Origin: Bacteroidota bacterium
Lineage (GTDB): Bacteria; Bacteroidota; Rhodothermia; Rhodothermales; JAHQVL01
DNA: 64,000 nucleotides
Assembly (NCBI GenBank): GCA_039111535.1
Contig: JBCCIM010000006.1
Span: 1 to 64,000, forward strand
Direction of reading: 5' to 3'
The notes under the pieces were generated by a model. The model made no database searches, had not been told where the DNA came from, and saw only the letters and a program-made list of their open reading frames with translations. Positions 1 to 64,000 of the stretch are shown here, one piece after another (within the stretch, counting starts at the first letter, position 1; the number at the start of each line of letters is the position of its first letter). The position numbers and the translations under genes are program-made.

Positions 1-2
1 CA

Positions 3-310
3 TTTCGCCTGGATGGTGTGAAAGTATCAAAATCTCTTAAGACAAAAAGTGAGTTTTCGGCAAAAGTGTGCCTTGCCAGAGTCAAGGACAGTTTGCACCG
101 CTACAAGGTAGGATTGCTCGAGCGACGAGACGGCTTGGATTTGGTTGAGTTGATTTTGGGGCTTCCCAAGAAAGAAGCTATGGCGATGAATCCGTCGGCG
201 ATACGCAAGTCGGTGACGATACTCCAGGCGTGGGCGAAATTTCAAGAGACGATTCCCGAAAACTCGCTGGAGTTGTCAACGCTTTCTGGCATGAGCACCC
301 ATGCGGCCGC
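3..310 (+). pseudogene. Possible frameshifted 5' part of the DUF1549 gene
   Basis: This frame is open from the left edge and runs past 310, while the DUF1549 frame (+2) has a stop at 146-148. Its translation has weak echoes of the segment that normally precedes DUF1549 (PSCyt1 domain): FRLD near the edge and LQAW followed by KFQETIPEN. The join to the DUF1549 frame would be near 290-310, just before LALDLTGLPPT. No CxxCH haem motif is visible; in intact relatives it would lie further upstream. The cause could be real gene decay, a sequencing indel or an unrelated open frame. The call is tentative. Confidence 0.28.
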
Positions 311-3001
311 CGGCTGGCCCTGGATCTTACGGGACTCCCGCCCACGCTGGCACAGATTGATGCGTTTCTTGCTGATGACAGTCCTGAAGCATATGAGAAA
401 GTGGTCGATCAATTTCTCGGCAATGTGGCTTACGGCGAGCGGATGGCTGCTGAGTGGATGGATATTTCGAGGTATGCAGATAGCCACGGCTACCAGGATG
501 ACGGGATGCGCAATATGTGGCCCTGGCGCGACTGGGTGATTGCATCATTCAACAATAACCAGCCGTTCGACGAGTTTCTGACCTGGCAACTCGCCGGCGA
601 TATGCTGCCCAATGCCACACGCGATCAGGTGTTGGCCACCGGCTTTAATCGTAATCACATGCAAAGCCAGGAAGGCGGCGTTGTGGACGAAGAATACCGC
701 GTTGAGTATGTCGCTGACCGCACCCATACACTGGGCAAGGCTTTTATGGGATTAAGCCTCGAATGCGCCCGGTGCCATGACCATAAATACGACCCCATCT
801 CGCAAAAGGAGTACTACCAAATGTTTGGCTACTTCAATAGTGTCAACGAATTGGGAATTATCCCTTATGCCGGCGAAGCAAGCCCAACGATTATCCTGCC
901 TTCTCAGGATGCTCAAGAAAAGCTAAGCGCAATTGAAGAAGCGCTTGCCCCACTGCGCTCACAGCTTGCGGTGAGTAATCCAGACTACGATAAAGGTTAT
1001 GAGCGTTGGCTCAACAGTTTGAATGAAAGCAGCCAGTTGGCCATACCCGGATTGGTTGGTCATTATCAAATGGAGGCCATCAACGATTTTAAAATCGATA
1101 ACCTTGCAGCACCCAACAAACCTGCCACAGTGGAAGGTGACCGGGAAATGCTCATCGAACTGGTTGCGGGCAAATCTGGCAAAGCAATTGCGCTCAATGG
1201 AGAGAGCTGGTTTGCTACAGCGCAGGGGAGCCACGCGTTTGAACGGAACCAAATGTTCTCGCTTAGTCTGTGGGTTAATCTGCAGGAAGACAGCCTTGCC
1301 GGCCCACTTGTAGGACGCTCATATGGCGTGTTCAATGGCAATCGCGGCTACATGGTGGTACTCAACGAAGACGGCACACTGTCTGCCAGCCTGAACCACG
1401 TTGCGCCGGATAATACCATCGAAATACGGACAAAAGCGTCGCTGGCTCTTGATACTTGGCATCATTTGGTGCTGACGTATGATGGCTCAAGCCGTGCTGC
1501 TGGTATCCGCTTGTATCTGGATGGGGAGGAAGCCGCGCGCGAAATAGTTGTTGATAACCTGCAGAAGAGTATTCTGGAGTCGTATTACTTCTACGACAAA
1601 CAAATCCGGAATTGGGGCGGAGACGAAAAGCTGCAATTGGGGCGCATTGATCCGAACCAGACGCGCATGGAGGATGTGCTTGTTGATGAACTCAAGGTTT
1701 TTGAAAGCCGGCTGACATCGCTTGAAGTGCAGCAACTTACAGGCTTGGCGCAGCCGCTGGCGTCGATTGTTAAGCAACCCAAAGATGACTGGACAGAAGC
1801 GCAAGAGCAGGCGTTGCGTACCCACTATGTACACCGGGTGAGCCCGACTTACAGACGGATCGCGGCAGAAGTTGAGGCACTCAACGGGCAACAAAACGAA
1901 ATTATCACAACCCAGCAGGAAGTGATGGTGATGCGCGAGTTGAAGAAACCCCGCAAGACCTTTGTGCTAGATCGTGGCGCATACGATGCGCGCATGGAAG
2001 AGGTCGTGCCCGGGACGCCGAAAGTGTTGCCGGCTTTTCAGGAAGATGAGGAGCAAAACAGGCTCGGCCTGGCCAAATGGCTAACGGATCCTTCGCATCC
2101 GCTGACTGCTCGCGTGACCGTAAACCGCTACTGGCAAATGCTCTTTGGTCAGGGCATTGTGGCGACGCCAGATGACTTTGGAAACCAGGGTAGTCTACCA
2201 ACCCATCCGGCTTTGTTAGATTGGCTTGCGGTGGAATTCATGGCGTCCGATTGGGATGTGAAAGGGATATTGAAAACCATTGCGATGTCAGCAACCTATC
2301 GACAATCTTCTGTCGCTTCCCAGGAAACGCTCGAAATTGATCCTGCAAATCAGTTTCTGTCCCGGGGGCCGAGCTATCGCATGACGGCTGAGATGATCCG
2401 TGATAATGCCCTTGCTGTAAGCGGGTTACTGGTGCCGGCAGTAGGTGGGCCGAGTGTACACCCCTATCAACCCGAAGGCCTGTGGAAAGAACTTGCCACG
2501 CGGAATGCAACGGAGTACAAACAAGACGAAGGCGATAAGCTGTATCGCCGGAGTATGTATACCATCTGGAAACGCAGTACGCCACCCCCCTCAATGATCA
2601 GTTTTGATGCCTCTGAGCGTAACTTCTGTATTGTGGAGCGGCAAAAAACCAATTCCCCATTACAGGCGCTTGTATTGCTGAATGATCCACAATATGTGGA
2701 AGCAGCCCGTGTATTGGGGGAGCGGATGTTAAAACAGGGGGGCGCCAGCATCGAGGAGCAGGTTGTGTTTGCATTTCGTTTGCTGACCAGCCGATATCCC
2801 ACGGAAAAAGAGCAAGGGCTCTTGGTGAGGCTCTTTGAGGAAGAACGCGCCGGCTTTGCTGCAGACCCCGCAGAAGCCGTTGCGCTACTGGCCGTAGGAG
2901 AATATCCGCGCGACCGTTCTGTTGAGGCGAGTGAATTGGCCGCACGGACGGTTGTCGCAAGTACCATAATGAACTTTGATGAGGCCTATATGAAGCGCTA
3001 G
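230..3001 (+). CDS. DUF1549-LamG-DUF1553 protein (planctomycete cytochrome-associated type), 5' end uncertain
   Basis: About 923 residues are readable in this frame. DUF1549 (PSCyt2) begins abruptly with LDLTGLPPT at residues 31-39 and contains the conserved CARCHDHK motif near residue 178. A LamG/concanavalin-like domain lies at about 270-515 and DUF1553 (PSD1) at about 610-870, with VNRYWQMLFGQG and a late SPLQALVLLNDP motif. These proteins are abundant in Planctomycetes and are usually paired with DUF1501 proteins; their biochemical role is not established. The nominal GTG at 230 is unlikely to be a natural start, because family members have a signal peptide and cytochrome-like domain upstream. 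The DUF1501 gene follows within 75 bp, so the two are probably cotranscribed. Confidence 0.8.
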   Translation: MGEISRDDSRKLAGVVNAFWHEHPCGRRLALDLTGLPPTLAQIDAFLADDSPEAYEKVVDQFLGNVAYGERMAAEWMDISRYADSHGYQDDGMRNMWPWRDWVIASFNNNQPFDEFLTWQLAGDMLPNATRDQVLATGFNRNHMQSQEGGVVDEEYRVEYVADRTHTLGKAFMGLSLECARCHDHKYDPISQKEYYQMFGYFNSVNELGIIPYAGEASPTIILPSQDAQEKLSAIEEALAPLRSQLAVSNPDYDKGYERWLNSLNESSQLAIPGLVGHYQMEAINDFKIDNLAAPNKPATVEGDREMLIELVAGKSGKAIALNGESWFATAQGSHAFERNQMFSLSLWVNLQEDSLAGPLVGRSYGVFNGNRGYMVVLNEDGTLSASLNHVAPDNTIEIRTKASLALDTWHHLVLTYDGSSRAAGIRLYLDGEEAAREIVVDNLQKSILESYYFYDKQIRNWGGDEKLQLGRIDPNQTRMEDVLVDELKVFESRLTSLEVQQLTGLAQPLASIVKQPKDDWTEAQEQALRTHYVHRVSPTYRRIAAEVEALNGQQNEIITTQQEVMVMRELKKPRKTFVLDRGAYDARMEEVVPGTPKVLPAFQEDEEQNRLGLAKWLTDPSHPLTARVTVNRYWQMLFGQGIVATPDDFGNQGSLPTHPALLDWLAVEFMASDWDVKGILKTIAMSATYRQSSVASQETLEIDPANQFLSRGPSYRMTAEMIRDNALAVSGLLVPAVGGPSVHPYQPEGLWKELATRNATEYKQDEGDKLYRRSMYTIWKRSTPPPSMISFDASERNFCIVERQKTNSPLQALVLLNDPQYVEAARVLGERMLKQGGASIEEQVVFAFRLLTSRYPTEKEQGLLVRLFEEERAGFAADPAEAVALLAVGEYPRDRSVEASELAARTVVASTIMNFDEAYMKR

Positions 3002-3072
3002 GCGTGTGTTGAATGACTGCCGGGAATTGCCGGCAGGTCGACGTCCTCAGAAATACAAAGCATCGATCCGAA

Positions 3073-4518
3073 ATGCATTGCAATAATTTTGAATCCCGAT
3101 ATACCCGCCGCGACTTCCTGACCAAGACCAGCCTTGGCCTCGGTGCTACTGCACTGGCTTCTTTGCTCTCACCCCAGGAGCTATTTGCTGCAGATCCGGA
3201 CAAAGGCGTGTTGGGTGGCCCACATCTCCCAGCTAAAGTTCGTCGTGTTATTTACCTGTTTCAAAGTGGAGGGCCATCCCCGCTCGATCTGTATGATCAC
3301 AAACCGTTGTTGCGAGAGCGGAATGGTGAAGACCTGCCGGCTTCTGTTCGCGGTGAGCAGCGCCTGACCGGGATGACCGCGCACCAGAAGTCATTCCCTC
3401 TCGCCGGTTCGCAGTTTGAATTCAATCGGTATGGGGAAAGCGGCATGTTATTCAGTGATCGGTTGCCGTACATCAGCGGGTTGGCTGATGATATTTGCCT
3501 CGTCAATACCATGTACACCGAAGCCATCAATCACGACCCGGCCATTACATTTTTCCAGACGGGCTCCCAGCAGCCCGGTCGGCCCAGCATTGGATCATGG
3601 ATCAGCTATGGCCTGGGATCTGATAATCAGAACCTGCCTGCTTTTTGCGTATTGCTATCACGCAGTTATTGGAGCGGCGGACAGCCGCTTTATTCCCGGC
3701 TATGGGGCAACGGGTTTTTGCCCTCCCAGCACCAGGGGGTGCAGTTTCGTTCGGGCAAAGATCCAGTATTGTATTTGAATAACCCGCCGGGCATCAAGTC
3801 GGGTAGCCGGCGCAGGATGCTGGATTATCTCAAAGAAATGCAGGAAGCGCAGGCGGCACGCGTGATGGATCCGGAGATCAGCTCGCGGATTGCGCAGTAT
3901 GAAATGGCGTACCGCATGCAAACCTCAGTGCCAGAGACCATGGATGTGGCTGGTGAGCCCGATTACATTTACGATATGTATGGGGAAAACGCGCGCACGC
4001 CGGGGACATATGCCGCTAATTGTTTGCTTGCCCGCCGGCTCATCGAGCGTGACGTCAAGTTTGTGCAGTTGTATCATCAGGGCTGGGATCACCATGACCA
4101 ACTGCCCAAACATATCACCCAGCTGACGCAGGAAACGGACCAGCCATCAGCAGCCCTCGTGCAAGACTTGAAGCAACGTGGTTTGCTAGATGATACCCTG
4201 ATTATTTGGGGCGGAGAGTTTGGCAGAACGAATTACTCACAAGGCAAGCTCACAAACGAGACCTATGGAAGAGACCACCATCCGAGGTGTTTCTCAATCT
4301 GGATGGCCGGCGCGGGTATCAATGCCGGCACCACCTACGGCAAAACCGATGAGTTTGGCTACAACATTGCCGAAGACCCGGTCCACGTACACGACTTCCA
4401 GGCAACCCTGATGCATCTGTTAGGCATCGAGCACGAACGCTTCACCTTCAAGCACCAGGGCCGGCGCTTCCGGCTGACAGATGTGCATGGCAAAGTAGTT
4501 TCCGGATTGTTGGCGTAG
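3073..4518 (+). CDS. DUF1501 family protein, Tat-exported
   Basis: The 481-residue protein starts at the ATG that puts a twin-arginine motif (TRRDFLTK) at about residues 11-18, followed by a hydrophobic stretch ending near LFAAD. DUF1501 belongs to the alkaline phosphatase/sulfatase-like superfamily. WGGEFGRT (about residue 379) and GRDHHPRCFSIWMAG (about 398) are the recognisable family motifs. DUF1501 proteins nearly always accompany DUF1549/DUF1553 proteins, as here. The product should fold in the cytoplasm and act in the periplasm; its substrate is unknown. An upstream in-frame ATG at 3013 would bury the Tat signal inside the protein and is not preferred. Confidence 0.85.
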   Translation: MHCNNFESRYTRRDFLTKTSLGLGATALASLLSPQELFAADPDKGVLGGPHLPAKVRRVIYLFQSGGPSPLDLYDHKPLLRERNGEDLPASVRGEQRLTGMTAHQKSFPLAGSQFEFNRYGESGMLFSDRLPYISGLADDICLVNTMYTEAINHDPAITFFQTGSQQPGRPSIGSWISYGLGSDNQNLPAFCVLLSRSYWSGGQPLYSRLWGNGFLPSQHQGVQFRSGKDPVLYLNNPPGIKSGSRRRMLDYLKEMQEAQAARVMDPEISSRIAQYEMAYRMQTSVPETMDVAGEPDYIYDMYGENARTPGTYAANCLLARRLIERDVKFVQLYHQGWDHHDQLPKHITQLTQETDQPSAALVQDLKQRGLLDDTLIIWGGEFGRTNYSQGKLTNETYGRDHHPRCFSIWMAGAGINAGTTYGKTDEFGYNIAEDPVHVHDFQATLMHLLGIEHERFTFKHQGRRFRLTDVHGKVVSGLLA

Positions 4519-4576
4519 GAAAATGCGAGTTTCGAATGTCGAATGGGTCAGGGTTGGCAACGTTCTTTACCCATCG

Positions 4577-4600
4577 CATCCTGAGCTTGCGAAGGATCTC
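4577..4600. repeat. Dispersed hairpin-type intergenic repeat
   Basis: The stretch holds ATCCTGAGC then GAAGGATC, with ATCCT and AGGAT able to pair. Short elements of this form (ATCCTGAGC...GAAGGATC) are scattered between genes in many environmental bacteria. It lies between the convergent DUF1501 and sulfatase genes and could act as a weak terminator for both. Only one copy was noticed in this window. Confidence 0.45.
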
Positions 4601-4621
4601 GTGAGGACGAGCAGCCCTTTT

Positions 4622-4714
4622 GAATATCGAACACCGAACAAGGAACGCTGAATGTCGAAGGAAAATTCAATCACTCCTCACTCCTCACTCCTCACTCCTC
4701 ACTCCTCACTCCTC
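4622..4714 (+). repeat. Heptanucleotide array (ACTCCTC)x6 with conserved leader, copy 1
   Basis: A leader of about 50 bp (4622-4672, beginning GAATATCGAACACCGAAC and including AATGTCGAAGGAAAATTC) is followed by six perfect ACTCCTC units at 4673-4714. The same leader and array recur at 54938-55081 with 13 units. The last four sense codons (R-S-E-E) and the TGA stop of the leftward sulfatase lie inside this array. Read leftwards the array gives a TGA every 21 nt in any frame, whereas read rightwards it is open (TPHSSLL repeats). Unit number is likely to vary between strains. Confidence 0.92.
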
Positions 4715-6093
4715 AACACCCACGACTGAGGAGGCAAAGGTGTGTAGCGCGGTGCAGCATCATTTGCAGGGAAGCTCGCCACGATCGCTTCCAGTTTGGC
4801 GCGCGCATCCTGGTGTTCAGGACTATTGAGCAGGTTGTTGGTCTCGCCGGGGTCTGCCTGAAGGTCGTACAATGCAGACGATACACCATCTTCTACCCAT
4901 AATTTATACCGTTCGTTGCGCACGGTCCGGTCGGTGAACGACTGTACAGGTACAACCCCATCTGCTGTGAGCCGCGCCGGCCCAAATCCCATGCTGAGCG
5001 CCCAGTTGCGCTGCCCCATTTGTGCTGGGTCTTTCAGAACATTGGCAAAAGAGTACCCGTGCAGCAGCAGCGAGTCGGGTGAAGCGATGCCGGCCAGTTC
5101 AGTAAACGTGGGAAACAGGTCTGAGAAATCCATTAAAGCATCAGTTGTTGTGCCTGCAGGGATATGGCCTGGAGCACTAACGATAAAGGGTGCGTGCATG
5201 CCGTTCTGGCCGAGCGACCCTTTACCACCGGCAACGTCTCTACCATTCATTCGACCATTAATACCTCGTGAGGTCCCATTGTCCGTGGTAAAGAAAATGT
5301 AGGTATTGTCTCGGATACCGAGGGCGTCGAGCGTATCGGTTAGCCGGCCTACCAGGTGATCGGTATACCGGACCATGGCGCTGTGTCGGCCAATTATGCC
5401 TTCCGCATCAGGTTCATGTGGTGTCGGGACAAGCGGCGGATGGGTGAGCACCATCGGAAAGTAGAGCAGCATGGGCTGATCGTGATTGGCTTCCATGAAC
5501 GAGATCAGGAAGTCTGCAAAAACGTCCGGGCCAAATTCATCCGCATACGTGCGGCTTCCTTCTTTTGTGTGGATGTAAGGATTTTGAAAGCGTTCTGCGC
5601 TTGGGTTAGGGGTATCTTGGTTTGCCGGCGGCTGGCCTTCGTAGCCGGTCCACATGGCGTAGGCGTCAAAGCCGTGTTCGACCATCGCTTCGGGCTGCAC
5701 GCGGAAGTCGTTGATTTGCCACTTGCCAGCAGCAGCAGTACGGTAGCCGGCGTCTCGAAAAAGACGGGCAAAGGAGAAGTTCAAATCCGGGTCGAAGTGC
5801 GCCCCGCCGCCCCACCTCGGCACATCCCAGTGGTTGGTCCACCCATGATGGTAAGGGTACTGTCCTGTAAGCAGTGTGACCCGCGTGGGCGTACATTGTG
5901 GCATGGAATGGGCATTGTTGAACAATACCCCCTCTGCTGCCAACCTGTCTATGTTGGGGGTTTCAACAACCTCACTGCCGTACGCACTGATCCATTCCGG
6001 GCCCAGGTCATCCACCATGATGAACAGGATGTTTGGGGGTTGCGCGGGCGTGCACCCGGCAAGGAGCAAACAAAAGAAGCAAAGTATCCGCAT
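4699..6093 (-). CDS. Sulfatase, lipoprotein
   Basis: The 464-residue formylglycine-dependent sulfatase starts at MRILCFFCLLLAGC, a lipoprotein signal with lipobox LAGC. The N-terminal metal site IMVDDLG follows, then CTPTRVTLLTG near residue 67, where the Cys of the CxPxR core would be converted to formylglycine. TTDNGTS and GGKGSLGQNGMHAPFIV are typical of the arylsulfatase fold. It would release sulfate from sulfated glycans at the cell envelope. It starts 26 nt after the M61 peptidase and is probably last in the M24-M61-sulfatase operon. A longer reading from 6138 would overlap the upstream gene and hide the lipobox. Its C-terminus and stop codon are supplied by the heptanucleotide array. 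Confidence 0.9.
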   Translation of the reverse strand: MRILCFFCLLLAGCTPAQPPNILFIMVDDLGPEWISAYGSEVVETPNIDRLAAEGVLFNNAHSMPQCTPTRVTLLTGQYPYHHGWTNHWDVPRWGGGAHFDPDLNFSFARLFRDAGYRTAAAGKWQINDFRVQPEAMVEHGFDAYAMWTGYEGQPPANQDTPNPSAERFQNPYIHTKEGSRTYADEFGPDVFADFLISFMEANHDQPMLLYFPMVLTHPPLVPTPHEPDAEGIIGRHSAMVRYTDHLVGRLTDTLDALGIRDNTYIFFTTDNGTSRGINGRMNGRDVAGGKGSLGQNGMHAPFIVSAPGHIPAGTTTDALMDFSDLFPTFTELAGIASPDSLLLHGYSFANVLKDPAQMGQRNWALSMGFGPARLTADGVVPVQSFTDRTVRNERYKLWVEDGVSSALYDLQADPGETNNLLNSPEHQDARAKLEAIVASFPANDAAPRYTPLPPQSWVLRSEE

Positions 6094-6119
6094 ATTTTCC
6101 GATTTTTTAATGGGCTGCC

Positions 6120-7979
6120 TTATTTCTTTCCAAGCCACGATGCCCTGAATGTACGTTGTGCGTCGGTCAGCGTTTTTCCAGCGTCTTCAAATGGGACCAC
6201 TTCGACCTGCGGGTTTTCTACAGCAGTAAGCGTTTTGGTGTGCGTCTTGCCGCGTTGCTGATATGTAATCTCAGCGCTTTCGCCAGGCTTTAATTCAGAC
6301 TCAAGTGCCTGGAGCTGATTTGCATTGGTCAGTGGCTGCCCATTGATGCTGATGATCGTATCTCCCCGGTCGAGGCCGGCTTCATATACCGGTGTCCCTT
6401 TACGGGTGTTGTCGCTTACCGTGGTGCCGTCTGTTGTGTATGCCAGGGTTGGAAAGCCGAAGGTGGCTTTGCCAGGATGTTGTTTGCGCAGCATGTAGCC
6501 GGCTTGTGCAAGCAAGTCTGCATAGTCTGGCAGTTTACTGTCGCGTACGTAGCTGGCAAAAAAGTCGCGGGCAAATTGGGCATCGTTTGTATACTCCGCC
6601 AGCGCTTGCTCAAGGCCGGCCACTGCGTAAGGGATAAACGTTTTGCCGTGTTTTTCCCACAGGTATTTCATGAAGCCATCAAGGGATTTGTCGTGCTGGC
6701 GGAGGGTGAGGTCGAGGTTGAGCCCAATCATGGCTCCCCAGGTGTAGTAGGAAATGAAGGTGTTGCTGAAATTGCGCGGGTCGTATGCGGAAGCGCGGTC
6801 GACAAATGGCGCTAACATAGACATTTCAATTGGACTAAAAATATGTCGGCCCGGTGAGTTGAATACCGTGTTCAGGCTGCGGCCCAAAGCCCTGGCATAT
6901 GCAGCGTCGTCGGTTATTTCTGCACGGCGGATAATCAGCGGGGTATAGTAACTGGTGAAGCCTTCTGCAAACCAGAGGTCGGGTGACATGTTGGCTGCTT
7001 CAAAATCAAAAGGCTCAAGTGCTGCCGGCCGGATGCGCTCTACATTCCATGTATGGAAATACTCATGAGAAACCGTGCCCAATAACCCCAGCGCGTTGCT
7101 GGCAAGCGATGACGAACTTGTAAGGATGGTTGAATTGCGATGCTCCATGCCATCACCTGAAGCCCAGGGCAGGTAAGCCGCTATGAATGTGTAGACACCA
7201 TTATCGAATGCCGGCGGGCCATCAAAGACAGCATTTTGTTGTTCAACCACGCGCCGGACCATGTCGGCATATTCGTCCACTTCTTTTTGAGTGCCCAGGT
7301 GATGGATGGCAAGGCGAATCTGGTAGGTCTCTTTGCTGCCGGGTTCTTGCGGGATGGTCCACGAGCGCATGTCGTAGTCACTCAGCGACGTTGGACTATC
7401 CATGAAATAATGCAGATCTGGTGCCGTGAACGTCATCGGATCTTCCGTAGGATAAAGCTGCGTTGCTGCTTTCCATCCAGAAGCTGCCGGCGGATCAAAG
7501 CGTACTGTGATGGGCCAGTTGTGGAAATCGCGGGCAAACATGAACGTAGCCGGCATATTCATGTGCGCGTGGGAGGCGTCAATTTGTGAATAGGTGCCAT
7601 CTGCGCGATCAGCATAGAGCGTGTAGGTAACGGTTATGGTCCCATCATGCCCCACGATATCCCACTGGTGAGGATTGGGCCGGCTGATGTCGAGCGCGTT
7701 CCCTTTCCCATCAACAGCCCGTACGTTGTACACGTTTTTTGCAAATTCGTGTAGGGAGTACCGTCCGGGCGACGTGCGGCTCATGCGTACTGCAACCGGC
7801 CCGTCAGGGACACCATCGAGCGTCATCGAGATTTCAGCTTCGTGGTGGACGACATTAGGGAACGTGACGTGGTAGGAGACCTGGGCGAAGGCAATGTTAC
7901 AAAACAGTACGAGGTTGCAAAACAGGAGGAGGCACCATGGCAGGGGAAACATCCGGCGCACTAACAGGCGATTAATCAT
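6120..7979 (-). CDS. M61 family metallopeptidase with C-terminal PDZ domain
   Basis: The 619-residue protein has an N-terminal signal peptide ending near AFAQ, a beta-rich M61 N-terminal domain, the zinc motif HEYFHTW near residues 306-312 (HExxH), and a PDZ-like domain at about 520-600 (GLDRGDTIISINGQPL). The M61 family includes glycyl aminopeptidases, which remove N-terminal residues. The protein should be periplasmic. An alternative Met ten codons in (about 7952) would still leave a good signal peptide. It lies 47 nt downstream of the M24 peptidase gene and 26 nt upstream of the sulfatase gene. Confidence 0.88.
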   Translation of the reverse strand: MINRLLVRRMFPLPWCLLLFCNLVLFCNIAFAQVSYHVTFPNVVHHEAEISMTLDGVPDGPVAVRMSRTSPGRYSLHEFAKNVYNVRAVDGKGNALDISRPNPHQWDIVGHDGTITVTYTLYADRADGTYSQIDASHAHMNMPATFMFARDFHNWPITVRFDPPAASGWKAATQLYPTEDPMTFTAPDLHYFMDSPTSLSDYDMRSWTIPQEPGSKETYQIRLAIHHLGTQKEVDEYADMVRRVVEQQNAVFDGPPAFDNGVYTFIAAYLPWASGDGMEHRNSTILTSSSSLASNALGLLGTVSHEYFHTWNVERIRPAALEPFDFEAANMSPDLWFAEGFTSYYTPLIIRRAEITDDAAYARALGRSLNTVFNSPGRHIFSPIEMSMLAPFVDRASAYDPRNFSNTFISYYTWGAMIGLNLDLTLRQHDKSLDGFMKYLWEKHGKTFIPYAVAGLEQALAEYTNDAQFARDFFASYVRDSKLPDYADLLAQAGYMLRKQHPGKATFGFPTLAYTTDGTTVSDNTRKGTPVYEAGLDRGDTIISINGQPLTNANQLQALESELKPGESAEITYQQRGKTHTKTLTAVENPQVEVVPFEDAGKTLTDAQRTFRASWLGKK

Positions 7980-8026
7980 AAACGTAAAGCTTTGTGTGAA
8001 GCGATAGTATTAATGAAGCGATAGCA

Positions 8027-9211
8027 TTAAACGTCCAGGCAGATAATGTCATGTTGGATGGAAGAAGTTACTACCGGCCCATTTTCTGGGTCAATATACA
8101 TGTCGATTTCAGATCTAACACCAAAATCTTCGAGGTAGATACCCGGTTCAACCGAAAAGCCCACGCCGGGCAAGATCGCACGCGTGTCGTGTGTTTCGAG
8201 GTCGTCGAGGTTTACACCCAGGGCATGTGCTGTTGGACTAATGCCCATGCTGTGGCCGGTGCGGTGAGAAAAATAGGCGCCATAGCCAGTTTCTTCGATG
8301 AAGGTGCGGGCTACCCGGTCCATCTGCCATCCCTGCACTGTTGTGTTAGTTTGCCATGCGTCTTCCAGGGCATCAACAACGGCATCCCTTGCACCAGTGA
8401 CATGGTTGAATACGGCCTGGTGTTTATCGGATGGTTGGTTGCCGGCAAAACCTAGCCATGTGATGTCGCAATAAATGGCATCCGGGTCATGGTATTTGGC
8501 CCACAAGTCAATCAGGATCCAATCCCCTTTGCGAATGGGTGAATGGTTTTCTGCTGATGGTTCAAAGTGCGGATCTCCGCTGTGTTCATTGGCGGCTACA
8601 ATGGGTCCATGGTCGAAATAGAGGCCGCGGCGATCAAACTGGTTGCGGATAAAAAGTGCAATGTCAAACTCTGTCACCGATGTGTTTTGCGAAAGCGTAT
8701 CTGCAATTTGAGCAAAAGCGAGGTCTTTGATTTCATTGACTTCGATGCAGGCTTTCCGGTGTAAATCGAGGGATTTACGGGACCAGGCGGTGGCAGCTGC
8801 CTGGAACAGATCGGCAGAGGAGACCACCTCAAGCCCCATGGCCCGCACGCTCTCGATGGTGCCGGCATCAACCCAGGAATGCATTGGGATGGCGCCACCA
8901 GCGGAGTATTCCATTGCAACGCGGCCTGAGCCGGATGTGAGCGCGCGCAATGCGGCCTGTAATTCTTGCCAGGTGACGTAGGTTTTTTTAGGCAAGTCTA
9001 TGGTAGCGAACTCAAGCCGGTCGAGGTTGTGCAGCAACAAACACGGATCGCCCGTTGCCGGAATCCACAGGTAATTGCGGCGTGAAGTTGGGCACGTTGT
9101 ACCCAGGGTTTGCCAAAATACGGGGTTGCTGCCACGGAAATCGTACAACAGCCAACCATCGATGGCATGTTGTTGCATGAAGTGCTGGGCGTCGTTAAGT
9201 GCGAGGTTCAA
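8027..9211 (-). CDS. M24 family metallopeptidase (Xaa-Pro aminopeptidase-like)
   Basis: The 394-residue protein has a creatinase-like N-terminal domain (about 1-150) and a 'pita-bread' peptidase domain. The metal ligands of the family are visible: two Asp in LIDLWAKYHDPDAIYCDITW, His in HRTGHSMG (about residue 313), Glu in VEPGIY (about 357) and Glu in RSEIDMYI. No signal peptide is seen, so it is probably cytoplasmic and acts on peptides with proline in second position. It heads a leftward run with the M61 peptidase and the sulfatase. It is divergent from trhO across about 140 bp that should hold both promoters. Confidence 0.88.
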   Translation of the reverse strand: MNLALNDAQHFMQQHAIDGWLLYDFRGSNPVFWQTLGTTCPTSRRNYLWIPATGDPCLLLHNLDRLEFATIDLPKKTYVTWQELQAALRALTSGSGRVAMEYSAGGAIPMHSWVDAGTIESVRAMGLEVVSSADLFQAAATAWSRKSLDLHRKACIEVNEIKDLAFAQIADTLSQNTSVTEFDIALFIRNQFDRRGLYFDHGPIVAANEHSGDPHFEPSAENHSPIRKGDWILIDLWAKYHDPDAIYCDITWLGFAGNQPSDKHQAVFNHVTGARDAVVDALEDAWQTNTTVQGWQMDRVARTFIEETGYGAYFSHRTGHSMGISPTAHALGVNLDDLETHDTRAILPGVGFSVEPGIYLEDFGVRSEIDMYIDPENGPVVTSSIQHDIICLDV

Positions 9212-9350
9212 TGTATCTGAATTTCAGTGTGGAACGGGAGATCTTGTTGCCGGGTAAATATAGGCTCAAAATTCAGTGGGTAAAATGCCCCTGCGCGTCA
9301 TTCACTCCATTTTATAAGCTTCCTTGTTAGCGTTTAAGGTTTGAAAGCCC

Positions 9351-10256
9351 ATGCTGGTTGTTATTGCATTCTACAAATTTGTACCCATTCCCGATTTTGC
9401 GTCGCTGCAATCTGCATATTACGATATATGCCGCGCGCATGACGTACGCGGTACAATTCTGCTTGCACATGAGGGGATCAATGGTATGCTTGCCGGCCCC
9501 CGTGAAGGCATCGATGCTGTTTTGAAGTACATGCGTGACGACGAAAGACTGGCAGATCTTGAGCACAAAGAGTCGTTCTGCGAGGCGTCTCCCTTCAAAC
9601 GGCTACGCGTGCGCTTGAAACGCGAGATCATCACGATGGGTGACCCCTCTATTGATCCCCTGGAGCAGGTCGGGCAATACGTGGAGCCAGAAGACTGGAA
9701 TGCCTTGATTTCCGACCCGGAGGTGACCCTGGTTGACACACGGAATGATTACGAAGTTAACCTGGGTACCTTTAAAGGCGCGATCGATCCCGATACCACC
9801 TCGTTTCGGGAATTCTCAGCGTACATTGCCAAAAATCTCGACCCTGCAAAGCACAAAAAAGTAGCGATGTTTTGCACGGGGGGTATCCGGTGTGAAAAAG
9901 CCACTGCGTACATGCTGCGAGAAGGGTTTGAAGAAGTCTACCACCTCAAAGGTGGCATTCTTAAGTATCTGGAAGAAGTGCCGGCATCGAGTAGCATGTG
10001 GGAAGGTGAGTGCTATGTGTTTGACGACAGGGTGAGCCTCGACCACAAACTCGAGCCGGGCACATACGGCGCCTGCCACGGATGCGGGAAGCCACTGGCA
10101 CCAGACGATATGGCATCAGAACTGTATGAGCGTGGCGTAACGTGCCCGCGGTGTTATAACATCCTTACAGAAGGGCAGATTGCGAGCTTTAGGGAGCGGC
10201 AGCGGCAGATAGATTTAGCCAAAACCCGGGGTGAGACGCACGTGGGGGATGCCTGA
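9351..10256 (+). CDS. trhO: tRNA uridine(34) hydroxylase TrhO (YceA-like, rhodanese domain)
   Basis: The 301-residue protein has the TrhO layout: an acylphosphatase-like N-terminal domain, a rhodanese domain with the catalytic loop [14 protein letters not shown] (Cys near residue 175), and a C-terminal Cys-rich segment (CHGCGKPL and CPRCY) likely to bind zinc. TrhO makes 5-hydroxyuridine at the wobble position of some tRNAs using oxygen. Its stop overlaps the start of the acetyltransferase by one base (TGATG), which implies translational coupling. Confidence 0.92.
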
Positions 10257-10714
10257 TGGCTGTAGTGTTTCGTGAAGCGAGCCGGCGCGACCTTGAGACA
10301 CTGGTCAAATTGTTGGCTGCTGATCCGCTGGGGGCAACCCGCGAACAATATGAATTGCCTATCCCTTTGGCTTATGTGTTGGCTTTTGATACCATTGATG
10401 CAGATCCCAACCATCTGCTCATTATCTGTGAGTTTGAAGGCGTGTTGGCGGGTTTCTTCCAGCTAAGCTTCCTCCCGAATCTTAGTTACATGGGCGGTTG
10501 GCGCGCGCAGATTGAAGGGGTCCGGGTTGCTGAATCACACCGCCGAAAAGGCATTGGCCGGCTGATGTTTGAACACGCTATTGCACTGTCTCGCGAAAAA
10601 GGCTGCCACTTGCTACAGCTTACAACAGACAAAAAGCGTCCGGATGCGTTGGCGTTTTATACTTCGCTTGGGTTTGTGGCGTCACACGAAGGGATGAAGT
10701 TAAAACTGGGGTGA
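10256..10714 (+). CDS. GNAT family N-acetyltransferase
   Basis: The 152-residue single-domain protein has the GNAT acetyl-CoA loop in EGVRVAESHRRKGIGRLMFE (RRKGIG, about residues 98-103) and the later motif ALAFYTSLGFVASHEGMKL. It transfers an acetyl group from acetyl-CoA to an amine; the substrate cannot be told from sequence. It is the second gene of a two-gene unit with trhO and ends just before a strong bidirectional terminator. Confidence 0.87.
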   Translation: MAVVFREASRRDLETLVKLLAADPLGATREQYELPIPLAYVLAFDTIDADPNHLLIICEFEGVLAGFFQLSFLPNLSYMGGWRAQIEGVRVAESHRRKGIGRLMFEHAIALSREKGCHLLQLTTDKKRPDALAFYTSLGFVASHEGMKLKLG

Positions 10715-10758
10715 TTAGCTTATTTGATGCCCACGATTTTGAAGCCCACAATGGTGAC

Positions 10759-10800
10759 AAACAGAAAAGGCCGAATCACTTGATTCGGCCTTTTCTGTTT
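10759..10800. terminator. Bidirectional Rho-independent terminator
   Basis: A perfect 20-bp inverted repeat (10759-10778 with 10781-10800, core GGCCGAATCA/TGATTCGGCC) is flanked by A-rich and T-rich ends. The U-tract works in both directions. It separates the convergent acetyltransferase and parvulin genes. Confidence 0.93.
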
Positions 10801-10819
10801 AAACGGATAGGTATGCAGA

Positions 10820-11938
10820 TCAGGAACTGGTATCGCCCCGGATGATGATATGATACCCAAAGTCTGTTTCAACAGGAGCGTCGGTGATGTCACCTGTCTC
10901 CATGGTGTCGAGGGCTTCGTCAAACGCCGGTACCATGGCGCCACGGAACCACACGCCGAGGTCACCACCATTCAGGCCACTTGGACCATCAGAGTGCTCT
11001 TTTGCGAGTTCGGCAAAGTTGGCTGGATCTTCTTTTGCCATAGCCAGGATGCGCTCAGCTTCAGCTTTTGCTTCTTCTTTTGTGCGGGTGATGTCTGTGT
11101 CTGCCCGCATGGCGCCCTGGTAAGCAATGAGGATGTGCGCGCCAGCACGCTGCTCCAGTTTAACACGTTTAATAAAGGCGTATCCTACAGGAAGCTCAAT
11201 CGGGCCACCAGCTTCGTCAAACGAAAGTGCCTGGATAGCTGACATGATTTCAGGGGAAACAGGGTCGCAGTCCTTGAAGGCGCCGATGAACATCTTGCCT
11301 TCTGCAAAATCATTGTACTCTGTGGCAAGCTCATCGAAGTTGTCTCCGCTGATTTTTGCTTTAAGTTCGTCAACCAGCGTTGCAGCAGCTGCTGAATCGC
11401 GGGTTACAGTTGGGGGGACTCCCTGCAAGCCTGCTACACCAATAATAAACCCTTCAGCGCCGAAGTGTGCTGCGCTGGCATCATTGCGGCGCATGACGTG
11501 GTAGCCAAACATGGTTTCAACAGCTGTTTCAGAGATGGCATCAACAGCAAGTGCTTCAATGGCGGTATCGAACTCTGGTACCATCTGACCTTTTGGCCAG
11601 GTGCCCAGGTCGCCACCGTCAGGACCGCTTGGGCCATCGGAGTTTTCGCGCGCCAGGTCTTCAAATTTAGATGGATCCGCTTTTAGCTGAGCAATGAGCT
11701 CGCTGGCTTTTTCAAGTGCCTCTTCTTTGGTCCTGACCACACTAGAGTCCGCGCGCATGGCGCCGGCATAGGCAATAAGGATGTGAGAGCCGGCGAACTG
11801 GTTGGGATCAGAGAACATCTGGATGTCCCCGGAAACCTCAGTCTGCGCCTGCGTCTCATCTGTTTTTGCGCATCCGATGATAAAGGTGGTGCATAGGAGC
11901 GCAAAAAAGAGGGTTTTAATTCTATTTAAAGGGTTCAA
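10820..11938 (-). CDS. Peptidylprolyl isomerase lipoprotein with two parvulin domains
   Basis: The 372-residue protein has a lipoprotein signal (FIIGC near residue 23). Two parvulin (PpiC/rotamase) domains are visible, at about 50-155 and 263-369. Both contain nearly the same blocks: HILIAYAGAMRADS/HILIAYQGAMRADT, ENSDGPSGPDGGDLGTW/EHSDGPSGLNGGDLGVW, and a closing FGYH. A linker of about 105 residues separates them. It is probably a periplasmic foldase tethered to a membrane, helping outer-membrane or T9SS cargo to fold. The high similarity of the halves points to an internal duplication. Confidence 0.9.
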   Translation of the reverse strand: MNPLNRIKTLFFALLCTTFIIGCAKTDETQAQTEVSGDIQMFSDPNQFAGSHILIAYAGAMRADSSVVRTKEEALEKASELIAQLKADPSKFEDLARENSDGPSGPDGGDLGTWPKGQMVPEFDTAIEALAVDAISETAVETMFGYHVMRRNDASAAHFGAEGFIIGVAGLQGVPPTVTRDSAAAATLVDELKAKISGDNFDELATEYNDFAEGKMFIGAFKDCDPVSPEIMSAIQALSFDEAGGPIELPVGYAFIKRVKLEQRAGAHILIAYQGAMRADTDITRTKEEAKAEAERILAMAKEDPANFAELAKEHSDGPSGLNGGDLGVWFRGAMVPAFDEALDTMETGDITDAPVETDFGYHIIIRGDTSS

Positions 11939-12040
11939 AACAAATCTCAGTTAGTGGATAGCGGAAAAAAGCGTAAACGACTGTACTGCCCGCCAGTTTC
12001 GGGAATAGACTACGCGCTATATAACGTTTTGGCGCAAAAG

Positions 12041-12532
12041 CTATTGCCCTGCACGAGATATAGGGCCCGGGAAAGATTGGTGGGCATGCAGTAACTCCCA
12101 GCCGTCTTTCTTCTTTTGCCAGAGGTAGGTCCAGGCTACACCGCCAGAAAGTGAGCTGCCACTTTTGGAATTTGTGGTAAAGTTGCCTTCAGAAACCACG
12201 AGCACCAGGTCTGGCGTGAGTACTTTCACAACCGGTTCGCCGATGTTGATTTCCTGGCTTGCTACGCTGGCATATACGCTGCGGTAATTGTTAACCATCT
12301 GACTGCGAATAAACCGTTTGCCATCAATAATGTGTGCTGCGTCAAGTGCATCGCTGTGGTAGCGAAAGAGCCCATCAGCATCAGCATTTTCAGCAGCAAA
12401 TCTGATTTCATTGGTAAGGGCAAGTACTTCGCTGGTGAGCTGGTTTTTCTCTTCACCTGAGGGCTCACGCACACGCAACGTACACGCGCTAAGAAAGACC
12501 ATCAGGGCTAAAAAGCAGACAAATCGTGTCAT
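12041..12532 (-). CDS. NTF2-like lipoprotein of unknown function
   Basis: The 163-residue protein starts at MTRFVCFLALMVFLSAC, a clear lipoprotein signal. The rest matches the small alpha/beta NTF2/SnoaL-like (DUF4440) fold: an N-terminal helix with LTNEIRFAAENADADGLFRY and a terminal strand pair ending AWTYLWQKKKDGWELLHAHQSF. No catalytic residues can be assigned. A start at 12682 would add 50 residues without signal character and is rejected. It lies 102 nt upstream of the parvulin gene on the same strand and may be cotranscribed with it. Confidence 0.72.
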   Translation of the reverse strand: MTRFVCFLALMVFLSACTLRVREPSGEEKNQLTSEVLALTNEIRFAAENADADGLFRYHSDALDAAHIIDGKRFIRSQMVNNYRSVYASVASQEINIGEPVVKVLTPDLVLVVSEGNFTTNSKSGSSLSGGVAWTYLWQKKKDGWELLHAHQSFPGPISRAGQ

Positions 12533-12799
12533 ACCTGGATTTTTTTCTGGAAATAATGATGCTAAAAATTGGATCAATATAGGGGTTGTACTTCGCAGTG
12601 TCAGTATACGGCAAGAAGCACACCTGCTGTTTCGTAAGGCCCGGTATATTGGACATTCGCGCTTGAATAAGCGATATTGCAAGTATTATTACTTCCACTT
12701 CAGTACAGTGGCCCGTCGTTTAAGTTATTATTTTTTGTAAATTTACAGAAAATAAAGGAAGTCCCCCCTTTCTCCCCACAATTCTGTTACGTCTAGTAT

Positions 12800-15232
12800 A
12801 TGAAACGCTTCCCTTTCTGGTTGGCAGTGCTTGGTATGCTGCTGTTGGCCTCGCCCGTCGCCGGGCAAACCTGGATACCTGGCGCCATAGAATTTTCCCG
12901 CCTGGCTGGATTTGGTCAGTCAATTGTAATTGATGGGAATCAGGTTATTGCCACCCGTACGGGTGAATCAGTGATGTTTCCGTCGCCAGCCAGCCAAAAA
13001 GGTGGCGTATTCATTTTTTCGGATACGGAAACGGGTTGGCAACAGGTTTATGAGCTTGTACCGGATGACATAGAGATTGGCGACCGATTTGGTCATGCAG
13101 CAGTGCTTTCCGGTGACTTGCTGGCGGTATCTGCACCGGGTGCCAATAAAGGATGTGGCGCGATTATTCTATTTGAACGTGCAGATCGGGTGCCCTGGGA
13201 GGCTGTAGGCCGTTTGGAAAACAACGGTTGCGAAATGGACGAGCGCATGGGCTGGTCAATGGCTTTTGTCGGCGACAAGCTGTATGCCGGCGCTCCTGGC
13301 AATGACGAACGCAGTGGTGCTGTACACGTTTTTCAATCTGAAAATGAAAGCTGGTTCCTGGCCGCACAATTGGATAGCCCGGAGGCAAACACAGCCTTTG
13401 GCGAAAGCCTCGCTGCACAGGGATCCATGCTGTTTGTCGGTGCACCAAATGCAGCAGATGGCGCTGGTCAGGTTTATGTGTATGCGCGCGACGCAACAAC
13501 CCCTGTGCAAACGCTTGCCTCAGAAGATGAATCAGTACGGCTATTTGGCCTCGAAATCGCAGTAGATGGTAACCGTATGTTGGTTGCTGCACCCGGACTA
13601 CGCGCCCGTGAAATAAGTGGTGGCCGCCCGGTTGCCGGCAAAGTCTTTCTGTTTGGCCACGATGATGTGGCCCGCTGGACATCAACATCTATTCTTGAGT
13701 TGGCTCTGTCACCCGATCAGCCTCCTCACCAGGCTTACGGCTATGGCACAGCAATCGCGCTCCAGGGTAATGAAGCCTGGATTGGTGCACCTTTTGGTGG
13801 TTCGGGCGCCGGCGCTGTTTATACTTATGATTTGACGCGTACAGGCTGGGAAAACACACAGGTGCTGGCAACGCGCCCGCTTGCAGTAGGCGCCGGCTTT
13901 GGCGGCCAGCTTGCGTTTAAAGATGACCTTGGCGTTGTAGGTGCAATTCGGGCAGACTTCGGTGAGGGGCGCGGGGTTGTATTCACGCGCACCGATGACA
14001 CATGGGAAGAACAACATCCTATTAATGATGCAGGGCGCGGTCTCGAAGCCATGACGGGGAGCGAGATGCGCTGTCTTGAAGGCAAAGTTGATCAGTTTGA
14101 TTGTGAAGAAGTAGACCTGCTCTCGTTTCTGCCCATTGATGATGTTGGCGGGGGCCGCGGTGTTATAGTAAATGATGTTTGGGGGTGGACCGACCCGCAG
14201 ACGAAGCGCGAATACGCAGTGGTTGGTCGGTCAAATGGGACTTCATTCATCGACGTGACTGACCCTTCTAACCCGGTCTATGTTGCTGATTTGCCGGCCA
14301 CTGTCGGTTCGTCTCCCAATGCGTGGCGTGATGTGAAAGTACACCGGGACCATGTGTATGTTGTGGCTGATAATGTAGGGAAACATGGCATGCAGGTATT
14401 CGACATGCGTGAATTACGTAATCTGGAAGATGTGCCAGCCACTGTTGAGGCAACAGCCCTCTACGATAAAGTCTATAGCGCACACAATGTTGTTGTCGAT
14501 GAAGCCCTGGACCACGTATACATTGTTGCAGCCAGTGGCGGCGGTGAAACCTGTGGTGCTGGCTACCACATGGTTGACGTAAGTGATCCGGCAGATCCTA
14601 CGTTTGCCGGTTGCTTCAGCGATCCTTCTGCGGGTGCAGGAGGCAACCACATCCACGACGCCCAATGTGTGATCTACGACGGACCAGATGAAGACCACCG
14701 CGGCAAGGAAATCTGCTTTGGCGCCAATGCCTCGGTTTTCTCTATCGCTGACGTATCTGATAAAAAGGATCCGAAAACATTGTCAGCCCTCGACTATCCC
14801 AATGTGGCATACGTACACCAGGGCTGGTTAACCGAAGACCAGCGCTATTTCTACATCAACGACGAAGGAGATGAAGTAGGCGGCCTGACGCCACGTACCC
14901 GTACACTGATCTGGGATGTAGAAGACCTCGATGACCCCGTATTTGTCAAGGCCCATCTTGGCACAACGGCCGCGAGTGACCACAACTTCTACATTCGCGG
15001 CAACCTGATGTACCAATCGAACTATGTGAGCGGTTTGCAGATTTTGGATATTTCTGATCCGCTGAATCCAACGCAGGTTGGCTCGTTTGATACGGTGCCG
15101 TGGGGTGAAAATGCGCCGGGCTTTGCCGGCTCATGGAGCAACTATCCTTACTTCGAAAGCGGGACGATTGTCGTGAGCAGCATCACTGAAGGCGTTTTTC
15201 TGGTACGCAAAACGCCGCGGGTCATGCCTTAG
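12800..15232 (+). CDS. Choice-of-anchor B family exported protein with FG-GAP-like repeats
   Basis: The 810-residue protein has a signal peptide ending VAGQ (about residue 23). Residues 30-420 contain FG-GAP/integrin-alpha-like repeats (FGHAAVLSGDLLAVSAPG, FGESLAAQGSMLFVGAPN). Residues about 430-805 form the choice-of-anchor B region with LVIVD-like repeats (SFIDVTDPSNPVYVADLP, LQILDISDPLNPTQVG) and the conserved DVWGWTDPQTKREYAVVG. Such proteins are thought to be beta-propellers displayed on the surface. Unlike many relatives it lacks a visible NYPNPFNP tail, so its anchoring is unclear. The function is unknown. It is divergent from the NTF2-like lipoprotein across about 270 bp. Confidence 0.85.
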   Translation: MKRFPFWLAVLGMLLLASPVAGQTWIPGAIEFSRLAGFGQSIVIDGNQVIATRTGESVMFPSPASQKGGVFIFSDTETGWQQVYELVPDDIEIGDRFGHAAVLSGDLLAVSAPGANKGCGAIILFERADRVPWEAVGRLENNGCEMDERMGWSMAFVGDKLYAGAPGNDERSGAVHVFQSENESWFLAAQLDSPEANTAFGESLAAQGSMLFVGAPNAADGAGQVYVYARDATTPVQTLASEDESVRLFGLEIAVDGNRMLVAAPGLRAREISGGRPVAGKVFLFGHDDVARWTSTSILELALSPDQPPHQAYGYGTAIALQGNEAWIGAPFGGSGAGAVYTYDLTRTGWENTQVLATRPLAVGAGFGGQLAFKDDLGVVGAIRADFGEGRGVVFTRTDDTWEEQHPINDAGRGLEAMTGSEMRCLEGKVDQFDCEEVDLLSFLPIDDVGGGRGVIVNDVWGWTDPQTKREYAVVGRSNGTSFIDVTDPSNPVYVADLPATVGSSPNAWRDVKVHRDHVYVVADNVGKHGMQVFDMRELRNLEDVPATVEATALYDKVYSAHNVVVDEALDHVYIVAASGGGETCGAGYHMVDVSDPADPTFAGCFSDPSAGAGGNHIHDAQCVIYDGPDEDHRGKEICFGANASVFSIADVSDKKDPKTLSALDYPNVAYVHQGWLTEDQRYFYINDEGDEVGGLTPRTRTLIWDVEDLDDPVFVKAHLGTTAASDHNFYIRGNLMYQSNYVSGLQILDISDPLNPTQVGSFDTVPWGENAPGFAGSWSNYPYFESGTIVVSSITEGVFLVRKTPRVMP

Positions 15233-15299
15233 GTAGCCTCCGTTGTTGGACTTCTATCACTAACGCTTAATCTCAAATCGCATGCATTGTGCTTAAATC

Positions 15300-15740
15300 A
15301 TGATTAGGATTTTTAAGTCCATATCAATTTTGCTTCCACTGATTATCAGTATCCCTTGCTTTGCTCAAGAGGAAAGCTCCGACTTATCTAATGACGGTTT
15401 GATTGTCGATTCGTGTGAGTTGCTCGTTTCATCTGACAACGCTTTTGGCTCCATCAATGTGGAAGAGTATTCTCCTACTCCGGGTCCCGTTGATGTTGGT
15501 GTCAAGTTTCAGATATCAAACAACCAGCCCTGTGTTGTCGAAAAGGTGACCCCATTCCGGATGTATTTCCCAGCCAATTTTCAGGTTCAGGTATCCACTA
15601 AAGAAAGAGGATCTAAGATCAGATTGTTTTTAAATGACAAAAATGGTAAACCGAGGGGCTCGATTTACGATACGACGCGAGGATGCGCAACGGTCTTTGA
15701 GGACTGGGAATTTATGGTTGGTTGTAGCGGCGTAAGATAG
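15300..15740 (+). CDS. Small secreted protein of unknown family
   Basis: The 146-residue protein has an N-terminal signal peptide (MIRIFKSISILLPLIISIPC, then FAQ). The mature part is beta-rich and has four Cys (in DSCEL, NQPCVV, RGCATV and VGCSGV) that could form two disulphides. I do not recognise a family. It lies 67 nt after the choice-of-anchor B gene on the same strand. Its codon use looks more A/T-rich than its neighbours, which may indicate a recent arrival. Confidence 0.6.
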   Translation: MIRIFKSISILLPLIISIPCFAQEESSDLSNDGLIVDSCELLVSSDNAFGSINVEEYSPTPGPVDVGVKFQISNNQPCVVEKVTPFRMYFPANFQVQVSTKERGSKIRLFLNDKNGKPRGSIYDTTRGCATVFEDWEFMVGCSGVR

Positions 15741-15829
15741 CATCAGTAGACACTAAATGATGGCTGATCTGTGTAAGAAGTACGCACGAGTATCTTGTGG
15801 TATTTGCCGTTGGTAGGCCGAGAGAACTT

Positions 15830-16387
15830 TCATGATCCCGATGCGGGCGCTTCCCTGGCTTGTTCGATGAAGCGCACCCACTGATCCTGCGCATTGGGAT
15901 CCCATATTTTCTCCATGTCTGCACGCGCCGCGGCTTCTGGTTCACCCAATTGCAGGGTGCGGTACAGGTACACAAATGCAGATACCCGCATATTTGCAAA
16001 GCAATGGACGTAGACTTTCCTGTCCTTGTTTGCCTCCATCACATCAAAAAACAGCTTTAGATCGCGTGGTGCCGGGTTTTTCCAGGAGACTGGAATCTGG
16101 ATGTAGGTCATTCCTTGCTGCGTAACGAGAAAGCCTTCAGAGCCATTGCGTTCTTCATCAGCCGGCGCCAGATTAATCACCACTTCGAAGCCGGCGTCTT
16201 TTAGTACGGCAATTTCGTCGTAGGTGATCTGACCAGAGGTGGAGAGCTGATCATTTATTGCGAGGTATGCGCGGATATTTTCTAGCATGGGTTTGGGGGC
16301 TATAGAATCTACAGCCGGTGCTACTTGTGCTTGTGTATTGCTCCAGCAAGCGCACAGCAGGATGAGGGCAAGGACAGTTTTCTGCAT
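15830..16387 (-). CDS. Exported phosphatase-like protein with HCX4R motif (DUF442/BLH-like)
   Basis: The 185-residue protein has a signal peptide ending TQAQ. It shows the dual-specificity-phosphatase-like fold: NIRAYLAINDQLSTSGQIT, then VVINLAP, then VYVHCFANMRVSAFVYLYR. The active-site loop has four residues between Cys and Arg (HCFANMR), as in DUF442/beta-lactamase-hydrolase-like proteins, instead of the five of classical tyrosine phosphatases. It may be a periplasmic phosphatase or sulphur-handling enzyme; the substrate is unknown. It is the last gene of the MarR operon, 33 nt after the carboxylesterase. Confidence 0.78.
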   Translation of the reverse strand: MQKTVLALILLCACWSNTQAQVAPAVDSIAPKPMLENIRAYLAINDQLSTSGQITYDEIAVLKDAGFEVVINLAPADEERNGSEGFLVTQQGMTYIQIPVSWKNPAPRDLKLFFDVMEANKDRKVYVHCFANMRVSAFVYLYRTLQLGEPEAAARADMEKIWDPNAQDQWVRFIEQAREAPASGS

Positions 16388-16420
16388 AAAGGTATGTTGT
16401 GGTAGCGGATGTTTACCAGG

Positions 16421-17053
16421 TTACGCATCAAGCGCTGTCAGGATCTTTTGGGCTGCCTTGATTTCATCCGTGTTAATGGTGTGCCCCATACCTGGATAGA
16501 TCGTTTTTGTGACCTGTCCGCCGAGGTCAGTGAAAATATCAGCGGTTTCCTCGACCCTGTGCAGTGGAATATGTGCATCGACATCACTGCAGCCGATAAA
16601 CACGGGTGTGTTGTTGAGGTTGCCCGCGTAGTCTGGTAATTGACCAGGCGGGCCAATGAGGCCGCCGCTGAAGACCAGTAAACCACCGTATCGCATGGGG
16701 TTTCGTGCGATGTATTCACTTGCCAGGCAGGCGCCCTGCGAAAATCCCCCCAATACAATACGGTCTGTGGCGATGCCGGCCTCGTTCAACTGCGTAACCG
16801 TCTGGTCAATCAAGTCGAGGGCAGAGGTAAGGTACGGCTCGTTTTGGGCAATGTCTGCAATAAACCTGAACGGATACCAGCTCCCGTTGGCTGCTTGCGG
16901 CGCAACGTAGGCCATCTGCTCTTTTTGTAGCACGCGTTCGAGGTCGAGCATGCCCTGGGCCAGTGCACCCCGGCCATGGATTAAAACCATGGCTGATGTA
17001 GCTTCGGCTACCGGGGTGCCGGCATAAAACAAAGGCTGATTTCTATGTGGCAT
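16421..17053 (-). CDS. Carboxylesterase/phospholipase family alpha/beta hydrolase (MhqD-like)
   Basis: The 210-residue cytoplasmic hydrolase has the nucleophile elbow GGFSQGACLA (Ser near residue 115), an acidic residue in GCSDVDAHIPLHRV and the catalytic His in YPGMGHTIN, the order expected of the family. MhqD of Bacillus subtilis, part of the quinone-response regulon, belongs to this family. Here the gene sits between a ring-cleaving dioxygenase-like gene (14 nt upstream) and a phosphatase-like gene, which supports a role in electrophile detoxification. The precise substrate is inference. Confidence 0.85.
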   Translation of the reverse strand: MPHRNQPLFYAGTPVAEATSAMVLIHGRGALAQGMLDLERVLQKEQMAYVAPQAANGSWYPFRFIADIAQNEPYLTSALDLIDQTVTQLNEAGIATDRIVLGGFSQGACLASEYIARNPMRYGGLLVFSGGLIGPPGQLPDYAGNLNNTPVFIGCSDVDAHIPLHRVEETADIFTDLGGQVTKTIYPGMGHTINTDEIKAAQKILTALDA

Positions 17054-17066
17054 CGATCGCTTTTGG

Positions 17067-18002
17067 TTATCGGTTCAGGGTTGGGAGGGTGTTTTCGATT
17101 TTTTTACGCTGCACCTCGAGCCAGGGCGGTAGTTTCAGGTCTTGCCCGAGTGATTCAACGGGTTCGTCGTAGGCAAACCCGGGTGCATCGGTGGCAATTT
17201 CGAACAATACGCCGCCCGGTGCACGGAAGTAAATCGAGTGGAAGTATTGGCGATCGCGGACGGGGGTTACCTGCTGTCCTGCTTCGCGCAAGGTTTTCAG
17301 GTATCTTGCTTGCTCGGCGTCATCGCGGGTTCTGAATGCAATGTGGTGCACAGAGCCGGCGCCAAACCTGCCCGGCGGGAGTGCTGGTGTTTCCAGTAAG
17401 TCAAGATAGACCGCCGTATCCACGCCGGCAGCTTTAAAACGATGTCGGTCGCCTTCCTGTCCGATAGCCGTATAGCCAAGGTGTGTAGTTAATAGTTTAG
17501 CGGTTTCGGCGACACTGGTGAGCCATAGCGTAACGCTGTGGAAGCCATGGATGGCTTTGTCAGCCGGTACCGGGCCGGCCTCCCAGTGCGAAATGTTGCC
17601 AGGTGATGCACTGGCAATGAGCTCCAGGTTCATGTTATCGGGATCCCGAAATAAGAGTACAGCTTCGCCGAATCTGGTGCCGCCGGCTTCTGGCGTATAA
17701 CCCATTTGTTGCAGCCGGTCGGTCCAGTAATCCAGTGCGTTGGCGGGGATCGTGTAGGCCACAGCCCCGGTTTCGCCGGCGCCAGGTGTACCCTGAACCA
17801 TGTTGGGCCAGGGGAAGAAGGTCATTATTGTGCCTGGCGTACCGGTTTTGTCGCCGTAATACAGATGGTAGGTGCCCGGGTCGTCGAAGTTTACCGTGGT
17901 TTTAACCAGGCGTTGCCCTAACACGTGCTGGTAGAAACTGACATTTTTCTGTGGATCACGCGCCATCGCGGTAATGTGGTGTAGTCCCTGAATCGGTTGC
18001 AT
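17067..18002 (-). CDS. VOC family ring-cleaving dioxygenase (MhqO/MhqE-like)
   Basis: The 311-residue protein has two vicinal-oxygen-chelate modules, the first beginning GLHHITAMARDPQKNVSFYQ (His ligand near residue 9) and the second near GFHSVTLWL (about 150). VHHIAFRTRD and FEIATDAPGFAYDEP supply the later metal ligands. The closest functional relatives are the MhqO/MhqE/YkcA glyoxalase-type dioxygenases induced by quinones. It lies 51 nt downstream of a MarR regulator. Action on quinones is inferred from family and context. Confidence 0.88.
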   Translation of the reverse strand: MQPIQGLHHITAMARDPQKNVSFYQHVLGQRLVKTTVNFDDPGTYHLYYGDKTGTPGTIMTFFPWPNMVQGTPGAGETGAVAYTIPANALDYWTDRLQQMGYTPEAGGTRFGEAVLLFRDPDNMNLELIASASPGNISHWEAGPVPADKAIHGFHSVTLWLTSVAETAKLLTTHLGYTAIGQEGDRHRFKAAGVDTAVYLDLLETPALPPGRFGAGSVHHIAFRTRDDAEQARYLKTLREAGQQVTPVRDRQYFHSIYFRAPGGVLFEIATDAPGFAYDEPVESLGQDLKLPPWLEVQRKKIENTLPTLNR

Positions 18003-18053
18003 TTATTTTGATGTTGTTTATTCCGATGTTAAGATAAATTATCAAAAAAATTG

Positions 18054-18503
18054 TTACAGTTGTTGTCTGCCAAGTTTTTTGCAGAGGGCCTCCAGTTGCT
18101 CTTGTTCGGTAGAGTTGAGGGCCGCCATGGCGTCGGTGATGCCTGCTACATGCGCCGGCATAATGTCTTTCACCAGCTGTGCGCCGGCTTCTGTTAGATG
18201 AATTTCGATACAGCGCCGGTCTTTCTGACCTCGCTCGCGCCGCACCAGGTCGCGTTTTTCTAGGTTATCGATGACGAGGGTCATGTTGCCGCTGCTCTTG
18301 AGGATTTTCTTACCCAGTTCGCTGGTCTGCAGTGGACCCAGGTGGTGCAGTGCCTCCAAGACACCAAACTGACTGATCGTCAGCCGATGGTTTTGCAGGT
18401 GTCCATTTACCATGCCCGAGATGGTTTCTGTGGCCCTGGAAAGCTTGATGTAGACGTTAAGTGCAAGGCGTTCGTCGATTGCACCAGAATAGTGTGTGCC
18501 CAT
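18054..18503 (-). CDS. MarR family transcriptional regulator (MhqR-like)
   Basis: The 149-residue winged-helix regulator has the MarR pattern: recognition region TSELGKKILKSSGNMTLVID (about 76-95), then wing DLVRRERGQKDRRC with the DRR motif, and N- and C-terminal dimerisation helices. It contains a Cys in DRRCIEIHLT and one in LCKKLG, either of which could sense electrophiles. It heads the leftward operon with the dioxygenase, carboxylesterase and phosphatase-like genes, the arrangement of quinone-response loci. A palindrome 10-33 bp upstream of its start suggests autoregulation. Confidence 0.9.
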   Translation of the reverse strand: MGTHYSGAIDERLALNVYIKLSRATETISGMVNGHLQNHRLTISQFGVLEALHHLGPLQTSELGKKILKSSGNMTLVIDNLEKRDLVRRERGQKDRRCIEIHLTEAGAQLVKDIMPAHVAGITDAMAALNSTEQEQLEALCKKLGRQQL

Positions 18504-18512
18504 GGTATATAG

Positions 18513-18536
18513 ATATATTTCGATATTGAAATATAT
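18513..18536. promoter_or_regulatory. Palindromic operator of the MarR gene
   Basis: ATATATTTC (18513-18521) and GAAATATAT (18528-18536) form a perfect 9-bp inverted repeat separated by six bases. It lies immediately upstream of the MarR start, where a MarR dimer would block transcription. The TTTCGATATTGAAA core loosely resembles known MhqR-type sites. Confidence 0.75.
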
Positions 18537-18623
18537 GATATCGTGATTAATGTGTCAAGTTGTTAATATCAATACGGATAGCGAAAGGCCTGGATTTGCC
18601 GGCTCGACGGGGTTTAGGATAGG

Positions 18624-18664
18624 TTATCCACATTTCCCCACGTTTCCCCACATTTTGTGGAAAA
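18624..18664 (-). promoter_or_regulatory. Inverted MraZ-box array overlapping DnaA-box-like sites
   Basis: On the minus strand TGGGG, TGGGG and TGGAT (plus-strand 18646-18650, 18636-18640 and 18626-18630) are spaced exactly 10 bp apart, matching TGGGN repeats with five-base spacers bound by MraZ. TTATCCACA at 18624-18632 also equals the canonical DnaA box, and TGTGGAAAA at 18656-18664 is a near match on the other strand. The array lies about 380 bp upstream of mraZ and points away from it. Confidence 0.6.
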
Positions 18665-18936
18665 CTCAACATGATTTGTTTGTTAGTTGATGTGTTACTT
18701 TAGATAAAAGCCGATAAATCAATGGCTTATGGACGAAAAATTTGTTTTAAAATCAGCCGCCGGTAGAGGGTGGGATGATGTAAATCAGTATACAGTGTGT
18801 AGGTAAATTTATGTATATCACATATGTTTTTACATATTTTTGCTGGAAAGTATTTCCACATTAACCCACTTTTTTTCCACAAAAGAGAACTTTTACCGCT
18901 GTAATCACTTGATATTGATCCCAAATAATGTAGTTT
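18665..18936. other. A/T-rich intergenic stretch with further DnaA-like sites
   Basis: No gene is supported here. The stretch is A/T-rich, especially 18780-18840. It contains TTTCCACA at 18853-18860 and TTTTCCACA at 18873-18881, with ACCCA at 18864-18868 between them. With the flanking arrays this makes a control region of about 340 bp ahead of the division cluster. A short open frame at 18840-19088 has no family features. Confidence 0.5.
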
Positions 18937-18961
18937 TGGGGAATCGTGGGGAAAAGTGGGG
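18937..18961 (+). promoter_or_regulatory. MraZ operator: three TGGGG boxes at 10-bp period
   Basis: TGGGG occurs at 18937-18941, 18947-18951 and 18957-18961, each separated by five bases (AATCG, AAAAG). In E. coli MraZ binds three TGGGN repeats with five-base spacers upstream of mraZ and represses the dcw operon. The match in motif, spacing and position (about 75-95 bp before the mraZ start) is strong. Confidence 0.9.
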
Positions 18962-19033
18962 AGTAGTATCTCCTTTTGTTACGCACGACGGTACGGATGA
19001 ACTGCCTTTGGGCGCTATGGCATTAAGAAAGAC

Positions 19034-19492
19034 ATGGCAGGATTTAAGGGACAGGCTGAATATTCAGTTGACGCAAAGGGGCGCATAGCGATTCCCTCGA
19101 AAATGCGTGCTGCCCTTAATCCGGAGGCGAAGAATACATTTACTGTCACCCGCGGTTTTGAAAAGTGTGTTTTCCTGTATCCACTTGATGTATGGGACGG
19201 CATGGAGTCTAAAATGCGCTCACTGAATATGTACAACCGTGAGTCGCGCGACTTCCTCCGAACTATTCTGATGTGGGCAGATGAGGTGGTGCTCGATGGG
19301 CAGGGCAGAATTTCGGTTGCAAAGCCGTTGCTGCAGTTTGCTAACATCAAGCCCAGCGGAAATGCACGCATCATAGGTGCACTGGATCATATAGAGATAT
19401 GGGATCCGGAAGCCTTTGATACACATGTTTACAAAAGTGCTGAGAATTACGAGGTGTTGGCTGAGCGTGTGATGGGAGGCGGAGGAGACTGA
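19034..19492 (+). CDS. mraZ: Transcriptional regulator MraZ
   Basis: The 152-residue protein has two AbrB-like/SpoVT modules with the family signatures EYSVDAKGRIAIPSKMR (residues about 9-25) and VVLDGQGRISVAKPLLQFA (about 84-102). MraZ forms ring-shaped oligomers and binds TGGGN repeats to control its own operon, the division and murein cluster. Such boxes lie just upstream. It is the first gene of the cluster and is followed 14 nt later by rsmH. Confidence 0.96.
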   Translation: MAGFKGQAEYSVDAKGRIAIPSKMRAALNPEAKNTFTVTRGFEKCVFLYPLDVWDGMESKMRSLNMYNRESRDFLRTILMWADEVVLDGQGRISVAKPLLQFANIKPSGNARIIGALDHIEIWDPEAFDTHVYKSAENYEVLAERVMGGGGD

Positions 19493-19506
19493 GCCGGACA
19501 TGCCTT

Positions 19507-20526
19507 ATGTCTGAAGCACATGATAATACATCTGATGAGGGGAGTGATTCCCAGGAATTCGCTTCATCTTATCATGCCCCCGTTCTTTGTGATGTTGTTG
19601 TTCAAGGGCTCGTTGAGAACCGTGAAGGCTTGTATGTAGATGCTACCCTCGGTGGTGGCGGTCACACTGCAGCGATGCTGGCTTATTTGAAGCCGGCGGG
19701 CAAAGTGGCCGGCATTGATCAGGATGCAGATGCCATTGCCGCGGCACGTGTACGACTTGAGGAAGATGAGCGCAATGGTCGATTTATGGCATTGCGCGGG
19801 AATTTTGCAGAAGCACGTGAGCTATTGTCCGCCCAGGGTGTCAGTCAGGTTGACGGCATACTCCTGGATTTGGGTGTTTCATCCCACCAATTGAATACCG
19901 CTTCTCGTGGATTCAGTTACGCTGGAGATGGTGCATTGGATATGCGGATGGATGGCCGGACAGGGGTGACAGCTGCTGACATTGTCAACGGTTGGGCGCC
20001 ACAGGATTTGACACGCTTGCTGCGCAAGTATGGAGAGGAGCCGAGTGCACGTCGGATTGTGCAGCAGATTGTAGCGGCCAGGCCGTTGCAAACTACTGGT
20101 GCACTTGCAGATGTCATACGGTCCACGGTTTCGAGCAACAGGATAAACAAGACGCTTGCCCGCGTCTTTCAGGCCCTGCGCATTCAGGTGAATGATGAAT
20201 TGCAGGTCCTTGAGGACACGCTTGCTTTAAGTGTGGACCTTTTAAAGCCGGGTGGCCGAATCGCGGTGATTAGTTATCACTCGCTCGAAGATCGGCGCGT
20301 CAAAAGATTTTTGAAATACGGAAATCTGGATGGAACGCCCGTCCGCGATTTCTACGGTCATCTGGTTACGCCGTGGCGGCTTGTAACCCGAAAGGCAATT
20401 AAGCCTGATGATCGGGAAATTAACCAAAATCCGAGGGCCCGAAGTGCTCGATTGCGCATTGCAGAAAGAATATTGCCCCCAGATGGCTCTTCCGCAGCGG
20501 ATCGGGCGAGATCATCCAATTCTTGA
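19507..20526 (+). CDS. rsmH: 16S rRNA (cytosine(1402)-N(4))-methyltransferase RsmH
   Basis: The 339-residue protein has the SAM-binding motif DATLGGGGHTAAML (about residues 42-55), then GIDQDADA, the conserved ILLDLGVSSHQL, and VISYHSLEDRRVKRF near residue 260. It N4-methylates C1402 in the ribosomal decoding centre. It has a short acidic/Ser-rich N-terminal extension (about 20 residues) before the usual start of the family. It is the second gene of the dcw cluster in the standard position. Confidence 0.97.
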   Translation: MSEAHDNTSDEGSDSQEFASSYHAPVLCDVVVQGLVENREGLYVDATLGGGGHTAAMLAYLKPAGKVAGIDQDADAIAAARVRLEEDERNGRFMALRGNFAEARELLSAQGVSQVDGILLDLGVSSHQLNTASRGFSYAGDGALDMRMDGRTGVTAADIVNGWAPQDLTRLLRKYGEEPSARRIVQQIVAARPLQTTGALADVIRSTVSSNRINKTLARVFQALRIQVNDELQVLEDTLALSVDLLKPGGRIAVISYHSLEDRRVKRFLKYGNLDGTPVRDFYGHLVTPWRLVTRKAIKPDDREINQNPRARSARLRIAERILPPDGSSAADRARSSNS

Positions 20527-20552
20527 CCTTTTGCTCTGAGTGCAAGCATATC

Positions 20553-21080
20553 ATGAATAGTACAGTTACACAAAAAACCAAATCTCGTAAGCGTAAGACG
20601 CAGGCCCGCAAGCGGCCGGCAACGCGCCGTCGTGTCGCAAAAAAACGCGCACCCTCGAGTGGTATTGGTATAGCTGATTGGATTGCACTTGGGGTAGGCG
20701 GCGAATCGGTTACCCTGCCTGAATGGACAGATCTTTCTACCGGCAAGAATAAAAGGAAAAAGTCAAACCGCGTCAGAAAGCAGGTCGACTCCTTGTTAAG
20801 TGGTGTATCTACTGGCCAATTTGTGATCGTTCTGCTCGTTGCGGCAATCAGTCTTGGGTTTTATGTGAGCCATGTTTTTGCCACAAGAGATACACTTTCG
20901 CTCCTTGAGCAACAGCGCCGCGCCAATTTGCGGCTCGAACTGCAATACAACCAGCTGAAAGGACAACTGGACAAAAAAATTAGCCCCAATGCCGTTTACC
21001 GACGCGCACTTGAGCTTGGTCTGCAAGAAGGGTTGGCTTTTGAGCCGGTTGTCCATTGGGAATTAAAAGAATCTAAATAG
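20553..21080 (+). CDS. ftsL: FtsL-like division protein with long basic cytoplasmic tail
   Basis: The 175-residue bitopic protein occupies the ftsL position between rsmH and the division PBP. One membrane segment (about 89-110, VIVLLVAAISLGFYV) is followed by a short coiled coil (SLLEQQRRANLRLELQYNQL) as in FtsL/FtsB/DivIC. The first 88 residues are unusual: residues 8-32 contain 15 Lys/Arg and look like a histone-H1 tail, and a second basic patch (KNKRKKSNRVRKQ) precedes the membrane. The ATG at 20553 is preferred over 20523, which overlaps rsmH. It should link FtsQ with the FtsI/FtsW pair at the septum. Confidence 0.8.
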   Translation: MNSTVTQKTKSRKRKTQARKRPATRRRVAKKRAPSSGIGIADWIALGVGGESVTLPEWTDLSTGKNKRKKSNRVRKQVDSLLSGVSTGQFVIVLLVAAISLGFYVSHVFATRDTLSLLEQQRRANLRLELQYNQLKGQLDKKISPNAVYRRALELGLQEGLAFEPVVHWELKESK

Positions 21081-21101
21081 CCTGCATTGTAAGATCCTAG
21101 A

Positions 21102-23189
21102 ATGGAACTCCAGGAAAACATACAGTTGAGAATGTACGCAATCATGGTGGGGCTTGGCTTCCTCCCCTTGCTTGTTGTACTCAAGCTGTTGGGGATCTAT
21201 GTCTCGGACCGAACAGAGTTGAGTGCACAAGGGGAGCGGCAGGCGAGCACCATGGTGGATATTCCCGCCATGCGAGGATCGATTTACGACCGCGCCGGCC
21301 GCGAACTGGTTGTAAATGCAGCAAGCTACAACCTCGCGCTCGATCCTACTGTTGATGGCTATACGTCGGAAGTTGAAAAACAACTGTTCGATAACCTGGC
21401 TGTACTGACCGGGCAGTCAGCGTCTTACTTCAGGAAAAAAGTCGAGGGTCGCACGAGCCCCAAATATGTACTGCTGTGGACCAGTCTGATCGAATCTGAG
21501 AAGCAGGTTGTTGACGAATGGGATGTACCGGGCCTTTTGCTTGTCCGTACGCTAACCCGCCGGTATAACTACGAGGAAATGGCTGCCCATGTAATTGGGC
21601 ACCTGAGCCGGGATGGTCGGGGTATCGACGGACTTGAGCTGCAGTATGAAGACTATTTAAAAGGTACGTCTGGACAGCGCGCTGTCCAGCGGGACCGCAA
21701 TGGCGAAATCAAAGCTTATGTAGCCGGCCATACGGTCACACCTGAAGATGGGCAGAATTTGTACCTGACCATTGATCTGGAATTGCAGGCAATTCTTGAA
21801 GATGAATTGATGGCCGGCGTTACGGCAACCAAGTCAGCCTGGGGTACGGCCATTGCAATGGATCCGGAAACCGGGGCCATTTTGGGTATGGCAAGCGTCC
21901 CAGTCTACAATCCCAACGAATACCACAAGTCGGATGTATCGGCGCGCCGGAATAGAGCAATTGCTGACCAGCTTGAGCCTGGTTCTACGTTTAAACTGGT
22001 TACGGCTGCTGCTGCCATTGAGCAAGAAATTGTTAGCATGGGCGACACGCTGGAGACTGGTAACGGGTATGCCGTCGTTGGTCGGCGCGGGATGCACGAC
22101 CTTCATGCTTACGGCACAATAAATTTTCAGGAAGCCATTGCAAAATCGAGCAACATCGGAGTTGCACGCACCGCAGTACAGCTAGATCGGGGTGTATTCT
22201 ATCAATACGCCAGAAACCTTGGATTTGGACAAAAAACCTGGATCGATTTACCTGGCGAAGTTGATGGTACGTTGCGCAAACCAAAAGACTGGACGGGTGC
22301 TTCCCTCGCTTCGATGAGCATCGGGTATGAGGTGGATGTTACCCCTTTGCAGATGCTGACTGCCTACAGTGCGCTTGCAAACGGTGGATTGCTGATGAAG
22401 CCCTACGTGGTTTCCGAGCGGCGCGATCAGCGTGGCCGGACGTTATGGCGTGCCAAACCGGACTCTATTCGCCGTGCCTTGAAGCGCGAAACTGTGAAAG
22501 CCTTGCTGCCGGCATTTGTTGATGTAGTTGACTCAGGATCTGCCAAATTGGCCCGCATTGACGGCTTGACAATCGCTGGTAAAACCGGCACTGCGCGTGT
22601 CATTGTAGATGGCGCTTACAACAAAGAAATACACCGCGCTTCCTTTGTAGGATTTTTTCCAGCAGAAAAGCCTTCAGTGGCTGTCATGCTTATGCTGGCG
22701 CGCCCGAAAGTGAAGGGAAATAGCGGCGCGATCACAACACCAATTTTCAAGCGGTTAGCCATGCGATGGATGAGTTCATCACCCGATGCATTGGTTGCGC
22801 CGCAGGTTGCTGCTGAAGAACATGCATCTGAACCTGCGCGCCTGATACCACAAATTGGCGGACAACCCGTAGCGGTTGCCGCTGCACGGTTGCGCGCAGC
22901 AGGATTTGAAGTGCGCGATGCTGCACCGATGCACGCTGTCCATGCAGTGGAACAGCCGGTCAAAGACGATTTGGTTTTTGGCAAAAGAGTCAACCTTGAA
23001 ATTGCGCCGGCGGATACCATGCCGGCGGCGCTAATGCCAGACTTAACTGGCCTGAGTACCCGGCAAGCTGTTTTTTGGAGTCATGCAACTGGTGTCGACG
23101 TGAAACTCGAAGGCCAGGGCATGGTGGTCAGCCAGACCCCAAAACCCGGTGAGCCACTTGCGGCAACTGCCGTTTTGCGATGTCGGTGA
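21102..23189 (+). CDS. ftsI: Division-specific class B penicillin-binding protein with PASTA domains
   Basis: The 695-residue protein has an N-terminal membrane anchor (about 9-30), a PBP dimerisation domain beginning near MRGSIYDRAGRELV, and a transpeptidase domain with GSTFK (near residue 294), SSN (near 349) and KTGT (near 494). The C-terminus has two PASTA repeats (about 570-630 and 635-694, the second starting MPDLTGLSTRQA). It cross-links septal peptidoglycan together with FtsW. C-terminal PASTA domains in the division PBP are common in Bacteroidota and Firmicutes. It lies 21 nt after ftsL. Confidence 0.95.
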   Translation: MELQENIQLRMYAIMVGLGFLPLLVVLKLLGIYVSDRTELSAQGERQASTMVDIPAMRGSIYDRAGRELVVNAASYNLALDPTVDGYTSEVEKQLFDNLAVLTGQSASYFRKKVEGRTSPKYVLLWTSLIESEKQVVDEWDVPGLLLVRTLTRRYNYEEMAAHVIGHLSRDGRGIDGLELQYEDYLKGTSGQRAVQRDRNGEIKAYVAGHTVTPEDGQNLYLTIDLELQAILEDELMAGVTATKSAWGTAIAMDPETGAILGMASVPVYNPNEYHKSDVSARRNRAIADQLEPGSTFKLVTAAAAIEQEIVSMGDTLETGNGYAVVGRRGMHDLHAYGTINFQEAIAKSSNIGVARTAVQLDRGVFYQYARNLGFGQKTWIDLPGEVDGTLRKPKDWTGASLASMSIGYEVDVTPLQMLTAYSALANGGLLMKPYVVSERRDQRGRTLWRAKPDSIRRALKRETVKALLPAFVDVVDSGSAKLARIDGLTIAGKTGTARVIVDGAYNKEIHRASFVGFFPAEKPSVAVMLMLARPKVKGNSGAITTPIFKRLAMRWMSSSPDALVAPQVAAEEHASEPARLIPQIGGQPVAVAAARLRAAGFEVRDAAPMHAVHAVEQPVKDDLVFGKRVNLEIAPADTMPAALMPDLTGLSTRQAVFWSHATGVDVKLEGQGMVVSQTPKPGEPLAATAVLRCR

Positions 23190-23245
23190 TCCATTGGAAC
23201 CTGAAACGTTTAACAGGGAGCTGTTAAACGCATCCTGGATCATCT

Positions 23246-24718
23246 ATGATTGACTTACTGACTCTGGTTGGTCGGCTTTCAGCCCAAGGGCTGCTTGTCG
23301 ATCAGGTTGGAGATGTAAATAAAGTTTATATCGACCATTTGGCTAATGATAGCCGGAAGGTCGGGCCGGCCGGCTTGTTTATCGCCATTAAAGGCGAGCT
23401 CGTCGACGGGCACCTGTTCATTGAAAAGGCTGTTCAAAACGGAGCCATTGCCATCGTGTGCGAAGCGATGCCGGCGGAAGTGCATTTGCGCTTCCCCGGC
23501 GTCGTTTTCGTACAGGTTTCTCAGGCAAGAACTGCGCTGGCTGAGCTAGCGGCCGCTTTTTACCGCGACCCCGCAAGGCACCTGCGCATGGTTGGTATTA
23601 CGGGTACCAATGGAAAAACGACAACGGCATTTCTGGTGCACCATCTCCTTGAGGGACTGGGGCTTAAAGCCGGATTAATCAGTACGGTTGAGTATCGCAT
23701 CGGTGCGCAGGTTGAAGAAGCCACGCATACAACACCCGATGTGCTTGATACATGCCGGCTGTTGCGAAAAATGGTTGATGCTGGCTGCAAAGCGTGTGTT
23801 ATGGAAGTATCCTCACACGCCCTGATGCAAGACCGCGTCCGAACCATCCCTTACGAAGTTGCTGTTTTTTCCAACCTCACACAGGACCATCTGGACTATC
23901 ATGGAACCATGGATGCGTACCTGGAGGCCAAGAAGAAATTGTTTGATAACCTGGATGAGAAGGCAAAGGCTATATACAATATTGATGATGCGGCTGGCAA
24001 GCGCATGGTCGCGGGTACGGCAGCAACCGGCATTTCATACAGTTGTTTGAAGCCGGCAGACTTACAGGCGACCATCCTGGAAAATGCCATTGAAGGTTTG
24101 CTGCTCGAAATAGACGGCAAACCCCGGCGGTTCAAGCTTGTAGGCCATTTTAATGCCTACAATTTGCTGGCTGCATATGGCGTGGGTATTGCCCTTGGCT
24201 TTGCAAAAGAAGAGGTGTTGGCTGTGTTGATGCAGGCGATGCCTGTGCCCGGCAGGTTTGAAATGCTGTTGGTAAGCAAAAACCGCCATGTAATTGTAGA
24301 CTACGCACACACACCAGACGCTTTGGAAAATGTACTGCAGACCATCTGCTCAATGAAGCCCGAAACCGCATCTTTGTGGTGCATGTTTGGATGCGGTGGC
24401 GATCGGGATGCAAAAAAACGTCCGATGATGGGCCGGATAGCGGAGCACTTTGCCGACTTTGTCGTTGCAACGAGCGACAATCCACGTACGGAAGATCCTG
24501 AGGCGATTCTGAACGATATCCGGGCCGGCATTTCTGAACCGGATAAGGTGCGCTGGATTGTAAGCAGAAAAGCAGCAATTCAGGAAATTGCAGATCATGC
24601 AAGTGCGGGAGATGTCATCTTGCTTGCTGGCAAAGGGCACGAGACGTACCAGGTTGTAGGTACAGAAAAAATAGACTTTGACGACCGGCTCGAGGCAAAA
24701 GCTGCTTTTGGTGCATAA
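23246..24718 (+). CDS. murE: UDP-MurNAc-tripeptide synthetase MurE (meso-DAP adding)
   Basis: The 490-residue Mur ligase has the ATP loop GTNGKTTTAF near residues 119-128 and HTTPD for UDP-MurNAc-dipeptide binding. The motif DNPRTEDP near residue 411 is the determinant for meso-diaminopimelate instead of lysine. It adds meso-DAP to UDP-MurNAc-L-Ala-D-Glu in the cytoplasm. It follows the PBP gene by 56 nt. murF, which follows murE in many Proteobacteria, is absent from the 122-nt gap to mraY. Confidence 0.96.
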   Translation: MIDLLTLVGRLSAQGLLVDQVGDVNKVYIDHLANDSRKVGPAGLFIAIKGELVDGHLFIEKAVQNGAIAIVCEAMPAEVHLRFPGVVFVQVSQARTALAELAAAFYRDPARHLRMVGITGTNGKTTTAFLVHHLLEGLGLKAGLISTVEYRIGAQVEEATHTTPDVLDTCRLLRKMVDAGCKACVMEVSSHALMQDRVRTIPYEVAVFSNLTQDHLDYHGTMDAYLEAKKKLFDNLDEKAKAIYNIDDAAGKRMVAGTAATGISYSCLKPADLQATILENAIEGLLLEIDGKPRRFKLVGHFNAYNLLAAYGVGIALGFAKEEVLAVLMQAMPVPGRFEMLLVSKNRHVIVDYAHTPDALENVLQTICSMKPETASLWCMFGCGGDRDAKKRPMMGRIAEHFADFVVATSDNPRTEDPEAILNDIRAGISEPDKVRWIVSRKAAIQEIADHASAGDVILLAGKGHETYQVVGTEKIDFDDRLEAKAAFGA

Positions 24719-24840
24719 TTTGTCCAAATACCCCGTTCTACCGGGAATTTCACAGACATTTGGTGTCAATTCCCTAGATTCAAACGTCCAGTTTATACCC
24801 TAAACTCGATATTTGGCAATCGAAGTTCTAAATTCGATCC
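24719..24840. other. murE-mraY spacer with inverted repeat
   Basis: This 122-bp gap has no coding signal. GGGAATT (24743-24749) can pair with AATTCCC (24768-24774). CTCGATATTTGGCAATCG at 24808-24825 resembles, in reverse, the GATTGCC-AAT-ATCGA core of the inverted-repeat elements at 33630 and 52714. It may contain an internal promoter or a degenerate copy of that element. Confidence 0.4.
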
Positions 24841-26007
24841 ATGCTTTATTATCTGATTGATTATCTAGAAAAACTCTACCAACCGCCCGGGTTTCAGTTG
24901 ATTCGATTTATCAACAACCGGGCTGCCCTGGCCGCTATAACCGCGCTGGCTATTTCTCTATTCTTTGGCCGCCGCCTCATTGTTTGGCTGCGCGAAAAGC
25001 AAATTGGAGAAAAAACGCGCGAAGGAGAGGCTGCTGGTGCAGTAGATCACTCACACAAGGCAGGTACCCCAACGATGGGTGGGGTTGTCATTCTGTTTTC
25101 TGTTATTGGTGCTACTCTGTTGTGGGGCGCCATCGCAGAAGTGTACGTATGGCTGATCCTGCTGGTAACGGTGTGGATGGGGGCATTTGGGTTTGCTGAT
25201 GATTATATCAAAGTCATTAAAAAGGATAAAAGTGGGCTGCCGGCACGGATTAAAGTGTTTGGTCAGGTAAGCATAGGCGTGATTGTCGGCAGTGTGATGT
25301 ACTTCCATCCCAAATTCAGCGCAATTAACTCGATCACATACCTGCCCTATATTCCATTTTTACGCGCAGACAGGTTCGATTATTACTTTTACGAAGGCTG
25401 GTTTGGGCCTCTGGATCTTGGCTGGATTGTCTACATCCTGGCGGCGGTATTTATCGTCACTGCGGTTTCAAATGCCGTGAACCTTACAGATGGATTGGAT
25501 GGGCTCGCAACAGGTGTCACCGCAATTGTGATGCTGGGCCTAACTGCCATCAGTTACATAGCCGGCCGGGCTGACCTGTCAGATTACCTGAATTTGATTT
25601 TCCTTCCTGGTGCAAGCGAGTTGGCCGTTTTTGCCATCGCTATGTCTGCTGCCTGCTTCGGATTTTTATGGTACAATGGGTATCCCGCTTCTGTGTTTAT
25701 GGGAGATACGGGTTCGCTGGCCATAGGCGCTGCAGTAGGCGCGCTGGCGCTGATGATTAAAATAGAACTTTTACTGCCCATACTTTGCGCCGTGTTTTTT
25801 ATCGAAACCATTTCGGTACTGATCCAGACGTCATATTTCAAATATACCCGGCGAAAAACAGGCGAAGGCAAGCGTGTCTTTAGGATGGCACCTATCCATC
25901 ATCACTATGAAGCCAAAGGGGTTCATGAAGCAAAAATTGTGGTGCGTTTCTGGATTGTAACCGCAATTACGGTGCTGGCGGCATTTCTGATATTACGCCT
26001 ACACTAA
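24841..26007 (+). CDS. mraY: Phospho-MurNAc-pentapeptide translocase MraY
   Basis: The 388-residue polytopic enzyme (about ten membrane segments) carries the family motifs GTPTMGGVVIL, FADDYIKV, NLTDGLDGLATG, FMGDTGSLAIG and the final MAPIHHHYE. It moves phospho-MurNAc-pentapeptide to undecaprenyl phosphate, forming lipid I. It is about 28 residues longer than E. coli MraY because of an insert near residues 155-190 (FLRADRFDYYFYEGWFGPLD), in a loop between membrane segments, as in other Bacteroidota. Confidence 0.97.
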   Translation: MLYYLIDYLEKLYQPPGFQLIRFINNRAALAAITALAISLFFGRRLIVWLREKQIGEKTREGEAAGAVDHSHKAGTPTMGGVVILFSVIGATLLWGAIAEVYVWLILLVTVWMGAFGFADDYIKVIKKDKSGLPARIKVFGQVSIGVIVGSVMYFHPKFSAINSITYLPYIPFLRADRFDYYFYEGWFGPLDLGWIVYILAAVFIVTAVSNAVNLTDGLDGLATGVTAIVMLGLTAISYIAGRADLSDYLNLIFLPGASELAVFAIAMSAACFGFLWYNGYPASVFMGDTGSLAIGAAVGALALMIKIELLLPILCAVFFIETISVLIQTSYFKYTRRKTGEGKRVFRMAPIHHHYEAKGVHEAKIVVRFWIVTAITVLAAFLILRLH

Positions 26008-26138
26008 ACAAAGCTGCACGAAACGCGCAGCGCAAGCAACTTACACGCTGATCCTGGATCTTGCAATCATGCCCCAGTACTACAACGTTTGTAGGGGGCC
26101 GACATTTACTTTACTGGCGCACTTCCCTGGATGGTATT

Positions 26139-27530
26139 ATGGAAGCTCATGAGGTTTCGGGCAAACAAGTAACGGTTGTTGGTGCTGCGCGCAGCGGTAT
26201 CGCTGTATCACGTTTACTGGATGAAGCATCTGCCCAGGTTTTTCTTACCGAATTTGGTGCCGGCACATCTGATGTGAAGGCGCAGCTTGCAACCATGCAG
26301 GTTGCCGCAGAATTTGACGGGCACACCGATCGGGCGCTTGACGCCGATTTTATCGCTGTAAGTCCGGGTGTACCTTCAACCATTCCTTTGCTGCACGAAG
26401 CAGTGAAACGGGGCATCCCAATTTATTCAGAAATAGAAGTAGCCTCGTGGTTTTGCAAAGCACCGATTGTGGCCATAACTGGCTCAAACGGGAAGACAAC
26501 AACAACAAGTTTGGCGGCTCACATTTTTGCCCACGCTGGGCGAAAGACACATGTGGCCGGCAATATTGGCAAGGCGTTTTCAGATATAACAAAAAATACC
26601 TCGTCAGAGGATGTGGTTATTCTGGAAGTATCAAGCTTCCAACTCGATCACATCGACACATTTAGGCCTGATATCAGCGTGTTGCTCAACATCACGCCCG
26701 ATCACCTCAATCGCTACGGATATCAGTTCGAAAACTATGCGGCGAGCAAGCTCAGGATCTTTGAGAATCAAACCGAAGAAGATACCCTGATTTATTGCTA
26801 CGACGATCCGTTTGTTCGAGAGAAAGTGCTGCATTTGCTGGAAGCATGTAAAGCAGATGCCACCCCTCGACCTAACTGTGTAAAAACCCTCGGTATAAGC
26901 CAAGAACAGGAGATTCGCGATGGCGCTTTCCTTAGAGGAAGCGAACTCGTTATACGGTTTAATCAAGCAGAGGAAATTCTTATGCGCAAGGAAGAGTTGG
27001 CCCTTCAGGGGCCGCACAACGTGTACAACTCCCTGGCGGCAGCAGTGGCAGCGCGTGTGATGGAGATACCCAGTCTCTTTGTTCGCGAAAGCCTGTCGAG
27101 TTTTGAAGGAGTAGCGCACCGCCTGGAACTGGTGCGCGAACTGGAAGGCGTCCGCTATATCAACGACTCCAAAGCGACCAATGTAAATGCAGTTTGGTAC
27201 GCACTGGAAAGCTTCAAGGAGAAAATTATCCTTATAGCCGGCGGACGCGACAAAGGCAACGATTATCAGAGCCTTAAACCACTCATAAAGCGCAATGTCA
27301 GGATGGTACTTGCCATTGGAGAGAGCGCTGACAAAGTGGACAAGGAATTAGGCGAACTGGCTGAAGAACACATGATCATGGAATCGCTCGAAGAAGCGGT
27401 CAGGGCAGCACACTTGCTGGCCCGTTCCGGAGAAGTGGTCTTGCTAAGTCCTGCCTGTGCTTCGTTCGACATGTTTAACAACTATGAAGAACGGGGTGAT
27501 GTGTTCAAGACAACGGTAATGAACCTTTAA
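26139..27530 (+). CDS. murD: UDP-MurNAc-L-alanine:D-glutamate ligase MurD
   Basis: The 463-residue Mur ligase begins at MEAHEVSGKQVTVVGAARSG, so its Rossmann-like GxGxSG-type loop falls near residue 14 as expected. The ATP loop GSNGKTTTTS is near residue 116, and NDSKATN and AGGRDKGNDY lie in the C-terminal half. It adds D-glutamate to UDP-MurNAc-L-Ala. A TTG at 26061 would add 26 residues with no conserved features and is not preferred. It lies about 130 nt after mraY. Confidence 0.95.
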   Translation: MEAHEVSGKQVTVVGAARSGIAVSRLLDEASAQVFLTEFGAGTSDVKAQLATMQVAAEFDGHTDRALDADFIAVSPGVPSTIPLLHEAVKRGIPIYSEIEVASWFCKAPIVAITGSNGKTTTTSLAAHIFAHAGRKTHVAGNIGKAFSDITKNTSSEDVVILEVSSFQLDHIDTFRPDISVLLNITPDHLNRYGYQFENYAASKLRIFENQTEEDTLIYCYDDPFVREKVLHLLEACKADATPRPNCVKTLGISQEQEIRDGAFLRGSELVIRFNQAEEILMRKEELALQGPHNVYNSLAAAVAARVMEIPSLFVRESLSSFEGVAHRLELVRELEGVRYINDSKATNVNAVWYALESFKEKIILIAGGRDKGNDYQSLKPLIKRNVRMVLAIGESADKVDKELGELAEEHMIMESLEEAVRAAHLLARSGEVVLLSPACASFDMFNNYEERGDVFKTTVMNL

Positions 27531-27582
27531 GGCGCAGTGTTTTTGTGGGCCAGGCCCATACTGATCCTTAACCCTAACCAGC

Positions 27583-28725
27583 ATGAAGAAACGAAGGCAA
27601 TCCAAACAGACACCCGAGCGACCGCCACCAGATAAATATGTCATCTGGGTTGTGCTGGTCTTGTCTGCCGTAGGTGTGATTGCCGTATACAGTGCAATTG
27701 CGTTTCTGGCAGAGACTAAAGCTGGGGGTAACACTGAGCAATTTCTACTGCGCCACCTGGCATATGTCGGACTGGCGCTCGGGGCAATGGCTATTTTTAG
27801 TCGCATTGACTACAGGATCCTCGCGCGTTTTGGCCGCGTTGCGCTGATCTCGATGACGGCCCTGCTGCTGCTTGTGCAGTTTGTGGGGATCAAGTCGGGA
27901 GGTGCTGTTCGCGCCCTCGATCTCGGATTTATCATGTTTCAGCCGGCAGAATTGGCTAAAGTGGCCCTGCTCCTCTACGTGGCATTCCTGCTTACAAAAA
28001 AGCAGGCCTACATTGAGAGTTTCAGTCGCGCCTTTACGCCGCTCTTCCTCTGGATCATCCTTACAGTTGTGCTGATAGGTATCGAAGACCTTTCAACGGC
28101 TTCACTTGTTTTTGGCGCAACGGTTATGATGTGTTTTGTAGCACGGGTCCACGTGCTGCAGCTATCGGGTTTAGGTGCCGTCTGTTTGCTGCTTGCTGCG
28201 CTGTTCCTCTTTAGCTCGCCGGCACGTATGGCGCGCGTAGACGAATACCTGGGGCGCGGACAAACAACAGAGGCTGCTGATCAAATACCGCAAGGAGATG
28301 GCTATCAGGCCCATCAGGCAAAAATTGCATTCGCAATGGGCGGGCTTACCGGCCGCGGCCCTGGGAAAAGTACCCAGCGCGACTTCCTGCCGGCACCTTA
28401 TAACGACTTCATCTTCGCAATTATTGCAGAGGAATATGGCTTGTGGGGGGCGCTTGGGCTACTGGCCCTCTTCAGCATTTTGCTCGTTCGAGGCTTTCTG
28501 AGCATCGGGCGAAGGGCGGCAGATCCACTCGGATTAATTTTGGCAGTGGGTATCACAACCCTTGTTTGTTTATACGGGTTTGTGCACGCTGCGGTAACAT
28601 GCGGCTTGTTACCCGTAACCGGGTTACCGATGCCGTTTGTCTCATACGGGGGCACGTCGCTCCTGGCTAACGGGATCTTGATGGGCATACTGCTGAATAT
28701 CTCACGGCACGCCCTTAGAGACTAA
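27583..28725 (+). CDS. ftsW: Lipid II polymerase FtsW (SEDS family)
   Basis: The 380-residue SEDS glycosyltransferase has about ten membrane segments. It shows QPAELAKVALLLYVAF, the periplasmic loop with GDGYQAHQAKIAFAMGG and GRGPGKSTQRDFLPA, and PVTGLPMPFVSYGGTSL near the C-terminus. It polymerises septal glycan together with the PASTA-domain PBP. The short N-terminal tail is basic (KKRRQSKQTPERP). The stop lies 4 nt before murG, which suggests coupled translation. Confidence 0.95.
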   Translation: MKKRRQSKQTPERPPPDKYVIWVVLVLSAVGVIAVYSAIAFLAETKAGGNTEQFLLRHLAYVGLALGAMAIFSRIDYRILARFGRVALISMTALLLLVQFVGIKSGGAVRALDLGFIMFQPAELAKVALLLYVAFLLTKKQAYIESFSRAFTPLFLWIILTVVLIGIEDLSTASLVFGATVMMCFVARVHVLQLSGLGAVCLLLAALFLFSSPARMARVDEYLGRGQTTEAADQIPQGDGYQAHQAKIAFAMGGLTGRGPGKSTQRDFLPAPYNDFIFAIIAEEYGLWGALGLLALFSILLVRGFLSIGRRAADPLGLILAVGITTLVCLYGFVHAAVTCGLLPVTGLPMPFVSYGGTSLLANGILMGILLNISRHALRD

Positions 28726-28729
28726 TCGA

Positions 28730-29848
28730 ATGCAAAGGTCAATGACATCCAAAGCACCCCGCATATTGTTTGCTGGAGGAGGAACGGGCGGGCATATTTA
28801 CCCCGCAATTGCCATTGCAGACGCCGTTCGCCGGCAAGTGCCTGAGGCTGCCATTGCGTTTGCAGGTACCGAGCACAAAATTGAGTGGCGGGCTGTGCCC
28901 AAAGCAGGGTATGCCATCCATCCGATAACCATACAGGGTTTTCATCGGCAGCAGATGTCCCGCAACCTGGCATTCCCTTTCAAACTTGCAAAGGGCTTGT
29001 GGCAAAGCTGGCAACTGATTGGTGATTTTGACCCCGATGTGGTGGTTGGTACGGGCGGATATGTTGCCGGCCCGGTATTGTATGCTGCCCATTTACGGAA
29101 GCGCCCAATTGTCGTGCAGGAGCAAAATGCTTTCCCTGGTGTGACAAACAAGCTCCTCGGCAAATATGCCCATACGGTACACCTGGCCTTCGAGGAGGCA
29201 AAAAGATTCTTTCCTGCAGACCGTTGTGTGCTGAGCGGAAATCCAACCCGCCAGATATTGCAACACGGCGAAAGGAAAGCGGCAATGGACTATTATGAGG
29301 TCCCGGACGATCATCGCGTGTTGTTGATGTTCGGTGGCTCACTCGGTAGTGCTGCACTGAACGCAGCAATGGAAGCAGGCATTCAACAGTTGCTGCAAGA
29401 TGAAAAGCTGGTCGTTATCTGGCAAACAGGTTCTGCTTATTTCGAAAAGCTGCAGGCCCGGGTAGCGACACATCCGCGGTTGCGGTTACTACGATACATT
29501 GACCGGATGGATCTGGCTTACATTGCGGCCGATCTTGTGCTGGCACGTGCCGGCGCGATCACATGCAGTGAGTTGATGGTTACAGGGGCGCCGGCTGTGC
29601 TGGTCCCTTCTCCCAACGTAGCGGAGGATCATCAAACCAAAAATGCGCGAAGTATGGAAGATGCTGGCGCCGCATTGCTGCTGCCGGAAGAGAATCTGAA
29701 AAGCAACTGGATAAAAACGGTTACTGATCTGTTAGAGGATGCGCCACGCAGAAACGCGATGGCAACAGCTGCGCAGGCGCTGAGCCGTCCAGACGCAGCA
29801 GATCACATCGCATCGTCGGTTCTGGCAATTTCGGGGTCGGGGAGATAA
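28730..29848 (+). CDS. murG: UDP-GlcNAc:lipid I GlcNAc transferase MurG
   Basis: The 372-residue GT28 glycosyltransferase has the glycine-rich acceptor loop GGGTGGHIYPAIAIAD near residues 17-32, MFGGSLGSAALNAAM near 202 and the donor-binding segment RAGAITCSELMVTGAPAVLV near 275-295. It converts lipid I to lipid II on the inner face of the membrane. The start may be the first ATG (28730) or the fifth codon (28742). Confidence 0.96.
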   Translation: MQRSMTSKAPRILFAGGGTGGHIYPAIAIADAVRRQVPEAAIAFAGTEHKIEWRAVPKAGYAIHPITIQGFHRQQMSRNLAFPFKLAKGLWQSWQLIGDFDPDVVVGTGGYVAGPVLYAAHLRKRPIVVQEQNAFPGVTNKLLGKYAHTVHLAFEEAKRFFPADRCVLSGNPTRQILQHGERKAAMDYYEVPDDHRVLLMFGGSLGSAALNAAMEAGIQQLLQDEKLVVIWQTGSAYFEKLQARVATHPRLRLLRYIDRMDLAYIAADLVLARAGAITCSELMVTGAPAVLVPSPNVAEDHQTKNARSMEDAGAALLLPEENLKSNWIKTVTDLLEDAPRRNAMATAAQALSRPDAADHIASSVLAISGSGR

Positions 29849-29897
29849 CTACCGGAGAGAGAACTACCGGAGAGAAACACAACTTTTGGAGAAGTTG
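29847..29897 (+). promoter_or_regulatory. murC leader: tandem 15-bp repeat and SD-presenting hairpin
   Basis: AACTACCGGAGAGAG (29847-29861) is repeated as AACTACCGGAGAGAA (29862-29876). CAACTT (29880-29885) and AAGTTG (29892-29897) then form a 6-bp stem whose loop TTGGAG shows the Shine-Dalgarno GGAG, 8 nt before the TTG at 29900. Each repeat also carries GGAGA. This layout could tune murC translation. Confidence 0.5.
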
Positions 29898-29899
29898 TT

Positions 29900-31321
29900 T
29901 TGAAACACGAGAAAACAATGGAATCTGTAGCACGCCGGCAACCTTCACTTGGGCGTATTCGCCGCGTGCACATGGTCGGTATCGGCGGCATCGGGATGAG
30001 CTCGATAGCGGAAGTCTTGCTGCACCGCGGATACAACGTGTCAGGTTCGGATCTCACAAAAAGCGACATTACCGCGCACCTTGAGTCGATGGGGGCAACC
30101 ATCTACGAAGGCCACGACGCTGCGCATATTGAAGGCGCTGACGTTGTGGTACACTCCAGTGCGATTAAAGCTGACCAGAACCCGGAAACCCTGGAAGCTG
30201 AGCGAAACCGCATTCCCTTGATCCCCCGTGCTGTTATGCTGGGTGAGTTGATGCGGATGAAGTACGGCATTGGTATTGCCGGAACGCATGGTAAAACAAC
30301 CACAACGACCATGGCTGGTCTGGTTGTAGCGGAAGGCGGTTTTGATCCAACCATTATTGTAGGCGGCAAAGTTGCCACCTTCGGGTCAAACGCAGTAGCT
30401 GGCGAAGGCGACATCATTGTGATCGAGGCTGATGAATACGATCGAACGTTTTTACGCCTCACACCCTCTTTGGCCGTGATCACGAATATTGAAGTGGATC
30501 ATCTCGACATCTACGAAGACCTTGACGACATCAAGGGGGCATTTGTCGAATATGCCAACAGCGTGCCCTTTTTTGGTGCCGCAATTGTTTGCCTTGATGA
30601 TCCCAATGTGCAGGCCATTATGGGCAAAATCGACAGGCGTGTTAGAACCTACGGGATGTCACGCCAGGCACAGGTTCGGGCAGAGCACATCCAGGCGGTA
30701 GGCTTGCAAACAAAGTTTGAAGTGTACCTCGATCAGACAAAGCTTGGTGATGTGTTGCTGAATGCCCCGGGCGTGTACAACGTGTACAATGCACTTGCCG
30801 CCATTGCGGTAGGCATTGAACTGGATATGTCGTTTGAACTGATCTGCGCCGGCTTGTCCAAATTCACCGGTGTCAATCGCCGCTTCCAGTTGATTGGGGA
30901 GCAGGATGGCATCACCGTGATTGATGATTATGCGCACCACCCTACCGAAGTGCGGGCAACACTTGGCGCGGCCAGTGCCGGTTGGCCCGAGCGGCGCATC
31001 GTAGCGGTTTTCCAGCCGCATCTGTATTCGCGAACGCGCGATTGTAAAGAAGATTTTGCACGGGCATTTTTTGACGCAGATATTGTTGTGTTAACCGAAA
31101 TATTTGGCGCGAGAGAAGCCCCGATACCAGGGATAGAAGGGCGCATGCTTGCTGATCTTGCCTTGCAGTACGGGCACCGAGACGTACACTTTGTGTCGGA
31201 TCTCGAGGAGCTTGCCGAATACCTCAAAGAAATAGTCCTCCCCGGCGATGTGGTTATCACGCTGGGCGCAGGCAGCATCTGGCGCTATAGCCGGAAATTT
31301 TTCAACGCGCTGGGTACCTAA
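29900..31321 (+). CDS. murC: UDP-MurNAc:L-alanine ligase MurC
   Basis: The 473-residue Mur ligase has the N-terminal HMVGIGGIGMSSIAEVLL (UDP binding), the ATP loop GTHGKTTTTTMAGL near residue 128, EADEYDRTFL, and DDYAHHPTEVRATL in the C-terminal domain. It adds the first L-alanine to UDP-MurNAc. The start is either TTG at 29900, which has GGAG 8 nt upstream, or ATG at 29918; both leave a normal length. murB and ddl, which follow murC in some phyla, are not present here. Confidence 0.96.
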   Translation: MKHEKTMESVARRQPSLGRIRRVHMVGIGGIGMSSIAEVLLHRGYNVSGSDLTKSDITAHLESMGATIYEGHDAAHIEGADVVVHSSAIKADQNPETLEAERNRIPLIPRAVMLGELMRMKYGIGIAGTHGKTTTTTMAGLVVAEGGFDPTIIVGGKVATFGSNAVAGEGDIIVIEADEYDRTFLRLTPSLAVITNIEVDHLDIYEDLDDIKGAFVEYANSVPFFGAAIVCLDDPNVQAIMGKIDRRVRTYGMSRQAQVRAEHIQAVGLQTKFEVYLDQTKLGDVLLNAPGVYNVYNALAAIAVGIELDMSFELICAGLSKFTGVNRRFQLIGEQDGITVIDDYAHHPTEVRATLGAASAGWPERRIVAVFQPHLYSRTRDCKEDFARAFFDADIVVLTEIFGAREAPIPGIEGRMLADLALQYGHRDVHFVSDLEELAEYLKEIVLPGDVVITLGAGSIWRYSRKFFNALGT

Positions 31322-31347
31322 CCCGGCCACACGCCTCATCCGCAGTT

Positions 31348-31483
31348 GCAGCCACTGGGCTGCACATGAACCAGCAGCCACTGGGCTGCACATGAACCTT
31401 GCAAGGTGGCCCGACAAGTAGTCCGGGTAAACACCTTTCCGTGGGAAATTCAACCTTAATGCGCTGGTGATCGAGAGATCACC
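31348..31483 (+). other. Structured murC-ftsQ junction: tandem 26-bp repeat and hairpins
   Basis: Two 26-bp units (31348-31373 and 31374-31399) differ only in the last base. Each contains the hairpin GCAGCC-ACTG-GGCTGC. A longer hairpin follows (AAGGTG 31403-31408 with CACCTT 31432-31437, inner CCCG/CGGG). Last comes GGTGATC-GAGA-GATCACC (31466-31483), a 7-bp stem with a GNRA-type loop that buries a possible GTG start at 31467. The junction looks like a processing, attenuation or translational control element for ftsQAZ. Confidence 0.6.
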
Positions 31484-31499
31484 TGGACGCCCTACGTAT

Positions 31500-32342
31500 A
31501 TGCGATCGAAATCAGGATCAAACCCAAAGACCCGGCGAGGCTCAAAACCAAAATCTCGAAAAAAGGCGCCAAAAAAATCGATACGCCAACAGCGTGCAGA
31601 AGACAAAAATTGGCCCTTCAGGAGCTTTTTGACCATTGTGCTGGTGCTTGTAGCCGGCGGCTTTGGCTGGTGGTGGAAAGGGCAAGTGGTCGTCAGAAAT
31701 GTACAAATTGAAGGGGTGCAGCATGCAGAAGAGACCGTCTTGCGAGAAATGATGCGGGTCGATTCGAGCCACCTGTTTTTTGACATTGATCCGGTGATGG
31801 TGTCGGATCGGTTGCGTCGGCACCCCTGGGTGAAAGAGGCGCGGGTACAGCGTTATCCAAATGCGACATTGCAGGTCGACGTCGAAGAACGCGTGCCGGC
31901 GTTGCTTGCGCTGGATGATAGTGGAGCGCCAGTGAGATATCTGGACGTAGATGGGTTTCAGATGCCTTTTGTAAAAGGGGCCATCTATGATGTCCCGCTG
32001 CTGCACGGATTCAATGAACCCATGCAGGGCATGCGGCCGATTATGCACCGCGCGTTACAAAAATTGTTGCAAGACATGCAGCGTGTACCTCCCGAGGTAG
32101 ATGCGCTTGTCTCTGCCTTTGAGATAGAGGAGAGTGGTGAGATCAGTTTGCATACGACACCCAAACCGGGGCGAGGATCGATCGAGGTATTGCTCGGCCG
32201 CGACCAGTTTGTGGAGAAGCTATCCAAACTGTATGCCTTCTGGCACGAGGCGGTACTTGAAAAAGAGGACGTAGATTTTGCGTCCATTGACCTCCGTTTT
32301 GACAGCCAGATCATTACAAAAGAAGTTCGATTAAGCCAATAA
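31500..32342 (+). CDS. ftsQ: Divisome protein FtsQ/DivIB
   Basis: The 280-residue bitopic protein has a very basic cytoplasmic tail (14 Lys/Arg in residues 1-32), one membrane segment (about 41-59), then a POTRA domain (VVRNVQIEGVQHAEETVLRE) and the FtsQ beta domain (HPWVKEARVQRYPNATLQVD). FtsQ recruits FtsL/FtsB and restrains septal synthesis until assembly is complete. The ATG at 31500 is preferred because the GTG at 31467 is inside a stable hairpin. It lies directly before ftsA. Confidence 0.88.
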   Translation: MRSKSGSNPKTRRGSKPKSRKKAPKKSIRQQRAEDKNWPFRSFLTIVLVLVAGGFGWWWKGQVVVRNVQIEGVQHAEETVLREMMRVDSSHLFFDIDPVMVSDRLRRHPWVKEARVQRYPNATLQVDVEERVPALLALDDSGAPVRYLDVDGFQMPFVKGAIYDVPLLHGFNEPMQGMRPIMHRALQKLLQDMQRVPPEVDALVSAFEIEESGEISLHTTPKPGRGSIEVLLGRDQFVEKLSKLYAFWHEAVLEKEDVDFASIDLRFDSQIITKEVRLSQ

Positions 32343-32364
32343 CATAAAAAGACAGGAAGCCATC

Positions 32365-33621
32365 ATGGATGGAGAAATCGTAGTAGGCCTGGACATCGGC
32401 ACCACAAAGATTTGTGCCGTTGTTGCTGCCGAAGATGATCTTGAAGGGATTAATATCCTGGGGGTCGGTATAGCGGAGTCCGAAGGCCTCAACAGGGGTG
32501 TTGTCGTGAATATCGACAAGACGGTTGCTGCCATTCAGGAGGCTATTGAAAAAGCTGAACGTGCCGCCGGCGTTACGGTGCACAGCGTGATTGTCGGTAT
32601 TGCCGGCGACCATGTACAGAGTTTTCAGAGCCGCGGGGTAATCACAACCCATCGTGACAGTGTTGTCACACAGCACGACGTACAGCGTCTGTTGGAAGAC
32701 ACTACCCACGTTGCGATGCCTGCCGACCGGGAGATCCTGCACGTACTGCCTCAGGAATACATTGTGGATGGCCAGGATGGCGTTGTTGATCCGATCGGGA
32801 TGAGCGGTGTGCGTCTGGAAGCCAATGTCCACATCGTAACCGGCCTGGTATCTGCAGCGCGCAACATTTATCGCTGCGTAGAGAAAGCCGGCTACAGTGT
32901 AGCAGATATTGTACTGGAGCCTCTGGCTTCTTCTTACTCGGTGTTGCATTCCGATGAGAAAGAAGTTGGCGTTGCACTGATCGATATCGGCGGTGGCACC
33001 ACGGATATCGCGGTGTTTGAAGACAACACAATCCGCCACACCGGTGTGATTGCCGTTGCCGGCAACAAAGTCACCGACGACATCCGCAAAGGACTCGGCC
33101 TGATGAAAGATCAGGCAGAACAGCTTAAACACCAATTTGGTGTTGCACTGGTTGATGTAAATCAGCCGGATGAACTGATCACCATTCCTGGAATTGGGGG
33201 TCGCACTGAAAAAACGATTAGCCGGAGTGCACTTTCCCAGATCATTCAGCCACGGCTGGAAGAAATTCTGGAGATTGCCGGCATCGAAATTAAACGCAGT
33301 GGTTATGCCCGTCATCTCGGTACCGGGGTGGTTATCACGGGTGGTGGTTCACTGATTCCTGGCACTGCCCAACTGGCGGCTGAAGTACTTGGCGTGGAAG
33401 CACGTGTAGGTACACCAACCGGACTCGGCGGCGGCATGGTGAAAGAGGTCAGCGATCCGAAATATGCAACCGCTGTTGGTCTCGTACTCTACGGTTTGCG
33501 TCCGGAAATTGTCAGAAGGGAATTTCTGGCAACCAAAGACAAGTGGAGCAACGGGAGCGTCGAAGCCTCTGGATCACGCAGCATCGTTGAACGCATGACG
33601 CGCTGGTTTCAGGAACTCTAA
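32365..33621 (+). CDS. ftsA: Cell division protein FtsA
   Basis: The 418-residue actin-like protein begins VVGLDIGTTKICAVVA (phosphate 1), has the SHS2/1C insertion near residues 85-165, IDIGGGTTDIAVFED (phosphate 2, about 210) and VVITGGGSLIPG (about 325). It ends in the amphipathic helix RMTRWFQEL that attaches it to the membrane. It tethers FtsZ and signals to the septal enzymes. A Shine-Dalgarno AGGA lies a few bases upstream. The first gene downstream is ftsZ, across a 150-bp gap with an inverted repeat. Confidence 0.96.
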   Translation: MDGEIVVGLDIGTTKICAVVAAEDDLEGINILGVGIAESEGLNRGVVVNIDKTVAAIQEAIEKAERAAGVTVHSVIVGIAGDHVQSFQSRGVITTHRDSVVTQHDVQRLLEDTTHVAMPADREILHVLPQEYIVDGQDGVVDPIGMSGVRLEANVHIVTGLVSAARNIYRCVEKAGYSVADIVLEPLASSYSVLHSDEKEVGVALIDIGGGTTDIAVFEDNTIRHTGVIAVAGNKVTDDIRKGLGLMKDQAEQLKHQFGVALVDVNQPDELITIPGIGGRTEKTISRSALSQIIQPRLEEILEIAGIEIKRSGYARHLGTGVVITGGGSLIPGTAQLAAEVLGVEARVGTPTGLGGGMVKEVSDPKYATAVGLVLYGLRPEIVRREFLATKDKWSNGSVEASGSRSIVERMTRWFQEL

Positions 33622-33629
33622 CAATAAAA

Positions 33630-33698
33630 CGATTGCCGAATCAGGATTGTTGATTGATTAAGCCAAAACCCATTCAACAATCCATCGATTGACAATCG
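33630..33698. repeat. Inverted-repeat element between ftsA and ftsZ
   Basis: The left arm CGATTGCCGAATCAGGATTG (from 33630) and the right arm (33672-33698), which reads CGATTGTCAATCGATGGATT in reverse complement, pair imperfectly over about 27 bp around a spacer of about 15 bp. The left arm shares GCCGAAT and AGGATTGTTGA with the element at 52714-52853, so both may belong to one family of small palindromic repeats. Transcribed from ftsA it would form a long hairpin ahead of ftsZ. Confidence 0.65.
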
Positions 33699-33771
33699 AT
33701 GCTCAAAAAATCGGGCCCGCTCAGCTCGATAATCACAACGCGAAAAATCGCACTGTAAAACTGGAGGGATC

Positions 33772-35040
33772 ATGGATACCTTAATTAGCTCACGATTTAC
33801 ATTTGAAGGCGACTCCGGGGATGGGCCGAAGCTCGCCGTGGTAGGTGTTGGCGGTGGCGGTGGAAACGCCATCAATAACATGGTTGACAAAGGCATTAAT
33901 GGCGTAGAATTTATCGCCATCAATACAGACAAGCAGGCGCTTGATGTCAACAAAGCAAATTACAAAGTGCAGGCCGGCCGCAATCTTACCAAAGGATTGG
34001 GGGCAGGCGCACGACCCGTCAAGGGCGCAGAGTCGCTCGAAGAAAGCCGCGAAGAGATTGAAGAACTCATTCGTGGGTACGAAATGATTTTTATCACCGC
34101 TGGTATGGGCGGTGGAACGGGGACCGGTGGTGCACCCGTTGTTTGCGCCATTGCGCGCAAACTGGGCATCCTGACGGTTGCCATTGTTACCAAACCCTTC
34201 GAATGTGAAGGCCGTCGGCGCATGGATTCTGCAATGGGAGGCATTGAACTGCTTCGCGAGCAGGTGGATACGCTGATCATTATTCCGAACGAACGGTTGC
34301 TGGATATCGCAGAGCCAAATACAAGCATGATCGAAGCATTTACAAAAGCTGACGAAGTGCTGTACAATGCTACCCGCGGCATTAGCGATCTGATTACCGT
34401 ACATGGTTTGATCAACCTCGACTTTGCAGATGTTGAGACCACCATGAAAAACGGTGGCACTGCCCTCATGGGTGCTGCTACGGCGTCTGGTGAAAACCGC
34501 GCTGAACGTGCAGCCGTTGAGGCAATTTCAAGCCCGCTGCTTGATGGCGTTGCCATCCAGGGGGCGCGGAATGCACTCGTGAACATTACTGCCGGATCAA
34601 ATCTTGGTATCCACGAAGCCACTACGGCAACCAGCATCATTCAGCGCGAGGCTGGTGATGATGTGGAAGTCATTTTTGGTACGGTGATCGACGAAGCGAT
34701 GGGCGACAGCCTCCGCGTGACGGTTATTGCTACGGGCTTTGACAAGCCAGGCCGCACAACGACAGACCAGCGCAACCGCGACACGATGCTCGACAAAGAG
34801 CCGCCGCAGTCCTTCATGAGCTACAAAGGCGAAGAAAACCTGCGTCAGTTGGATATTCCAGCCTTTGAACGCCGCAACAACACGATCAACTTTGCAGGAA
34901 ATCGGGATGCTGAAGCCGGGGGTGATGAAGAAGCTGGCAAGGTCAACCGACTGCAAGGTGATGACATGAAAGAGCGCCGGGAACGCATCAACAAAGGCAA
35001 CACTGATGTGCCTGCGTTCCTACGCAAAATGATCGACTAG
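33772..35040 (+). CDS. ftsZ: Cell division protein FtsZ
   Basis: The 422-residue tubulin-like GTPase has VVGVGGGGGNAINNM, the tubulin signature GMGGGTGTGGAPVV near residues 111-124, and NLDFADVETTMKNGGTALMG. A linker of about 70 residues leads to the C-terminal peptide DVPAFLRKMID that binds FtsA. It polymerises into the Z ring. The start has a strong GGAGG 5-6 nt upstream. Two hairpins downstream mark the end of the dcw cluster. Confidence 0.97.
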   Translation: MDTLISSRFTFEGDSGDGPKLAVVGVGGGGGNAINNMVDKGINGVEFIAINTDKQALDVNKANYKVQAGRNLTKGLGAGARPVKGAESLEESREEIEELIRGYEMIFITAGMGGGTGTGGAPVVCAIARKLGILTVAIVTKPFECEGRRRMDSAMGGIELLREQVDTLIIIPNERLLDIAEPNTSMIEAFTKADEVLYNATRGISDLITVHGLINLDFADVETTMKNGGTALMGAATASGENRAERAAVEAISSPLLDGVAIQGARNALVNITAGSNLGIHEATTATSIIQREAGDDVEVIFGTVIDEAMGDSLRVTVIATGFDKPGRTTTDQRNRDTMLDKEPPQSFMSYKGEENLRQLDIPAFERRNNTINFAGNRDAEAGGDEEAGKVNRLQGDDMKERRERINKGNTDVPAFLRKMID

Positions 35041-35053
35041 GTAATATGCGATT

Positions 35054-35082
35054 GCCAATGGCCGAGTGAAGCACCCATTGGC
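35054..35082 (+). terminator. Hairpin directly after ftsZ
   Basis: GCCAATGG (35054-35061) pairs with CCATTGGC (35075-35082). There is no T-run, so it may protect the 3' end or aid termination. Confidence 0.45.
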
Positions 35083-35172
35083 TTGATCGACATCTTTTCC
35101 ATACTCGGCATCGCACTCCAGTTTTACTAGAGGGCCCTCCGGTCCTTTTACGGCCCCTGAGCAAGGCCGTTA

Positions 35173-35210
35173 CCCCACTCGTCCGCCCACCCTGGCGAGT
35201 GGGGTTTCTT
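35173..35210 (+). terminator. Rho-independent terminator of the dcw cluster
   Basis: CCCCACTCG (35173-35181) and CGAGTGGGG (35196-35204) form a 9-bp stem followed by TTTCTT. It lies 130 bp after the ftsZ stop and is the most likely end of the cluster transcript. Confidence 0.8.
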
Positions 35211-35356
35211 ATGTTTTGCAAAACATGCCGGAAGCCGGCGCGTTGGACGGTGCATGGTATTTGCCAGTAGCAGGTATTACGGCAATTCTGCTTGTTTTGC
35301 CGCGGTTTTTGCCGGCCTGTTGTGTATTGCTTCCTGCTTTTCATTATCCACGCCGC

Positions 35357-37048
35357 ATGCCGGGATTCAGGTATAATATTGCCGCTCTTGGGCTCCTTTT
35401 TTGGTTTGCCTGCGCCTGTCTCTGCGCCAGTTCTGCGCTTGCCCAGCCCACACGCGGCATCGTCTGGAATCCTCCCGTAAATACCGAGCGTGCCCAGGCA
35501 GAACTCCTCGAAATTAAGGCCGCCGGCGTTGAAGCCGTACGGACGCCTGTGCTGATTGAATCAAGCCTGTATACCCTTGCTGATTCCCTCGGCTTGCAAT
35601 TCTATCAAGACCTTCCGTTTTCCTATCTCTCGCAACGCGCTGTGCGAGATACCCTGGATACCGCGCTTCAGTTAATACGTGACCTCATGCAATGGGCTGA
35701 GCGCCATCCTTCTGTACGCGACATCGGGCTCGCCAAACATATTGATACCAGCGATCCGGGCACCTGTGCTTTTTTTGAATCCCTTGTAGAGGAGGCGCGC
35801 CGCGTTACGCGCCTACCCGTGCGGTTCTATTACGAAACCACCTTTATCGAAGACGACCAGTGTGCCGGCACCGTTGATTATGTACTTATCGATGGGCTCA
35901 ACAAGGCCGACCTGCCGGCGATGGTTACGCGGTGGAAACAGACCCACCCCGATGCTCCCGTTGGATTTGGTGCAGTGGGCACGTGGGTAGATGCCTTTGA
36001 CGAAACCCGCGATGGGTATAAATTGCTTAACTCCCCTTCGTATCAGGCCCGCTACCTGGAGCACAACCTGAATCAGTTGTTTTCAACAACCAATCCAGTT
36101 GATCTCTCCTCGATTTTTGTATATCGCTGGCGGGATATCAGGCTGTCTTTTCCCTCGGTTGCCCACAACCTCAAGTATCCCTACCGGCATCCGTATGGAG
36201 TGAAGACGAACAGGGGCAAGAGTCGGGCGTCGTTTTATGTTGTGCAGGGTATCTACACCGGAACGCAGCAGGTATTTGCGTTTCCCGTTGGAGAAGAACA
36301 GCAGCCCGGGGCATCCTGGATCATCTTGCTCGGGTGGCTTACGGTTGCCATGCTGGGATTTTGTTTTGCGTATTTCCCCCGCTTTGGCCCCAATGTCCGG
36401 CGGTATTTTGGTGCACATGGCTTTTATCGATCTGCAGTAGAGGAAGGCAGGGAGCTGCTGTTTGGGCCAACCATGTTACTCCTTGTTACTGTAATGACGG
36501 CATTCGGTATTGCTGGTGCGGTTATTCTGGATACCGTTCGGGTGACTGAAGCGTTCTCCGCTTTGGTGCGCTGGATGCCGGCAACACTGCGCACCACGCT
36601 GGTTGCCTTGTTGTCAAATCAGCTGGTGATGACCCTGGTGTTGGGCAGTTGTTTTGCGGTGGCAATTACAATTTGGACGTCTATTTTGTCGGCCATTACC
36701 GCCCGGAGCCGGCGTCGTTTGCTGCCCGGCCAAACGTTTATGCTCATCGTTTGGCCCCAATGGCCGGTGATCATTGCCATGGTCGCATCGATTGTGATCA
36801 GTACGCTAGATAAAACCTATGCCCCAATTTGGGCGCTTGCCGTTTTTGTATTGCTCACCCTGGCTGTGTTTGCTGCTACGATTCGCGCGTATCGGGACTA
36901 CGCAGCTATTACCCGCCCCAGTTTACTGCGTGCGTCGCTCGTATTGCTCGGTAATCCGTTTATCCTGATTGCGCTGGCCGGCGTATATTTGAGCATCCAG
37001 CATACAGATAAATTTAGCTTTTTCTGGCACCTCATCACCCGAACCTGA
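35357..37048 (+). CDS. Exported glycosidase-like domain fused to a polytopic membrane domain
   Basis: The 563-residue protein starts at MPGFRYNIAALGLLFWFAC with a signal peptide ending SALAQ. Residues about 30-300 read like a TIM-barrel glycoside hydrolase: GIVWNPPVNTERAQAELLEI, KAAGVEAVRTPV, FYQDLPFSYLS, RDIGLAKHID, RFYYETTFIEDD and IFVYRWRD. The C-terminal 250 residues hold one single membrane segment and then about five more, a Yip1-like arrangement. No catalytic pair of acids can be fixed by eye. Extension to 35216 would put 47 residues before the signal and is not preferred. It may sense or trim glycans at the cell surface; its function is unknown. Confidence 0.65.
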   Translation: MPGFRYNIAALGLLFWFACACLCASSALAQPTRGIVWNPPVNTERAQAELLEIKAAGVEAVRTPVLIESSLYTLADSLGLQFYQDLPFSYLSQRAVRDTLDTALQLIRDLMQWAERHPSVRDIGLAKHIDTSDPGTCAFFESLVEEARRVTRLPVRFYYETTFIEDDQCAGTVDYVLIDGLNKADLPAMVTRWKQTHPDAPVGFGAVGTWVDAFDETRDGYKLLNSPSYQARYLEHNLNQLFSTTNPVDLSSIFVYRWRDIRLSFPSVAHNLKYPYRHPYGVKTNRGKSRASFYVVQGIYTGTQQVFAFPVGEEQQPGASWIILLGWLTVAMLGFCFAYFPRFGPNVRRYFGAHGFYRSAVEEGRELLFGPTMLLLVTVMTAFGIAGAVILDTVRVTEAFSALVRWMPATLRTTLVALLSNQLVMTLVLGSCFAVAITIWTSILSAITARSRRRLLPGQTFMLIVWPQWPVIIAMVASIVISTLDKTYAPIWALAVFVLLTLAVFAATIRAYRDYAAITRPSLLRASLVLLGNPFILIALAGVYLSIQHTDKFSFFWHLITRT

Positions 37049-37053
37049 TCGGG

Positions 37054-38169
37054 CTATTTTTTAGTAAAGGCAATGTCCCAGAACGTATTAAACGTTTGGC
37101 CACGATCGGTGCTGTTTTCCCCGTACCAGGCATACGTATCACCTGCAATGTCGTGAAACACATAGCGCGCCATGACTGCGTCTGTTGTGTTTGCTTCAAA
37201 ATTGTGCAGTACAATCTGATCCCCCTCCTGTCGCCCGCCAAAAAAGAGCTGGCTGTTGCCCCTGTTGGTCAGATAAAGTGACTCCCACCGACGCATAGCC
37301 CTGTTGTAAAGGCGAATGATGCTGGTTGCGGCATCGGGTAATGAAGGGTCGAGATCAAACCAGCTATGCTCAAGGATGGCATGTCCGTTCATTGCATGTA
37401 CAGCCGTAGCATTTACGGGAAACTGAATTTGCTGCCCTCCCACGTTCATGTTATGTATCGCCTGCCATTCGCCGAGCAAGAAATCAAACTGGCTTGATGC
37501 GGCCGGCCTGTTTTTGCTCGGATTGCCGGTATCTTTGCGAGGTTGCATAAATGCGGCAGTGTGTTCGCGCCGGCTGTATTCATGCTTTTCAGTTTTTGCC
37601 CAATCTGCATCCCTGCTGGTTTTTTGGCTCCGGGTTACCGAAAAGGAGTCTGAAGAATGCATGGCGTACTCAATTTTAATATGGGTGAGTACAGGCGTGC
37701 CCCCCTTTCGGATAGCAGAAGTTAGCGACAGTTTTCGGCCTTTTAGCTCGCCATTGTACATGGCAATATGCTCGGTGTAACTATTGGCTTCGCCTAGTAC
37801 CCAGGCTTCGTGCGATGGGCTGTAATTGATGAACTGTAACAGGTTTAGTTCATGTTCGCCGTCATACGCCGGCACATGAACCCTGCTCATGTATGCATAG
37901 CCACGAATCATATAGGTAACCTCAGCCATGCCTGCAGAAACACGCGGTTCAGCATCCGGGGTGAATGTGGTTACCTGTATATCCCACTGCCCGAGTAAAT
38001 CTTTCATTTTGTCGAGTGCCTCAGGCGCACGTGGACTGCGCTCGGTATACGCAACCCCCTGGTCAAACAGATATCCGTCATTAACTGGCTGTGCTACGGC
38101 AGGGATAGCAAAACAAACGAGTAAAAGGGCAAGAATAAGGGGATAGCTGTTGCAAGTTCTCATGATCAA
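37054..38169 (-). CDS. Exported protein with two DUF1579-like repeats
   Basis: The 371-residue protein has a signal peptide ending AVAQ. Two similar modules are seen, each starting with a leucine-rich W motif (KMKDLLGQWDIQVTTF near residue 55 and FDFLLGEWQAIHNM near residue 228) and continuing as antiparallel strands, the pattern of DUF1579/lipocalin-like proteins. Such folds bind small hydrophobic ligands, but no ligand can be assigned. It is convergent with the glycosidase-like gene, with only 5 nt between stops, and divergent from the CadC-like gene across 280 bp. Confidence 0.68.
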   Translation of the reverse strand: MIMRTCNSYPLILALLLVCFAIPAVAQPVNDGYLFDQGVAYTERSPRAPEALDKMKDLLGQWDIQVTTFTPDAEPRVSAGMAEVTYMIRGYAYMSRVHVPAYDGEHELNLLQFINYSPSHEAWVLGEANSYTEHIAMYNGELKGRKLSLTSAIRKGGTPVLTHIKIEYAMHSSDSFSVTRSQKTSRDADWAKTEKHEYSRREHTAAFMQPRKDTGNPSKNRPAASSQFDFLLGEWQAIHNMNVGGQQIQFPVNATAVHAMNGHAILEHSWFDLDPSLPDAATSIIRLYNRAMRRWESLYLTNRGNSQLFFGGRQEGDQIVLHNFEANTTDAVMARYVFHDIAGDTYAWYGENSTDRGQTFNTFWDIAFTKK

Positions 38170-38452
38170 CTTTATTGTGGGTTGTGGCGTAAAGAAAAGT
38201 GCCAGAAGAGCGCATACAGGGGTGTTTGCGGCCAGGCAAAAAAATCACCCCCATATGCAACTCTTGCTACAACACGCTGAAGCTGCACCCTGGACTGGGC
38301 CGCCTTTCAGCGGATTGAGCGTTTGCATCTCCTTACCAGAATGGAACTACCATGCGTGCTTCAGTATAGCCTTTGCGGTGATCAACAAGCCTCAAGACTA
38401 TCGCAAGGTTTTCTCAAGAAGGTATTCTCAAGACTGTGCATGACAGCTTGCC

Positions 38453-40636
38453 ATGATAGACACTGCATTTTATATCGGCGATTGGTACGTGGAGCCGCAG
38501 CTCAATCGGCTTAGCGGTCCAGAAGGAACTGTATCATTGGAGCCGCGGACGATGAAGGTGCTTTTGCAGCTTGCAGCAGCTACGCCCGGCGTTGTTACGC
38601 GAGAACAATTGCTTGAGCAGGTTTGGGTGGATGCGCTGGTTACTGAGCACTCGCTAACCATTGCAATCTCGGATCTCCGAAAGCTCTTTGGCGATACGCC
38701 GCGGCAGCCGGCGTACATAGAAACCATTCGAAGCGTAGGGTATCGACTGATCGCTCCAGTTCGATTTCCTGTTGACATTCCGGTTGTTTCGCCTTCAGCG
38801 CCGGTACTGTTGCATAGCGGAGACGGTATGGCTGGAGATGGCGCTGCTGGAGATGACCTGGCCCCAAACATGGTTGCTCAACCGGAAGGGCGGAAGCACC
38901 GCTGGCGAACGACGGCATTTGTTCTGATTCCAGCATTGTGCTGCATAGTGCTGATACTGTTTTTGATTTTTGTGCCGCAATACGGGATGCAAACAACCAT
39001 CGACAGGGTGCAGCCGCTGACTACGTTGTCTGGTGTAGAAATCTCGCCGGCTTTTTCCCCGGATGGGGGCCGGGTAGCGTTTGTCGTATTTCCAGATAGC
39101 GGTGATGTCTCCCAGATTTTTGTGCAACAGATAGGCGAGGCGCAGCCTGTGCGACTTACCGATGAAGTTGGTGCTGAATTGTTGCCCGCGTGGTCGCCTG
39201 ATGGTGAACACATCGCCTACCTCGGATATGGGCGGGATGGATGTGCACTATATAAAATACCAGCCTACGGCGGGAAGGGCTTGAAAATCAAAGATTCCGC
39301 CTGTGCCCTAGGCGGCATGGGCTGGGTGCCAGATGGTGAGGGCCTTGTTGTTTCCGTGCCTGGTGAGCAGGAAGAGAGCCAGCATCTTGTTGTTGTTGAC
39401 CTGGGCAATATGAGCCAGCACCGCCTCACCTCACCGCCGGCGACTTTTGCTGGCGACATGACACCCCGTTTCTCGCCAGATGGTAAAACCCTCGCTTTTG
39501 TACGGGCAATCGACCGCACCACCCGTGATATTTATTTACTGGATTGGCAAAAGCCGGCCGCCATTCCTACAAGGCTCACACAGGATGGCGTCAATATCAC
39601 CGGATTTGACTGGACGTCTGATGGCAAAGCCATTGTTTTTGCGTCCAACCGAGAGCAGCGGCATGGTTTATGGAAAACTACCATTGCGGGCACCTACGAT
39701 CCCGTGCTGATGCGTGCTTTTAGTGTTGACGACCCGGGCAGCGTTGTGCTCGACCGTACCGGTCGCCGACTGGTTTACACCGATTGGACGTATGAAGTGA
39801 ATACCTGGCGCCTTCCCCTCGATGTAGCGACAAGCCATCCATTACCCGAAACGCCTGCTATAGCTTCTACACGTTCCGATTTTCAGCCTGCAGTTTCATC
39901 GGCCGGCCGCGTTGCTTTTGTATCCACACGAAGCGGCAATAGCGAGATCTGGGTTGCCAATGCTATGGGGCAGGAGGAAATCCGCCTTACTACAATGAAA
40001 AGCCAGGCAACCCGATATCCGAGTTGGTCTCCGGATGGACAGTTTATTGCTTTTGAAGCCCAGCGCGATGGGCAGTCAGATATTTTTGTTGTTGATGCCG
40101 CCGGCGGCCAGCCGCAGCAAATCACAAGGTCTGCTTTCGAGGAGTCGCGCCCTGCCTGGACGCATGATGGGAAAGCTGTGTATTTCGGATCAGATAAAAG
40201 TGGGGCATGGCAGGTCTGGCGTCACACCCTCGCAACCGGAGACGCTGAGCAAGTGACCACAGCGGGCGGACTAGCCGGCTGGGAATCTGCTGATGGCCGC
40301 ACCCTGTATTTCTTGCGCGCAGATACGACGGGTATTTGGTACAAAACACTACCTTCAGGACCGGAGCGCAAACTTGTTGACGCAGATCCCTCCTTTTTTG
40401 CGCTGGCCGGTAACGGGTTGTATTATCTTACACCTCCAGGCGATAGCCTGCATATAAATGTGTGGCGGTACGACCTTGAGGCACGGCAATCAGCGCTGGT
40501 GCGCAATATTCCGGTGCGTCCACTGCATTATTTTGACCGGTGGGGATTCTCGGTGTCGCCCGACGAATCCGTACTCTATTTCAGCCGCGTTGATCGTTCT
40601 GAAAGTGACCTTATGCTCACCGAAGGCCGGATTTAG
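38453..40636 (+). CDS. CadC-type winged-helix regulator with periplasmic TolB-like propeller
   Basis: The 727-residue protein has an OmpR-type winged helix at residues about 5-105 (SLEPRTMKVLLQLA, REQLLEQVW, RSVGYRLIAPV), a linker, one membrane segment (about 158-178) and a large periplasmic region of PD40/TolB-like repeats (ISPAFSPDGGRVAFV, LLPAWSPDGEHIAYLG, RYPSWSPDGQFIAFEA, SRPAWTHDGKAVYFG). It probably binds DNA while membrane-bound and senses something with the propeller, as CadC does with its sensor domain. The target genes are unknown. Upstream DNA has three TCAAGA motifs (near 38392, 38412, 38428). Confidence 0.85.
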   Translation: MIDTAFYIGDWYVEPQLNRLSGPEGTVSLEPRTMKVLLQLAAATPGVVTREQLLEQVWVDALVTEHSLTIAISDLRKLFGDTPRQPAYIETIRSVGYRLIAPVRFPVDIPVVSPSAPVLLHSGDGMAGDGAAGDDLAPNMVAQPEGRKHRWRTTAFVLIPALCCIVLILFLIFVPQYGMQTTIDRVQPLTTLSGVEISPAFSPDGGRVAFVVFPDSGDVSQIFVQQIGEAQPVRLTDEVGAELLPAWSPDGEHIAYLGYGRDGCALYKIPAYGGKGLKIKDSACALGGMGWVPDGEGLVVSVPGEQEESQHLVVVDLGNMSQHRLTSPPATFAGDMTPRFSPDGKTLAFVRAIDRTTRDIYLLDWQKPAAIPTRLTQDGVNITGFDWTSDGKAIVFASNREQRHGLWKTTIAGTYDPVLMRAFSVDDPGSVVLDRTGRRLVYTDWTYEVNTWRLPLDVATSHPLPETPAIASTRSDFQPAVSSAGRVAFVSTRSGNSEIWVANAMGQEEIRLTTMKSQATRYPSWSPDGQFIAFEAQRDGQSDIFVVDAAGGQPQQITRSAFEESRPAWTHDGKAVYFGSDKSGAWQVWRHTLATGDAEQVTTAGGLAGWESADGRTLYFLRADTTGIWYKTLPSGPERKLVDADPSFFALAGNGLYYLTPPGDSLHINVWRYDLEARQSALVRNIPVRPLHYFDRWGFSVSPDESVLYFSRVDRSESDLMLTEGRI

Positions 40637-40651
40637 CGCCGGCCTTCGGTG
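40618..40651. terminator. Hairpin overlapping the 3' end of the CadC-like gene
   Basis: CACCGAAGGCCGG (40618-40630) and CCGGCCTTCGGTG (40639-40651) form a perfect 13-bp stem. The left arm encodes the last residues and the stop codon lies in the loop. It sits between convergent genes (the desaturase ends at 40664). No strong T-run follows on either side. Confidence 0.65.
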
Positions 40652-40663
40652 TACAAATTTGCC

Positions 40664-41632
40664 TTAATGTGTTACGTGTGCTGACTGTTTTTGCGATGCA
40701 GTTGCGCGATTCACGTTCCAGACCCACCCCAGCTTTTCAAATACCCAGATGGCAAGTCCATTGATGTCAATCTGCCACCAGCGGAAGCCGTGAACAGCAG
40801 CTGCGGGGAAGGCATGGTGATTGTTGTGCCATCCTTCTCCAAAAGCCAGCACTCCGAAAATGAAGTTGTTTCTGCTGAGATCGCGCGTTTTATAGGGCCG
40901 CGAACCAAAGACGTGGCAGACAGAATTAATGCTCCATGTAACGTGGTGCAAGAAGAAAACCCGGACGGCCCCTCCCCAAATCAATCCTTCAACGAAGCCG
41001 GTCCACGACATTGTGATCAACCAGCCAAGGAGCCCGGGAAGCAGGAACGAGAGTAATATCCACCACCCATATTGTTTATCAATCCAGACAAGCATTTTGT
41101 CTTTCAATAAATCAGGGGCAAAACGCGAAGCAGTTGTCTCTTCCTGGTCAAAGAACCAGCCGATGTGGGCATACCAGAAGCCTTTGATCATGTCGATCCA
41201 GGTTTCACCTTCGTGGATGTGAGGAGAATGCGGATCACCGGGGCGGTCACTGAAGGCGTGGTGCCTGCGGTGGTCGGCAACCCAGCGAATAACCTGGCCC
41301 TGAATTGCAAAAGCGCCGGCTAAGGCCAGCACTGCTTTGAGCCAGGGTTTTACCTGGAATCCCTTGTGGGTAAACAAGCGATGGTAGCCTACGCCAATAC
41401 CCATGGTTGTAATTGCATAAAAACCCACCAGGAGCAAAAGTGACATCAGCGAAATGCCTTCCCCCCAGTAGTAAATAACAGCGCCTATAAAAACAATAAA
41501 AGGGATAATCGTCAGGCTCAGAACGGCGGTTTTGTGTAACACTGCAGCCTTGCCTTCATAAGGGGTGGTGAAGGCATTGGGTTTTGCATCTTCATCAGAT
41601 GGTGTAGAGGAAACCTCAAGTGCTGGGTTCAT
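40664..41632 (-). CDS. Acyl-CoA/acyl-lipid fatty-acid desaturase (delta-9 type)
   Basis: The 322-residue membrane enzyme has the three histidine boxes HRLFTH, HRRHH and HNNHH and four predicted membrane segments. GDPHSPH and the WSINSVCHVFG stretch are typical of stearoyl-CoA-desaturase-like bacterial enzymes. It introduces a cis double bond in C16/C18 acyl chains using oxygen and adjusts membrane fluidity. The ATG at 41632 gives the normal length; 41680 would add 16 unconserved residues. The promoter region has several inverted repeats, so regulation by a DNA-binding dimer is likely. Confidence 0.92.
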   Translation of the reverse strand: MNPALEVSSTPSDEDAKPNAFTTPYEGKAAVLHKTAVLSLTIIPFIVFIGAVIYYWGEGISLMSLLLLVGFYAITTMGIGVGYHRLFTHKGFQVKPWLKAVLALAGAFAIQGQVIRWVADHRRHHAFSDRPGDPHSPHIHEGETWIDMIKGFWYAHIGWFFDQEETTASRFAPDLLKDKMLVWIDKQYGWWILLSFLLPGLLGWLITMSWTGFVEGLIWGGAVRVFFLHHVTWSINSVCHVFGSRPYKTRDLSRNNFIFGVLAFGEGWHNNHHAFPAAAVHGFRWWQIDINGLAIWVFEKLGWVWNVNRATASQKQSAHVTH

Positions 41633-41766
41633 GTGGTTCACTTTATTTGAATTTAGAGGGGGGACTAAACGGTGGAACACGGAATCAGGATGGGAGAATA
41701 TAGTTTTTTTTCGATGCTCCAGTCAAAGCGTCCGAAACTTAATTTATGTTGTTTTGGTAATAATTA

Positions 41767-41888
41767 CATAGGCAACTAAATGTGACACTGATTCTGTAGC
41801 TTTTAACGAGGCGGAAACAGTTGGAGCCTGCGTTATCTGCATGTCGGTGACATGCCTGTGAACAGTTAGCAATTATTAGTTGCCTATG
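41767..41888. promoter_or_regulatory. Divergent control region with paired inverted repeats
   Basis: CATAGGCAACTAA (41767-41779) recurs inverted as TTAGTTGCCTATG (41876-41888), a perfect 13-bp match about 95 bp apart. The right copy also contains the small palindrome TTGC-CTAT-GCAA. Between them GCATGTC-GGT-GACATGC (41839-41855) is a hairpin. Lying between the divergent desaturase and NTF2-like genes, the two sites look like operators for one dimeric regulator acting on both promoters. Confidence 0.6.
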
Positions 41889-41934
41889 CAATTGTTGCCT
41901 GATAAACATTCGTTAATATCCAAACCTGAAAACA

Positions 41935-42348
41935 ATGACAACTTTTATTTTGATGAACCTGATTTTCCTCGCAGCCACATTTGCAACGCCGGCGTCAGAT
42001 GATGCTGAAGTACGCGCGGTTGTAAAACAGTTTGCAACCGCAGCAGATAAGCAAGATGCCGCTGGTGTTCGTAGCGTGTTGCACAAAGAAGCGCAGCAGT
42101 TTTTTAAAGGAGAAAACGGCCTGGTCCGCCTCGAAACGGCAGTCTACCTCGGCATGATCGAGCAAAAGAAAATTGGCGGCCAGCCACGCAAGCTGACAAT
42201 CGACCATGTTGCAGTTGACGGAGACATGGCCAGTGTTAAAGCAACCATGGTAAATAAAGCCTACCGCTTTGATAATTTTATTTCTTTGATGAAAGTAGAG
42301 GGGCAGTGGCAAATCATGAGTATCGTCCTGCGTATGCAGGCAGTGTGA
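41935..42348 (+). CDS. Secreted NTF2-like (putative lumazine-binding-type) protein
   Basis: The 137-residue protein has a short hydrophobic N-terminus (FILMNLIFLAATFATPAS) likely to be a signal peptide. The rest has the cone-shaped NTF2/SnoaL layout: VRAVVKQFATAADKQDAAGV, then FFKGENGLVRLE, and the closing strands FDNFISLMKVEGQWQIMSIV. It resembles the 'putative lumazine-binding' (PF12893) group, whose function is not settled. It is divergent from the desaturase, shares its control region and is followed by a clear terminator. Confidence 0.72.
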   Translation: MTTFILMNLIFLAATFATPASDDAEVRAVVKQFATAADKQDAAGVRSVLHKEAQQFFKGENGLVRLETAVYLGMIEQKKIGGQPRKLTIDHVAVDGDMASVKATMVNKAYRFDNFISLMKVEGQWQIMSIVLRMQAV

Positions 42349-42385
42349 TAGGTGCAAAAAGTGCGGGAGTCGCATTGACATATGG

Positions 42386-42426
42386 AAAACCGGTGTGTCG
42401 GTCTTATTTTGACACATCGGTTTTTT
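42386..42426 (+). terminator. Rho-independent terminator
   Basis: AAAACCGGTGTGTC pairs with GACACATCGGTTTT (one G bulge) and the stem runs into TTTTTT at 42421-42426. It ends the NTF2-like transcript 20 bp before the sialidase start. Confidence 0.85.
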
Positions 42427-42445
42427 AAATGCCTCCCTTTGAACC

Positions 42446-43609
42446 ATGAAGCCTTCCCCGCGATCTTATTCAAACGTTTTACTTCTTGCTATTTTAGGTA
42501 TTACCGGATGTATGCAAGCCGCAGAGCATGATGCCGGTGCGCCTGTTACGCCAGTGCCCAACTACATTTTTACAGCCGGACAGGAGGGCTATGCCTGCTT
42601 CCGCATACCTGCCGTACTCACGACGGCAAGCGGTAACCTGCTTGCTTTTGCAGAAGGCCGAAAACGTGGTTGCTCGGATACAGGTGATATTGATCTTGTC
42701 GTGAAACGCTCTGAAGACAATGGCGAAAGCTGGAGTGCATTGCAGGTAGTCTGGGATTCAGGAGAAAATACAAGCGGAAATCCAGCACCTGTTTTGGATG
42801 CGCAAACCGGTACAATTCATTTGTTGTCCACGTGGAATCGTGGAGAAGATCGCGAGCCGGCCATAATTGATCAGACCTCTGTTGACACGCGCCGCATTTA
42901 CGTTATGTCTTCTTCCGATGACGGGATTAGCTGGTCATCTCCGAAAGAAATCACAACGGATGTGAAATTACCCAACTGGACCTGGTATGCAACCGGACCG
43001 GGTTCGGGTATTCAGTTAACGCGGGGTCCCCATGCGGGCCGGATGGTTATTGCGTGTGACCACATCGAGGCTGAGACAAAACACTACTATTCGCACGTAA
43101 TCTACTCCGATGATAACGGCGCAACATGGCAGCTTGGTGGGTCAACCCCACAGCACTACGTTAACGAATCTGAAGTAGCAGAGCTTGAAGATGGCAGCCT
43201 CTTGCTTAACATGCGGAATTATGCGCCAGAGGAGCGGCATCGTAAAATATCTAGCAGCACTGATGGCGGCGCAACCTGGTCGGATTTGGAATCAGACACC
43301 ACCCTTGTTGAGCCCATTTGTCAGGCCAGCTTACAGCGCTACCAGTTTGCAGATGAGGGCCAGGGCGTATTGCTATTTTCTAATCCGGCAAGCAAAACAC
43401 ACCGGGAAAACATGACGTTGCGTGCCAGCTATGACGACGGCAAAACGTGGCCCAAGTCGCTGCTTGTACATAGCGGACATGCCGCGTATTCTGATCTGTT
43501 GCGGTTGCCCAATGATAGCATCGGCATCCTGTTCGAAGCCGGCCCTGACCGCGAGAATGGTTACCGGGGCATTGCCTTTCGGGCCATCGCGCTGGATGAG
43601 CTTCAGTAG
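42446..43609 (+). CDS. Exo-alpha-sialidase, lipoprotein
   Basis: The 387-residue GH33 sialidase has a lipoprotein signal with LGITGC near residue 22, the FRIP motif (YACFRIPAV, about residue 51) and five Asp boxes (SEDNGESW, SSDDGISW, SDDNGATW, STDGGATW, SYDDGKTW) that mark a six-bladed propeller. The nucleophile region with Tyr/Glu and the three-Arg cluster are consistent with an active enzyme (RIPAV, LNMRNY, ENGYRGIAF). It releases terminal sialic acid from glycoconjugates at the cell surface. No sialic acid catabolic genes are present in the window. Confidence 0.9.
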   Translation: MKPSPRSYSNVLLLAILGITGCMQAAEHDAGAPVTPVPNYIFTAGQEGYACFRIPAVLTTASGNLLAFAEGRKRGCSDTGDIDLVVKRSEDNGESWSALQVVWDSGENTSGNPAPVLDAQTGTIHLLSTWNRGEDREPAIIDQTSVDTRRIYVMSSSDDGISWSSPKEITTDVKLPNWTWYATGPGSGIQLTRGPHAGRMVIACDHIEAETKHYYSHVIYSDDNGATWQLGGSTPQHYVNESEVAELEDGSLLLNMRNYAPEERHRKISSSTDGGATWSDLESDTTLVEPICQASLQRYQFADEGQGVLLFSNPASKTHRENMTLRASYDDGKTWPKSLLVHSGHAAYSDLLRLPNDSIGILFEAGPDRENGYRGIAFRAIALDELQ

Positions 43610-43715
43610 CGCTGATGCCGGCGGCGCGTATTATTGCAAAATGCTGCGTAAGAGGAATCTAATGTAATTGGGATAGCGTACGCAGTCTATTCCTTATCAG
43701 TTGGCCTCTTGTTGG

Positions 43716-44831
43716 ATGAATCTGCTCAAATCCGGGATACGCATTTCACGCATAACTTTACTACTGGCAATGGTTGGCTTGCTTGCCCCGTGTGCAAGCC
43801 AGGCACAAAGTGGTAGCAGCGCTGCAGATTCTGCACTTTATGTGAAGTCTAGCTGGGTTGTGTTGCCCAGCCTGTTTTATTCCCCTAAAACCAAACTCGG
43901 CGGCGGCGGGTCGGTCAGATACTTTCCTCGAAGAAAACTTGGAGTGCGACCTTCCAGCGTGTCTGCTTCATTTGTTTATACGGCGCGCAAGCAGTTGGTG
44001 CTGAGCCTTGTACCCGACCTGTTTTTTGATGGCGGCCGGCGTCGATTTTTTGCCAGTGCGCTCTACTTGAACTTCCCCGACGTATTTTTTGGCGTTGGCA
44101 ATGATGCACCGCGCTCGGATAGTGAGGGGTACACGGCGCGCACAACCAGTTTATTGCTGAGTGGCGAACAGCAAATTCGCCCCAACCTCAATCTGGGATT
44201 ACAGACCTGGTACCGGTTCGAGAAAATTACAGAAACAGATTCCACCGGTATACTTGCGGCCGGTACCTTGCCGGGCAGTATGCCGGGTAATGCAACGGGG
44301 GCTGGCCTGTTTTTGCGATGGGATACGAGAGATAACTTTTTCTATACCACGAACGGTCTCTATGTACGCGGTGCGTGGATGTTTTTTGGAGATGCGCTGG
44401 GTGGCGATTTTCGCTTTAGCCGGGCGACGATGGACATCCGCAAGTTCTGGCCGATTGGATGGCGTCACGTGATCGCTGCACGCGCCTATACGCAGGCCGT
44501 TGAAGGTACCGCGCCGTTTCAGTTGCTCCCGCAGGTGGGTGGCCGCTCGTTAATGCGTGGATACTCCGAAGGTAGATACCGCGATAACGTTCTGGCCGTT
44601 ATACAGGCTGAATACCGGCTTATTGTTATGGGCCCGATTGGATTTGTGGTGTTTGGAAGTGTAGGTGATTTGCAACGTCGGTACGATGCATTGGGAAGCG
44701 AAAATCTGGTTTTGGCCGGCGGTACGGGGGTTCGCCTGCTCATCAACGAAGAAGGGCTCAACTTCCGTGTCGACTATGGTGTTGGTAGAGATGGCGGGGC
44801 ATTTTACTTCACGTTGGGCGAGGCTTTTTAG
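43716..44831 (+). CDS. BamA/TamA-family outer-membrane beta-barrel protein (no POTRA)
   Basis: The 371-residue protein has a signal peptide ending SQAQ, followed almost directly by a 16-strand barrel typical of the surface-antigen (D15/BamA) family. The signature GGRSLMRGYSEGRYRDN, which includes the R-G-Y of the VRGF/Y loop, lies near residue 275. The protein ends in Phe as outer-membrane proteins do. POTRA domains are missing, so it is probably a patatin-type or transport barrel and not a BAM subunit. The ATG at 43716 is preferred over the TTG at 43701. It follows the sialidase by about 105 bp on the same strand. Confidence 0.85.
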   Translation: MNLLKSGIRISRITLLLAMVGLLAPCASQAQSGSSAADSALYVKSSWVVLPSLFYSPKTKLGGGGSVRYFPRRKLGVRPSSVSASFVYTARKQLVLSLVPDLFFDGGRRRFFASALYLNFPDVFFGVGNDAPRSDSEGYTARTTSLLLSGEQQIRPNLNLGLQTWYRFEKITETDSTGILAAGTLPGSMPGNATGAGLFLRWDTRDNFFYTTNGLYVRGAWMFFGDALGGDFRFSRATMDIRKFWPIGWRHVIAARAYTQAVEGTAPFQLLPQVGGRSLMRGYSEGRYRDNVLAVIQAEYRLIVMGPIGFVVFGSVGDLQRRYDALGSENLVLAGGTGVRLLINEEGLNFRVDYGVGRDGGAFYFTLGEAF

Positions 44832-44845
44832 CCGCATTGCTTGCT

Positions 44846-45697
44846 TTACGCAGCACGCTCCATTTCTTGCGCCAGTGCACGGGAGGCTTCCCATCCAATC
44901 ATAGCTTTCTTACGCGCTGTACCCCAGTGGTATTGCCCAAAGTGCCCACTCTTCCTTATTACCCGGTGGCATGGAATTAAAAAACCAACAGGATTCCTTG
45001 CAACGGCTGAGCTTACTGCCCGCGTGGCGCTGGGTTTGTTAATGGACAACGCAAGATCTTCGTAAGCCACAACCTGTCCGGCTGGTATTTTCAACAGCGC
45101 CTGCCATACCTGTATCTGAAAGTTGGTGCCTTTCACGTGTAGTTGAAACGGTTCGTTTGGGTCATTTTCTACAAACAAGCGATCAACGAGCGGAGTAATG
45201 GCCTGTGTATCTTCACGCAGCGTCGCCCTGGGCCATTGGTCCTGTAATTCCTGGATCACCCGCTCTCGATCATCAAGCGGATTAAAGCTCATGCTGCAGA
45301 TCCCTCGATCGGTTACTGCCATAAAACAGCAACCAAAAAGCGTATCCCGAAACCCGTACCTGATGGTCAGACTGGCGCCGCCGGCTTTGTATTCGCCTGG
45401 CGTCATCCCCTCAATCTTTACAAACAAATCGTGCAGTCGGCTGCCGCTCGACAAGCCAGATGCATAAGCCGTTTCAAGTACCGAGTGTGCCTGGCTCAGC
45501 ATGTCTTTGGCGTGATGCAGCGTAAGGAAATGTACAAACTGCTTTGGCGTTACGCCGGCCCAGCGCTTGAACAGCCGCTCAAAATGAAAGGGGCTCAGGT
45601 GTATGTGATCTGCAATGGTGGCGAGATTGGGCTGGGCCTTGTAATTTTCTTCCAGGTATCGAATTGCGCGTTCTATTCTGCCGTAATCAGTTTCCAT
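44846..45697 (-). CDS. AraC-type regulator fused to O6-alkylguanine-DNA alkyltransferase
   Basis: The 283-residue protein combines an AraC helix-turn-helix domain (about 5-105; NLATIADHIHLSPFHFERLF) with an Ogt/Ada C-terminal methyltransferase domain (about 190-275) carrying the acceptor motif PCHRVIRKSG. The Ada N-terminal zinc domain that senses methyl phosphotriesters is absent. It removes O6-alkyl groups from guanine and may regulate genes through the AraC part. Its N-terminus is directly the regulator fold, so the start at 45697 is secure. Confidence 0.9.
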   Translation of the reverse strand: METDYGRIERAIRYLEENYKAQPNLATIADHIHLSPFHFERLFKRWAGVTPKQFVHFLTLHHAKDMLSQAHSVLETAYASGLSSGSRLHDLFVKIEGMTPGEYKAGGASLTIRYGFRDTLFGCCFMAVTDRGICSMSFNPLDDRERVIQELQDQWPRATLREDTQAITPLVDRLFVENDPNEPFQLHVKGTNFQIQVWQALLKIPAGQVVAYEDLALSINKPSATRAVSSAVARNPVGFLIPCHRVIRKSGHFGQYHWGTARKKAMIGWEASRALAQEMERAA

Positions 45698-45816
45698 GGC
45701 TGTATTGCACGTGACGGTGTTGATTCAGTTACAAACCAAGAATACAACAAACCTGTGTCTGCTACGACCCGATTCTTGCTGAAAATCTGGAAACATAAGA
45801 TACGCTTTAAGACAGT

Positions 45817-46035
45817 CTACTGAGAGGGTGTTGGCGTAGATGTGATAATTTCATTGAAGACTGTCTCGCCCGTTTCAAGCATTCGTGCGACGTATGGGTG
45901 GCACAGTTTGCAGTTTTGTCCAAACGTCACGTGCTGTTGAAGCTCAGGGATCGAAGTACTCCCTGAGGCTTCAGCAGCACGCTTTAATGCAGCAAAGGTT
46001 TGGTTGAAACAGTGGCATTTATCGATAACAAGCAT
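45817..46035 (-). CDS. Bfd-like [2Fe-2S]-binding protein
   Basis: The 72-residue protein has the bacterioferritin-associated ferredoxin pattern: CHC at residues 7-9 and CKLC at 42-45 (C-x-C-x32-C-x2-C), followed by a helix (HPYVARMLETGETVF). Such domains carry a 2Fe-2S cluster and act as small electron donors or regulators in iron metabolism. It lies 28 nt after the T9SS propeller gene and two genes after a B12 riboswitch, so it probably belongs to the cobalamin operon; a role in reducing imported cobalamin is inference. AGACAGTCT (45812-45820) and AGACTGTCT (near 45858) form an inverted repeat across its 3' end. Confidence 0.82.
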   Translation of the reverse strand: MLVIDKCHCFNQTFAALKRAAEASGSTSIPELQQHVTFGQNCKLCHPYVARMLETGETVFNEIITSTPTPSQ

Positions 46036-46063
46036 ATATGCTGCAGGTTTGGAACTGAGACGA

Positions 46064-47449
46064 TTATTTAATAAGGGTCATCTGCCGCGTTGCAACAACA
46101 TCGCCGGCTTGCAGGGTGTAGAAATAGCGCCCGCTTGGCAAATCGGTTGCCTGCCAGTCAACTTTATGGCTCCCCGCCTGGTAGGCGCGGTCAGTTAGTG
46201 TTGCCACCTCTATGCCCAGAAGACTATAAACTTTAAGTGATACATCGGTTGCATGCGTCAACTCAAAAGTTATGGTTGTTGAAGGGTTGAATGGGTTCGG
46301 GTAATTCTGATTCAGCGTGAAGCGTTGTGGCGTCTCTCCAGGTGGGTCCTCTGTTGCGACTGAGGTACCAGTCTGCCAGAGTGCAATAGAAGTTGGGGCG
46401 ATGCCAACGTCAAATCTGCTCACTTCAGTACCGTCAGGCGTATGTACTGATACAAAGCCGGCCGTTGTAAAGCTGGTGATACGTGCAAGGTACAGGTGGC
46501 CACTGGCAGCATCAAAAGCGACGCCGCCAAGGCTTTCCGATCCAGCAATGGCAATTGAAGGGGCTTGCGTATTGGTTGTTGTATCGAACGCGAGAAGTTC
46601 GCTACCGCGCACGAGATACAGCACGTTGTTTACGCCATCATAGTAGGTGTCTTGGCCGGCTGAAGAGGCGCCTACCTGGGTGTCAATGTTTAGGCGCTCT
46701 TTTATTTCTTTGGTTGCAGGGTCAACAACGAGTACCTGCCCGTTGGTCTGCTCGAGGATTTCAGTAAAGTCGCTGTTGTATTCAGTTTTGCCATTGCATA
46801 CAACCCATAACTCGTCTTCTGCATCGACTTCAAGCGATCGTGGGCCGTCGCAGCCGAGCTGTAAAGTGTCAACGACCGCATCTGTTGCGATGTCGATGCG
46901 TGTGAGGGTACTATCGAATCCGAAACCATTATTTGCCACAAAAGCATAGCCGGCTACAGCGGCGATGTCTTCCGGGTTTGTGCCGGCGGAAATTGTGCCG
47001 GCTACAGTATTGCTGGTCAAGTCTATGACCGTAACACTGCTGCTGAACAGATTGGATACATAGGCTTTGTCGTCTGAAACAGCCGCCATATACCGGGGGC
47101 TCGGGACGTCCAGTATTTGGCCAGTTCTGGTGTTTGTGGGCAGGTCAAAAATATCAATTCGGTCGGAGGTGTTTGCCATAACAAACCCCGTGTTTTCATG
47201 CAATGTGATACTTTGTACGAGGGTGTTGAGGTCTGGCAGGCCGTCGGCTACAACAGTGGTTGTCGAAGGTGTGTACATTGAAACAGAACCGTTCGCATCG
47301 GAGAAATTCCCCTGGTTACCAATGTAGACCGATGTGGTTGATAGTTGCCCCAGCGCGCTAACCGGGAAGAGGAGGCAGAGCGCTGTAAGCAGGATGCAAG
47401 CAAGTTTGCTTGACCGATTAGATATAGCAGTAGCGGGTTTGTTGGGCAT
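46064..47449 (-). CDS. YncE-like beta-propeller with T9SS tail, candidate BtuG-type cobalamin binder
   Basis: The 461-residue protein has a signal peptide ending VSALGQ, then about seven repeats of YncE/YVTN type (KAYVSNLFSSSVTVIDLTSN, GYAFVANNGFGFDSTLTRID, LYLVRGSELLAFDT). It ends with the T9SS sorting domain NQNYPNPFNPSTTITFEL and a final Lys-rich end. It starts 34 nt after the TonB receptor under a cobalamin riboswitch. In Bacteroides, BtuG is a surface seven-bladed propeller that binds B12 very tightly and hands it to BtuB. The position and fold here suggest the same role, with T9SS anchoring instead of lipidation; this is inference. The ATG at 47449 is preferred because it opens the signal peptide. 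Confidence 0.85.
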   Translation of the reverse strand: MPNKPATAISNRSSKLACILLTALCLLFPVSALGQLSTTSVYIGNQGNFSDANGSVSMYTPSTTTVVADGLPDLNTLVQSITLHENTGFVMANTSDRIDIFDLPTNTRTGQILDVPSPRYMAAVSDDKAYVSNLFSSSVTVIDLTSNTVAGTISAGTNPEDIAAVAGYAFVANNGFGFDSTLTRIDIATDAVVDTLQLGCDGPRSLEVDAEDELWVVCNGKTEYNSDFTEILEQTNGQVLVVDPATKEIKERLNIDTQVGASSAGQDTYYDGVNNVLYLVRGSELLAFDTTTNTQAPSIAIAGSESLGGVAFDAASGHLYLARITSFTTAGFVSVHTPDGTEVSRFDVGIAPTSIALWQTGTSVATEDPPGETPQRFTLNQNYPNPFNPSTTITFELTHATDVSLKVYSLLGIEVATLTDRAYQAGSHKVDWQATDLPSGRYFYTLQAGDVVATRQMTLIK

Positions 47450-47483
47450 GTTGGTTTGTTTTATTAGGGTGGTCGTGTATGAT

Positions 47484-49430
47484 TTAGCGCGTGTCCTGAT
47501 TTTCCCCGGCAAACAGAATAGATAGTTGAAATCGGATTGCTCGAGGTGGGACCGGATAGCCTTTGATGACTTCAAAAGCCTGATCTGTCACGTTCTCCAC
47601 AAAAACGCCGGCTGTGACCCGGGTTTTGGGGAGGGCTCTGGAAACGCGCAGGTGAAAATCTGCTGTGGTATATCCTGGCAAAAATTGCTGGCCATCAGTT
47701 GTGATGTAGCGCCGGCTGATATGGCGAAGGCTGGCATCCAACTGTACTTGTAGTTTGTTGCGCTGGTGCGAAAGGCCCAGCCGGGTTTTGGCGACATGGC
47801 GCGGGGTATAGCGCAGCGGCTGGTTAAACGCCGGTGTATCCGCTTCGGAAATATCTCGGGCATCAGCAAGGGTATAGCTGTTATGGCTGCTGATTGACCA
47901 GCGCTTGTTCATTTTGAAATGGCTACCCAACGCGAATTCGGTCCCTAGAATTTTCGTTGTGCCAATGTTCTCCGGCTGCCATATGCTGCTGTTTGCGGCA
48001 GAGGGTAACCAGGTAATCTGGTTTTTTATACGGTTGTAGAATCCGGATGCTTCGATCAGGATTTCAACTGCATGGTGGTTAATTGTGTAAACGATTCCCC
48101 CTTCAATTTGCCGGCTGCGCTCAGGAGCAAGCTCTGGGTTGCCACCTGGTTGCCAGAACCTGTCGTTGAATGTTGGCGCGCGAAAACCGCTGCCGGCATT
48201 GGCTTTCAGAGTCAGTGGTATTGTTTGTAGTAGCTGAAAATTGACGCCTAACGACGGGCTCAGCGAGACCAGGTGCTCGCCATTGGAAGGGAAAAAGGTA
48301 TCGAGTCGAAGTCCGGGGAACAGGGTAAGGCGGGACACCGGGTGCACACTGCTTAAAAATCCGGCAAGCCTGTTCTCACGGGCGCTCCGCAACAGGTTGG
48401 GATGTCGCGCTGTGTATTGGCTTCCGGATATACCAGCACTCATACTGCCATAAGCCTGGTCCAGGGTGAGTTCTGCGTCGAGTGTGTAAGCACGCGTTCG
48501 CCCCGTCTGATCCAATGCCAACTGTGGGTTGCTGTAGCGCAAGGAACCACGCTGGGTTGCTCCCGTGAGGGCAAAAACACCTTTGGAAAGGGTAACGAGG
48601 TGGCGGGCCATTAATCTGCTTCCCGTATCCCATTGCCGCTCATCTTTTGGTGAAGTGGTTGCCGCGCCGGGCAGGCCACGTTCAGCAGTGTTGTACCATC
48701 CCGTGATCAGTGTGGCAGATTTTGGTTGGAGCCGGGCTACTTTGACAAACAGGGAAGAGGTTGTGCGATCAGCCCCTTCGCGCCGGCTGTTGGCAGGTGG
48801 GAAAAGGGATGGGTTCAGAAAAGGGAAGTCTCCCTGCTCGGTGCTATGGGCAAAAGACAGGAGTCCCTGCCATGCCCCGCGCGACAGGCCCGTTGATAGC
48901 GATCCATCGCGTTCACCAAACGGTCCGGTGCTGGCTGTTGTTTGTAAAAAGAACGGTTGGTCGGCATTGGGGGTTGCCAGGTTAATGACGCTTCCAATGC
49001 TCTGCGACCCGTAAAGCGCTGCGCCCTGTCCGTGTTGGATTTGTGCGCTATTGATGAGTTGCGCAGGAACCAGGGAAAGGTCAATTTGGCCGAGTTGTGG
49101 GTCGGATAACGGGACGCCGTCCAATAAAATGAGGGATTGGGAAGCCCCCGTGCCTCGAAAAGAAAGGGAGGCAAGTCCGTTGCCATAGCTGCGAATAAAC
49201 GGACTACCGGCACGGTCGAGCAGGTGGGCAAGGGTTTGGCTGTTCGAAGATAGTACGTCTTCTCGCTTGATGGTGGTCAGGTGGACGGGTGCATCGCGGG
49301 TGGCCTGGGGCAGGCGCAGGGCTGTTATCTTGATTGCCGGCAATGCATACACAGAATCAGCTTTTTGCGGTTGGGCAAAAGCTGGGGTACATGTCAGCAA
49401 ACAGAAAAGCAGGACAAAAATAAAGCGCAT
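47484..49430 (-). CDS. btuB: TonB-dependent receptor, BtuB-like (cobalamin)
   Basis: The 648-residue outer-membrane receptor starts at MRFIFVLLFCLLTC with a signal peptide ending AFAQ. A likely TonB box lies near ALPAIKITALR. The plug domain (about 45-150) has FIRSYGNGLASLSFRGTGAS, SLILLDGVPLSDPQ and ALYGSQSIGSVINL, and a 22-strand barrel follows. It imports a substrate using energy from TonB/ExbBD. The upstream cobalamin riboswitch makes B12 or a related corrinoid the likely substrate. It leads an operon with the propeller and the Bfd-like gene. Confidence 0.92.
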   Translation of the reverse strand: MRFIFVLLFCLLTCTPAFAQPQKADSVYALPAIKITALRLPQATRDAPVHLTTIKREDVLSSNSQTLAHLLDRAGSPFIRSYGNGLASLSFRGTGASQSLILLDGVPLSDPQLGQIDLSLVPAQLINSAQIQHGQGAALYGSQSIGSVINLATPNADQPFFLQTTASTGPFGERDGSLSTGLSRGAWQGLLSFAHSTEQGDFPFLNPSLFPPANSRREGADRTTSSLFVKVARLQPKSATLITGWYNTAERGLPGAATTSPKDERQWDTGSRLMARHLVTLSKGVFALTGATQRGSLRYSNPQLALDQTGRTRAYTLDAELTLDQAYGSMSAGISGSQYTARHPNLLRSARENRLAGFLSSVHPVSRLTLFPGLRLDTFFPSNGEHLVSLSPSLGVNFQLLQTIPLTLKANAGSGFRAPTFNDRFWQPGGNPELAPERSRQIEGGIVYTINHHAVEILIEASGFYNRIKNQITWLPSAANSSIWQPENIGTTKILGTEFALGSHFKMNKRWSISSHNSYTLADARDISEADTPAFNQPLRYTPRHVAKTRLGLSHQRNKLQVQLDASLRHISRRYITTDGQQFLPGYTTADFHLRVSRALPKTRVTAGVFVENVTDQAFEVIKGYPVPPRAIRFQLSILFAGENQDTR

Positions 49431-49570
49431 AAAAAAACCTGAACCCCAATAAAAATGGCTCAGGCAAGAACAGCAGATGCACACGATATCGCCACCTTGA
49501 TGATCAAGCTAACGATAGGAATGACACTGTTTTCTACCCGAACCTCAAAACCCGGAGGTTGACGGTATAC

Positions 49571-49760
49571 ACAGTGGCAGGTCTCCTGGCTTACTGCGAA
49601 AAACAGGCAACTCCATTCTGGCCTTCCCACTTGCCAAACAGGCATGCAGTGACCAGACGCTCATCGTTGTCTGTCTCGTTTAGCAGCGTACAGTTGCGGG
49701 TACAGCTCCAGATTGGTTGTGCAGGCATAATACCTGACTACCTTGGATTCCCTTTTAATC
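49571..49760 (-). promoter_or_regulatory. Cobalamin riboswitch
   Basis: On the minus strand the element begins with AAAAGGGAATCCAAGG (plus 49742-49757), continues with the core CCCGCAACTGTA (near 49690) and ends with the B12 box AAGCCAGGAGACCTGCC (plus 49577-49593). These three blocks, in this order and spacing, define the adenosylcobalamin riboswitch family. It lies about 140 nt before btuB. A stem AACCTC/GAGGTT between it and the gene (near 49540-49560) may be part of the expression platform. B12 binding should shut off the receptor operon. Confidence 0.95.
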
Positions 49761-49872
49761 GTCCCCGCATTGCTGCGGGTGTCGAACCAGTGTGCATATA
49801 TAAAAGAACATTAATTCAAGGTAGGTTATATTCCATGGATTAACAAATGTGCCTCCACTTACCCCACGAATC

Positions 49873-50775
49873 ATGCGTGTATCTTTATTCCTGACTGTTC
49901 TGGTGTTGATTACTGGATGTGGGCCGGCAGCAGAAAATAGCAACAACCCGATGACAAAGATTGAAGCAACGATCGATGCCGCAGTCGATTCTGTCCTTGC
50001 TGCACACCCCGAAGCCACGGTTGCTGTTGCCCTCGATGATGGGGTAACCGGGGCTACGTATCTGCTAAACGAGCACCGTTCGTTTCATGCGGCCAGCACG
50101 ATGAAAATACCGGTCATGATAGAGGTGTATCGGCAGGCCGGCCAGGGGCGATTTTCGCTGGATGATGAACTGGAGGTGGTGAACGCATTTCATTCTATAG
50201 TGGATAGCAGCCGCTACAGCATCGAGGATGATTCAGACGATGCGATCTATACAAAACTTGGGCAAAAAATGACCCTTCGCGCCCTCGTATATCAAATGAT
50301 TACCGTGTCTTCCAATCTCGCTACAAACCTGTTGATAGATTTTGTGTCAGCCGACACTGTGCAGGCTACAGCGGAAGCCCTGGGGGTGAAAAATATGAAA
50401 GTGCTGCGCGGAGTTGAAGACTTGAAAGCCTTTGATCTGGGTATGAGCAATACAACAACCGCTGCCGATCTCGCTGTTTTGCTCGCTGCCATTCGCGATG
50501 GAAAGGCTGTTTCTGTAACGGCAGACCAGGAGATGGTTGATGTATTACTGGCGCAGGAATTTAACGAAATGATTCCAGCAGGATTGCCGGCAACAGCGCG
50601 TGCAGCGCATAAGACAGGATGGATTACTGCAATTCACCATGATGCAGCCCTTGTGTACCCTGAAGGTACCGATCCTTATGTGCTGGTTATTCTTATTGAG
50701 GGCATAACAGATCATGCAGTATCCGCACAGGTGGGGGCTACAATTACTGCCGCCATCCATCAGGCATTGCGTTGA
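49873..50775 (+). CDS. Class A beta-lactamase-like serine hydrolase, lipoprotein
   Basis: The 300-residue protein has a lipoprotein signal (LITGC near residue 16). It shows the class A motifs STMK (nucleophile Ser), SSN in place of SDN, and HKTGW for KTG. The Glu of the omega loop is not obvious (DLKAFDLGMSN occupies that region), so it fits the broad beta-lactamase-related group (PF13354) better than proven penicillinases. It could hydrolyse beta-lactams or act on peptidoglycan peptides. It is divergent from the btuB operon. The ATG at 49873 is chosen over GTG 49849 because it starts the signal. Confidence 0.82.
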   Translation: MRVSLFLTVLVLITGCGPAAENSNNPMTKIEATIDAAVDSVLAAHPEATVAVALDDGVTGATYLLNEHRSFHAASTMKIPVMIEVYRQAGQGRFSLDDELEVVNAFHSIVDSSRYSIEDDSDDAIYTKLGQKMTLRALVYQMITVSSNLATNLLIDFVSADTVQATAEALGVKNMKVLRGVEDLKAFDLGMSNTTTAADLAVLLAAIRDGKAVSVTADQEMVDVLLAQEFNEMIPAGLPATARAAHKTGWITAIHHDAALVYPEGTDPYVLVILIEGITDHAVSAQVGATITAAIHQALR

Positions 50776-51142
50776 ATGGGATGGATTGGCCTTTAAAAAT
50801 GCGTTAATCCCTTAAGCTTTTCTTCAGATGCGCCGATACGAGGAGCACTGCAAGCTGTGCCCGTTGTTTCTCACCAAAACAACATCCCCCACAAGCACAG
50901 TCGTGCACTCACAAACATACATGGATAAACTGGCGGTCCCCACTACCCCCGTAAAACCGCTGTTTATATAGCTTGGCCTGGGCGCTGTATCTGCGTTTAC
51001 GTTCTCAAAGAGAAACGTTACAACCATTGTACATAACCGAATTTGCGGTCCACCGCTGTAGATTCGATTATATCCGCTGGGCAAGGTTCATCCATATCAG
51101 ATTGTGAGTGCCCATAGTTTCTAGGGCGAAATGGAGAATTAG
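50776..51142 (+). other. Long nhaA leader with possible RNA structure
   Basis: This 367-bp gap has no convincing gene. ACGTTCTC-AAA-GAGAAACGT (near 51000) forms a hairpin with one bulge, and TGGGCA (near 51078) can pair with TGCCCA (near 51109) just before the nhaA start. Upstream nhaA RNA motifs exist in other phyla, but I cannot match a consensus by eye. Confidence 0.3.
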
Positions 51143-52636
51143 ATGAGCCAAGACACACAGGTGCACACTGGAAGTGCACACCCGGTATCGCGAAACCCCA
51201 TAAAGCGATTTTTCCAAATGGAAGCAGCTCCCGGGATCTTACTTATGATCAGTGCTGCGGTCGCAATTATCTGGGCGAACTCACCTTTTGCGGAAGCATA
51301 TTTTCACATGTGGCATGCCCACATAGCGATCGAAATCGGCCACCAGGCCATTTCGATGCACCTGCTTCACTGGATCAATGATGGTTTGATGGCCATCTTC
51401 TTCCTGGGTGTAGGTCTTGAAATCAAAAAAGAAGTATTGCATGGTGAGTTGGCTTCGCCCAAAAAGGCAGCCCTCCCTATTGCTGCCGCCATAGGCGGGA
51501 TGCTTGTGCCGGCGCTTTTCTATGTAGTCTTTAATGCTGGCACACCCGAAGCGGGTGGCTGGGGTGTGCCGATGGCCACCGATATTGCTTTTGCTTTAGG
51601 GGTTATAATTCTGCTAGGCAAACGCGTCCCGACAGCCTTGAAGATCTTCCTCGTTGCCCTGGCAATTGTAGATGATCTCGGCGCTGTGCTGGTCATTGCG
51701 TTTTTCTATACCTCCGAGGTTTCTCTCCTGGCGCTCGGCGTTGCTGGAGGTTTTCTTGCCAGTCTCGTGGTCGCAAATCGCATGGGTATTCGCCGGCCAG
51801 CTGTTTATGTTGTGCTAGGTATCGGTCTTTGGGTCGCGTTCTTGCAGAGTGGCGTTCACGCAACCCTCGCCGGTGTATTACTTGCGCTTACAATTCCCTC
51901 TGGTAAAAAGATGGGTGCTTATGCCTTCATGGCAGTGGGCCGTGATCTGATTTACAAATACATGGGCTCTACGGCGCCTTCGCAGAGCGAGTTGACACAC
52001 GATCAGGAGCACGCTGTGCACAAACTGGAGCAGGCTTGTAAAGACGTTTCATCTCCAATGGAACGGATGGAGCACGCGCTTGCCGGTTGGATCAACTTCC
52101 TGATTATGCCTTTCTTTGCCTTTGCCAATGCAGGTGTATCGTTTGTTGGAGGGGACATCATTGCGGCCCTTACCAGCAATGTTACCCTCGGTATTATTTG
52201 TGGCCTCTTTCTTGGTAAGCAACTTGGTGTATTTGCTTTCTCCTGGGCAGCCGTTAAAATGGGCATCGCCGCCATGCCTTCCAATACAACCTGGAAGCAA
52301 TTCTACGGGGTGAGCATTTTGTCCGGTATCGGATTTACAATGTCGCTGTTCATTGCCAACCTCGCTTTTGGTGAAGGTGCGGTGCTCGACAACGCCAAAA
52401 TAGGTATTCTGGTCGCATCGCTGGTTGCCGGCGTGGCAGGATGGATGATCCTGGCTTCTGCTGCACCTGCAGATGACACGCCGGAAGAAGAAGCGCCGGC
52501 CAAAGATCTTTCGGAAGAAGAAACGCTTGTGCTCGACCACCGGGCGCAAAGCAACTTCAAAGCAGACCACTTGAAACCGCAGCGTGCACAGCAGCAAGAT
52601 GTTGTTGAATCCGAAGAAGTGTACCAAAATCTCTGA
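51143..52636 (+). CDS. nhaA: Na+/H+ antiporter NhaA
   Basis: The 497-residue antiporter has about 12 membrane segments. The ion-binding pair is in ALAIVDDLGAVLVIAFFYT (DD near residue 175), and MATDIAFALGVI and LSGIGFTMSLFIANLAF are family hallmarks. It expels sodium in exchange for protons and helps with salt and alkaline stress. It is about 110 residues longer than E. coli NhaA, owing to a hydrophilic loop (about 270-310) and an acidic C-terminal tail of about 60 residues (DDTPEEEAPAKDLSEEE). GGAG lies 8-9 nt before the ATG. Confidence 0.95.
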   Translation: MSQDTQVHTGSAHPVSRNPIKRFFQMEAAPGILLMISAAVAIIWANSPFAEAYFHMWHAHIAIEIGHQAISMHLLHWINDGLMAIFFLGVGLEIKKEVLHGELASPKKAALPIAAAIGGMLVPALFYVVFNAGTPEAGGWGVPMATDIAFALGVIILLGKRVPTALKIFLVALAIVDDLGAVLVIAFFYTSEVSLLALGVAGGFLASLVVANRMGIRRPAVYVVLGIGLWVAFLQSGVHATLAGVLLALTIPSGKKMGAYAFMAVGRDLIYKYMGSTAPSQSELTHDQEHAVHKLEQACKDVSSPMERMEHALAGWINFLIMPFFAFANAGVSFVGGDIIAALTSNVTLGIICGLFLGKQLGVFAFSWAAVKMGIAAMPSNTTWKQFYGVSILSGIGFTMSLFIANLAFGEGAVLDNAKIGILVASLVAGVAGWMILASAAPADDTPEEEAPAKDLSEEETLVLDHRAQSNFKADHLKPQRAQQQDVVESEEVYQNL

Positions 52637-52670
52637 TCAAATAAGCTTCCTCCGCTTATTTACTGTGCGA

Positions 52671-52706
52671 AAAAGGCGGGCAGGGTTCTCCCCTGTCCGC
52701 CTTTTA
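52671..52706 (+). terminator. Rho-independent terminator after nhaA
   Basis: AAAAGGCGGGCAGGG pairs with CCCCTGTCCGCCTTTT around a TTCT loop; one G-T pair is present. The T-run ends the nhaA transcript about 35 nt after its stop. Confidence 0.9.
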
Positions 52707-52713
52707 ATTTTGT

Positions 52714-52853
52714 GCCATCTGATCTGACTGCCGAATATCGATCAAGGATTGTTGACTCGTGAATTAATTACCAGTCATCACATCTTTTATATATCAATCA
52801 TTAGATCTCAAATCAGAAACCCATGATCGATATTCGGTAATCAATCAGATGGC
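52714..52853. repeat. MITE-like element with 30-bp terminal inverted repeats
   Basis: The left end GCCATCTGATCTGACTGCCG (continuing AATATCGATCA to 52744) matches the reverse complement of the right end (52824-52853) with two mismatches and one gap. About 80 bp of A/T-rich DNA lies between the ends. It sits between the nhaA terminator and the 3' end of the first subtilase. No transposase is encoded. The core GCCGAAT...AGGATTGTTGA is shared with the inverted repeat at 33630-33698. Confidence 0.75.
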
Positions 52854-52891
52854 ATGTTGTATTCAATTATGTCGGTTGCTGTATGCAGTGC

Positions 52892-54622
52892 CTAGTTGTT
52901 TGCAAAAGTCATTACCTTGGCATCAACAAAATTTTCAGCGTCGATTTTGTACATGTAGACGCCACTGCTCATGGTCCGCCCGGATTCATCTCTGCCATTC
53001 CAGGAAGTGTTGTAACAGCCGACTTCCAGGTCCTGATCAACCAGCGTCGCGATTTCTGTTCCAGTCAAATCATATACCGATACCTGTACCCTTGCCGGCT
53101 GTGAGATGTGGAAGTTTATCGTCGTTTGCGGATTAAACGGATTGGGGTAGTTCTGGTAGAGCTCTGATTCCTGCGGCGCAATGTGCGCTTCTTTTGTATC
53201 TATCAGAATGCCATCAAGTATGGCGATGGTTGCGTGGTCATGCGCAAGCGCAGGTTCGTCTAAAAAGGCATTGGTAATACCGTGTCCGTAAAACATGTCC
53301 TGTCCCGGATCGGAACCCCGTTCGCGGGAATGATCGACAAGGAGGTGTTTCATCAAGCCGGGCGTGACGTCTTTCTCTTTGCTATGGATCAATGCAGCAA
53401 CGCCGGTCAGGAATGCAGCGCTTACGCTAGAGCCGGCAGCCCAGCCCCAACCATTGGCAACGGTGCTGAATACAAGGTCAAAAGTCCAGCATGGGCGATT
53501 CAGCCCTTCTTTGACACAGTAATCACGCCCCGGATAAGCAATGTCGCCGCCTGGGGCGGCAAAGTTGATCACATTGGCCCCGAAGTTACTGTAGCTTGTT
53601 GGCTTTTCAGGATTAGCTTCTGCATCAAAGGCCCATCCGACTGGTGCCGTTGCTGATACCGCTATAAAGGGTGTAGCACTTGCCGGCAGGTAAAGGCAGC
53701 AGGTGTCGAGGTTTTTCTTCTCGTCCCCAGCCGGCGCAATCAGGGTGACCCCTTTTTTAATGGCGTAAGTACCGACAACTTCTAACATCGCTTTCATCTC
53801 TGATGCCCGGATGCCCGTTGGACCGTCTTTGTGGTACAGCTTGCCGAGGCCGACGTTGGCGATGTGAACGTCCTGGTTTGCTGCATAAACTAACGCATCC
53901 AGTAACCAGGAGAAATCTCCACTACCTGTTTTATGTGAGGCAACCTTGAGCGCGATCAGTTCGGCTTCGGGGGCAACGCCTGTTGTCCCTTTGCCATTTT
54001 TTGCGGCTGCAATAACACCTGCGATATGGGTGCCGTGGTTAAATCCAAAATCTTGCTGGACATCCCAGTTTTCTGTAGGGACAAATGACTTGCTCAGCGA
54101 TTGATTGAGGTTGGGCGCAATGTCTACGTGGTCCGGATCAATTCCGTTGTCGATAATTGCAATACGGACGCCCTGACCTTTGCTTTTTTTCCATGCTTCC
54201 TCGGCATCGATGGCGTCGAGCCCCCACTGCAAATTGGATAGGTCCTGGGCGGCCTCTTCTGACGGTAACTCAGATTCGGGCAATCCAAGCAAAATGGTTT
54301 TGGCGGGGTCGATCCACTGGACTTCCGGATCATCGGATACAAGCGATACGCCAGCAAACCTGCGGACCCTGGCCTTAAGTCCCTGGTCGCCGTGAAAACA
54401 GACCAGGTGGGATGCACCCAGATTTATTTCGTTGCTTACTTCGCCGTGCTCAGCTGTGATATAAGATTTGAGTGCGCCAAGTTGCTGGTCCGAAACCTGG
54501 GCAATAAAATTATTCTGACCCCACGCCACGCGTGTGCCAAGGCATAAGAAGACAAAAACCAACAGCAAACGCGCCGGCAAATAAAAACTGGTTGTTGAAA
54601 AAGAAAATCGTAGCAACTGCAT
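52892..54622 (-). CDS. S8 subtilase paralogue with altered catalytic motifs and T9SS tail
   Basis: The 576-residue protein has a signal peptide ending AWGQ, an inhibitor-like N-terminal region, a subtilase domain (about 120-430) and a T9SS sorting tail (YQNYPNPFNPQTTINFHI). It is a close paralogue of the next subtilase. The Asp (IIDNGID) and His (HGTHIAG) blocks are kept. The oxyanion Asn of AGN is Asp (LIAPAGDEKKN), and the Ser block reads GSSVSAAFLTG instead of GTSMAAPHVTG, keeping Ser but losing the usual Pro-His. Activity may be low or changed. It starts at the ATG before the signal peptide; longer starts only add unconserved residues. Confidence 0.87.
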   Translation of the reverse strand: MQLLRFSFSTTSFYLPARLLLVFVFLCLGTRVAWGQNNFIAQVSDQQLGALKSYITAEHGEVSNEINLGASHLVCFHGDQGLKARVRRFAGVSLVSDDPEVQWIDPAKTILLGLPESELPSEEAAQDLSNLQWGLDAIDAEEAWKKSKGQGVRIAIIDNGIDPDHVDIAPNLNQSLSKSFVPTENWDVQQDFGFNHGTHIAGVIAAAKNGKGTTGVAPEAELIALKVASHKTGSGDFSWLLDALVYAANQDVHIANVGLGKLYHKDGPTGIRASEMKAMLEVVGTYAIKKGVTLIAPAGDEKKNLDTCCLYLPASATPFIAVSATAPVGWAFDAEANPEKPTSYSNFGANVINFAAPGGDIAYPGRDYCVKEGLNRPCWTFDLVFSTVANGWGWAAGSSVSAAFLTGVAALIHSKEKDVTPGLMKHLLVDHSRERGSDPGQDMFYGHGITNAFLDEPALAHDHATIAILDGILIDTKEAHIAPQESELYQNYPNPFNPQTTINFHISQPARVQVSVYDLTGTEIATLVDQDLEVGCYNTSWNGRDESGRTMSSGVYMYKIDAENFVDAKVMTFANN

Positions 54623-54937
54623 ACGGCTTACAGTAGGGGCTTGATTTGGGTCTGTGGACAAGCTGTTTTGAGGGTTGCTGAAGCAGCAAGAAGGGTTTAG
54701 ACTGAAGGGAGGCTGTCTAAGAAGTCCTTTTTTGAGATTTGCGCTTTGGTTTTGGACTACTGCCAAAAACCAGACCAAAACGGCTTCCTTTTTAGGGGAT
54801 TTTAACTACAGCCCAAAGAAACGACAGGCTTATTTAAGTCGCATTGGTCAAGGACGGAAGTGTGTAGCAGTATTTGGCTACGCCGCATGCGCCAGCAAGC
54901 CCGAGAATTGATGGAGGTTTGGCGCAGGCGCGGTGGT

Positions 54938-55081
54938 AAATATCGAACACAGAACAAGGAACCCCTAATGTCGAAGGAAAATTCAATCACTCCTCACTCC
55001 TCACTCCTCACTCCTCACTCCTCACTCCTCACTCCTCACTCCTCACTCCTCACTCCTCACTCCTCACTCCTCACTCCTCAC
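54938..55081 (+). repeat. Heptanucleotide array (ACTCCTC)x13 with conserved leader, copy 2
   Basis: The leader at 54938-54988 (AAATATCGAACACAGAAC, then AATGTCGAAGGAAAATTC) matches the leader at 4622-4672 with few differences. Thirteen perfect ACTCCTC units follow at 54989-55079. It lies between the two subtilase paralogues, just past the terminator of the second one. Copy number differs from copy 1 (6 units), as expected of slippage-prone arrays. Confidence 0.93.
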
Positions 55082-55082
55082 T

Positions 55083-55139
55083 AAAAAAGAACCGCACAGT
55101 AGCCGGCGGCCTGAGCAGGGCGCGCCGGTACTGTGCGGT
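55083..55139 (-). terminator. Rho-independent terminator of the second subtilase gene
   Basis: ACCGCACAGTA (55091-55101) and TACTGTGCGGT (55129-55139) form an 11-bp stem with an inner G/C-rich pairing. Six A at 55083-55088 give the U-run on the minus strand. It lies about 30-80 nt after the subtilase stop. Confidence 0.85.
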
Positions 55140-55166
55140 GCTGTGTTGGGTATTGAGTTTTTTGGT

Positions 55167-56879
55167 TTACTTGAGCAATGTCATTACGCGGGATGCTGTG
55201 AAGTTGCCTGCAACAATTTTGTACAGGTAAACCCCGCTAGCAACCGATTGCCCGCCGGCATCTTTGCCGTTCCATGAAGTTGTGTAAGAACCCGCAACCA
55301 TGGACTGGTTAACCAGCGATGCGACCTGGCGGCCCATCATGTCGTATACCGCGACCTGAACATCTGCCTGTTCTGCGAGATGGAAATTGATCGCTGTTGT
55401 CGGATTGAATGGGTTAGGATAGTTTTGCTCAATTGCAAAGCTGGTCGGGGTTTCTGTATCAAACCCGGCAGTTGCTACCAGATTGTCCGTTGCAGCAACG
55501 CCGTTGTCTCTGGTGCGCCAGAGTCCCAGTGCAGATTCTGCATCTACGCGACCGTGGCCAAAGAACGTGTCGTCACCAGGTGTGTCACCTAGTTTGTTAG
55601 CTGATGCCTTGAGCATGTTTTTGAGCTGTGCCGGGGTGGCGCCCTTTTTCCAACTCTTAAGCAGTGCTGCAACACCCGTCACGTGAGGGGCAGCCATGCT
55701 TGTGCCGGCAGCCCATCCCCAGCCTTCGTTGATTGTGCTGAAGACAAGGTCGAATACCCAGCAAGGCTGCGTTAATCCGCCAACCGTACAGGTCTCCGCT
55801 CCGGCATAAAGGGCGTCACCGCCTGGGCCAGCAAAATCGATGTGCCGGTCTCCATAGTTGGAATAGCTTGCCGGTACATCCATGTTTGTGCCCGGGTTCA
55901 GCCCCCAGCCTACTGGTGTAGTTGCTGAAACTGACAGAAAGTGCTTGGCACCACTTGGCAGTGCGATACAGCAGTTGTCTATGTTGAGGCTGTTGTTGCC
56001 AGCTGCAGCGATTAGCATTGTACCACGCTCGTTGGCGTACTCACCTACTGCATTGAGTATTTCTCTCAGTGCCCGCCCATCAGCACCAGCAGATCCTCCT
56101 TTAGGGAAAACCGCACCAAGGCTAAGGTTGGCAATGTCGACATCGTTGTCAGCGGCGTATACCACTGCATCGATTATCCAGCTGAAATTGCCACTTCCGG
56201 TGAATTCGGAAAGGACCTTCAGGGCAACCAGTTCAACTTCTGGTGCAACACCGATGGTACCAAGTCCGTTGTCGGCAGCAGCTATAGTGCCGGCTACGTG
56301 TGTGCCATGGTTAAAGCCAAATCCGGACTGGATATTCCAGTCCTCGTTCGGTACAAACGACTTGCTCAACGCACTGTTGAGGTTTGGCGCAAGGTCAGGA
56401 TGTTCTGCGTCGATGCCACTGTCGAGGACAGCCACGCGTACGCCGGCGCCCCGCCTTTTTCGCCATGATTCGGGCGCATTGATAGCGTCATGCCCCCACT
56501 GAAGGTCGAAGAAAAAATCGTCATCGCCACTGTTAGGTGGATTGCCGAAGGTCTCTGCAGCGCCAACGATGGCCTGCATGTCTGGCTGGATCCACGCTAC
56601 ATTGGGATCGTTGGCCACCTGGTTGGCCGCTTTGTGTTGCCGGGCAAAGCGTTTTACCTGCCGATCTCCGCTGAAACAGACAACGGAGGTGCCATCTAAC
56701 TGAATTACTTTGGTAATACTGCCGCCGGTTGCTGAAATATCTGATATGAAGGTATCCAGATTTTCAGTCTCAACGTGGGCGAGGAAGTTGTCTTGTGCTG
56801 AAGCTGTTGCTGCTATGAGCGGCAACATGAAAAAGAGCGTGAGCGCAACGCGCCACCACCTGGTAGAAGTTCGTCTCAT
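55167..56879 (-). CDS. S8 subtilisin-like protease with T9SS tail
   Basis: The 570-residue protein starts at MRRTSTRWWRVALTLFFMLP with a signal peptide ending ATASAQ. The subtilase domain has intact blocks: AVLDSGIDAEHPDL (Asp), HGTHVAGTIAA (His), LIAAAGNNSLN (oxyanion Asn) and GTSMAAPHVTGVAALL (Ser). EQNYPNPFNPTTAINFHL and the following strands form the T9SS sorting domain. It is probably a secreted or cell-surface protease. Paired Cys in the Ser-side loop (DNCCI) recur in the paralogue (DTCCL). The upstream start at 57059 would precede the signal by 60 residues and is rejected. Confidence 0.93.
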   Translation of the reverse strand: MRRTSTRWWRVALTLFFMLPLIAATASAQDNFLAHVETENLDTFISDISATGGSITKVIQLDGTSVVCFSGDRQVKRFARQHKAANQVANDPNVAWIQPDMQAIVGAAETFGNPPNSGDDDFFFDLQWGHDAINAPESWRKRRGAGVRVAVLDSGIDAEHPDLAPNLNSALSKSFVPNEDWNIQSGFGFNHGTHVAGTIAAADNGLGTIGVAPEVELVALKVLSEFTGSGNFSWIIDAVVYAADNDVDIANLSLGAVFPKGGSAGADGRALREILNAVGEYANERGTMLIAAAGNNSLNIDNCCIALPSGAKHFLSVSATTPVGWGLNPGTNMDVPASYSNYGDRHIDFAGPGGDALYAGAETCTVGGLTQPCWVFDLVFSTINEGWGWAAGTSMAAPHVTGVAALLKSWKKGATPAQLKNMLKASANKLGDTPGDDTFFGHGRVDAESALGLWRTRDNGVAATDNLVATAGFDTETPTSFAIEQNYPNPFNPTTAINFHLAEQADVQVAVYDMMGRQVASLVNQSMVAGSYTTSWNGKDAGGQSVASGVYLYKIVAGNFTASRVMTLLK

Positions 56880-57135
56880 CCTGAAATTCTTTTGAGTTAG
56901 GAGGGAATAGATCTGCAGAAAGGATGGCCGTGTCGCCTGCGCATGGTGGTGCAGGGATGGTAGGGTGCCGGCAGTATCGGTGAGCCGGCGTAGAAACCTT
57001 TGCTTGCAGGGATAGCTTCGGTGGTGAATCGAAACCGCGGTGCGTAGTGGGGCTCCCAATGAACAAAAAAAACTAAGGGATCTAATCAGCCATAGACGCC
57101 AATTAGAAAGAGAATTGCGTTACGGGGGCACATCT

Positions 57136-57160
57136 CGGGCTGGTCCATTGGCGCAGCCCG
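57136..57160 (-). terminator. Hairpin downstream of ndh
   Basis: CGGGCTG (57136-57142) and CAGCCCG (57154-57160) pair, and GTGC/GCAC (57165-57168 with 57074 excluded; right arm 57174-57177) adds a second small stem nearer the ndh stop. No U-run follows on the minus strand. The rest of the gap between 56880 and 57190 holds no gene and should contain the promoter of the second subtilase. Confidence 0.4.
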
Positions 57161-57190
57161 ATTAGTGCAAAAAGCACGGTAGGCTCAATC

Positions 57191-58498
57191 TTACACTTCT
57201 GTGAGGGCCGGCGAAGGGCTATCAGGGGCAGATTCAACCAGGTCTGGTGCTTCCTCAGTTGCCGGCATAATAAGCCGGGCGCTACGGTCGTACGTGAAAT
57301 AATTCCAGGCCCAGTTAAGCAAAACGTTCAACCGATTTCTGAAACCTACCAGTTGCATCAGGTGCAAAACGAGCCACATAACCCAGGCAAGAAACCCGGT
57401 GTTGCGGATACCTATGTCGAGCTGAGAAACCGCGGCATTGCGCCCAATGGTTGCCATGATACCGCGGCTTTTGTAGCTGAAGGGTGTTGCCGGCTTTCCG
57501 TTGAGGTGCCGGATGATCTGTTCTGCAACGTGTTGGCCGCCTTGCATGGCTACAGGCGCTAGTTGAGGGTCTATCTCTTCTGCTTTGTTTTTGCTTGCTG
57601 CAATGTCGCCAACGGCAAAAACCTGCTCGTGCCCTGGAATACTGAGATCCTCCGCTACGTCAATGCGGCCGGCGCGCGCAGTAGGCAGGCCCAGTATTTC
57701 TCCGAGCGGATTGGCACGCACGCCTGCTGCCCAGATCATGGTTTGCGTTGGAATCTGCGTGCCATCACCCAGGTGTACCGCATCGGGAGTCACCCGGACA
57801 ACTTGTGTGTTGAGCATCACATTGACGCCACGTCGTTCAAGCTGCTTGCGTGCATAGGGCTGTAATTTTTCGTGGTAGGCATTTAACAGGTTGGATGATG
57901 CCTCAACCAGGTAGACTTGTGCTTTATCAACCGGCAGGTGGGGGAAATCTTTTTTGAGCACCTTCTGAAAGAGCTCGCATAATGCGCCGGCCATCTCAAC
58001 ACCTGTCGGGCCACCACCAACGACGACGACGTTAAGCAGGGTATCTGCGGTTGACTTGCGCAAGCGGTTTGCTGTTTCAAATCTTTCGATGATATGGGAG
58101 CGCAAGTTAACGGCTTCTGTGAGATTTTTTAAGCCAAAACCATGCTGTGCTGCGCCAGCAACGCCGAAAAAGTTGGTAGTGGCGCCGGCTGCGACAATCA
58201 GATAATCAAAGGGGATGCGGGTGCCGTCGAGGATGTGTAATTGCCGCTGTGCCCAGTCAACCCCTGTGACTTCGCCAAGATAAAAATCGAAGTTTTTCTG
58301 CTTATGGAAAATGCCGCGCACAGCGTGTGCAATTTCTTCAGCCTCCAGGCCGGCGGTAGCTACCTGGTAGAGTAGCGGTTGGAATGTGTGATAATTGTTT
58401 TTGTCGATAAGCAATACGTCGACTGGCGCGTTGCGCAGGTGCCGGGCTGCGCTCAATCCACCAAACCCAGCGCCTATTATTACAACTCTTGGTTTCAT
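57191..58498 (-). CDS. ndh: Type II NADH dehydrogenase
   Basis: The 435-residue flavoprotein has the FAD-binding VVIIGAGFGGLSAARHL at residues 4-20, the NADH-binding VVVVGGGPTGVEMAGAL near 165 and AVGDIAA near 290. The C-terminal part has a hydrophobic stretch (FLAWVMWLVLHLMQLVGF) that associates with the membrane. It passes electrons from NADH to quinone without pumping protons. The small coiled-coil membrane protein gene lies 37 nt upstream, on the same strand. Confidence 0.93.
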   Translation of the reverse strand: MKPRVVIIGAGFGGLSAARHLRNAPVDVLLIDKNNYHTFQPLLYQVATAGLEAEEIAHAVRGIFHKQKNFDFYLGEVTGVDWAQRQLHILDGTRIPFDYLIVAAGATTNFFGVAGAAQHGFGLKNLTEAVNLRSHIIERFETANRLRKSTADTLLNVVVVGGGPTGVEMAGALCELFQKVLKKDFPHLPVDKAQVYLVEASSNLLNAYHEKLQPYARKQLERRGVNVMLNTQVVRVTPDAVHLGDGTQIPTQTMIWAAGVRANPLGEILGLPTARAGRIDVAEDLSIPGHEQVFAVGDIAASKNKAEEIDPQLAPVAMQGGQHVAEQIIRHLNGKPATPFSYKSRGIMATIGRNAAVSQLDIGIRNTGFLAWVMWLVLHLMQLVGFRNRLNVLLNWAWNYFTYDRSARLIMPATEEAPDLVESAPDSPSPALTEV

Positions 58499-58535
58499 AA
58501 TGCTACCTGGTTTAGCTTCTCAAATCGGTTAGGGT

Positions 58536-58913
58536 CTATACACGAAGGCGTCGGGCAAGTTGCTCTGCTTTTTCCCGCGCTTCATCTTCATCAATTGGGG
58601 GAATAGTAATCGCAGGTTTGGCTGCTTCGATTTCCAGCTTTTTAGTTTCAGCTGATTTCTCTTCATCAAGCAATACGTCCCATACCTGGCTTGTAACAAT
58701 CGTTTCCAGGTTTTGAAGGCGCGATAGCAGTGCACTTTTCTCTGATTCTGAAGACTCCAGTTTTTTCAGGAGGTCATTTACTTTGGTCTCCAGATGTTCG
58801 GTCGATTCTCCAAGTTGAAGTTGCTTCTCCTTAAAACTCAACCATTCCTTGAATGCACCGAATAAAATGCCGGCAATGGGGATGAGTATCCAGCTAAAGG
58901 CCCAAAATGCCAT
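58536..58913 (-). CDS. Small membrane-anchored coiled-coil protein
   Basis: The 125-residue protein has one N-terminal membrane segment (about 4-22, WAFSWILIPIAGILFGAF), then a charged helix with heptad character (about 28-75; LGESTEHLETKVNDLLKKLE, EKSALLSRLQNLETIV) and an acidic tail. It resembles PspB-like envelope proteins in layout, but I cannot assign the family firmly. It immediately precedes ndh and probably shares its transcript. Confidence 0.7.
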   Translation of the reverse strand: MAFWAFSWILIPIAGILFGAFKEWLSFKEKQLQLGESTEHLETKVNDLLKKLESSESEKSALLSRLQNLETIVTSQVWDVLLDEEKSAETKKLEIEAAKPAITIPPIDEDEAREKAEQLARRLRV

Positions 58914-59133
58914 GTTGTGCTTCTTGTGTGGTTAATTGATGCTACAATGCAAGATACGTCTTTTCCAGCATGAAGGGTTCAGTATGGCGTTCGAAAAATT
59001 CTCAAGTTGCTGTTGTGCTGCAAAATTATCTTGAACTTTTTCTACAGGCCGGGAACCTAACCAGAATTGCGGAGCCTTTTGCTAAATATGTGGTAATAAA
59101 CAAATTAACTAACACCTACGGTCGCTTTTCTTA

Positions 59134-59925
59134 GTGTTTCAAGAGCGCAACATATTTCGCTTCTCGGTTAAAGGGTTTCTCAGTGGTCTGCTTGGCAGGT
59201 CGATGAAGCCAGGGCGGAAGTATCGGTTGTCGCGAAAAGCGATGGAGGCCCTGGTTGGCTTCCGCATTGGGGATATGGCCCTTTATGAGCGCGCCATGCG
59301 ACATCGGTCCTTGTTACGTGGCGAGCCGGAATCTGGTACCCGGTCAAACGAACGCCTCGAATTCCTCGGAGATGCCGTGCTTGGTTTTATAACGGCAGAA
59401 CATCTCTTTGAACATTTTCCCGAAAAAGATGAAGGGTTTCTTACCCGGTTGAGGGCAAAATTGGTTAACGGGAAGGCCCTTGCAATTTGTGCAGAAGAAA
59501 TCAACCTGGGCTCCCTCATCCTGATGAGCAAGAATATGGTGCAGGAGCAAGGCCGGCAAAATCGCACCATTCTCGCTGATGCCTTCGAAGCGCTCATTGG
59601 AGCCATTTATCTTGATCAGGGGTTGGATACTGCCCGGCATTTTATTGAGCGCACGATGCTGAATCAAGTTGACCTCAAGGCGCTCGCCCAGCAATACGAT
59701 AACTTTAAAAGCCTGCTGCTCGAATATGCCCAGGCGAGAAGTTGGGCCCAGCCTATCTACCGCGTTGTGTCCGAAGAAGGCCCCAGCCACGCCAAAACGT
59801 TTTCAGTTGATGTAATCCTGAAAGGGGAGCCACACGGTCGTGGGCAGGGAGGGAGCAAAAAAATGGCTGAACAACGCGCCGCCAAAGAAGCCTTGAAACT
59901 CCTCCGCAGTAAACCCCGCACCTGA
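59134..59925 (+). CDS. rnc: Ribonuclease III
   Basis: The 263-residue protein has the RNase III signature RSNERLEFLGDAVLGF near residues 70-85 with the metal-binding acidic residues, a second acidic site in ADAFEALIGAIYLDQG, and a C-terminal double-stranded-RNA-binding domain (DNFKSLLLEYAQ to KKMAEQRAAKEALKLL). It cuts double-stranded RNA, including rRNA precursors. The start is either GTG 59134 or ATG 59203 (MKPGRKYRLS); the extra 23 residues are basic and not conserved. Here rnc is not followed by era or recO. Confidence 0.93.
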   Translation: MFQERNIFRFSVKGFLSGLLGRSMKPGRKYRLSRKAMEALVGFRIGDMALYERAMRHRSLLRGEPESGTRSNERLEFLGDAVLGFITAEHLFEHFPEKDEGFLTRLRAKLVNGKALAICAEEINLGSLILMSKNMVQEQGRQNRTILADAFEALIGAIYLDQGLDTARHFIERTMLNQVDLKALAQQYDNFKSLLLEYAQARSWAQPIYRVVSEEGPSHAKTFSVDVILKGEPHGRGQGGSKKMAEQRAAKEALKLLRSKPRT

Positions 59926-60086
59926 CGTCTCTTTCACAGCCGTTTCTGGCAATTTGAACCATCTTTCGTGAAGAAAATGCGGGGGTGGCTTGCCTTGGAA
60001 ACTTCCTGTATATTCTGGTCTACTAGGGGCATATTCGAAGCGCTTCCCACCACGCCTCACTTACCTACCGAAAATTGCACAAAGGC

Positions 60087-62966
60087 ATGGCCATAAATCT
60101 GTCTTTTACCGATAAATTTACCCGCCGTCACAATGGCTCTTCCAGCGAAGAAGTACAGCAAATGCTGGAAACCGTTGGCTTAAAATCAATGGATGCGCTT
60201 GCGCAGGCAACTGTGCCCTCGTCGATTCTGAGAGCGGAAGCGCTTGCCTTGCCCCCAGCGTTGTCAGAGTATGAGCTCTTACAACGTGTGAAGGAGCTTG
60301 CCGGCCAAAACGAAGTCTACCGCTCTTTTATTGGGATGGGATATCATGACACGGTTACCCCGCCCGCCGTGCAGCGTAATGTTCTTGAAAACCCTGCATG
60401 GTACACGCAGTACACGCCTTATCAGGCTGAAATTTCGCAGGGGCGGCTCGAGGCGTTGCTCAATTTTCAAACGATGATCATCGACCTGACGGGTATGGAG
60501 ATAGCCAACTCGTCTCTCCTTGATGAAGGTACTGCTGCTGCAGAGGCCATGATGATGTTCAGCCGGCTGTCGCGCCGTTCCGGGAAAACAGCCTTCTTTA
60601 TTGATGAGCGCTGTCACCCGCAAACAATAGACGTCGTGGCAACGCGGGCAGAGCCTCTTGGTATCGATATCCGGGTTGGCAACTTTGCCGACTACACCTT
60701 TGCTGAAGACGTATTTGGTGCCCTCCTGCAGTATCCCGCCACTGATGGCGAAGTGGTAGACTATGCCGCGTTCTGCGAAGCTGCCCATGACAGTGACGCC
60801 TATGTTGTTGTTGCAGCCGACTTGCTAAGCCTGGCGCTCTTGACGCCACCGGGGGAGTTTGGGGCGGATGTTGTTGTTGGTAACTCGCAGCGTTTTGGTG
60901 TCCCTCTTGGCTACGGTGGGCCGCATGCAGCATTTTTTGCCACACGGGAAACCTACAAACGTCAGGTGCCGGGCCGTATCATTGGCGTATCGATTGATGC
61001 AGACGGTCGGCCAGCGCTCCGGATGGCCTTACAAACACGTGAGCAGCACATTCGCCGGGACAAGGCGACCTCGAATATTTGTACAGCCCAGGTACTGCTG
61101 GCCGTGATGGCCAGTATGTACGCTGTGTACCACGGCCCGAAAGGTATCCGGCTGATTGCTGAACGCGTTCATAATGCCACGCGCGTGCTGGCGAATGGTT
61201 TGCAAAAGCTTGGCTATGTATTGCGCCACGAACACTTTTTCGACACGCTACGGGTAGAGCTCGACGATGAGACCCTGGATCGCGTGCTCATTGCGGCTGA
61301 ACATAACCGGGTTAACCTCCGCGTCTTCCGCGATGGTACCGTTGGTATTTCGCTCGATGAAACGGTCACTGCAGACGATCTGGATACCCTGTTTGCCATT
61401 TTTGACCTGGAAGCTTCCGTGGATGCAGATGCTGTTGAAATTGCAGAAGAATTGGCGCCGGGTTACAGCGGTCCGCTTACCCGCCAGTCTGGATACATGG
61501 ACCATCCGGTATTCAATAGCTACCATTCAGAAAGTGAGTTGATGCGGTATATTCATCATCTTGCTTCGCTTGACCTGTCGCTTACGACGAGTATGATTCC
61601 GCTCGGTTCTTGTACGATGAAGCTGAACGCAGCGGCTGAGCTTATGCCTGTCACGATGGCCGGCTTCAACCGGATACACCCGTTTGCGCCATCGGTGCAA
61701 ACAAAAGGGTACCAGGTTATCATCGAAGAACTCGAAAATTGGCTTGCTGAAATCACTGGCTTTACCTCGGTTTCGCTGCAGCCTAACTCAGGTGCTTCTG
61801 GTGAGTATACCGGCCTGTTGACCATCCGTGCGTATCACGAAAGCAGAAACGACCACCATCGGAATGTGTGTATTGTGCCGCAGTCGGCACATGGTACGAA
61901 TCCTGCCAGCGCCATTATGGCCGGTATGAAGGTCGTTATCGTTGGTTGTGATGACGCGGGAAATATCGACCTGGAAGATTTGCGGGAAAAAGCCACAACG
62001 CATGCTGATACGCTTGCTGCCGTGATGGTTACCTATCCGTCTACGCATGGGGTTTTTGAAGAAGGTATCCGGGAAATCTGCCAGATCATCCATGATAATG
62101 GCGGGATGGTGTACCTCGACGGCGCCAACATGAACGCGCAGGTGGGGTTATGCCGGCCGGGTGATTATGGTGCAGATGTGTGTCATCTCAACCTGCACAA
62201 AACGTTTAGCATCCCTCATGGCGGCGGCGGCCCGGGTATGGGGCCAATCTGTGTAAATGACCACCTTGCTCCATTCCTTCCTGGCCACGTGGTTGTGCCT
62301 ACAGGAGGTGAACATGCCATTGGAGCAGTCTCGGCAGCGCCTTATGGCAGCGCCAGTATTTTGCTTATCTCCTGGGCCTATATCGCGATGATGGGCCCCG
62401 ATGGCCTGCGCGAAGCTTCCCAGATGGCCATTCTCAACGCCAACTACATTGCCCGCCGCATCGAAGGACATTTCCCGATTCTTTACCGTGGCGAGAAAGG
62501 CTACGTGGCGCATGAGTTTATCATGGATCTGCGTCCCTACCGGCAAGCCAGCGGCATCACAGAACAGGATGTTGCCAAGCGTTTGATGGACTATGGATAC
62601 CATGCACCTACCATGTCGTGGCCAGTTGTGGGTACCATGATGATTGAGCCGACAGAGAGTGAGTCCAAAGCTGAACTGGATCGTTTTTGTGATGCAATGA
62701 TTTCCATCAGAAGCGAAATCCAGGAAGTAGAGCTTGGTGTAGTTGATGCGACGCTCAACGTGCTCAAGCAGGCGCCACACACTGCAGCAATGGTGGTTTC
62801 AGATGAATGGGACATGCCTTATGCACGCGAGAAAGCTGCCTTCCCATTGCCATGGACAAGGTCCCATAAATTCTGGCCTTCCGTACGCCGGCTGAACGAT
62901 GCCCATGGCGATCGAAATCTCATCTGTACCTGCCCACCAATCGAAGCCTACGCTGAAGTGTCATAA
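60087..62966 (+). CDS. gcvP: Glycine dehydrogenase (decarboxylating), P protein
   Basis: The 959-residue protein is a single-chain P protein of the glycine cleavage system, with N- and C-terminal aspartate-aminotransferase-like halves. The pyridoxal phosphate Lys lies in [16 protein letters not shown] near residue 705. Other family blocks include [37 protein letters not shown] and [10 protein letters not shown]. It decarboxylates glycine and passes the aminomethyl group to GcvH. Neither gcvH nor gcvT is in the window. The ATG at 60087 is preferred over TTG 60075. Confidence 0.97.
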
Positions 62967-63477
62967 CTTTTGTGATTTTATCGTCAAGTAGGTCCACATT
63001 TCACGGATTGCTTATCAATTGTGACGAACCAATTTGAGCAACAGAAACAATGTCCGATTGCCTGAGTGTGAGAGGTCTTTCTTTTCAGTTGAGACCATTT
63101 TCTCTCAGAACGACGTTGCTTTTAGCGCACCCCTTTGTGCGCCTGTTGTAGTAGGTAAAACTGGATACGGTTATGGATTTTATGGATGATCCCACCGTTT
63201 TTCGGTGAACTCATTTCGTGTCTGTGCTAAACTTTTGCCCTCCTCGGCACATCTGCGGGTAGGACCCCTGGTGGCAGGCGAAAAGACACGATACAATCGC
63301 TTACGTTCTGTCGCGTTCATGTGGACCAACAGCAGCTTGATTGCTCAACAATTCTGCCTGGTCAGCACGAACGGTTCGACCTTGCTCTAGCGTGGCTACG
63401 CTCGTTCTTCTAACCCCTCAAGTGAAGGATACAGGGCTTTTCTTCTCTGGCTCCCTGGGATCCCGATTGTAATTTCT
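62967..63477 (+). other. Intergenic region with possible structured leader
   Basis: No gene is supported in these 511 bp. CGTGTCT (near 63216) can pair with AGACACG (near 63283), enclosing GTGC/GCAC and GCGGGT/ACCC pairings. This may be the 5' leader of the exported protein that starts at 63478, or simply a promoter region. A GGTTCGAC near 63372 does not belong to a tRNA fold. Confidence 0.35.
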
Positions 63478-64000
63478 ATGTCTGGAATGCAGCGCATTGT
63501 TTCTCGTTGCATGGAAGCACTGTACTGGTTATTACAGTGCCACGTCTATTTCCGTGCAACATGCATTGGCTTGCTCATCATGCCAATGATCATTTCTCAA
63601 CCCAGCCGGGCTGATGGGAGCAAAGATCTCATCAGGAATGGCGGATATCGTCCTTTTCTCGAAGGTGGGCATGGCCGTACTGTGGCCGGCATCAACCGAA
63701 TGAACAAGTTTTATGTCTACCTGCGCGCAGGAGAGACCCTTCAGTTGGGTTCAAGCGCAATGGGGATGTATGAAGGTGACATTCAATTTACCCAGCCTGA
63801 TGGCACAACGGGCTCATGTCTGGCACTGAAGCCAGCAACCGCGGGTGATCGGTGGGGGATAATTCCGTCGATTGATGAAGAACGGGCCGGTCCGCTGCCC
63901 AATGTAGGCGGCTACACGGCATGTGAACGCGCCGCAGACGCCTCGACAGAAGGCATCTGGGAAGTAACTTTTGTAGGACCAGCACCAGATAGCTGGGCAT
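63478..64000 (+). CDS. Exported surface protein of unknown family (partial, runs off the window)
   Basis: An uninterrupted frame runs from the ATG at 63478 to the right edge (174 codons visible). The N-terminus holds a hydrophobic stretch (ATCIGLLIMPMIISQPSRA) consistent with a rather long signal peptide; the ATG at 63511 would give a more ordinary length. The mature part begins KDLIRNGGYRPFLEGG and continues with NKFYVYLRAGETLQLGSSAM and DIQFTQPDGTTGSC, a beta-rich pattern with recurring Cys. Large surface or gliding-type proteins of Bacteroidota have similar openings, but I do not recognise the family. The 3' part is missing. Confidence 0.7.
   Translation, partial: MSGMQRIVSRCMEALYWLLQCHVYFRATCIGLLIMPMIISQPSRADGSKDLIRNGGYRPFLEGGHGRTVAGINRMNKFYVYLRAGETLQLGSSAMGMYEGDIQFTQPDGTTGSCLALKPATAGDRWGIIPSIDEERAGPLPNVGGYTACERAADASTEGIWEVTFVGPAPDSWA

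Follow-up and report, generated by a model that had tools for sequence, protein, structure and literature searches.

The window is the 64,000-nt stretch analysed here, taken from a Rhodothermales genome (Bacteroidota; assembly GCA_039111535.1, contig JBCCIM010000006.1, positions 1 to 64,000). On its minus strand follow, in this order, a riboswitch, a hairpin, a btuB-like gene, a propeller gene whose ATG lies 34 nt after the btuB stop and, 28 nt after the stop of the latter, a small ORF. These features are:

49559..49806, minus strand: cobalamin riboswitch aptamer (RF00174, Infernal 73.5 bits, E 3.2e-16)
49431..49465, minus strand: hairpin with a run of seven T, immediately 5' of the btuB start codon (fold -13.6 kcal/mol)
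47484..49430, minus strand: btuB-like TonB-dependent receptor, 648 aa (Pfam Plug and TonB_dep_Rec)
Residues 472-488 of the btuB-like receptor: EL8-type motif ITWLPSAANSSIWQPEN
46064..47449, minus strand: btuG-like propeller with a type IX secretion (T9SS) tail, 461 aa (phmmer to BtuG2, E 1.4e-22; AlphaFold; Foldseek)
47348..47449, minus strand: Sec signal peptide without lipobox, ending in ...SALG, with Q as the next residue (cleavage site by inspection)
46373..47338, minus strand: seven-bladed propeller domain, residues 38-359, with pocket-loop motif N45QGNFSDAN53
46067..46303, minus strand: type A T9SS C-terminal domain (NYPNPFNP...), residues 383-461 (TIGR04183; model)
45817..46035, minus strand: small BFD-like [2Fe-2S] protein, 72 aa (PF04324, 32.4 bits, cut-off 26)

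The cobalamin riboswitch, already recognised in a preliminary description of this DNA, exceeds the RF00174 gathering score of 31.5 bits by a wide margin, and is the single match returned by the same search over the whole host genome (6.6 Mb, 97.6% complete). The aptamer reaches position 49806, so that the locus end formerly given, 49760, truncates it by about 46 nt. Downstream, the hairpin and its T-run form a plausible expression platform, i.e., a putative terminator and/or mask of the ribosome site. A comparable hairpin is found just 5' of the btuB start in six relatives, followed by a T-run in L048, L051, L056 and L068 and devoid of it in L049 and L050. Both the hairpin with its T-run and the BFD-like ORF had been omitted from the preliminary description.

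The receptor, rightly presented beforehand as BtuB-like, has Bacteroides BtuB1 as its best PDB match (E 2e-31, as compared to 4e-14 with E. coli BtuB), and the best matches of its family profile are Bacteroides BtuB2/BtuB3. It misses the cut-offs of both BtuB equivalog models (TIGR01779, 128 bits for a cut-off of 599.7; NF007926, 93 for 836) and, being far under the former, owes its identification as a BtuB to homology and context. In Bacteroides, the EL8 loop of BtuB enters the BtuG pocket, where the aromatic residue of the loop, Tyr538 in BtuB3 and either Trp or Phe in BtuB1/2, has been proposed to aid vitamin release (PMC10404256). The 34 BtuBs aligned in our survey (see below) all carry the motif I-x-W-x-P...(mostly aromatic)-x-P-x-N, in which I472, W474 and N488 are invariant; it was looked for but not found in E. 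coli BtuB. W484 of the receptor falls at the Tyr538 position of BtuB3. Judged by its closest homology and by this EL8-type motif with an aromatic tip, the receptor belongs to the BtuG-partnered kind found in the Bacteroides BtuBG systems.

The propeller had been labelled “YncE-type” and regarded as standing in place of BtuG, two views that do not agree with our comparisons. With phmmer, its sequence matches the Bacteroides BtuG structures at E-values between 1.4e-22 and 1e-11, as compared to 0.6 for E. coli YncE; it reaches 22.9 bits with the NCBIfam YncE model (NF052280), far from the cut-off of 400, and 39.1 bits with DUF5074 (cut-off 27.2). A profile built from 36 propellers of the family retrieves BtuG at E 5e-34; another match of this profile, to the archaeal YVTN protein 1l0q (3e-38), consists of three separate repeat segments instead of one alignment over the full length. 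The structure prediction and comparison with BtuG that had been proposed as a check gave an AlphaFold model of high confidence (mean pLDDT 91.7), for which BtuG entries occupy the first 16 places of the Foldseek search of the PDB (target-normalised TM up to 0.86, E down to 8e-22), with 1l0q ranking behind them and the best YncE at E 5.8e-11. By sequence and predicted fold, the propeller is thus itself a BtuG homologue, beyond the “YncE-type” label.

The BtuG2 pocket positions used for comparison were taken from PMC10404256. The pocket loop (Asn54-Thr64) is kept in the window propeller as N45-x-G-N-F...N53, and Tyr239 as Y224. Lipoprotein and tailed relatives alike mostly keep residues N54, G56, N57, F58, N62 and Y239 of BtuG2, and the picture over all these pocket positions is much the same in the two groups. 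Trp194 and Tyr335 are replaced by Phe. Trp272 and Tyr316 are not kept (A264 and G308, respectively), but both positions are variable among lipoprotein relatives too.

Nearly all BtuG homologues have been described as surface lipoproteins, with a lipobox cysteine followed by an export signal (PMC6143338). The window propeller lacks both and bears a T9SS domain instead. The NYPNPFNP tail had been noticed on the propeller encoded 34 nt downstream of btuB, and passes the cut-offs of TIGR04183 (35.4 bits for 23) and Por_Secre_tail PF18962 (32 for 27). In the AlphaFold model, a low-confidence linker (residues 365-373) separates it from the propeller. The mature N-terminus sits 6 residues ahead of the first strand. 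Our searches for the secretion machinery covered SprA and PorU, and the host genome encodes both above cut-off (1876 and 986 bits, respectively). The window propeller is probably anchored by type IX secretion, as judged from these signatures.

The taxonomic distribution of such loci was surveyed in 395 genomes across the phylum, with a threshold of E ≤ 1e-15 for the propeller; the query was the window's own protein, which favours nearer relatives. With the whole protein, the search was swamped by the common T9SS tail (L075 and L076 being useful), and propeller-only queries were used afterwards. The propeller occurs in 84 of the 395 genomes, in one copy each at this threshold. Across 102 loci, btuB lies just upstream of it in 96 and a riboswitch upstream in 93; among the nine that lack the riboswitch, seven are truncated by a contig end. 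In this survey for riboswitch-btuB-propeller synteny with T9SS tails, as had been proposed, 26 of 100 intact propellers are tailed, and homologues regularly adjoining non-B12 receptors without a riboswitch, the pattern named beforehand as contrary to the proposal, did not appear in the 102 loci. Because the gene order is conserved in about 100 related genomes, a chance arrangement is excluded. Among the relatives of the same class as the window genome are Gracilimonas mengyeensis (L076) and a Balneolales bin (L075), from genomes G311 and G173, respectively. Reading the sequences 3' of the propeller in relatives further revealed B12-related genes: CobT after the tailed btuG in L075 and L199, a class II ribonucleotide reductase in the Gracilimonas locus, and CobU.

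Lipobox and tail turned out to be mutually exclusive. Two contig fragments being left out of the 102 loci and four lipoboxes being assigned by inspection, the 100 intact propellers comprise 74 with a lipobox and no tail, 26 with a tail and no lipobox, none with both and none with neither. Lipobox propellers end at their last blade, and tailed ones combine a Sec signal with a C-terminal T9SS domain, which passes TIGR04183 in all ten proteins scanned (26-43 bits). The two forms also differ at the N-terminus: 12-33 residues separate the cleavage site from the first strand in lipoproteins, and the distance is 5-7 residues in 23 tailed proteins out of the 24 with a readable site. In BtuG2, the N-terminal linker runs along BtuB and has been proposed to act as a hinge (PMC10404256); on the basis of these distances, the tailed forms have lost the corresponding segment.

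In a propeller tree inferred with the tail left out, parsimony counts five anchor changes. The AU test rejects a single origin of the tailed forms as a whole (p = 7e-7), but allows a common origin of the two groups in Rhodothermales (p = 0.175) or of the two in Balneolales (p = 0.405). Altogether, the anchor swap appears to have occurred more than once in the phylum, five being a parsimony count and fewer changes being possible. Both anchor types are found inside single families (f9, f12 and f18) and within Rhodothermales, in which most BtuGs are lipoproteins, including that of Salinibacter ruber. The S. ruber genome (G014), which belongs to the same order as the window genome, has a second contig whose first 12 kb are identical to plasmid pSR35 of S. 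ruber DSM 13855. In one genome (G053, locus L044), a tailed BtuG and then the BFD-like gene precede another propeller of the same orientation, this one a lipoprotein, which may represent an intermediate of the swap. The idea that the tailed lineages are simply those bearing a T9SS was considered and rejected, as lipoprotein lineages have SprA too, and most of them PorU: of the 20 genomes tested, all have SprA and 18 score above the cut-off for PorU, the two others (S. ruber, G014, and G285) having a lipoprotein BtuG. The T9SS is thus available in lipoprotein lineages without being decisive.

The BFD-like gene, which starts 28 nt after the btuG stop, is probably the third gene of the operon. 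It adjoins btuG in most Rhodothermales and is located elsewhere in other genomes; its candidacy as a dedicated B12 gene is weakened by its occurrence as a single-copy gene elsewhere in Balneolaceae and in genomes without btuG. Regarding vitamin usage, the host genome encodes the B12-dependent methionine synthase MetH, while CbiC was looked for in it and not found, a combination that fits B12 scavenging, with CbiC as the one biosynthesis marker considered. The best BtuCF candidate in this genome is a FecCD locus (L248), with scores under the curated cut-offs. Another FecCD locus (L247) has, on reading, the look of a haem-uptake system.

The best explanation of the locus, drawn from its sequence, is a riboswitch-controlled corrinoid-scavenging operon btuB-btuG(-bfd), presumably regulated by B12. 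The propeller would leave the cell by Sec followed by the type IX system, to which its C-terminal domain directs it; the PorU sortase would probably cut off this domain while fixing the C-terminus of the protein to the surface, possibly by a covalent bond. Once there, it would act as a lid, capturing the corrinoid outside the cell and passing it to BtuB, with which it may form a complex, the EL8-type loop of the receptor dislodging the vitamin. The tether would thus be at the opposite end of the chain from that of Bacteroides BtuG, the N-terminal hinge linker having been lost. We regard this reading as a whole (a BtuG-type lid, corrinoid capture and hand-off to BtuB, T9SS export and a C-terminal surface tether) as likely. 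The preliminary description had proposed that this lineage may perform the same capture step as BtuG with a type IX anchor. Support for the capture step and for T9SS export in place of lipidation comes from the sequence and fold of the propeller, its synteny, the EL8 motif and the mutual exclusion of lipobox and tail; the extension to the lineage as a whole does not stand, its own order having mostly lipoproteins.

The main rival to such a tethered lid is release into the medium, where the propeller, exported by the T9SS, would be a diffusible corrinoid binder that docks on BtuB later, in the manner of a hemophore. Indeed, a tail is a secretion signal that does not prove anchoring by itself, and the tailed proteins have no N-terminal tether. 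Nevertheless, the PorU sortase is encoded, type A tails are usually cell-attached and one lid gene is kept beside one btuB exactly as with lipoprotein lids, which makes release unlikely for the window propeller. Extended to the tailed BtuGs as a group, which would then be diffusible or loosely held B12 catchers secreted by the T9SS rather than fixed lids, it seems to us just as unlikely.

Still less probable is a propeller that has ceased to bind corrinoids and persists in the operon as a structural or adhesive surface protein. That two of the four aromatics assigned to the upper-ligand pocket of BtuG2 are not conserved would be in line with such a loss, but the pocket loop keeps its Gly, Asn and aromatic positions equally well in tailed and lipoprotein forms, the operon position and the riboswitch are kept across the phylum, and BtuB retains its EL8-type motif. 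As for an ordinary YncE-type/DUF5074 propeller of unrelated function, next to a TonB-dependent receptor by chance, the status of DUF5074 as an unnamed family and the weak YncE match could be invoked in its favour. We consider it very improbable, because the E-values favour BtuG over YncE by about 10 orders of magnitude for the fold and about 21 for the sequence, and because the synteny with btuB in the survey contradicts it.

Should the tethered-lid reading hold, with a lid attached by its other end, through an unrelated secretion system, on repeated occasions, neither the lipid nor the N-terminal hinge would be essential to the pedal-bin mechanism, and these natural anchor swaps would make the hinge model testable. 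It would also provide a likely function for a group of DUF5074/T9SS proteins and suggest that environmental relatives of Bacteroides may use the T9SS to capture vitamins. The initial remark that such a T9SS-anchored capture was not known to be described agrees with the literature searched (subscription papers outside), which yielded no paper connecting BtuG with type IX secretion; the one paper naming both, PMC12578637, concerns the BAM complex. Nor did these papers yield any T9SS substrate that caps a B12 receptor.

Among known systems, BtuH, BtuJ1/J2 (DUF4465) and BtuK1 bind corrinoids in uptake networks of this kind. Foldseek also retrieves BtuK1 as a match to the window propeller (9s6c, E 5e-11), but none of them is closest to it in fold or sequence, and the DUF4465 paper makes no mention of T9SS or sorting domains. 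SusCD and RagAB, to which BtuBG has been compared (PMC10404256), similarly associate a TonB-dependent barrel with an extracellular cap; they differ by another fold, other substrates and a lipoprotein cap, and capped TonB-dependent transporters have been described as lipoprotein-assisted (PMC10404256). With type A T9SS substrates (TIGR04183), the window propeller shares the Sec signal peptide and the NYPNPFNP tail, in a genome encoding SprA and PorU. Finally, the closest system is BtuBG of Bacteroides thetaiotaomicron, in which BtuG1-3 are paired with BtuB1-3 (Wexler 2018, PMC6143338; Abellon-Ruiz 2023, PMC10404256). As in the latter, riboswitch, BtuB and seven-bladed propeller are encoded side by side, and this system provides the closest solved sequences and folds (about 22% identity between the window propeller and BtuG in the fold comparison), the EL8-type motif of BtuB and the pocket loop N-x-G-N-F...N. 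Unlike B. thetaiotaomicron BtuG, the window propeller is devoid of lipobox, lipid, export signal and N-terminal linker, and has gained a C-terminal T9SS domain. The window system matches BtuG in homology, fold and operon context, and departs from it in the features that define the lipoprotein.

Among the relatives surveyed, the two anchor types of BtuG, N-terminal lipobox and C-terminal T9SS tail, occur next to each other in one locus of genome G053 (locus L044), where the T9SS-tailed btuG is followed by the BFD-like gene and then by a lipoprotein paralogue of the propeller, the two propeller genes being co-directional:

L044:4924-5976 and 6270-7631, minus strand (both): the two propeller genes, one tailed and one lipoprotein

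The window itself carries the following features around btuG and beyond:

45817-46035, minus strand: BFD-like [2Fe-2S] ORF (72 aa), directly 3' of btuG
49431-49465, minus strand: hairpin right before the btuB start
49849-50775, plus strand: gene divergent from the riboswitch and adjoining it
52892-54778 and 55167-57059, minus strand: tandem pair of subtilisin-like (S8) protease genes
19034-35040, plus strand: mraZ-ftsZ gene cluster for division and the cell wall

In most Rhodothermales, the BFD-like ORF, which has four invariant cysteines, immediately follows btuG, whichever the anchor type. In S. ruber and its relatives (L039, L043, L046) the two are separated by about 1.6 kb; the ORF is missing from family f15, and is sited elsewhere in Balneolaceae and in genomes devoid of btuG. 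A PDB search with this ORF returned no relative at E 0.1; corrinoid reduction is a conceivable role, at the level of a guess.

Gene order also deviates: btuB is downstream of btuG in L212, while in L215, L223 and L232 the riboswitch precedes the propeller gene itself by about 190-310 nt, with no btuB between them or close upstream.

Both S8 proteases bear T9SS tails with NYPNPFNP. SprA is present in S. ruber (G014) and G285, and no PorU scores above the model cut-off in either genome; S. ruber plasmids nonetheless encode tail-bearing proteins. Elsewhere in the window, the mraZ-ftsZ cluster looks complete, and the product of the divergent gene resembles a serine hydrolase lipoprotein of the class A beta-lactamase type.

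The hairpin before btuB recurs in several relatives. It closes with a T-run in some of them and lacks one in others, as if one riboswitch had a species-dependent output, either termination or translation.
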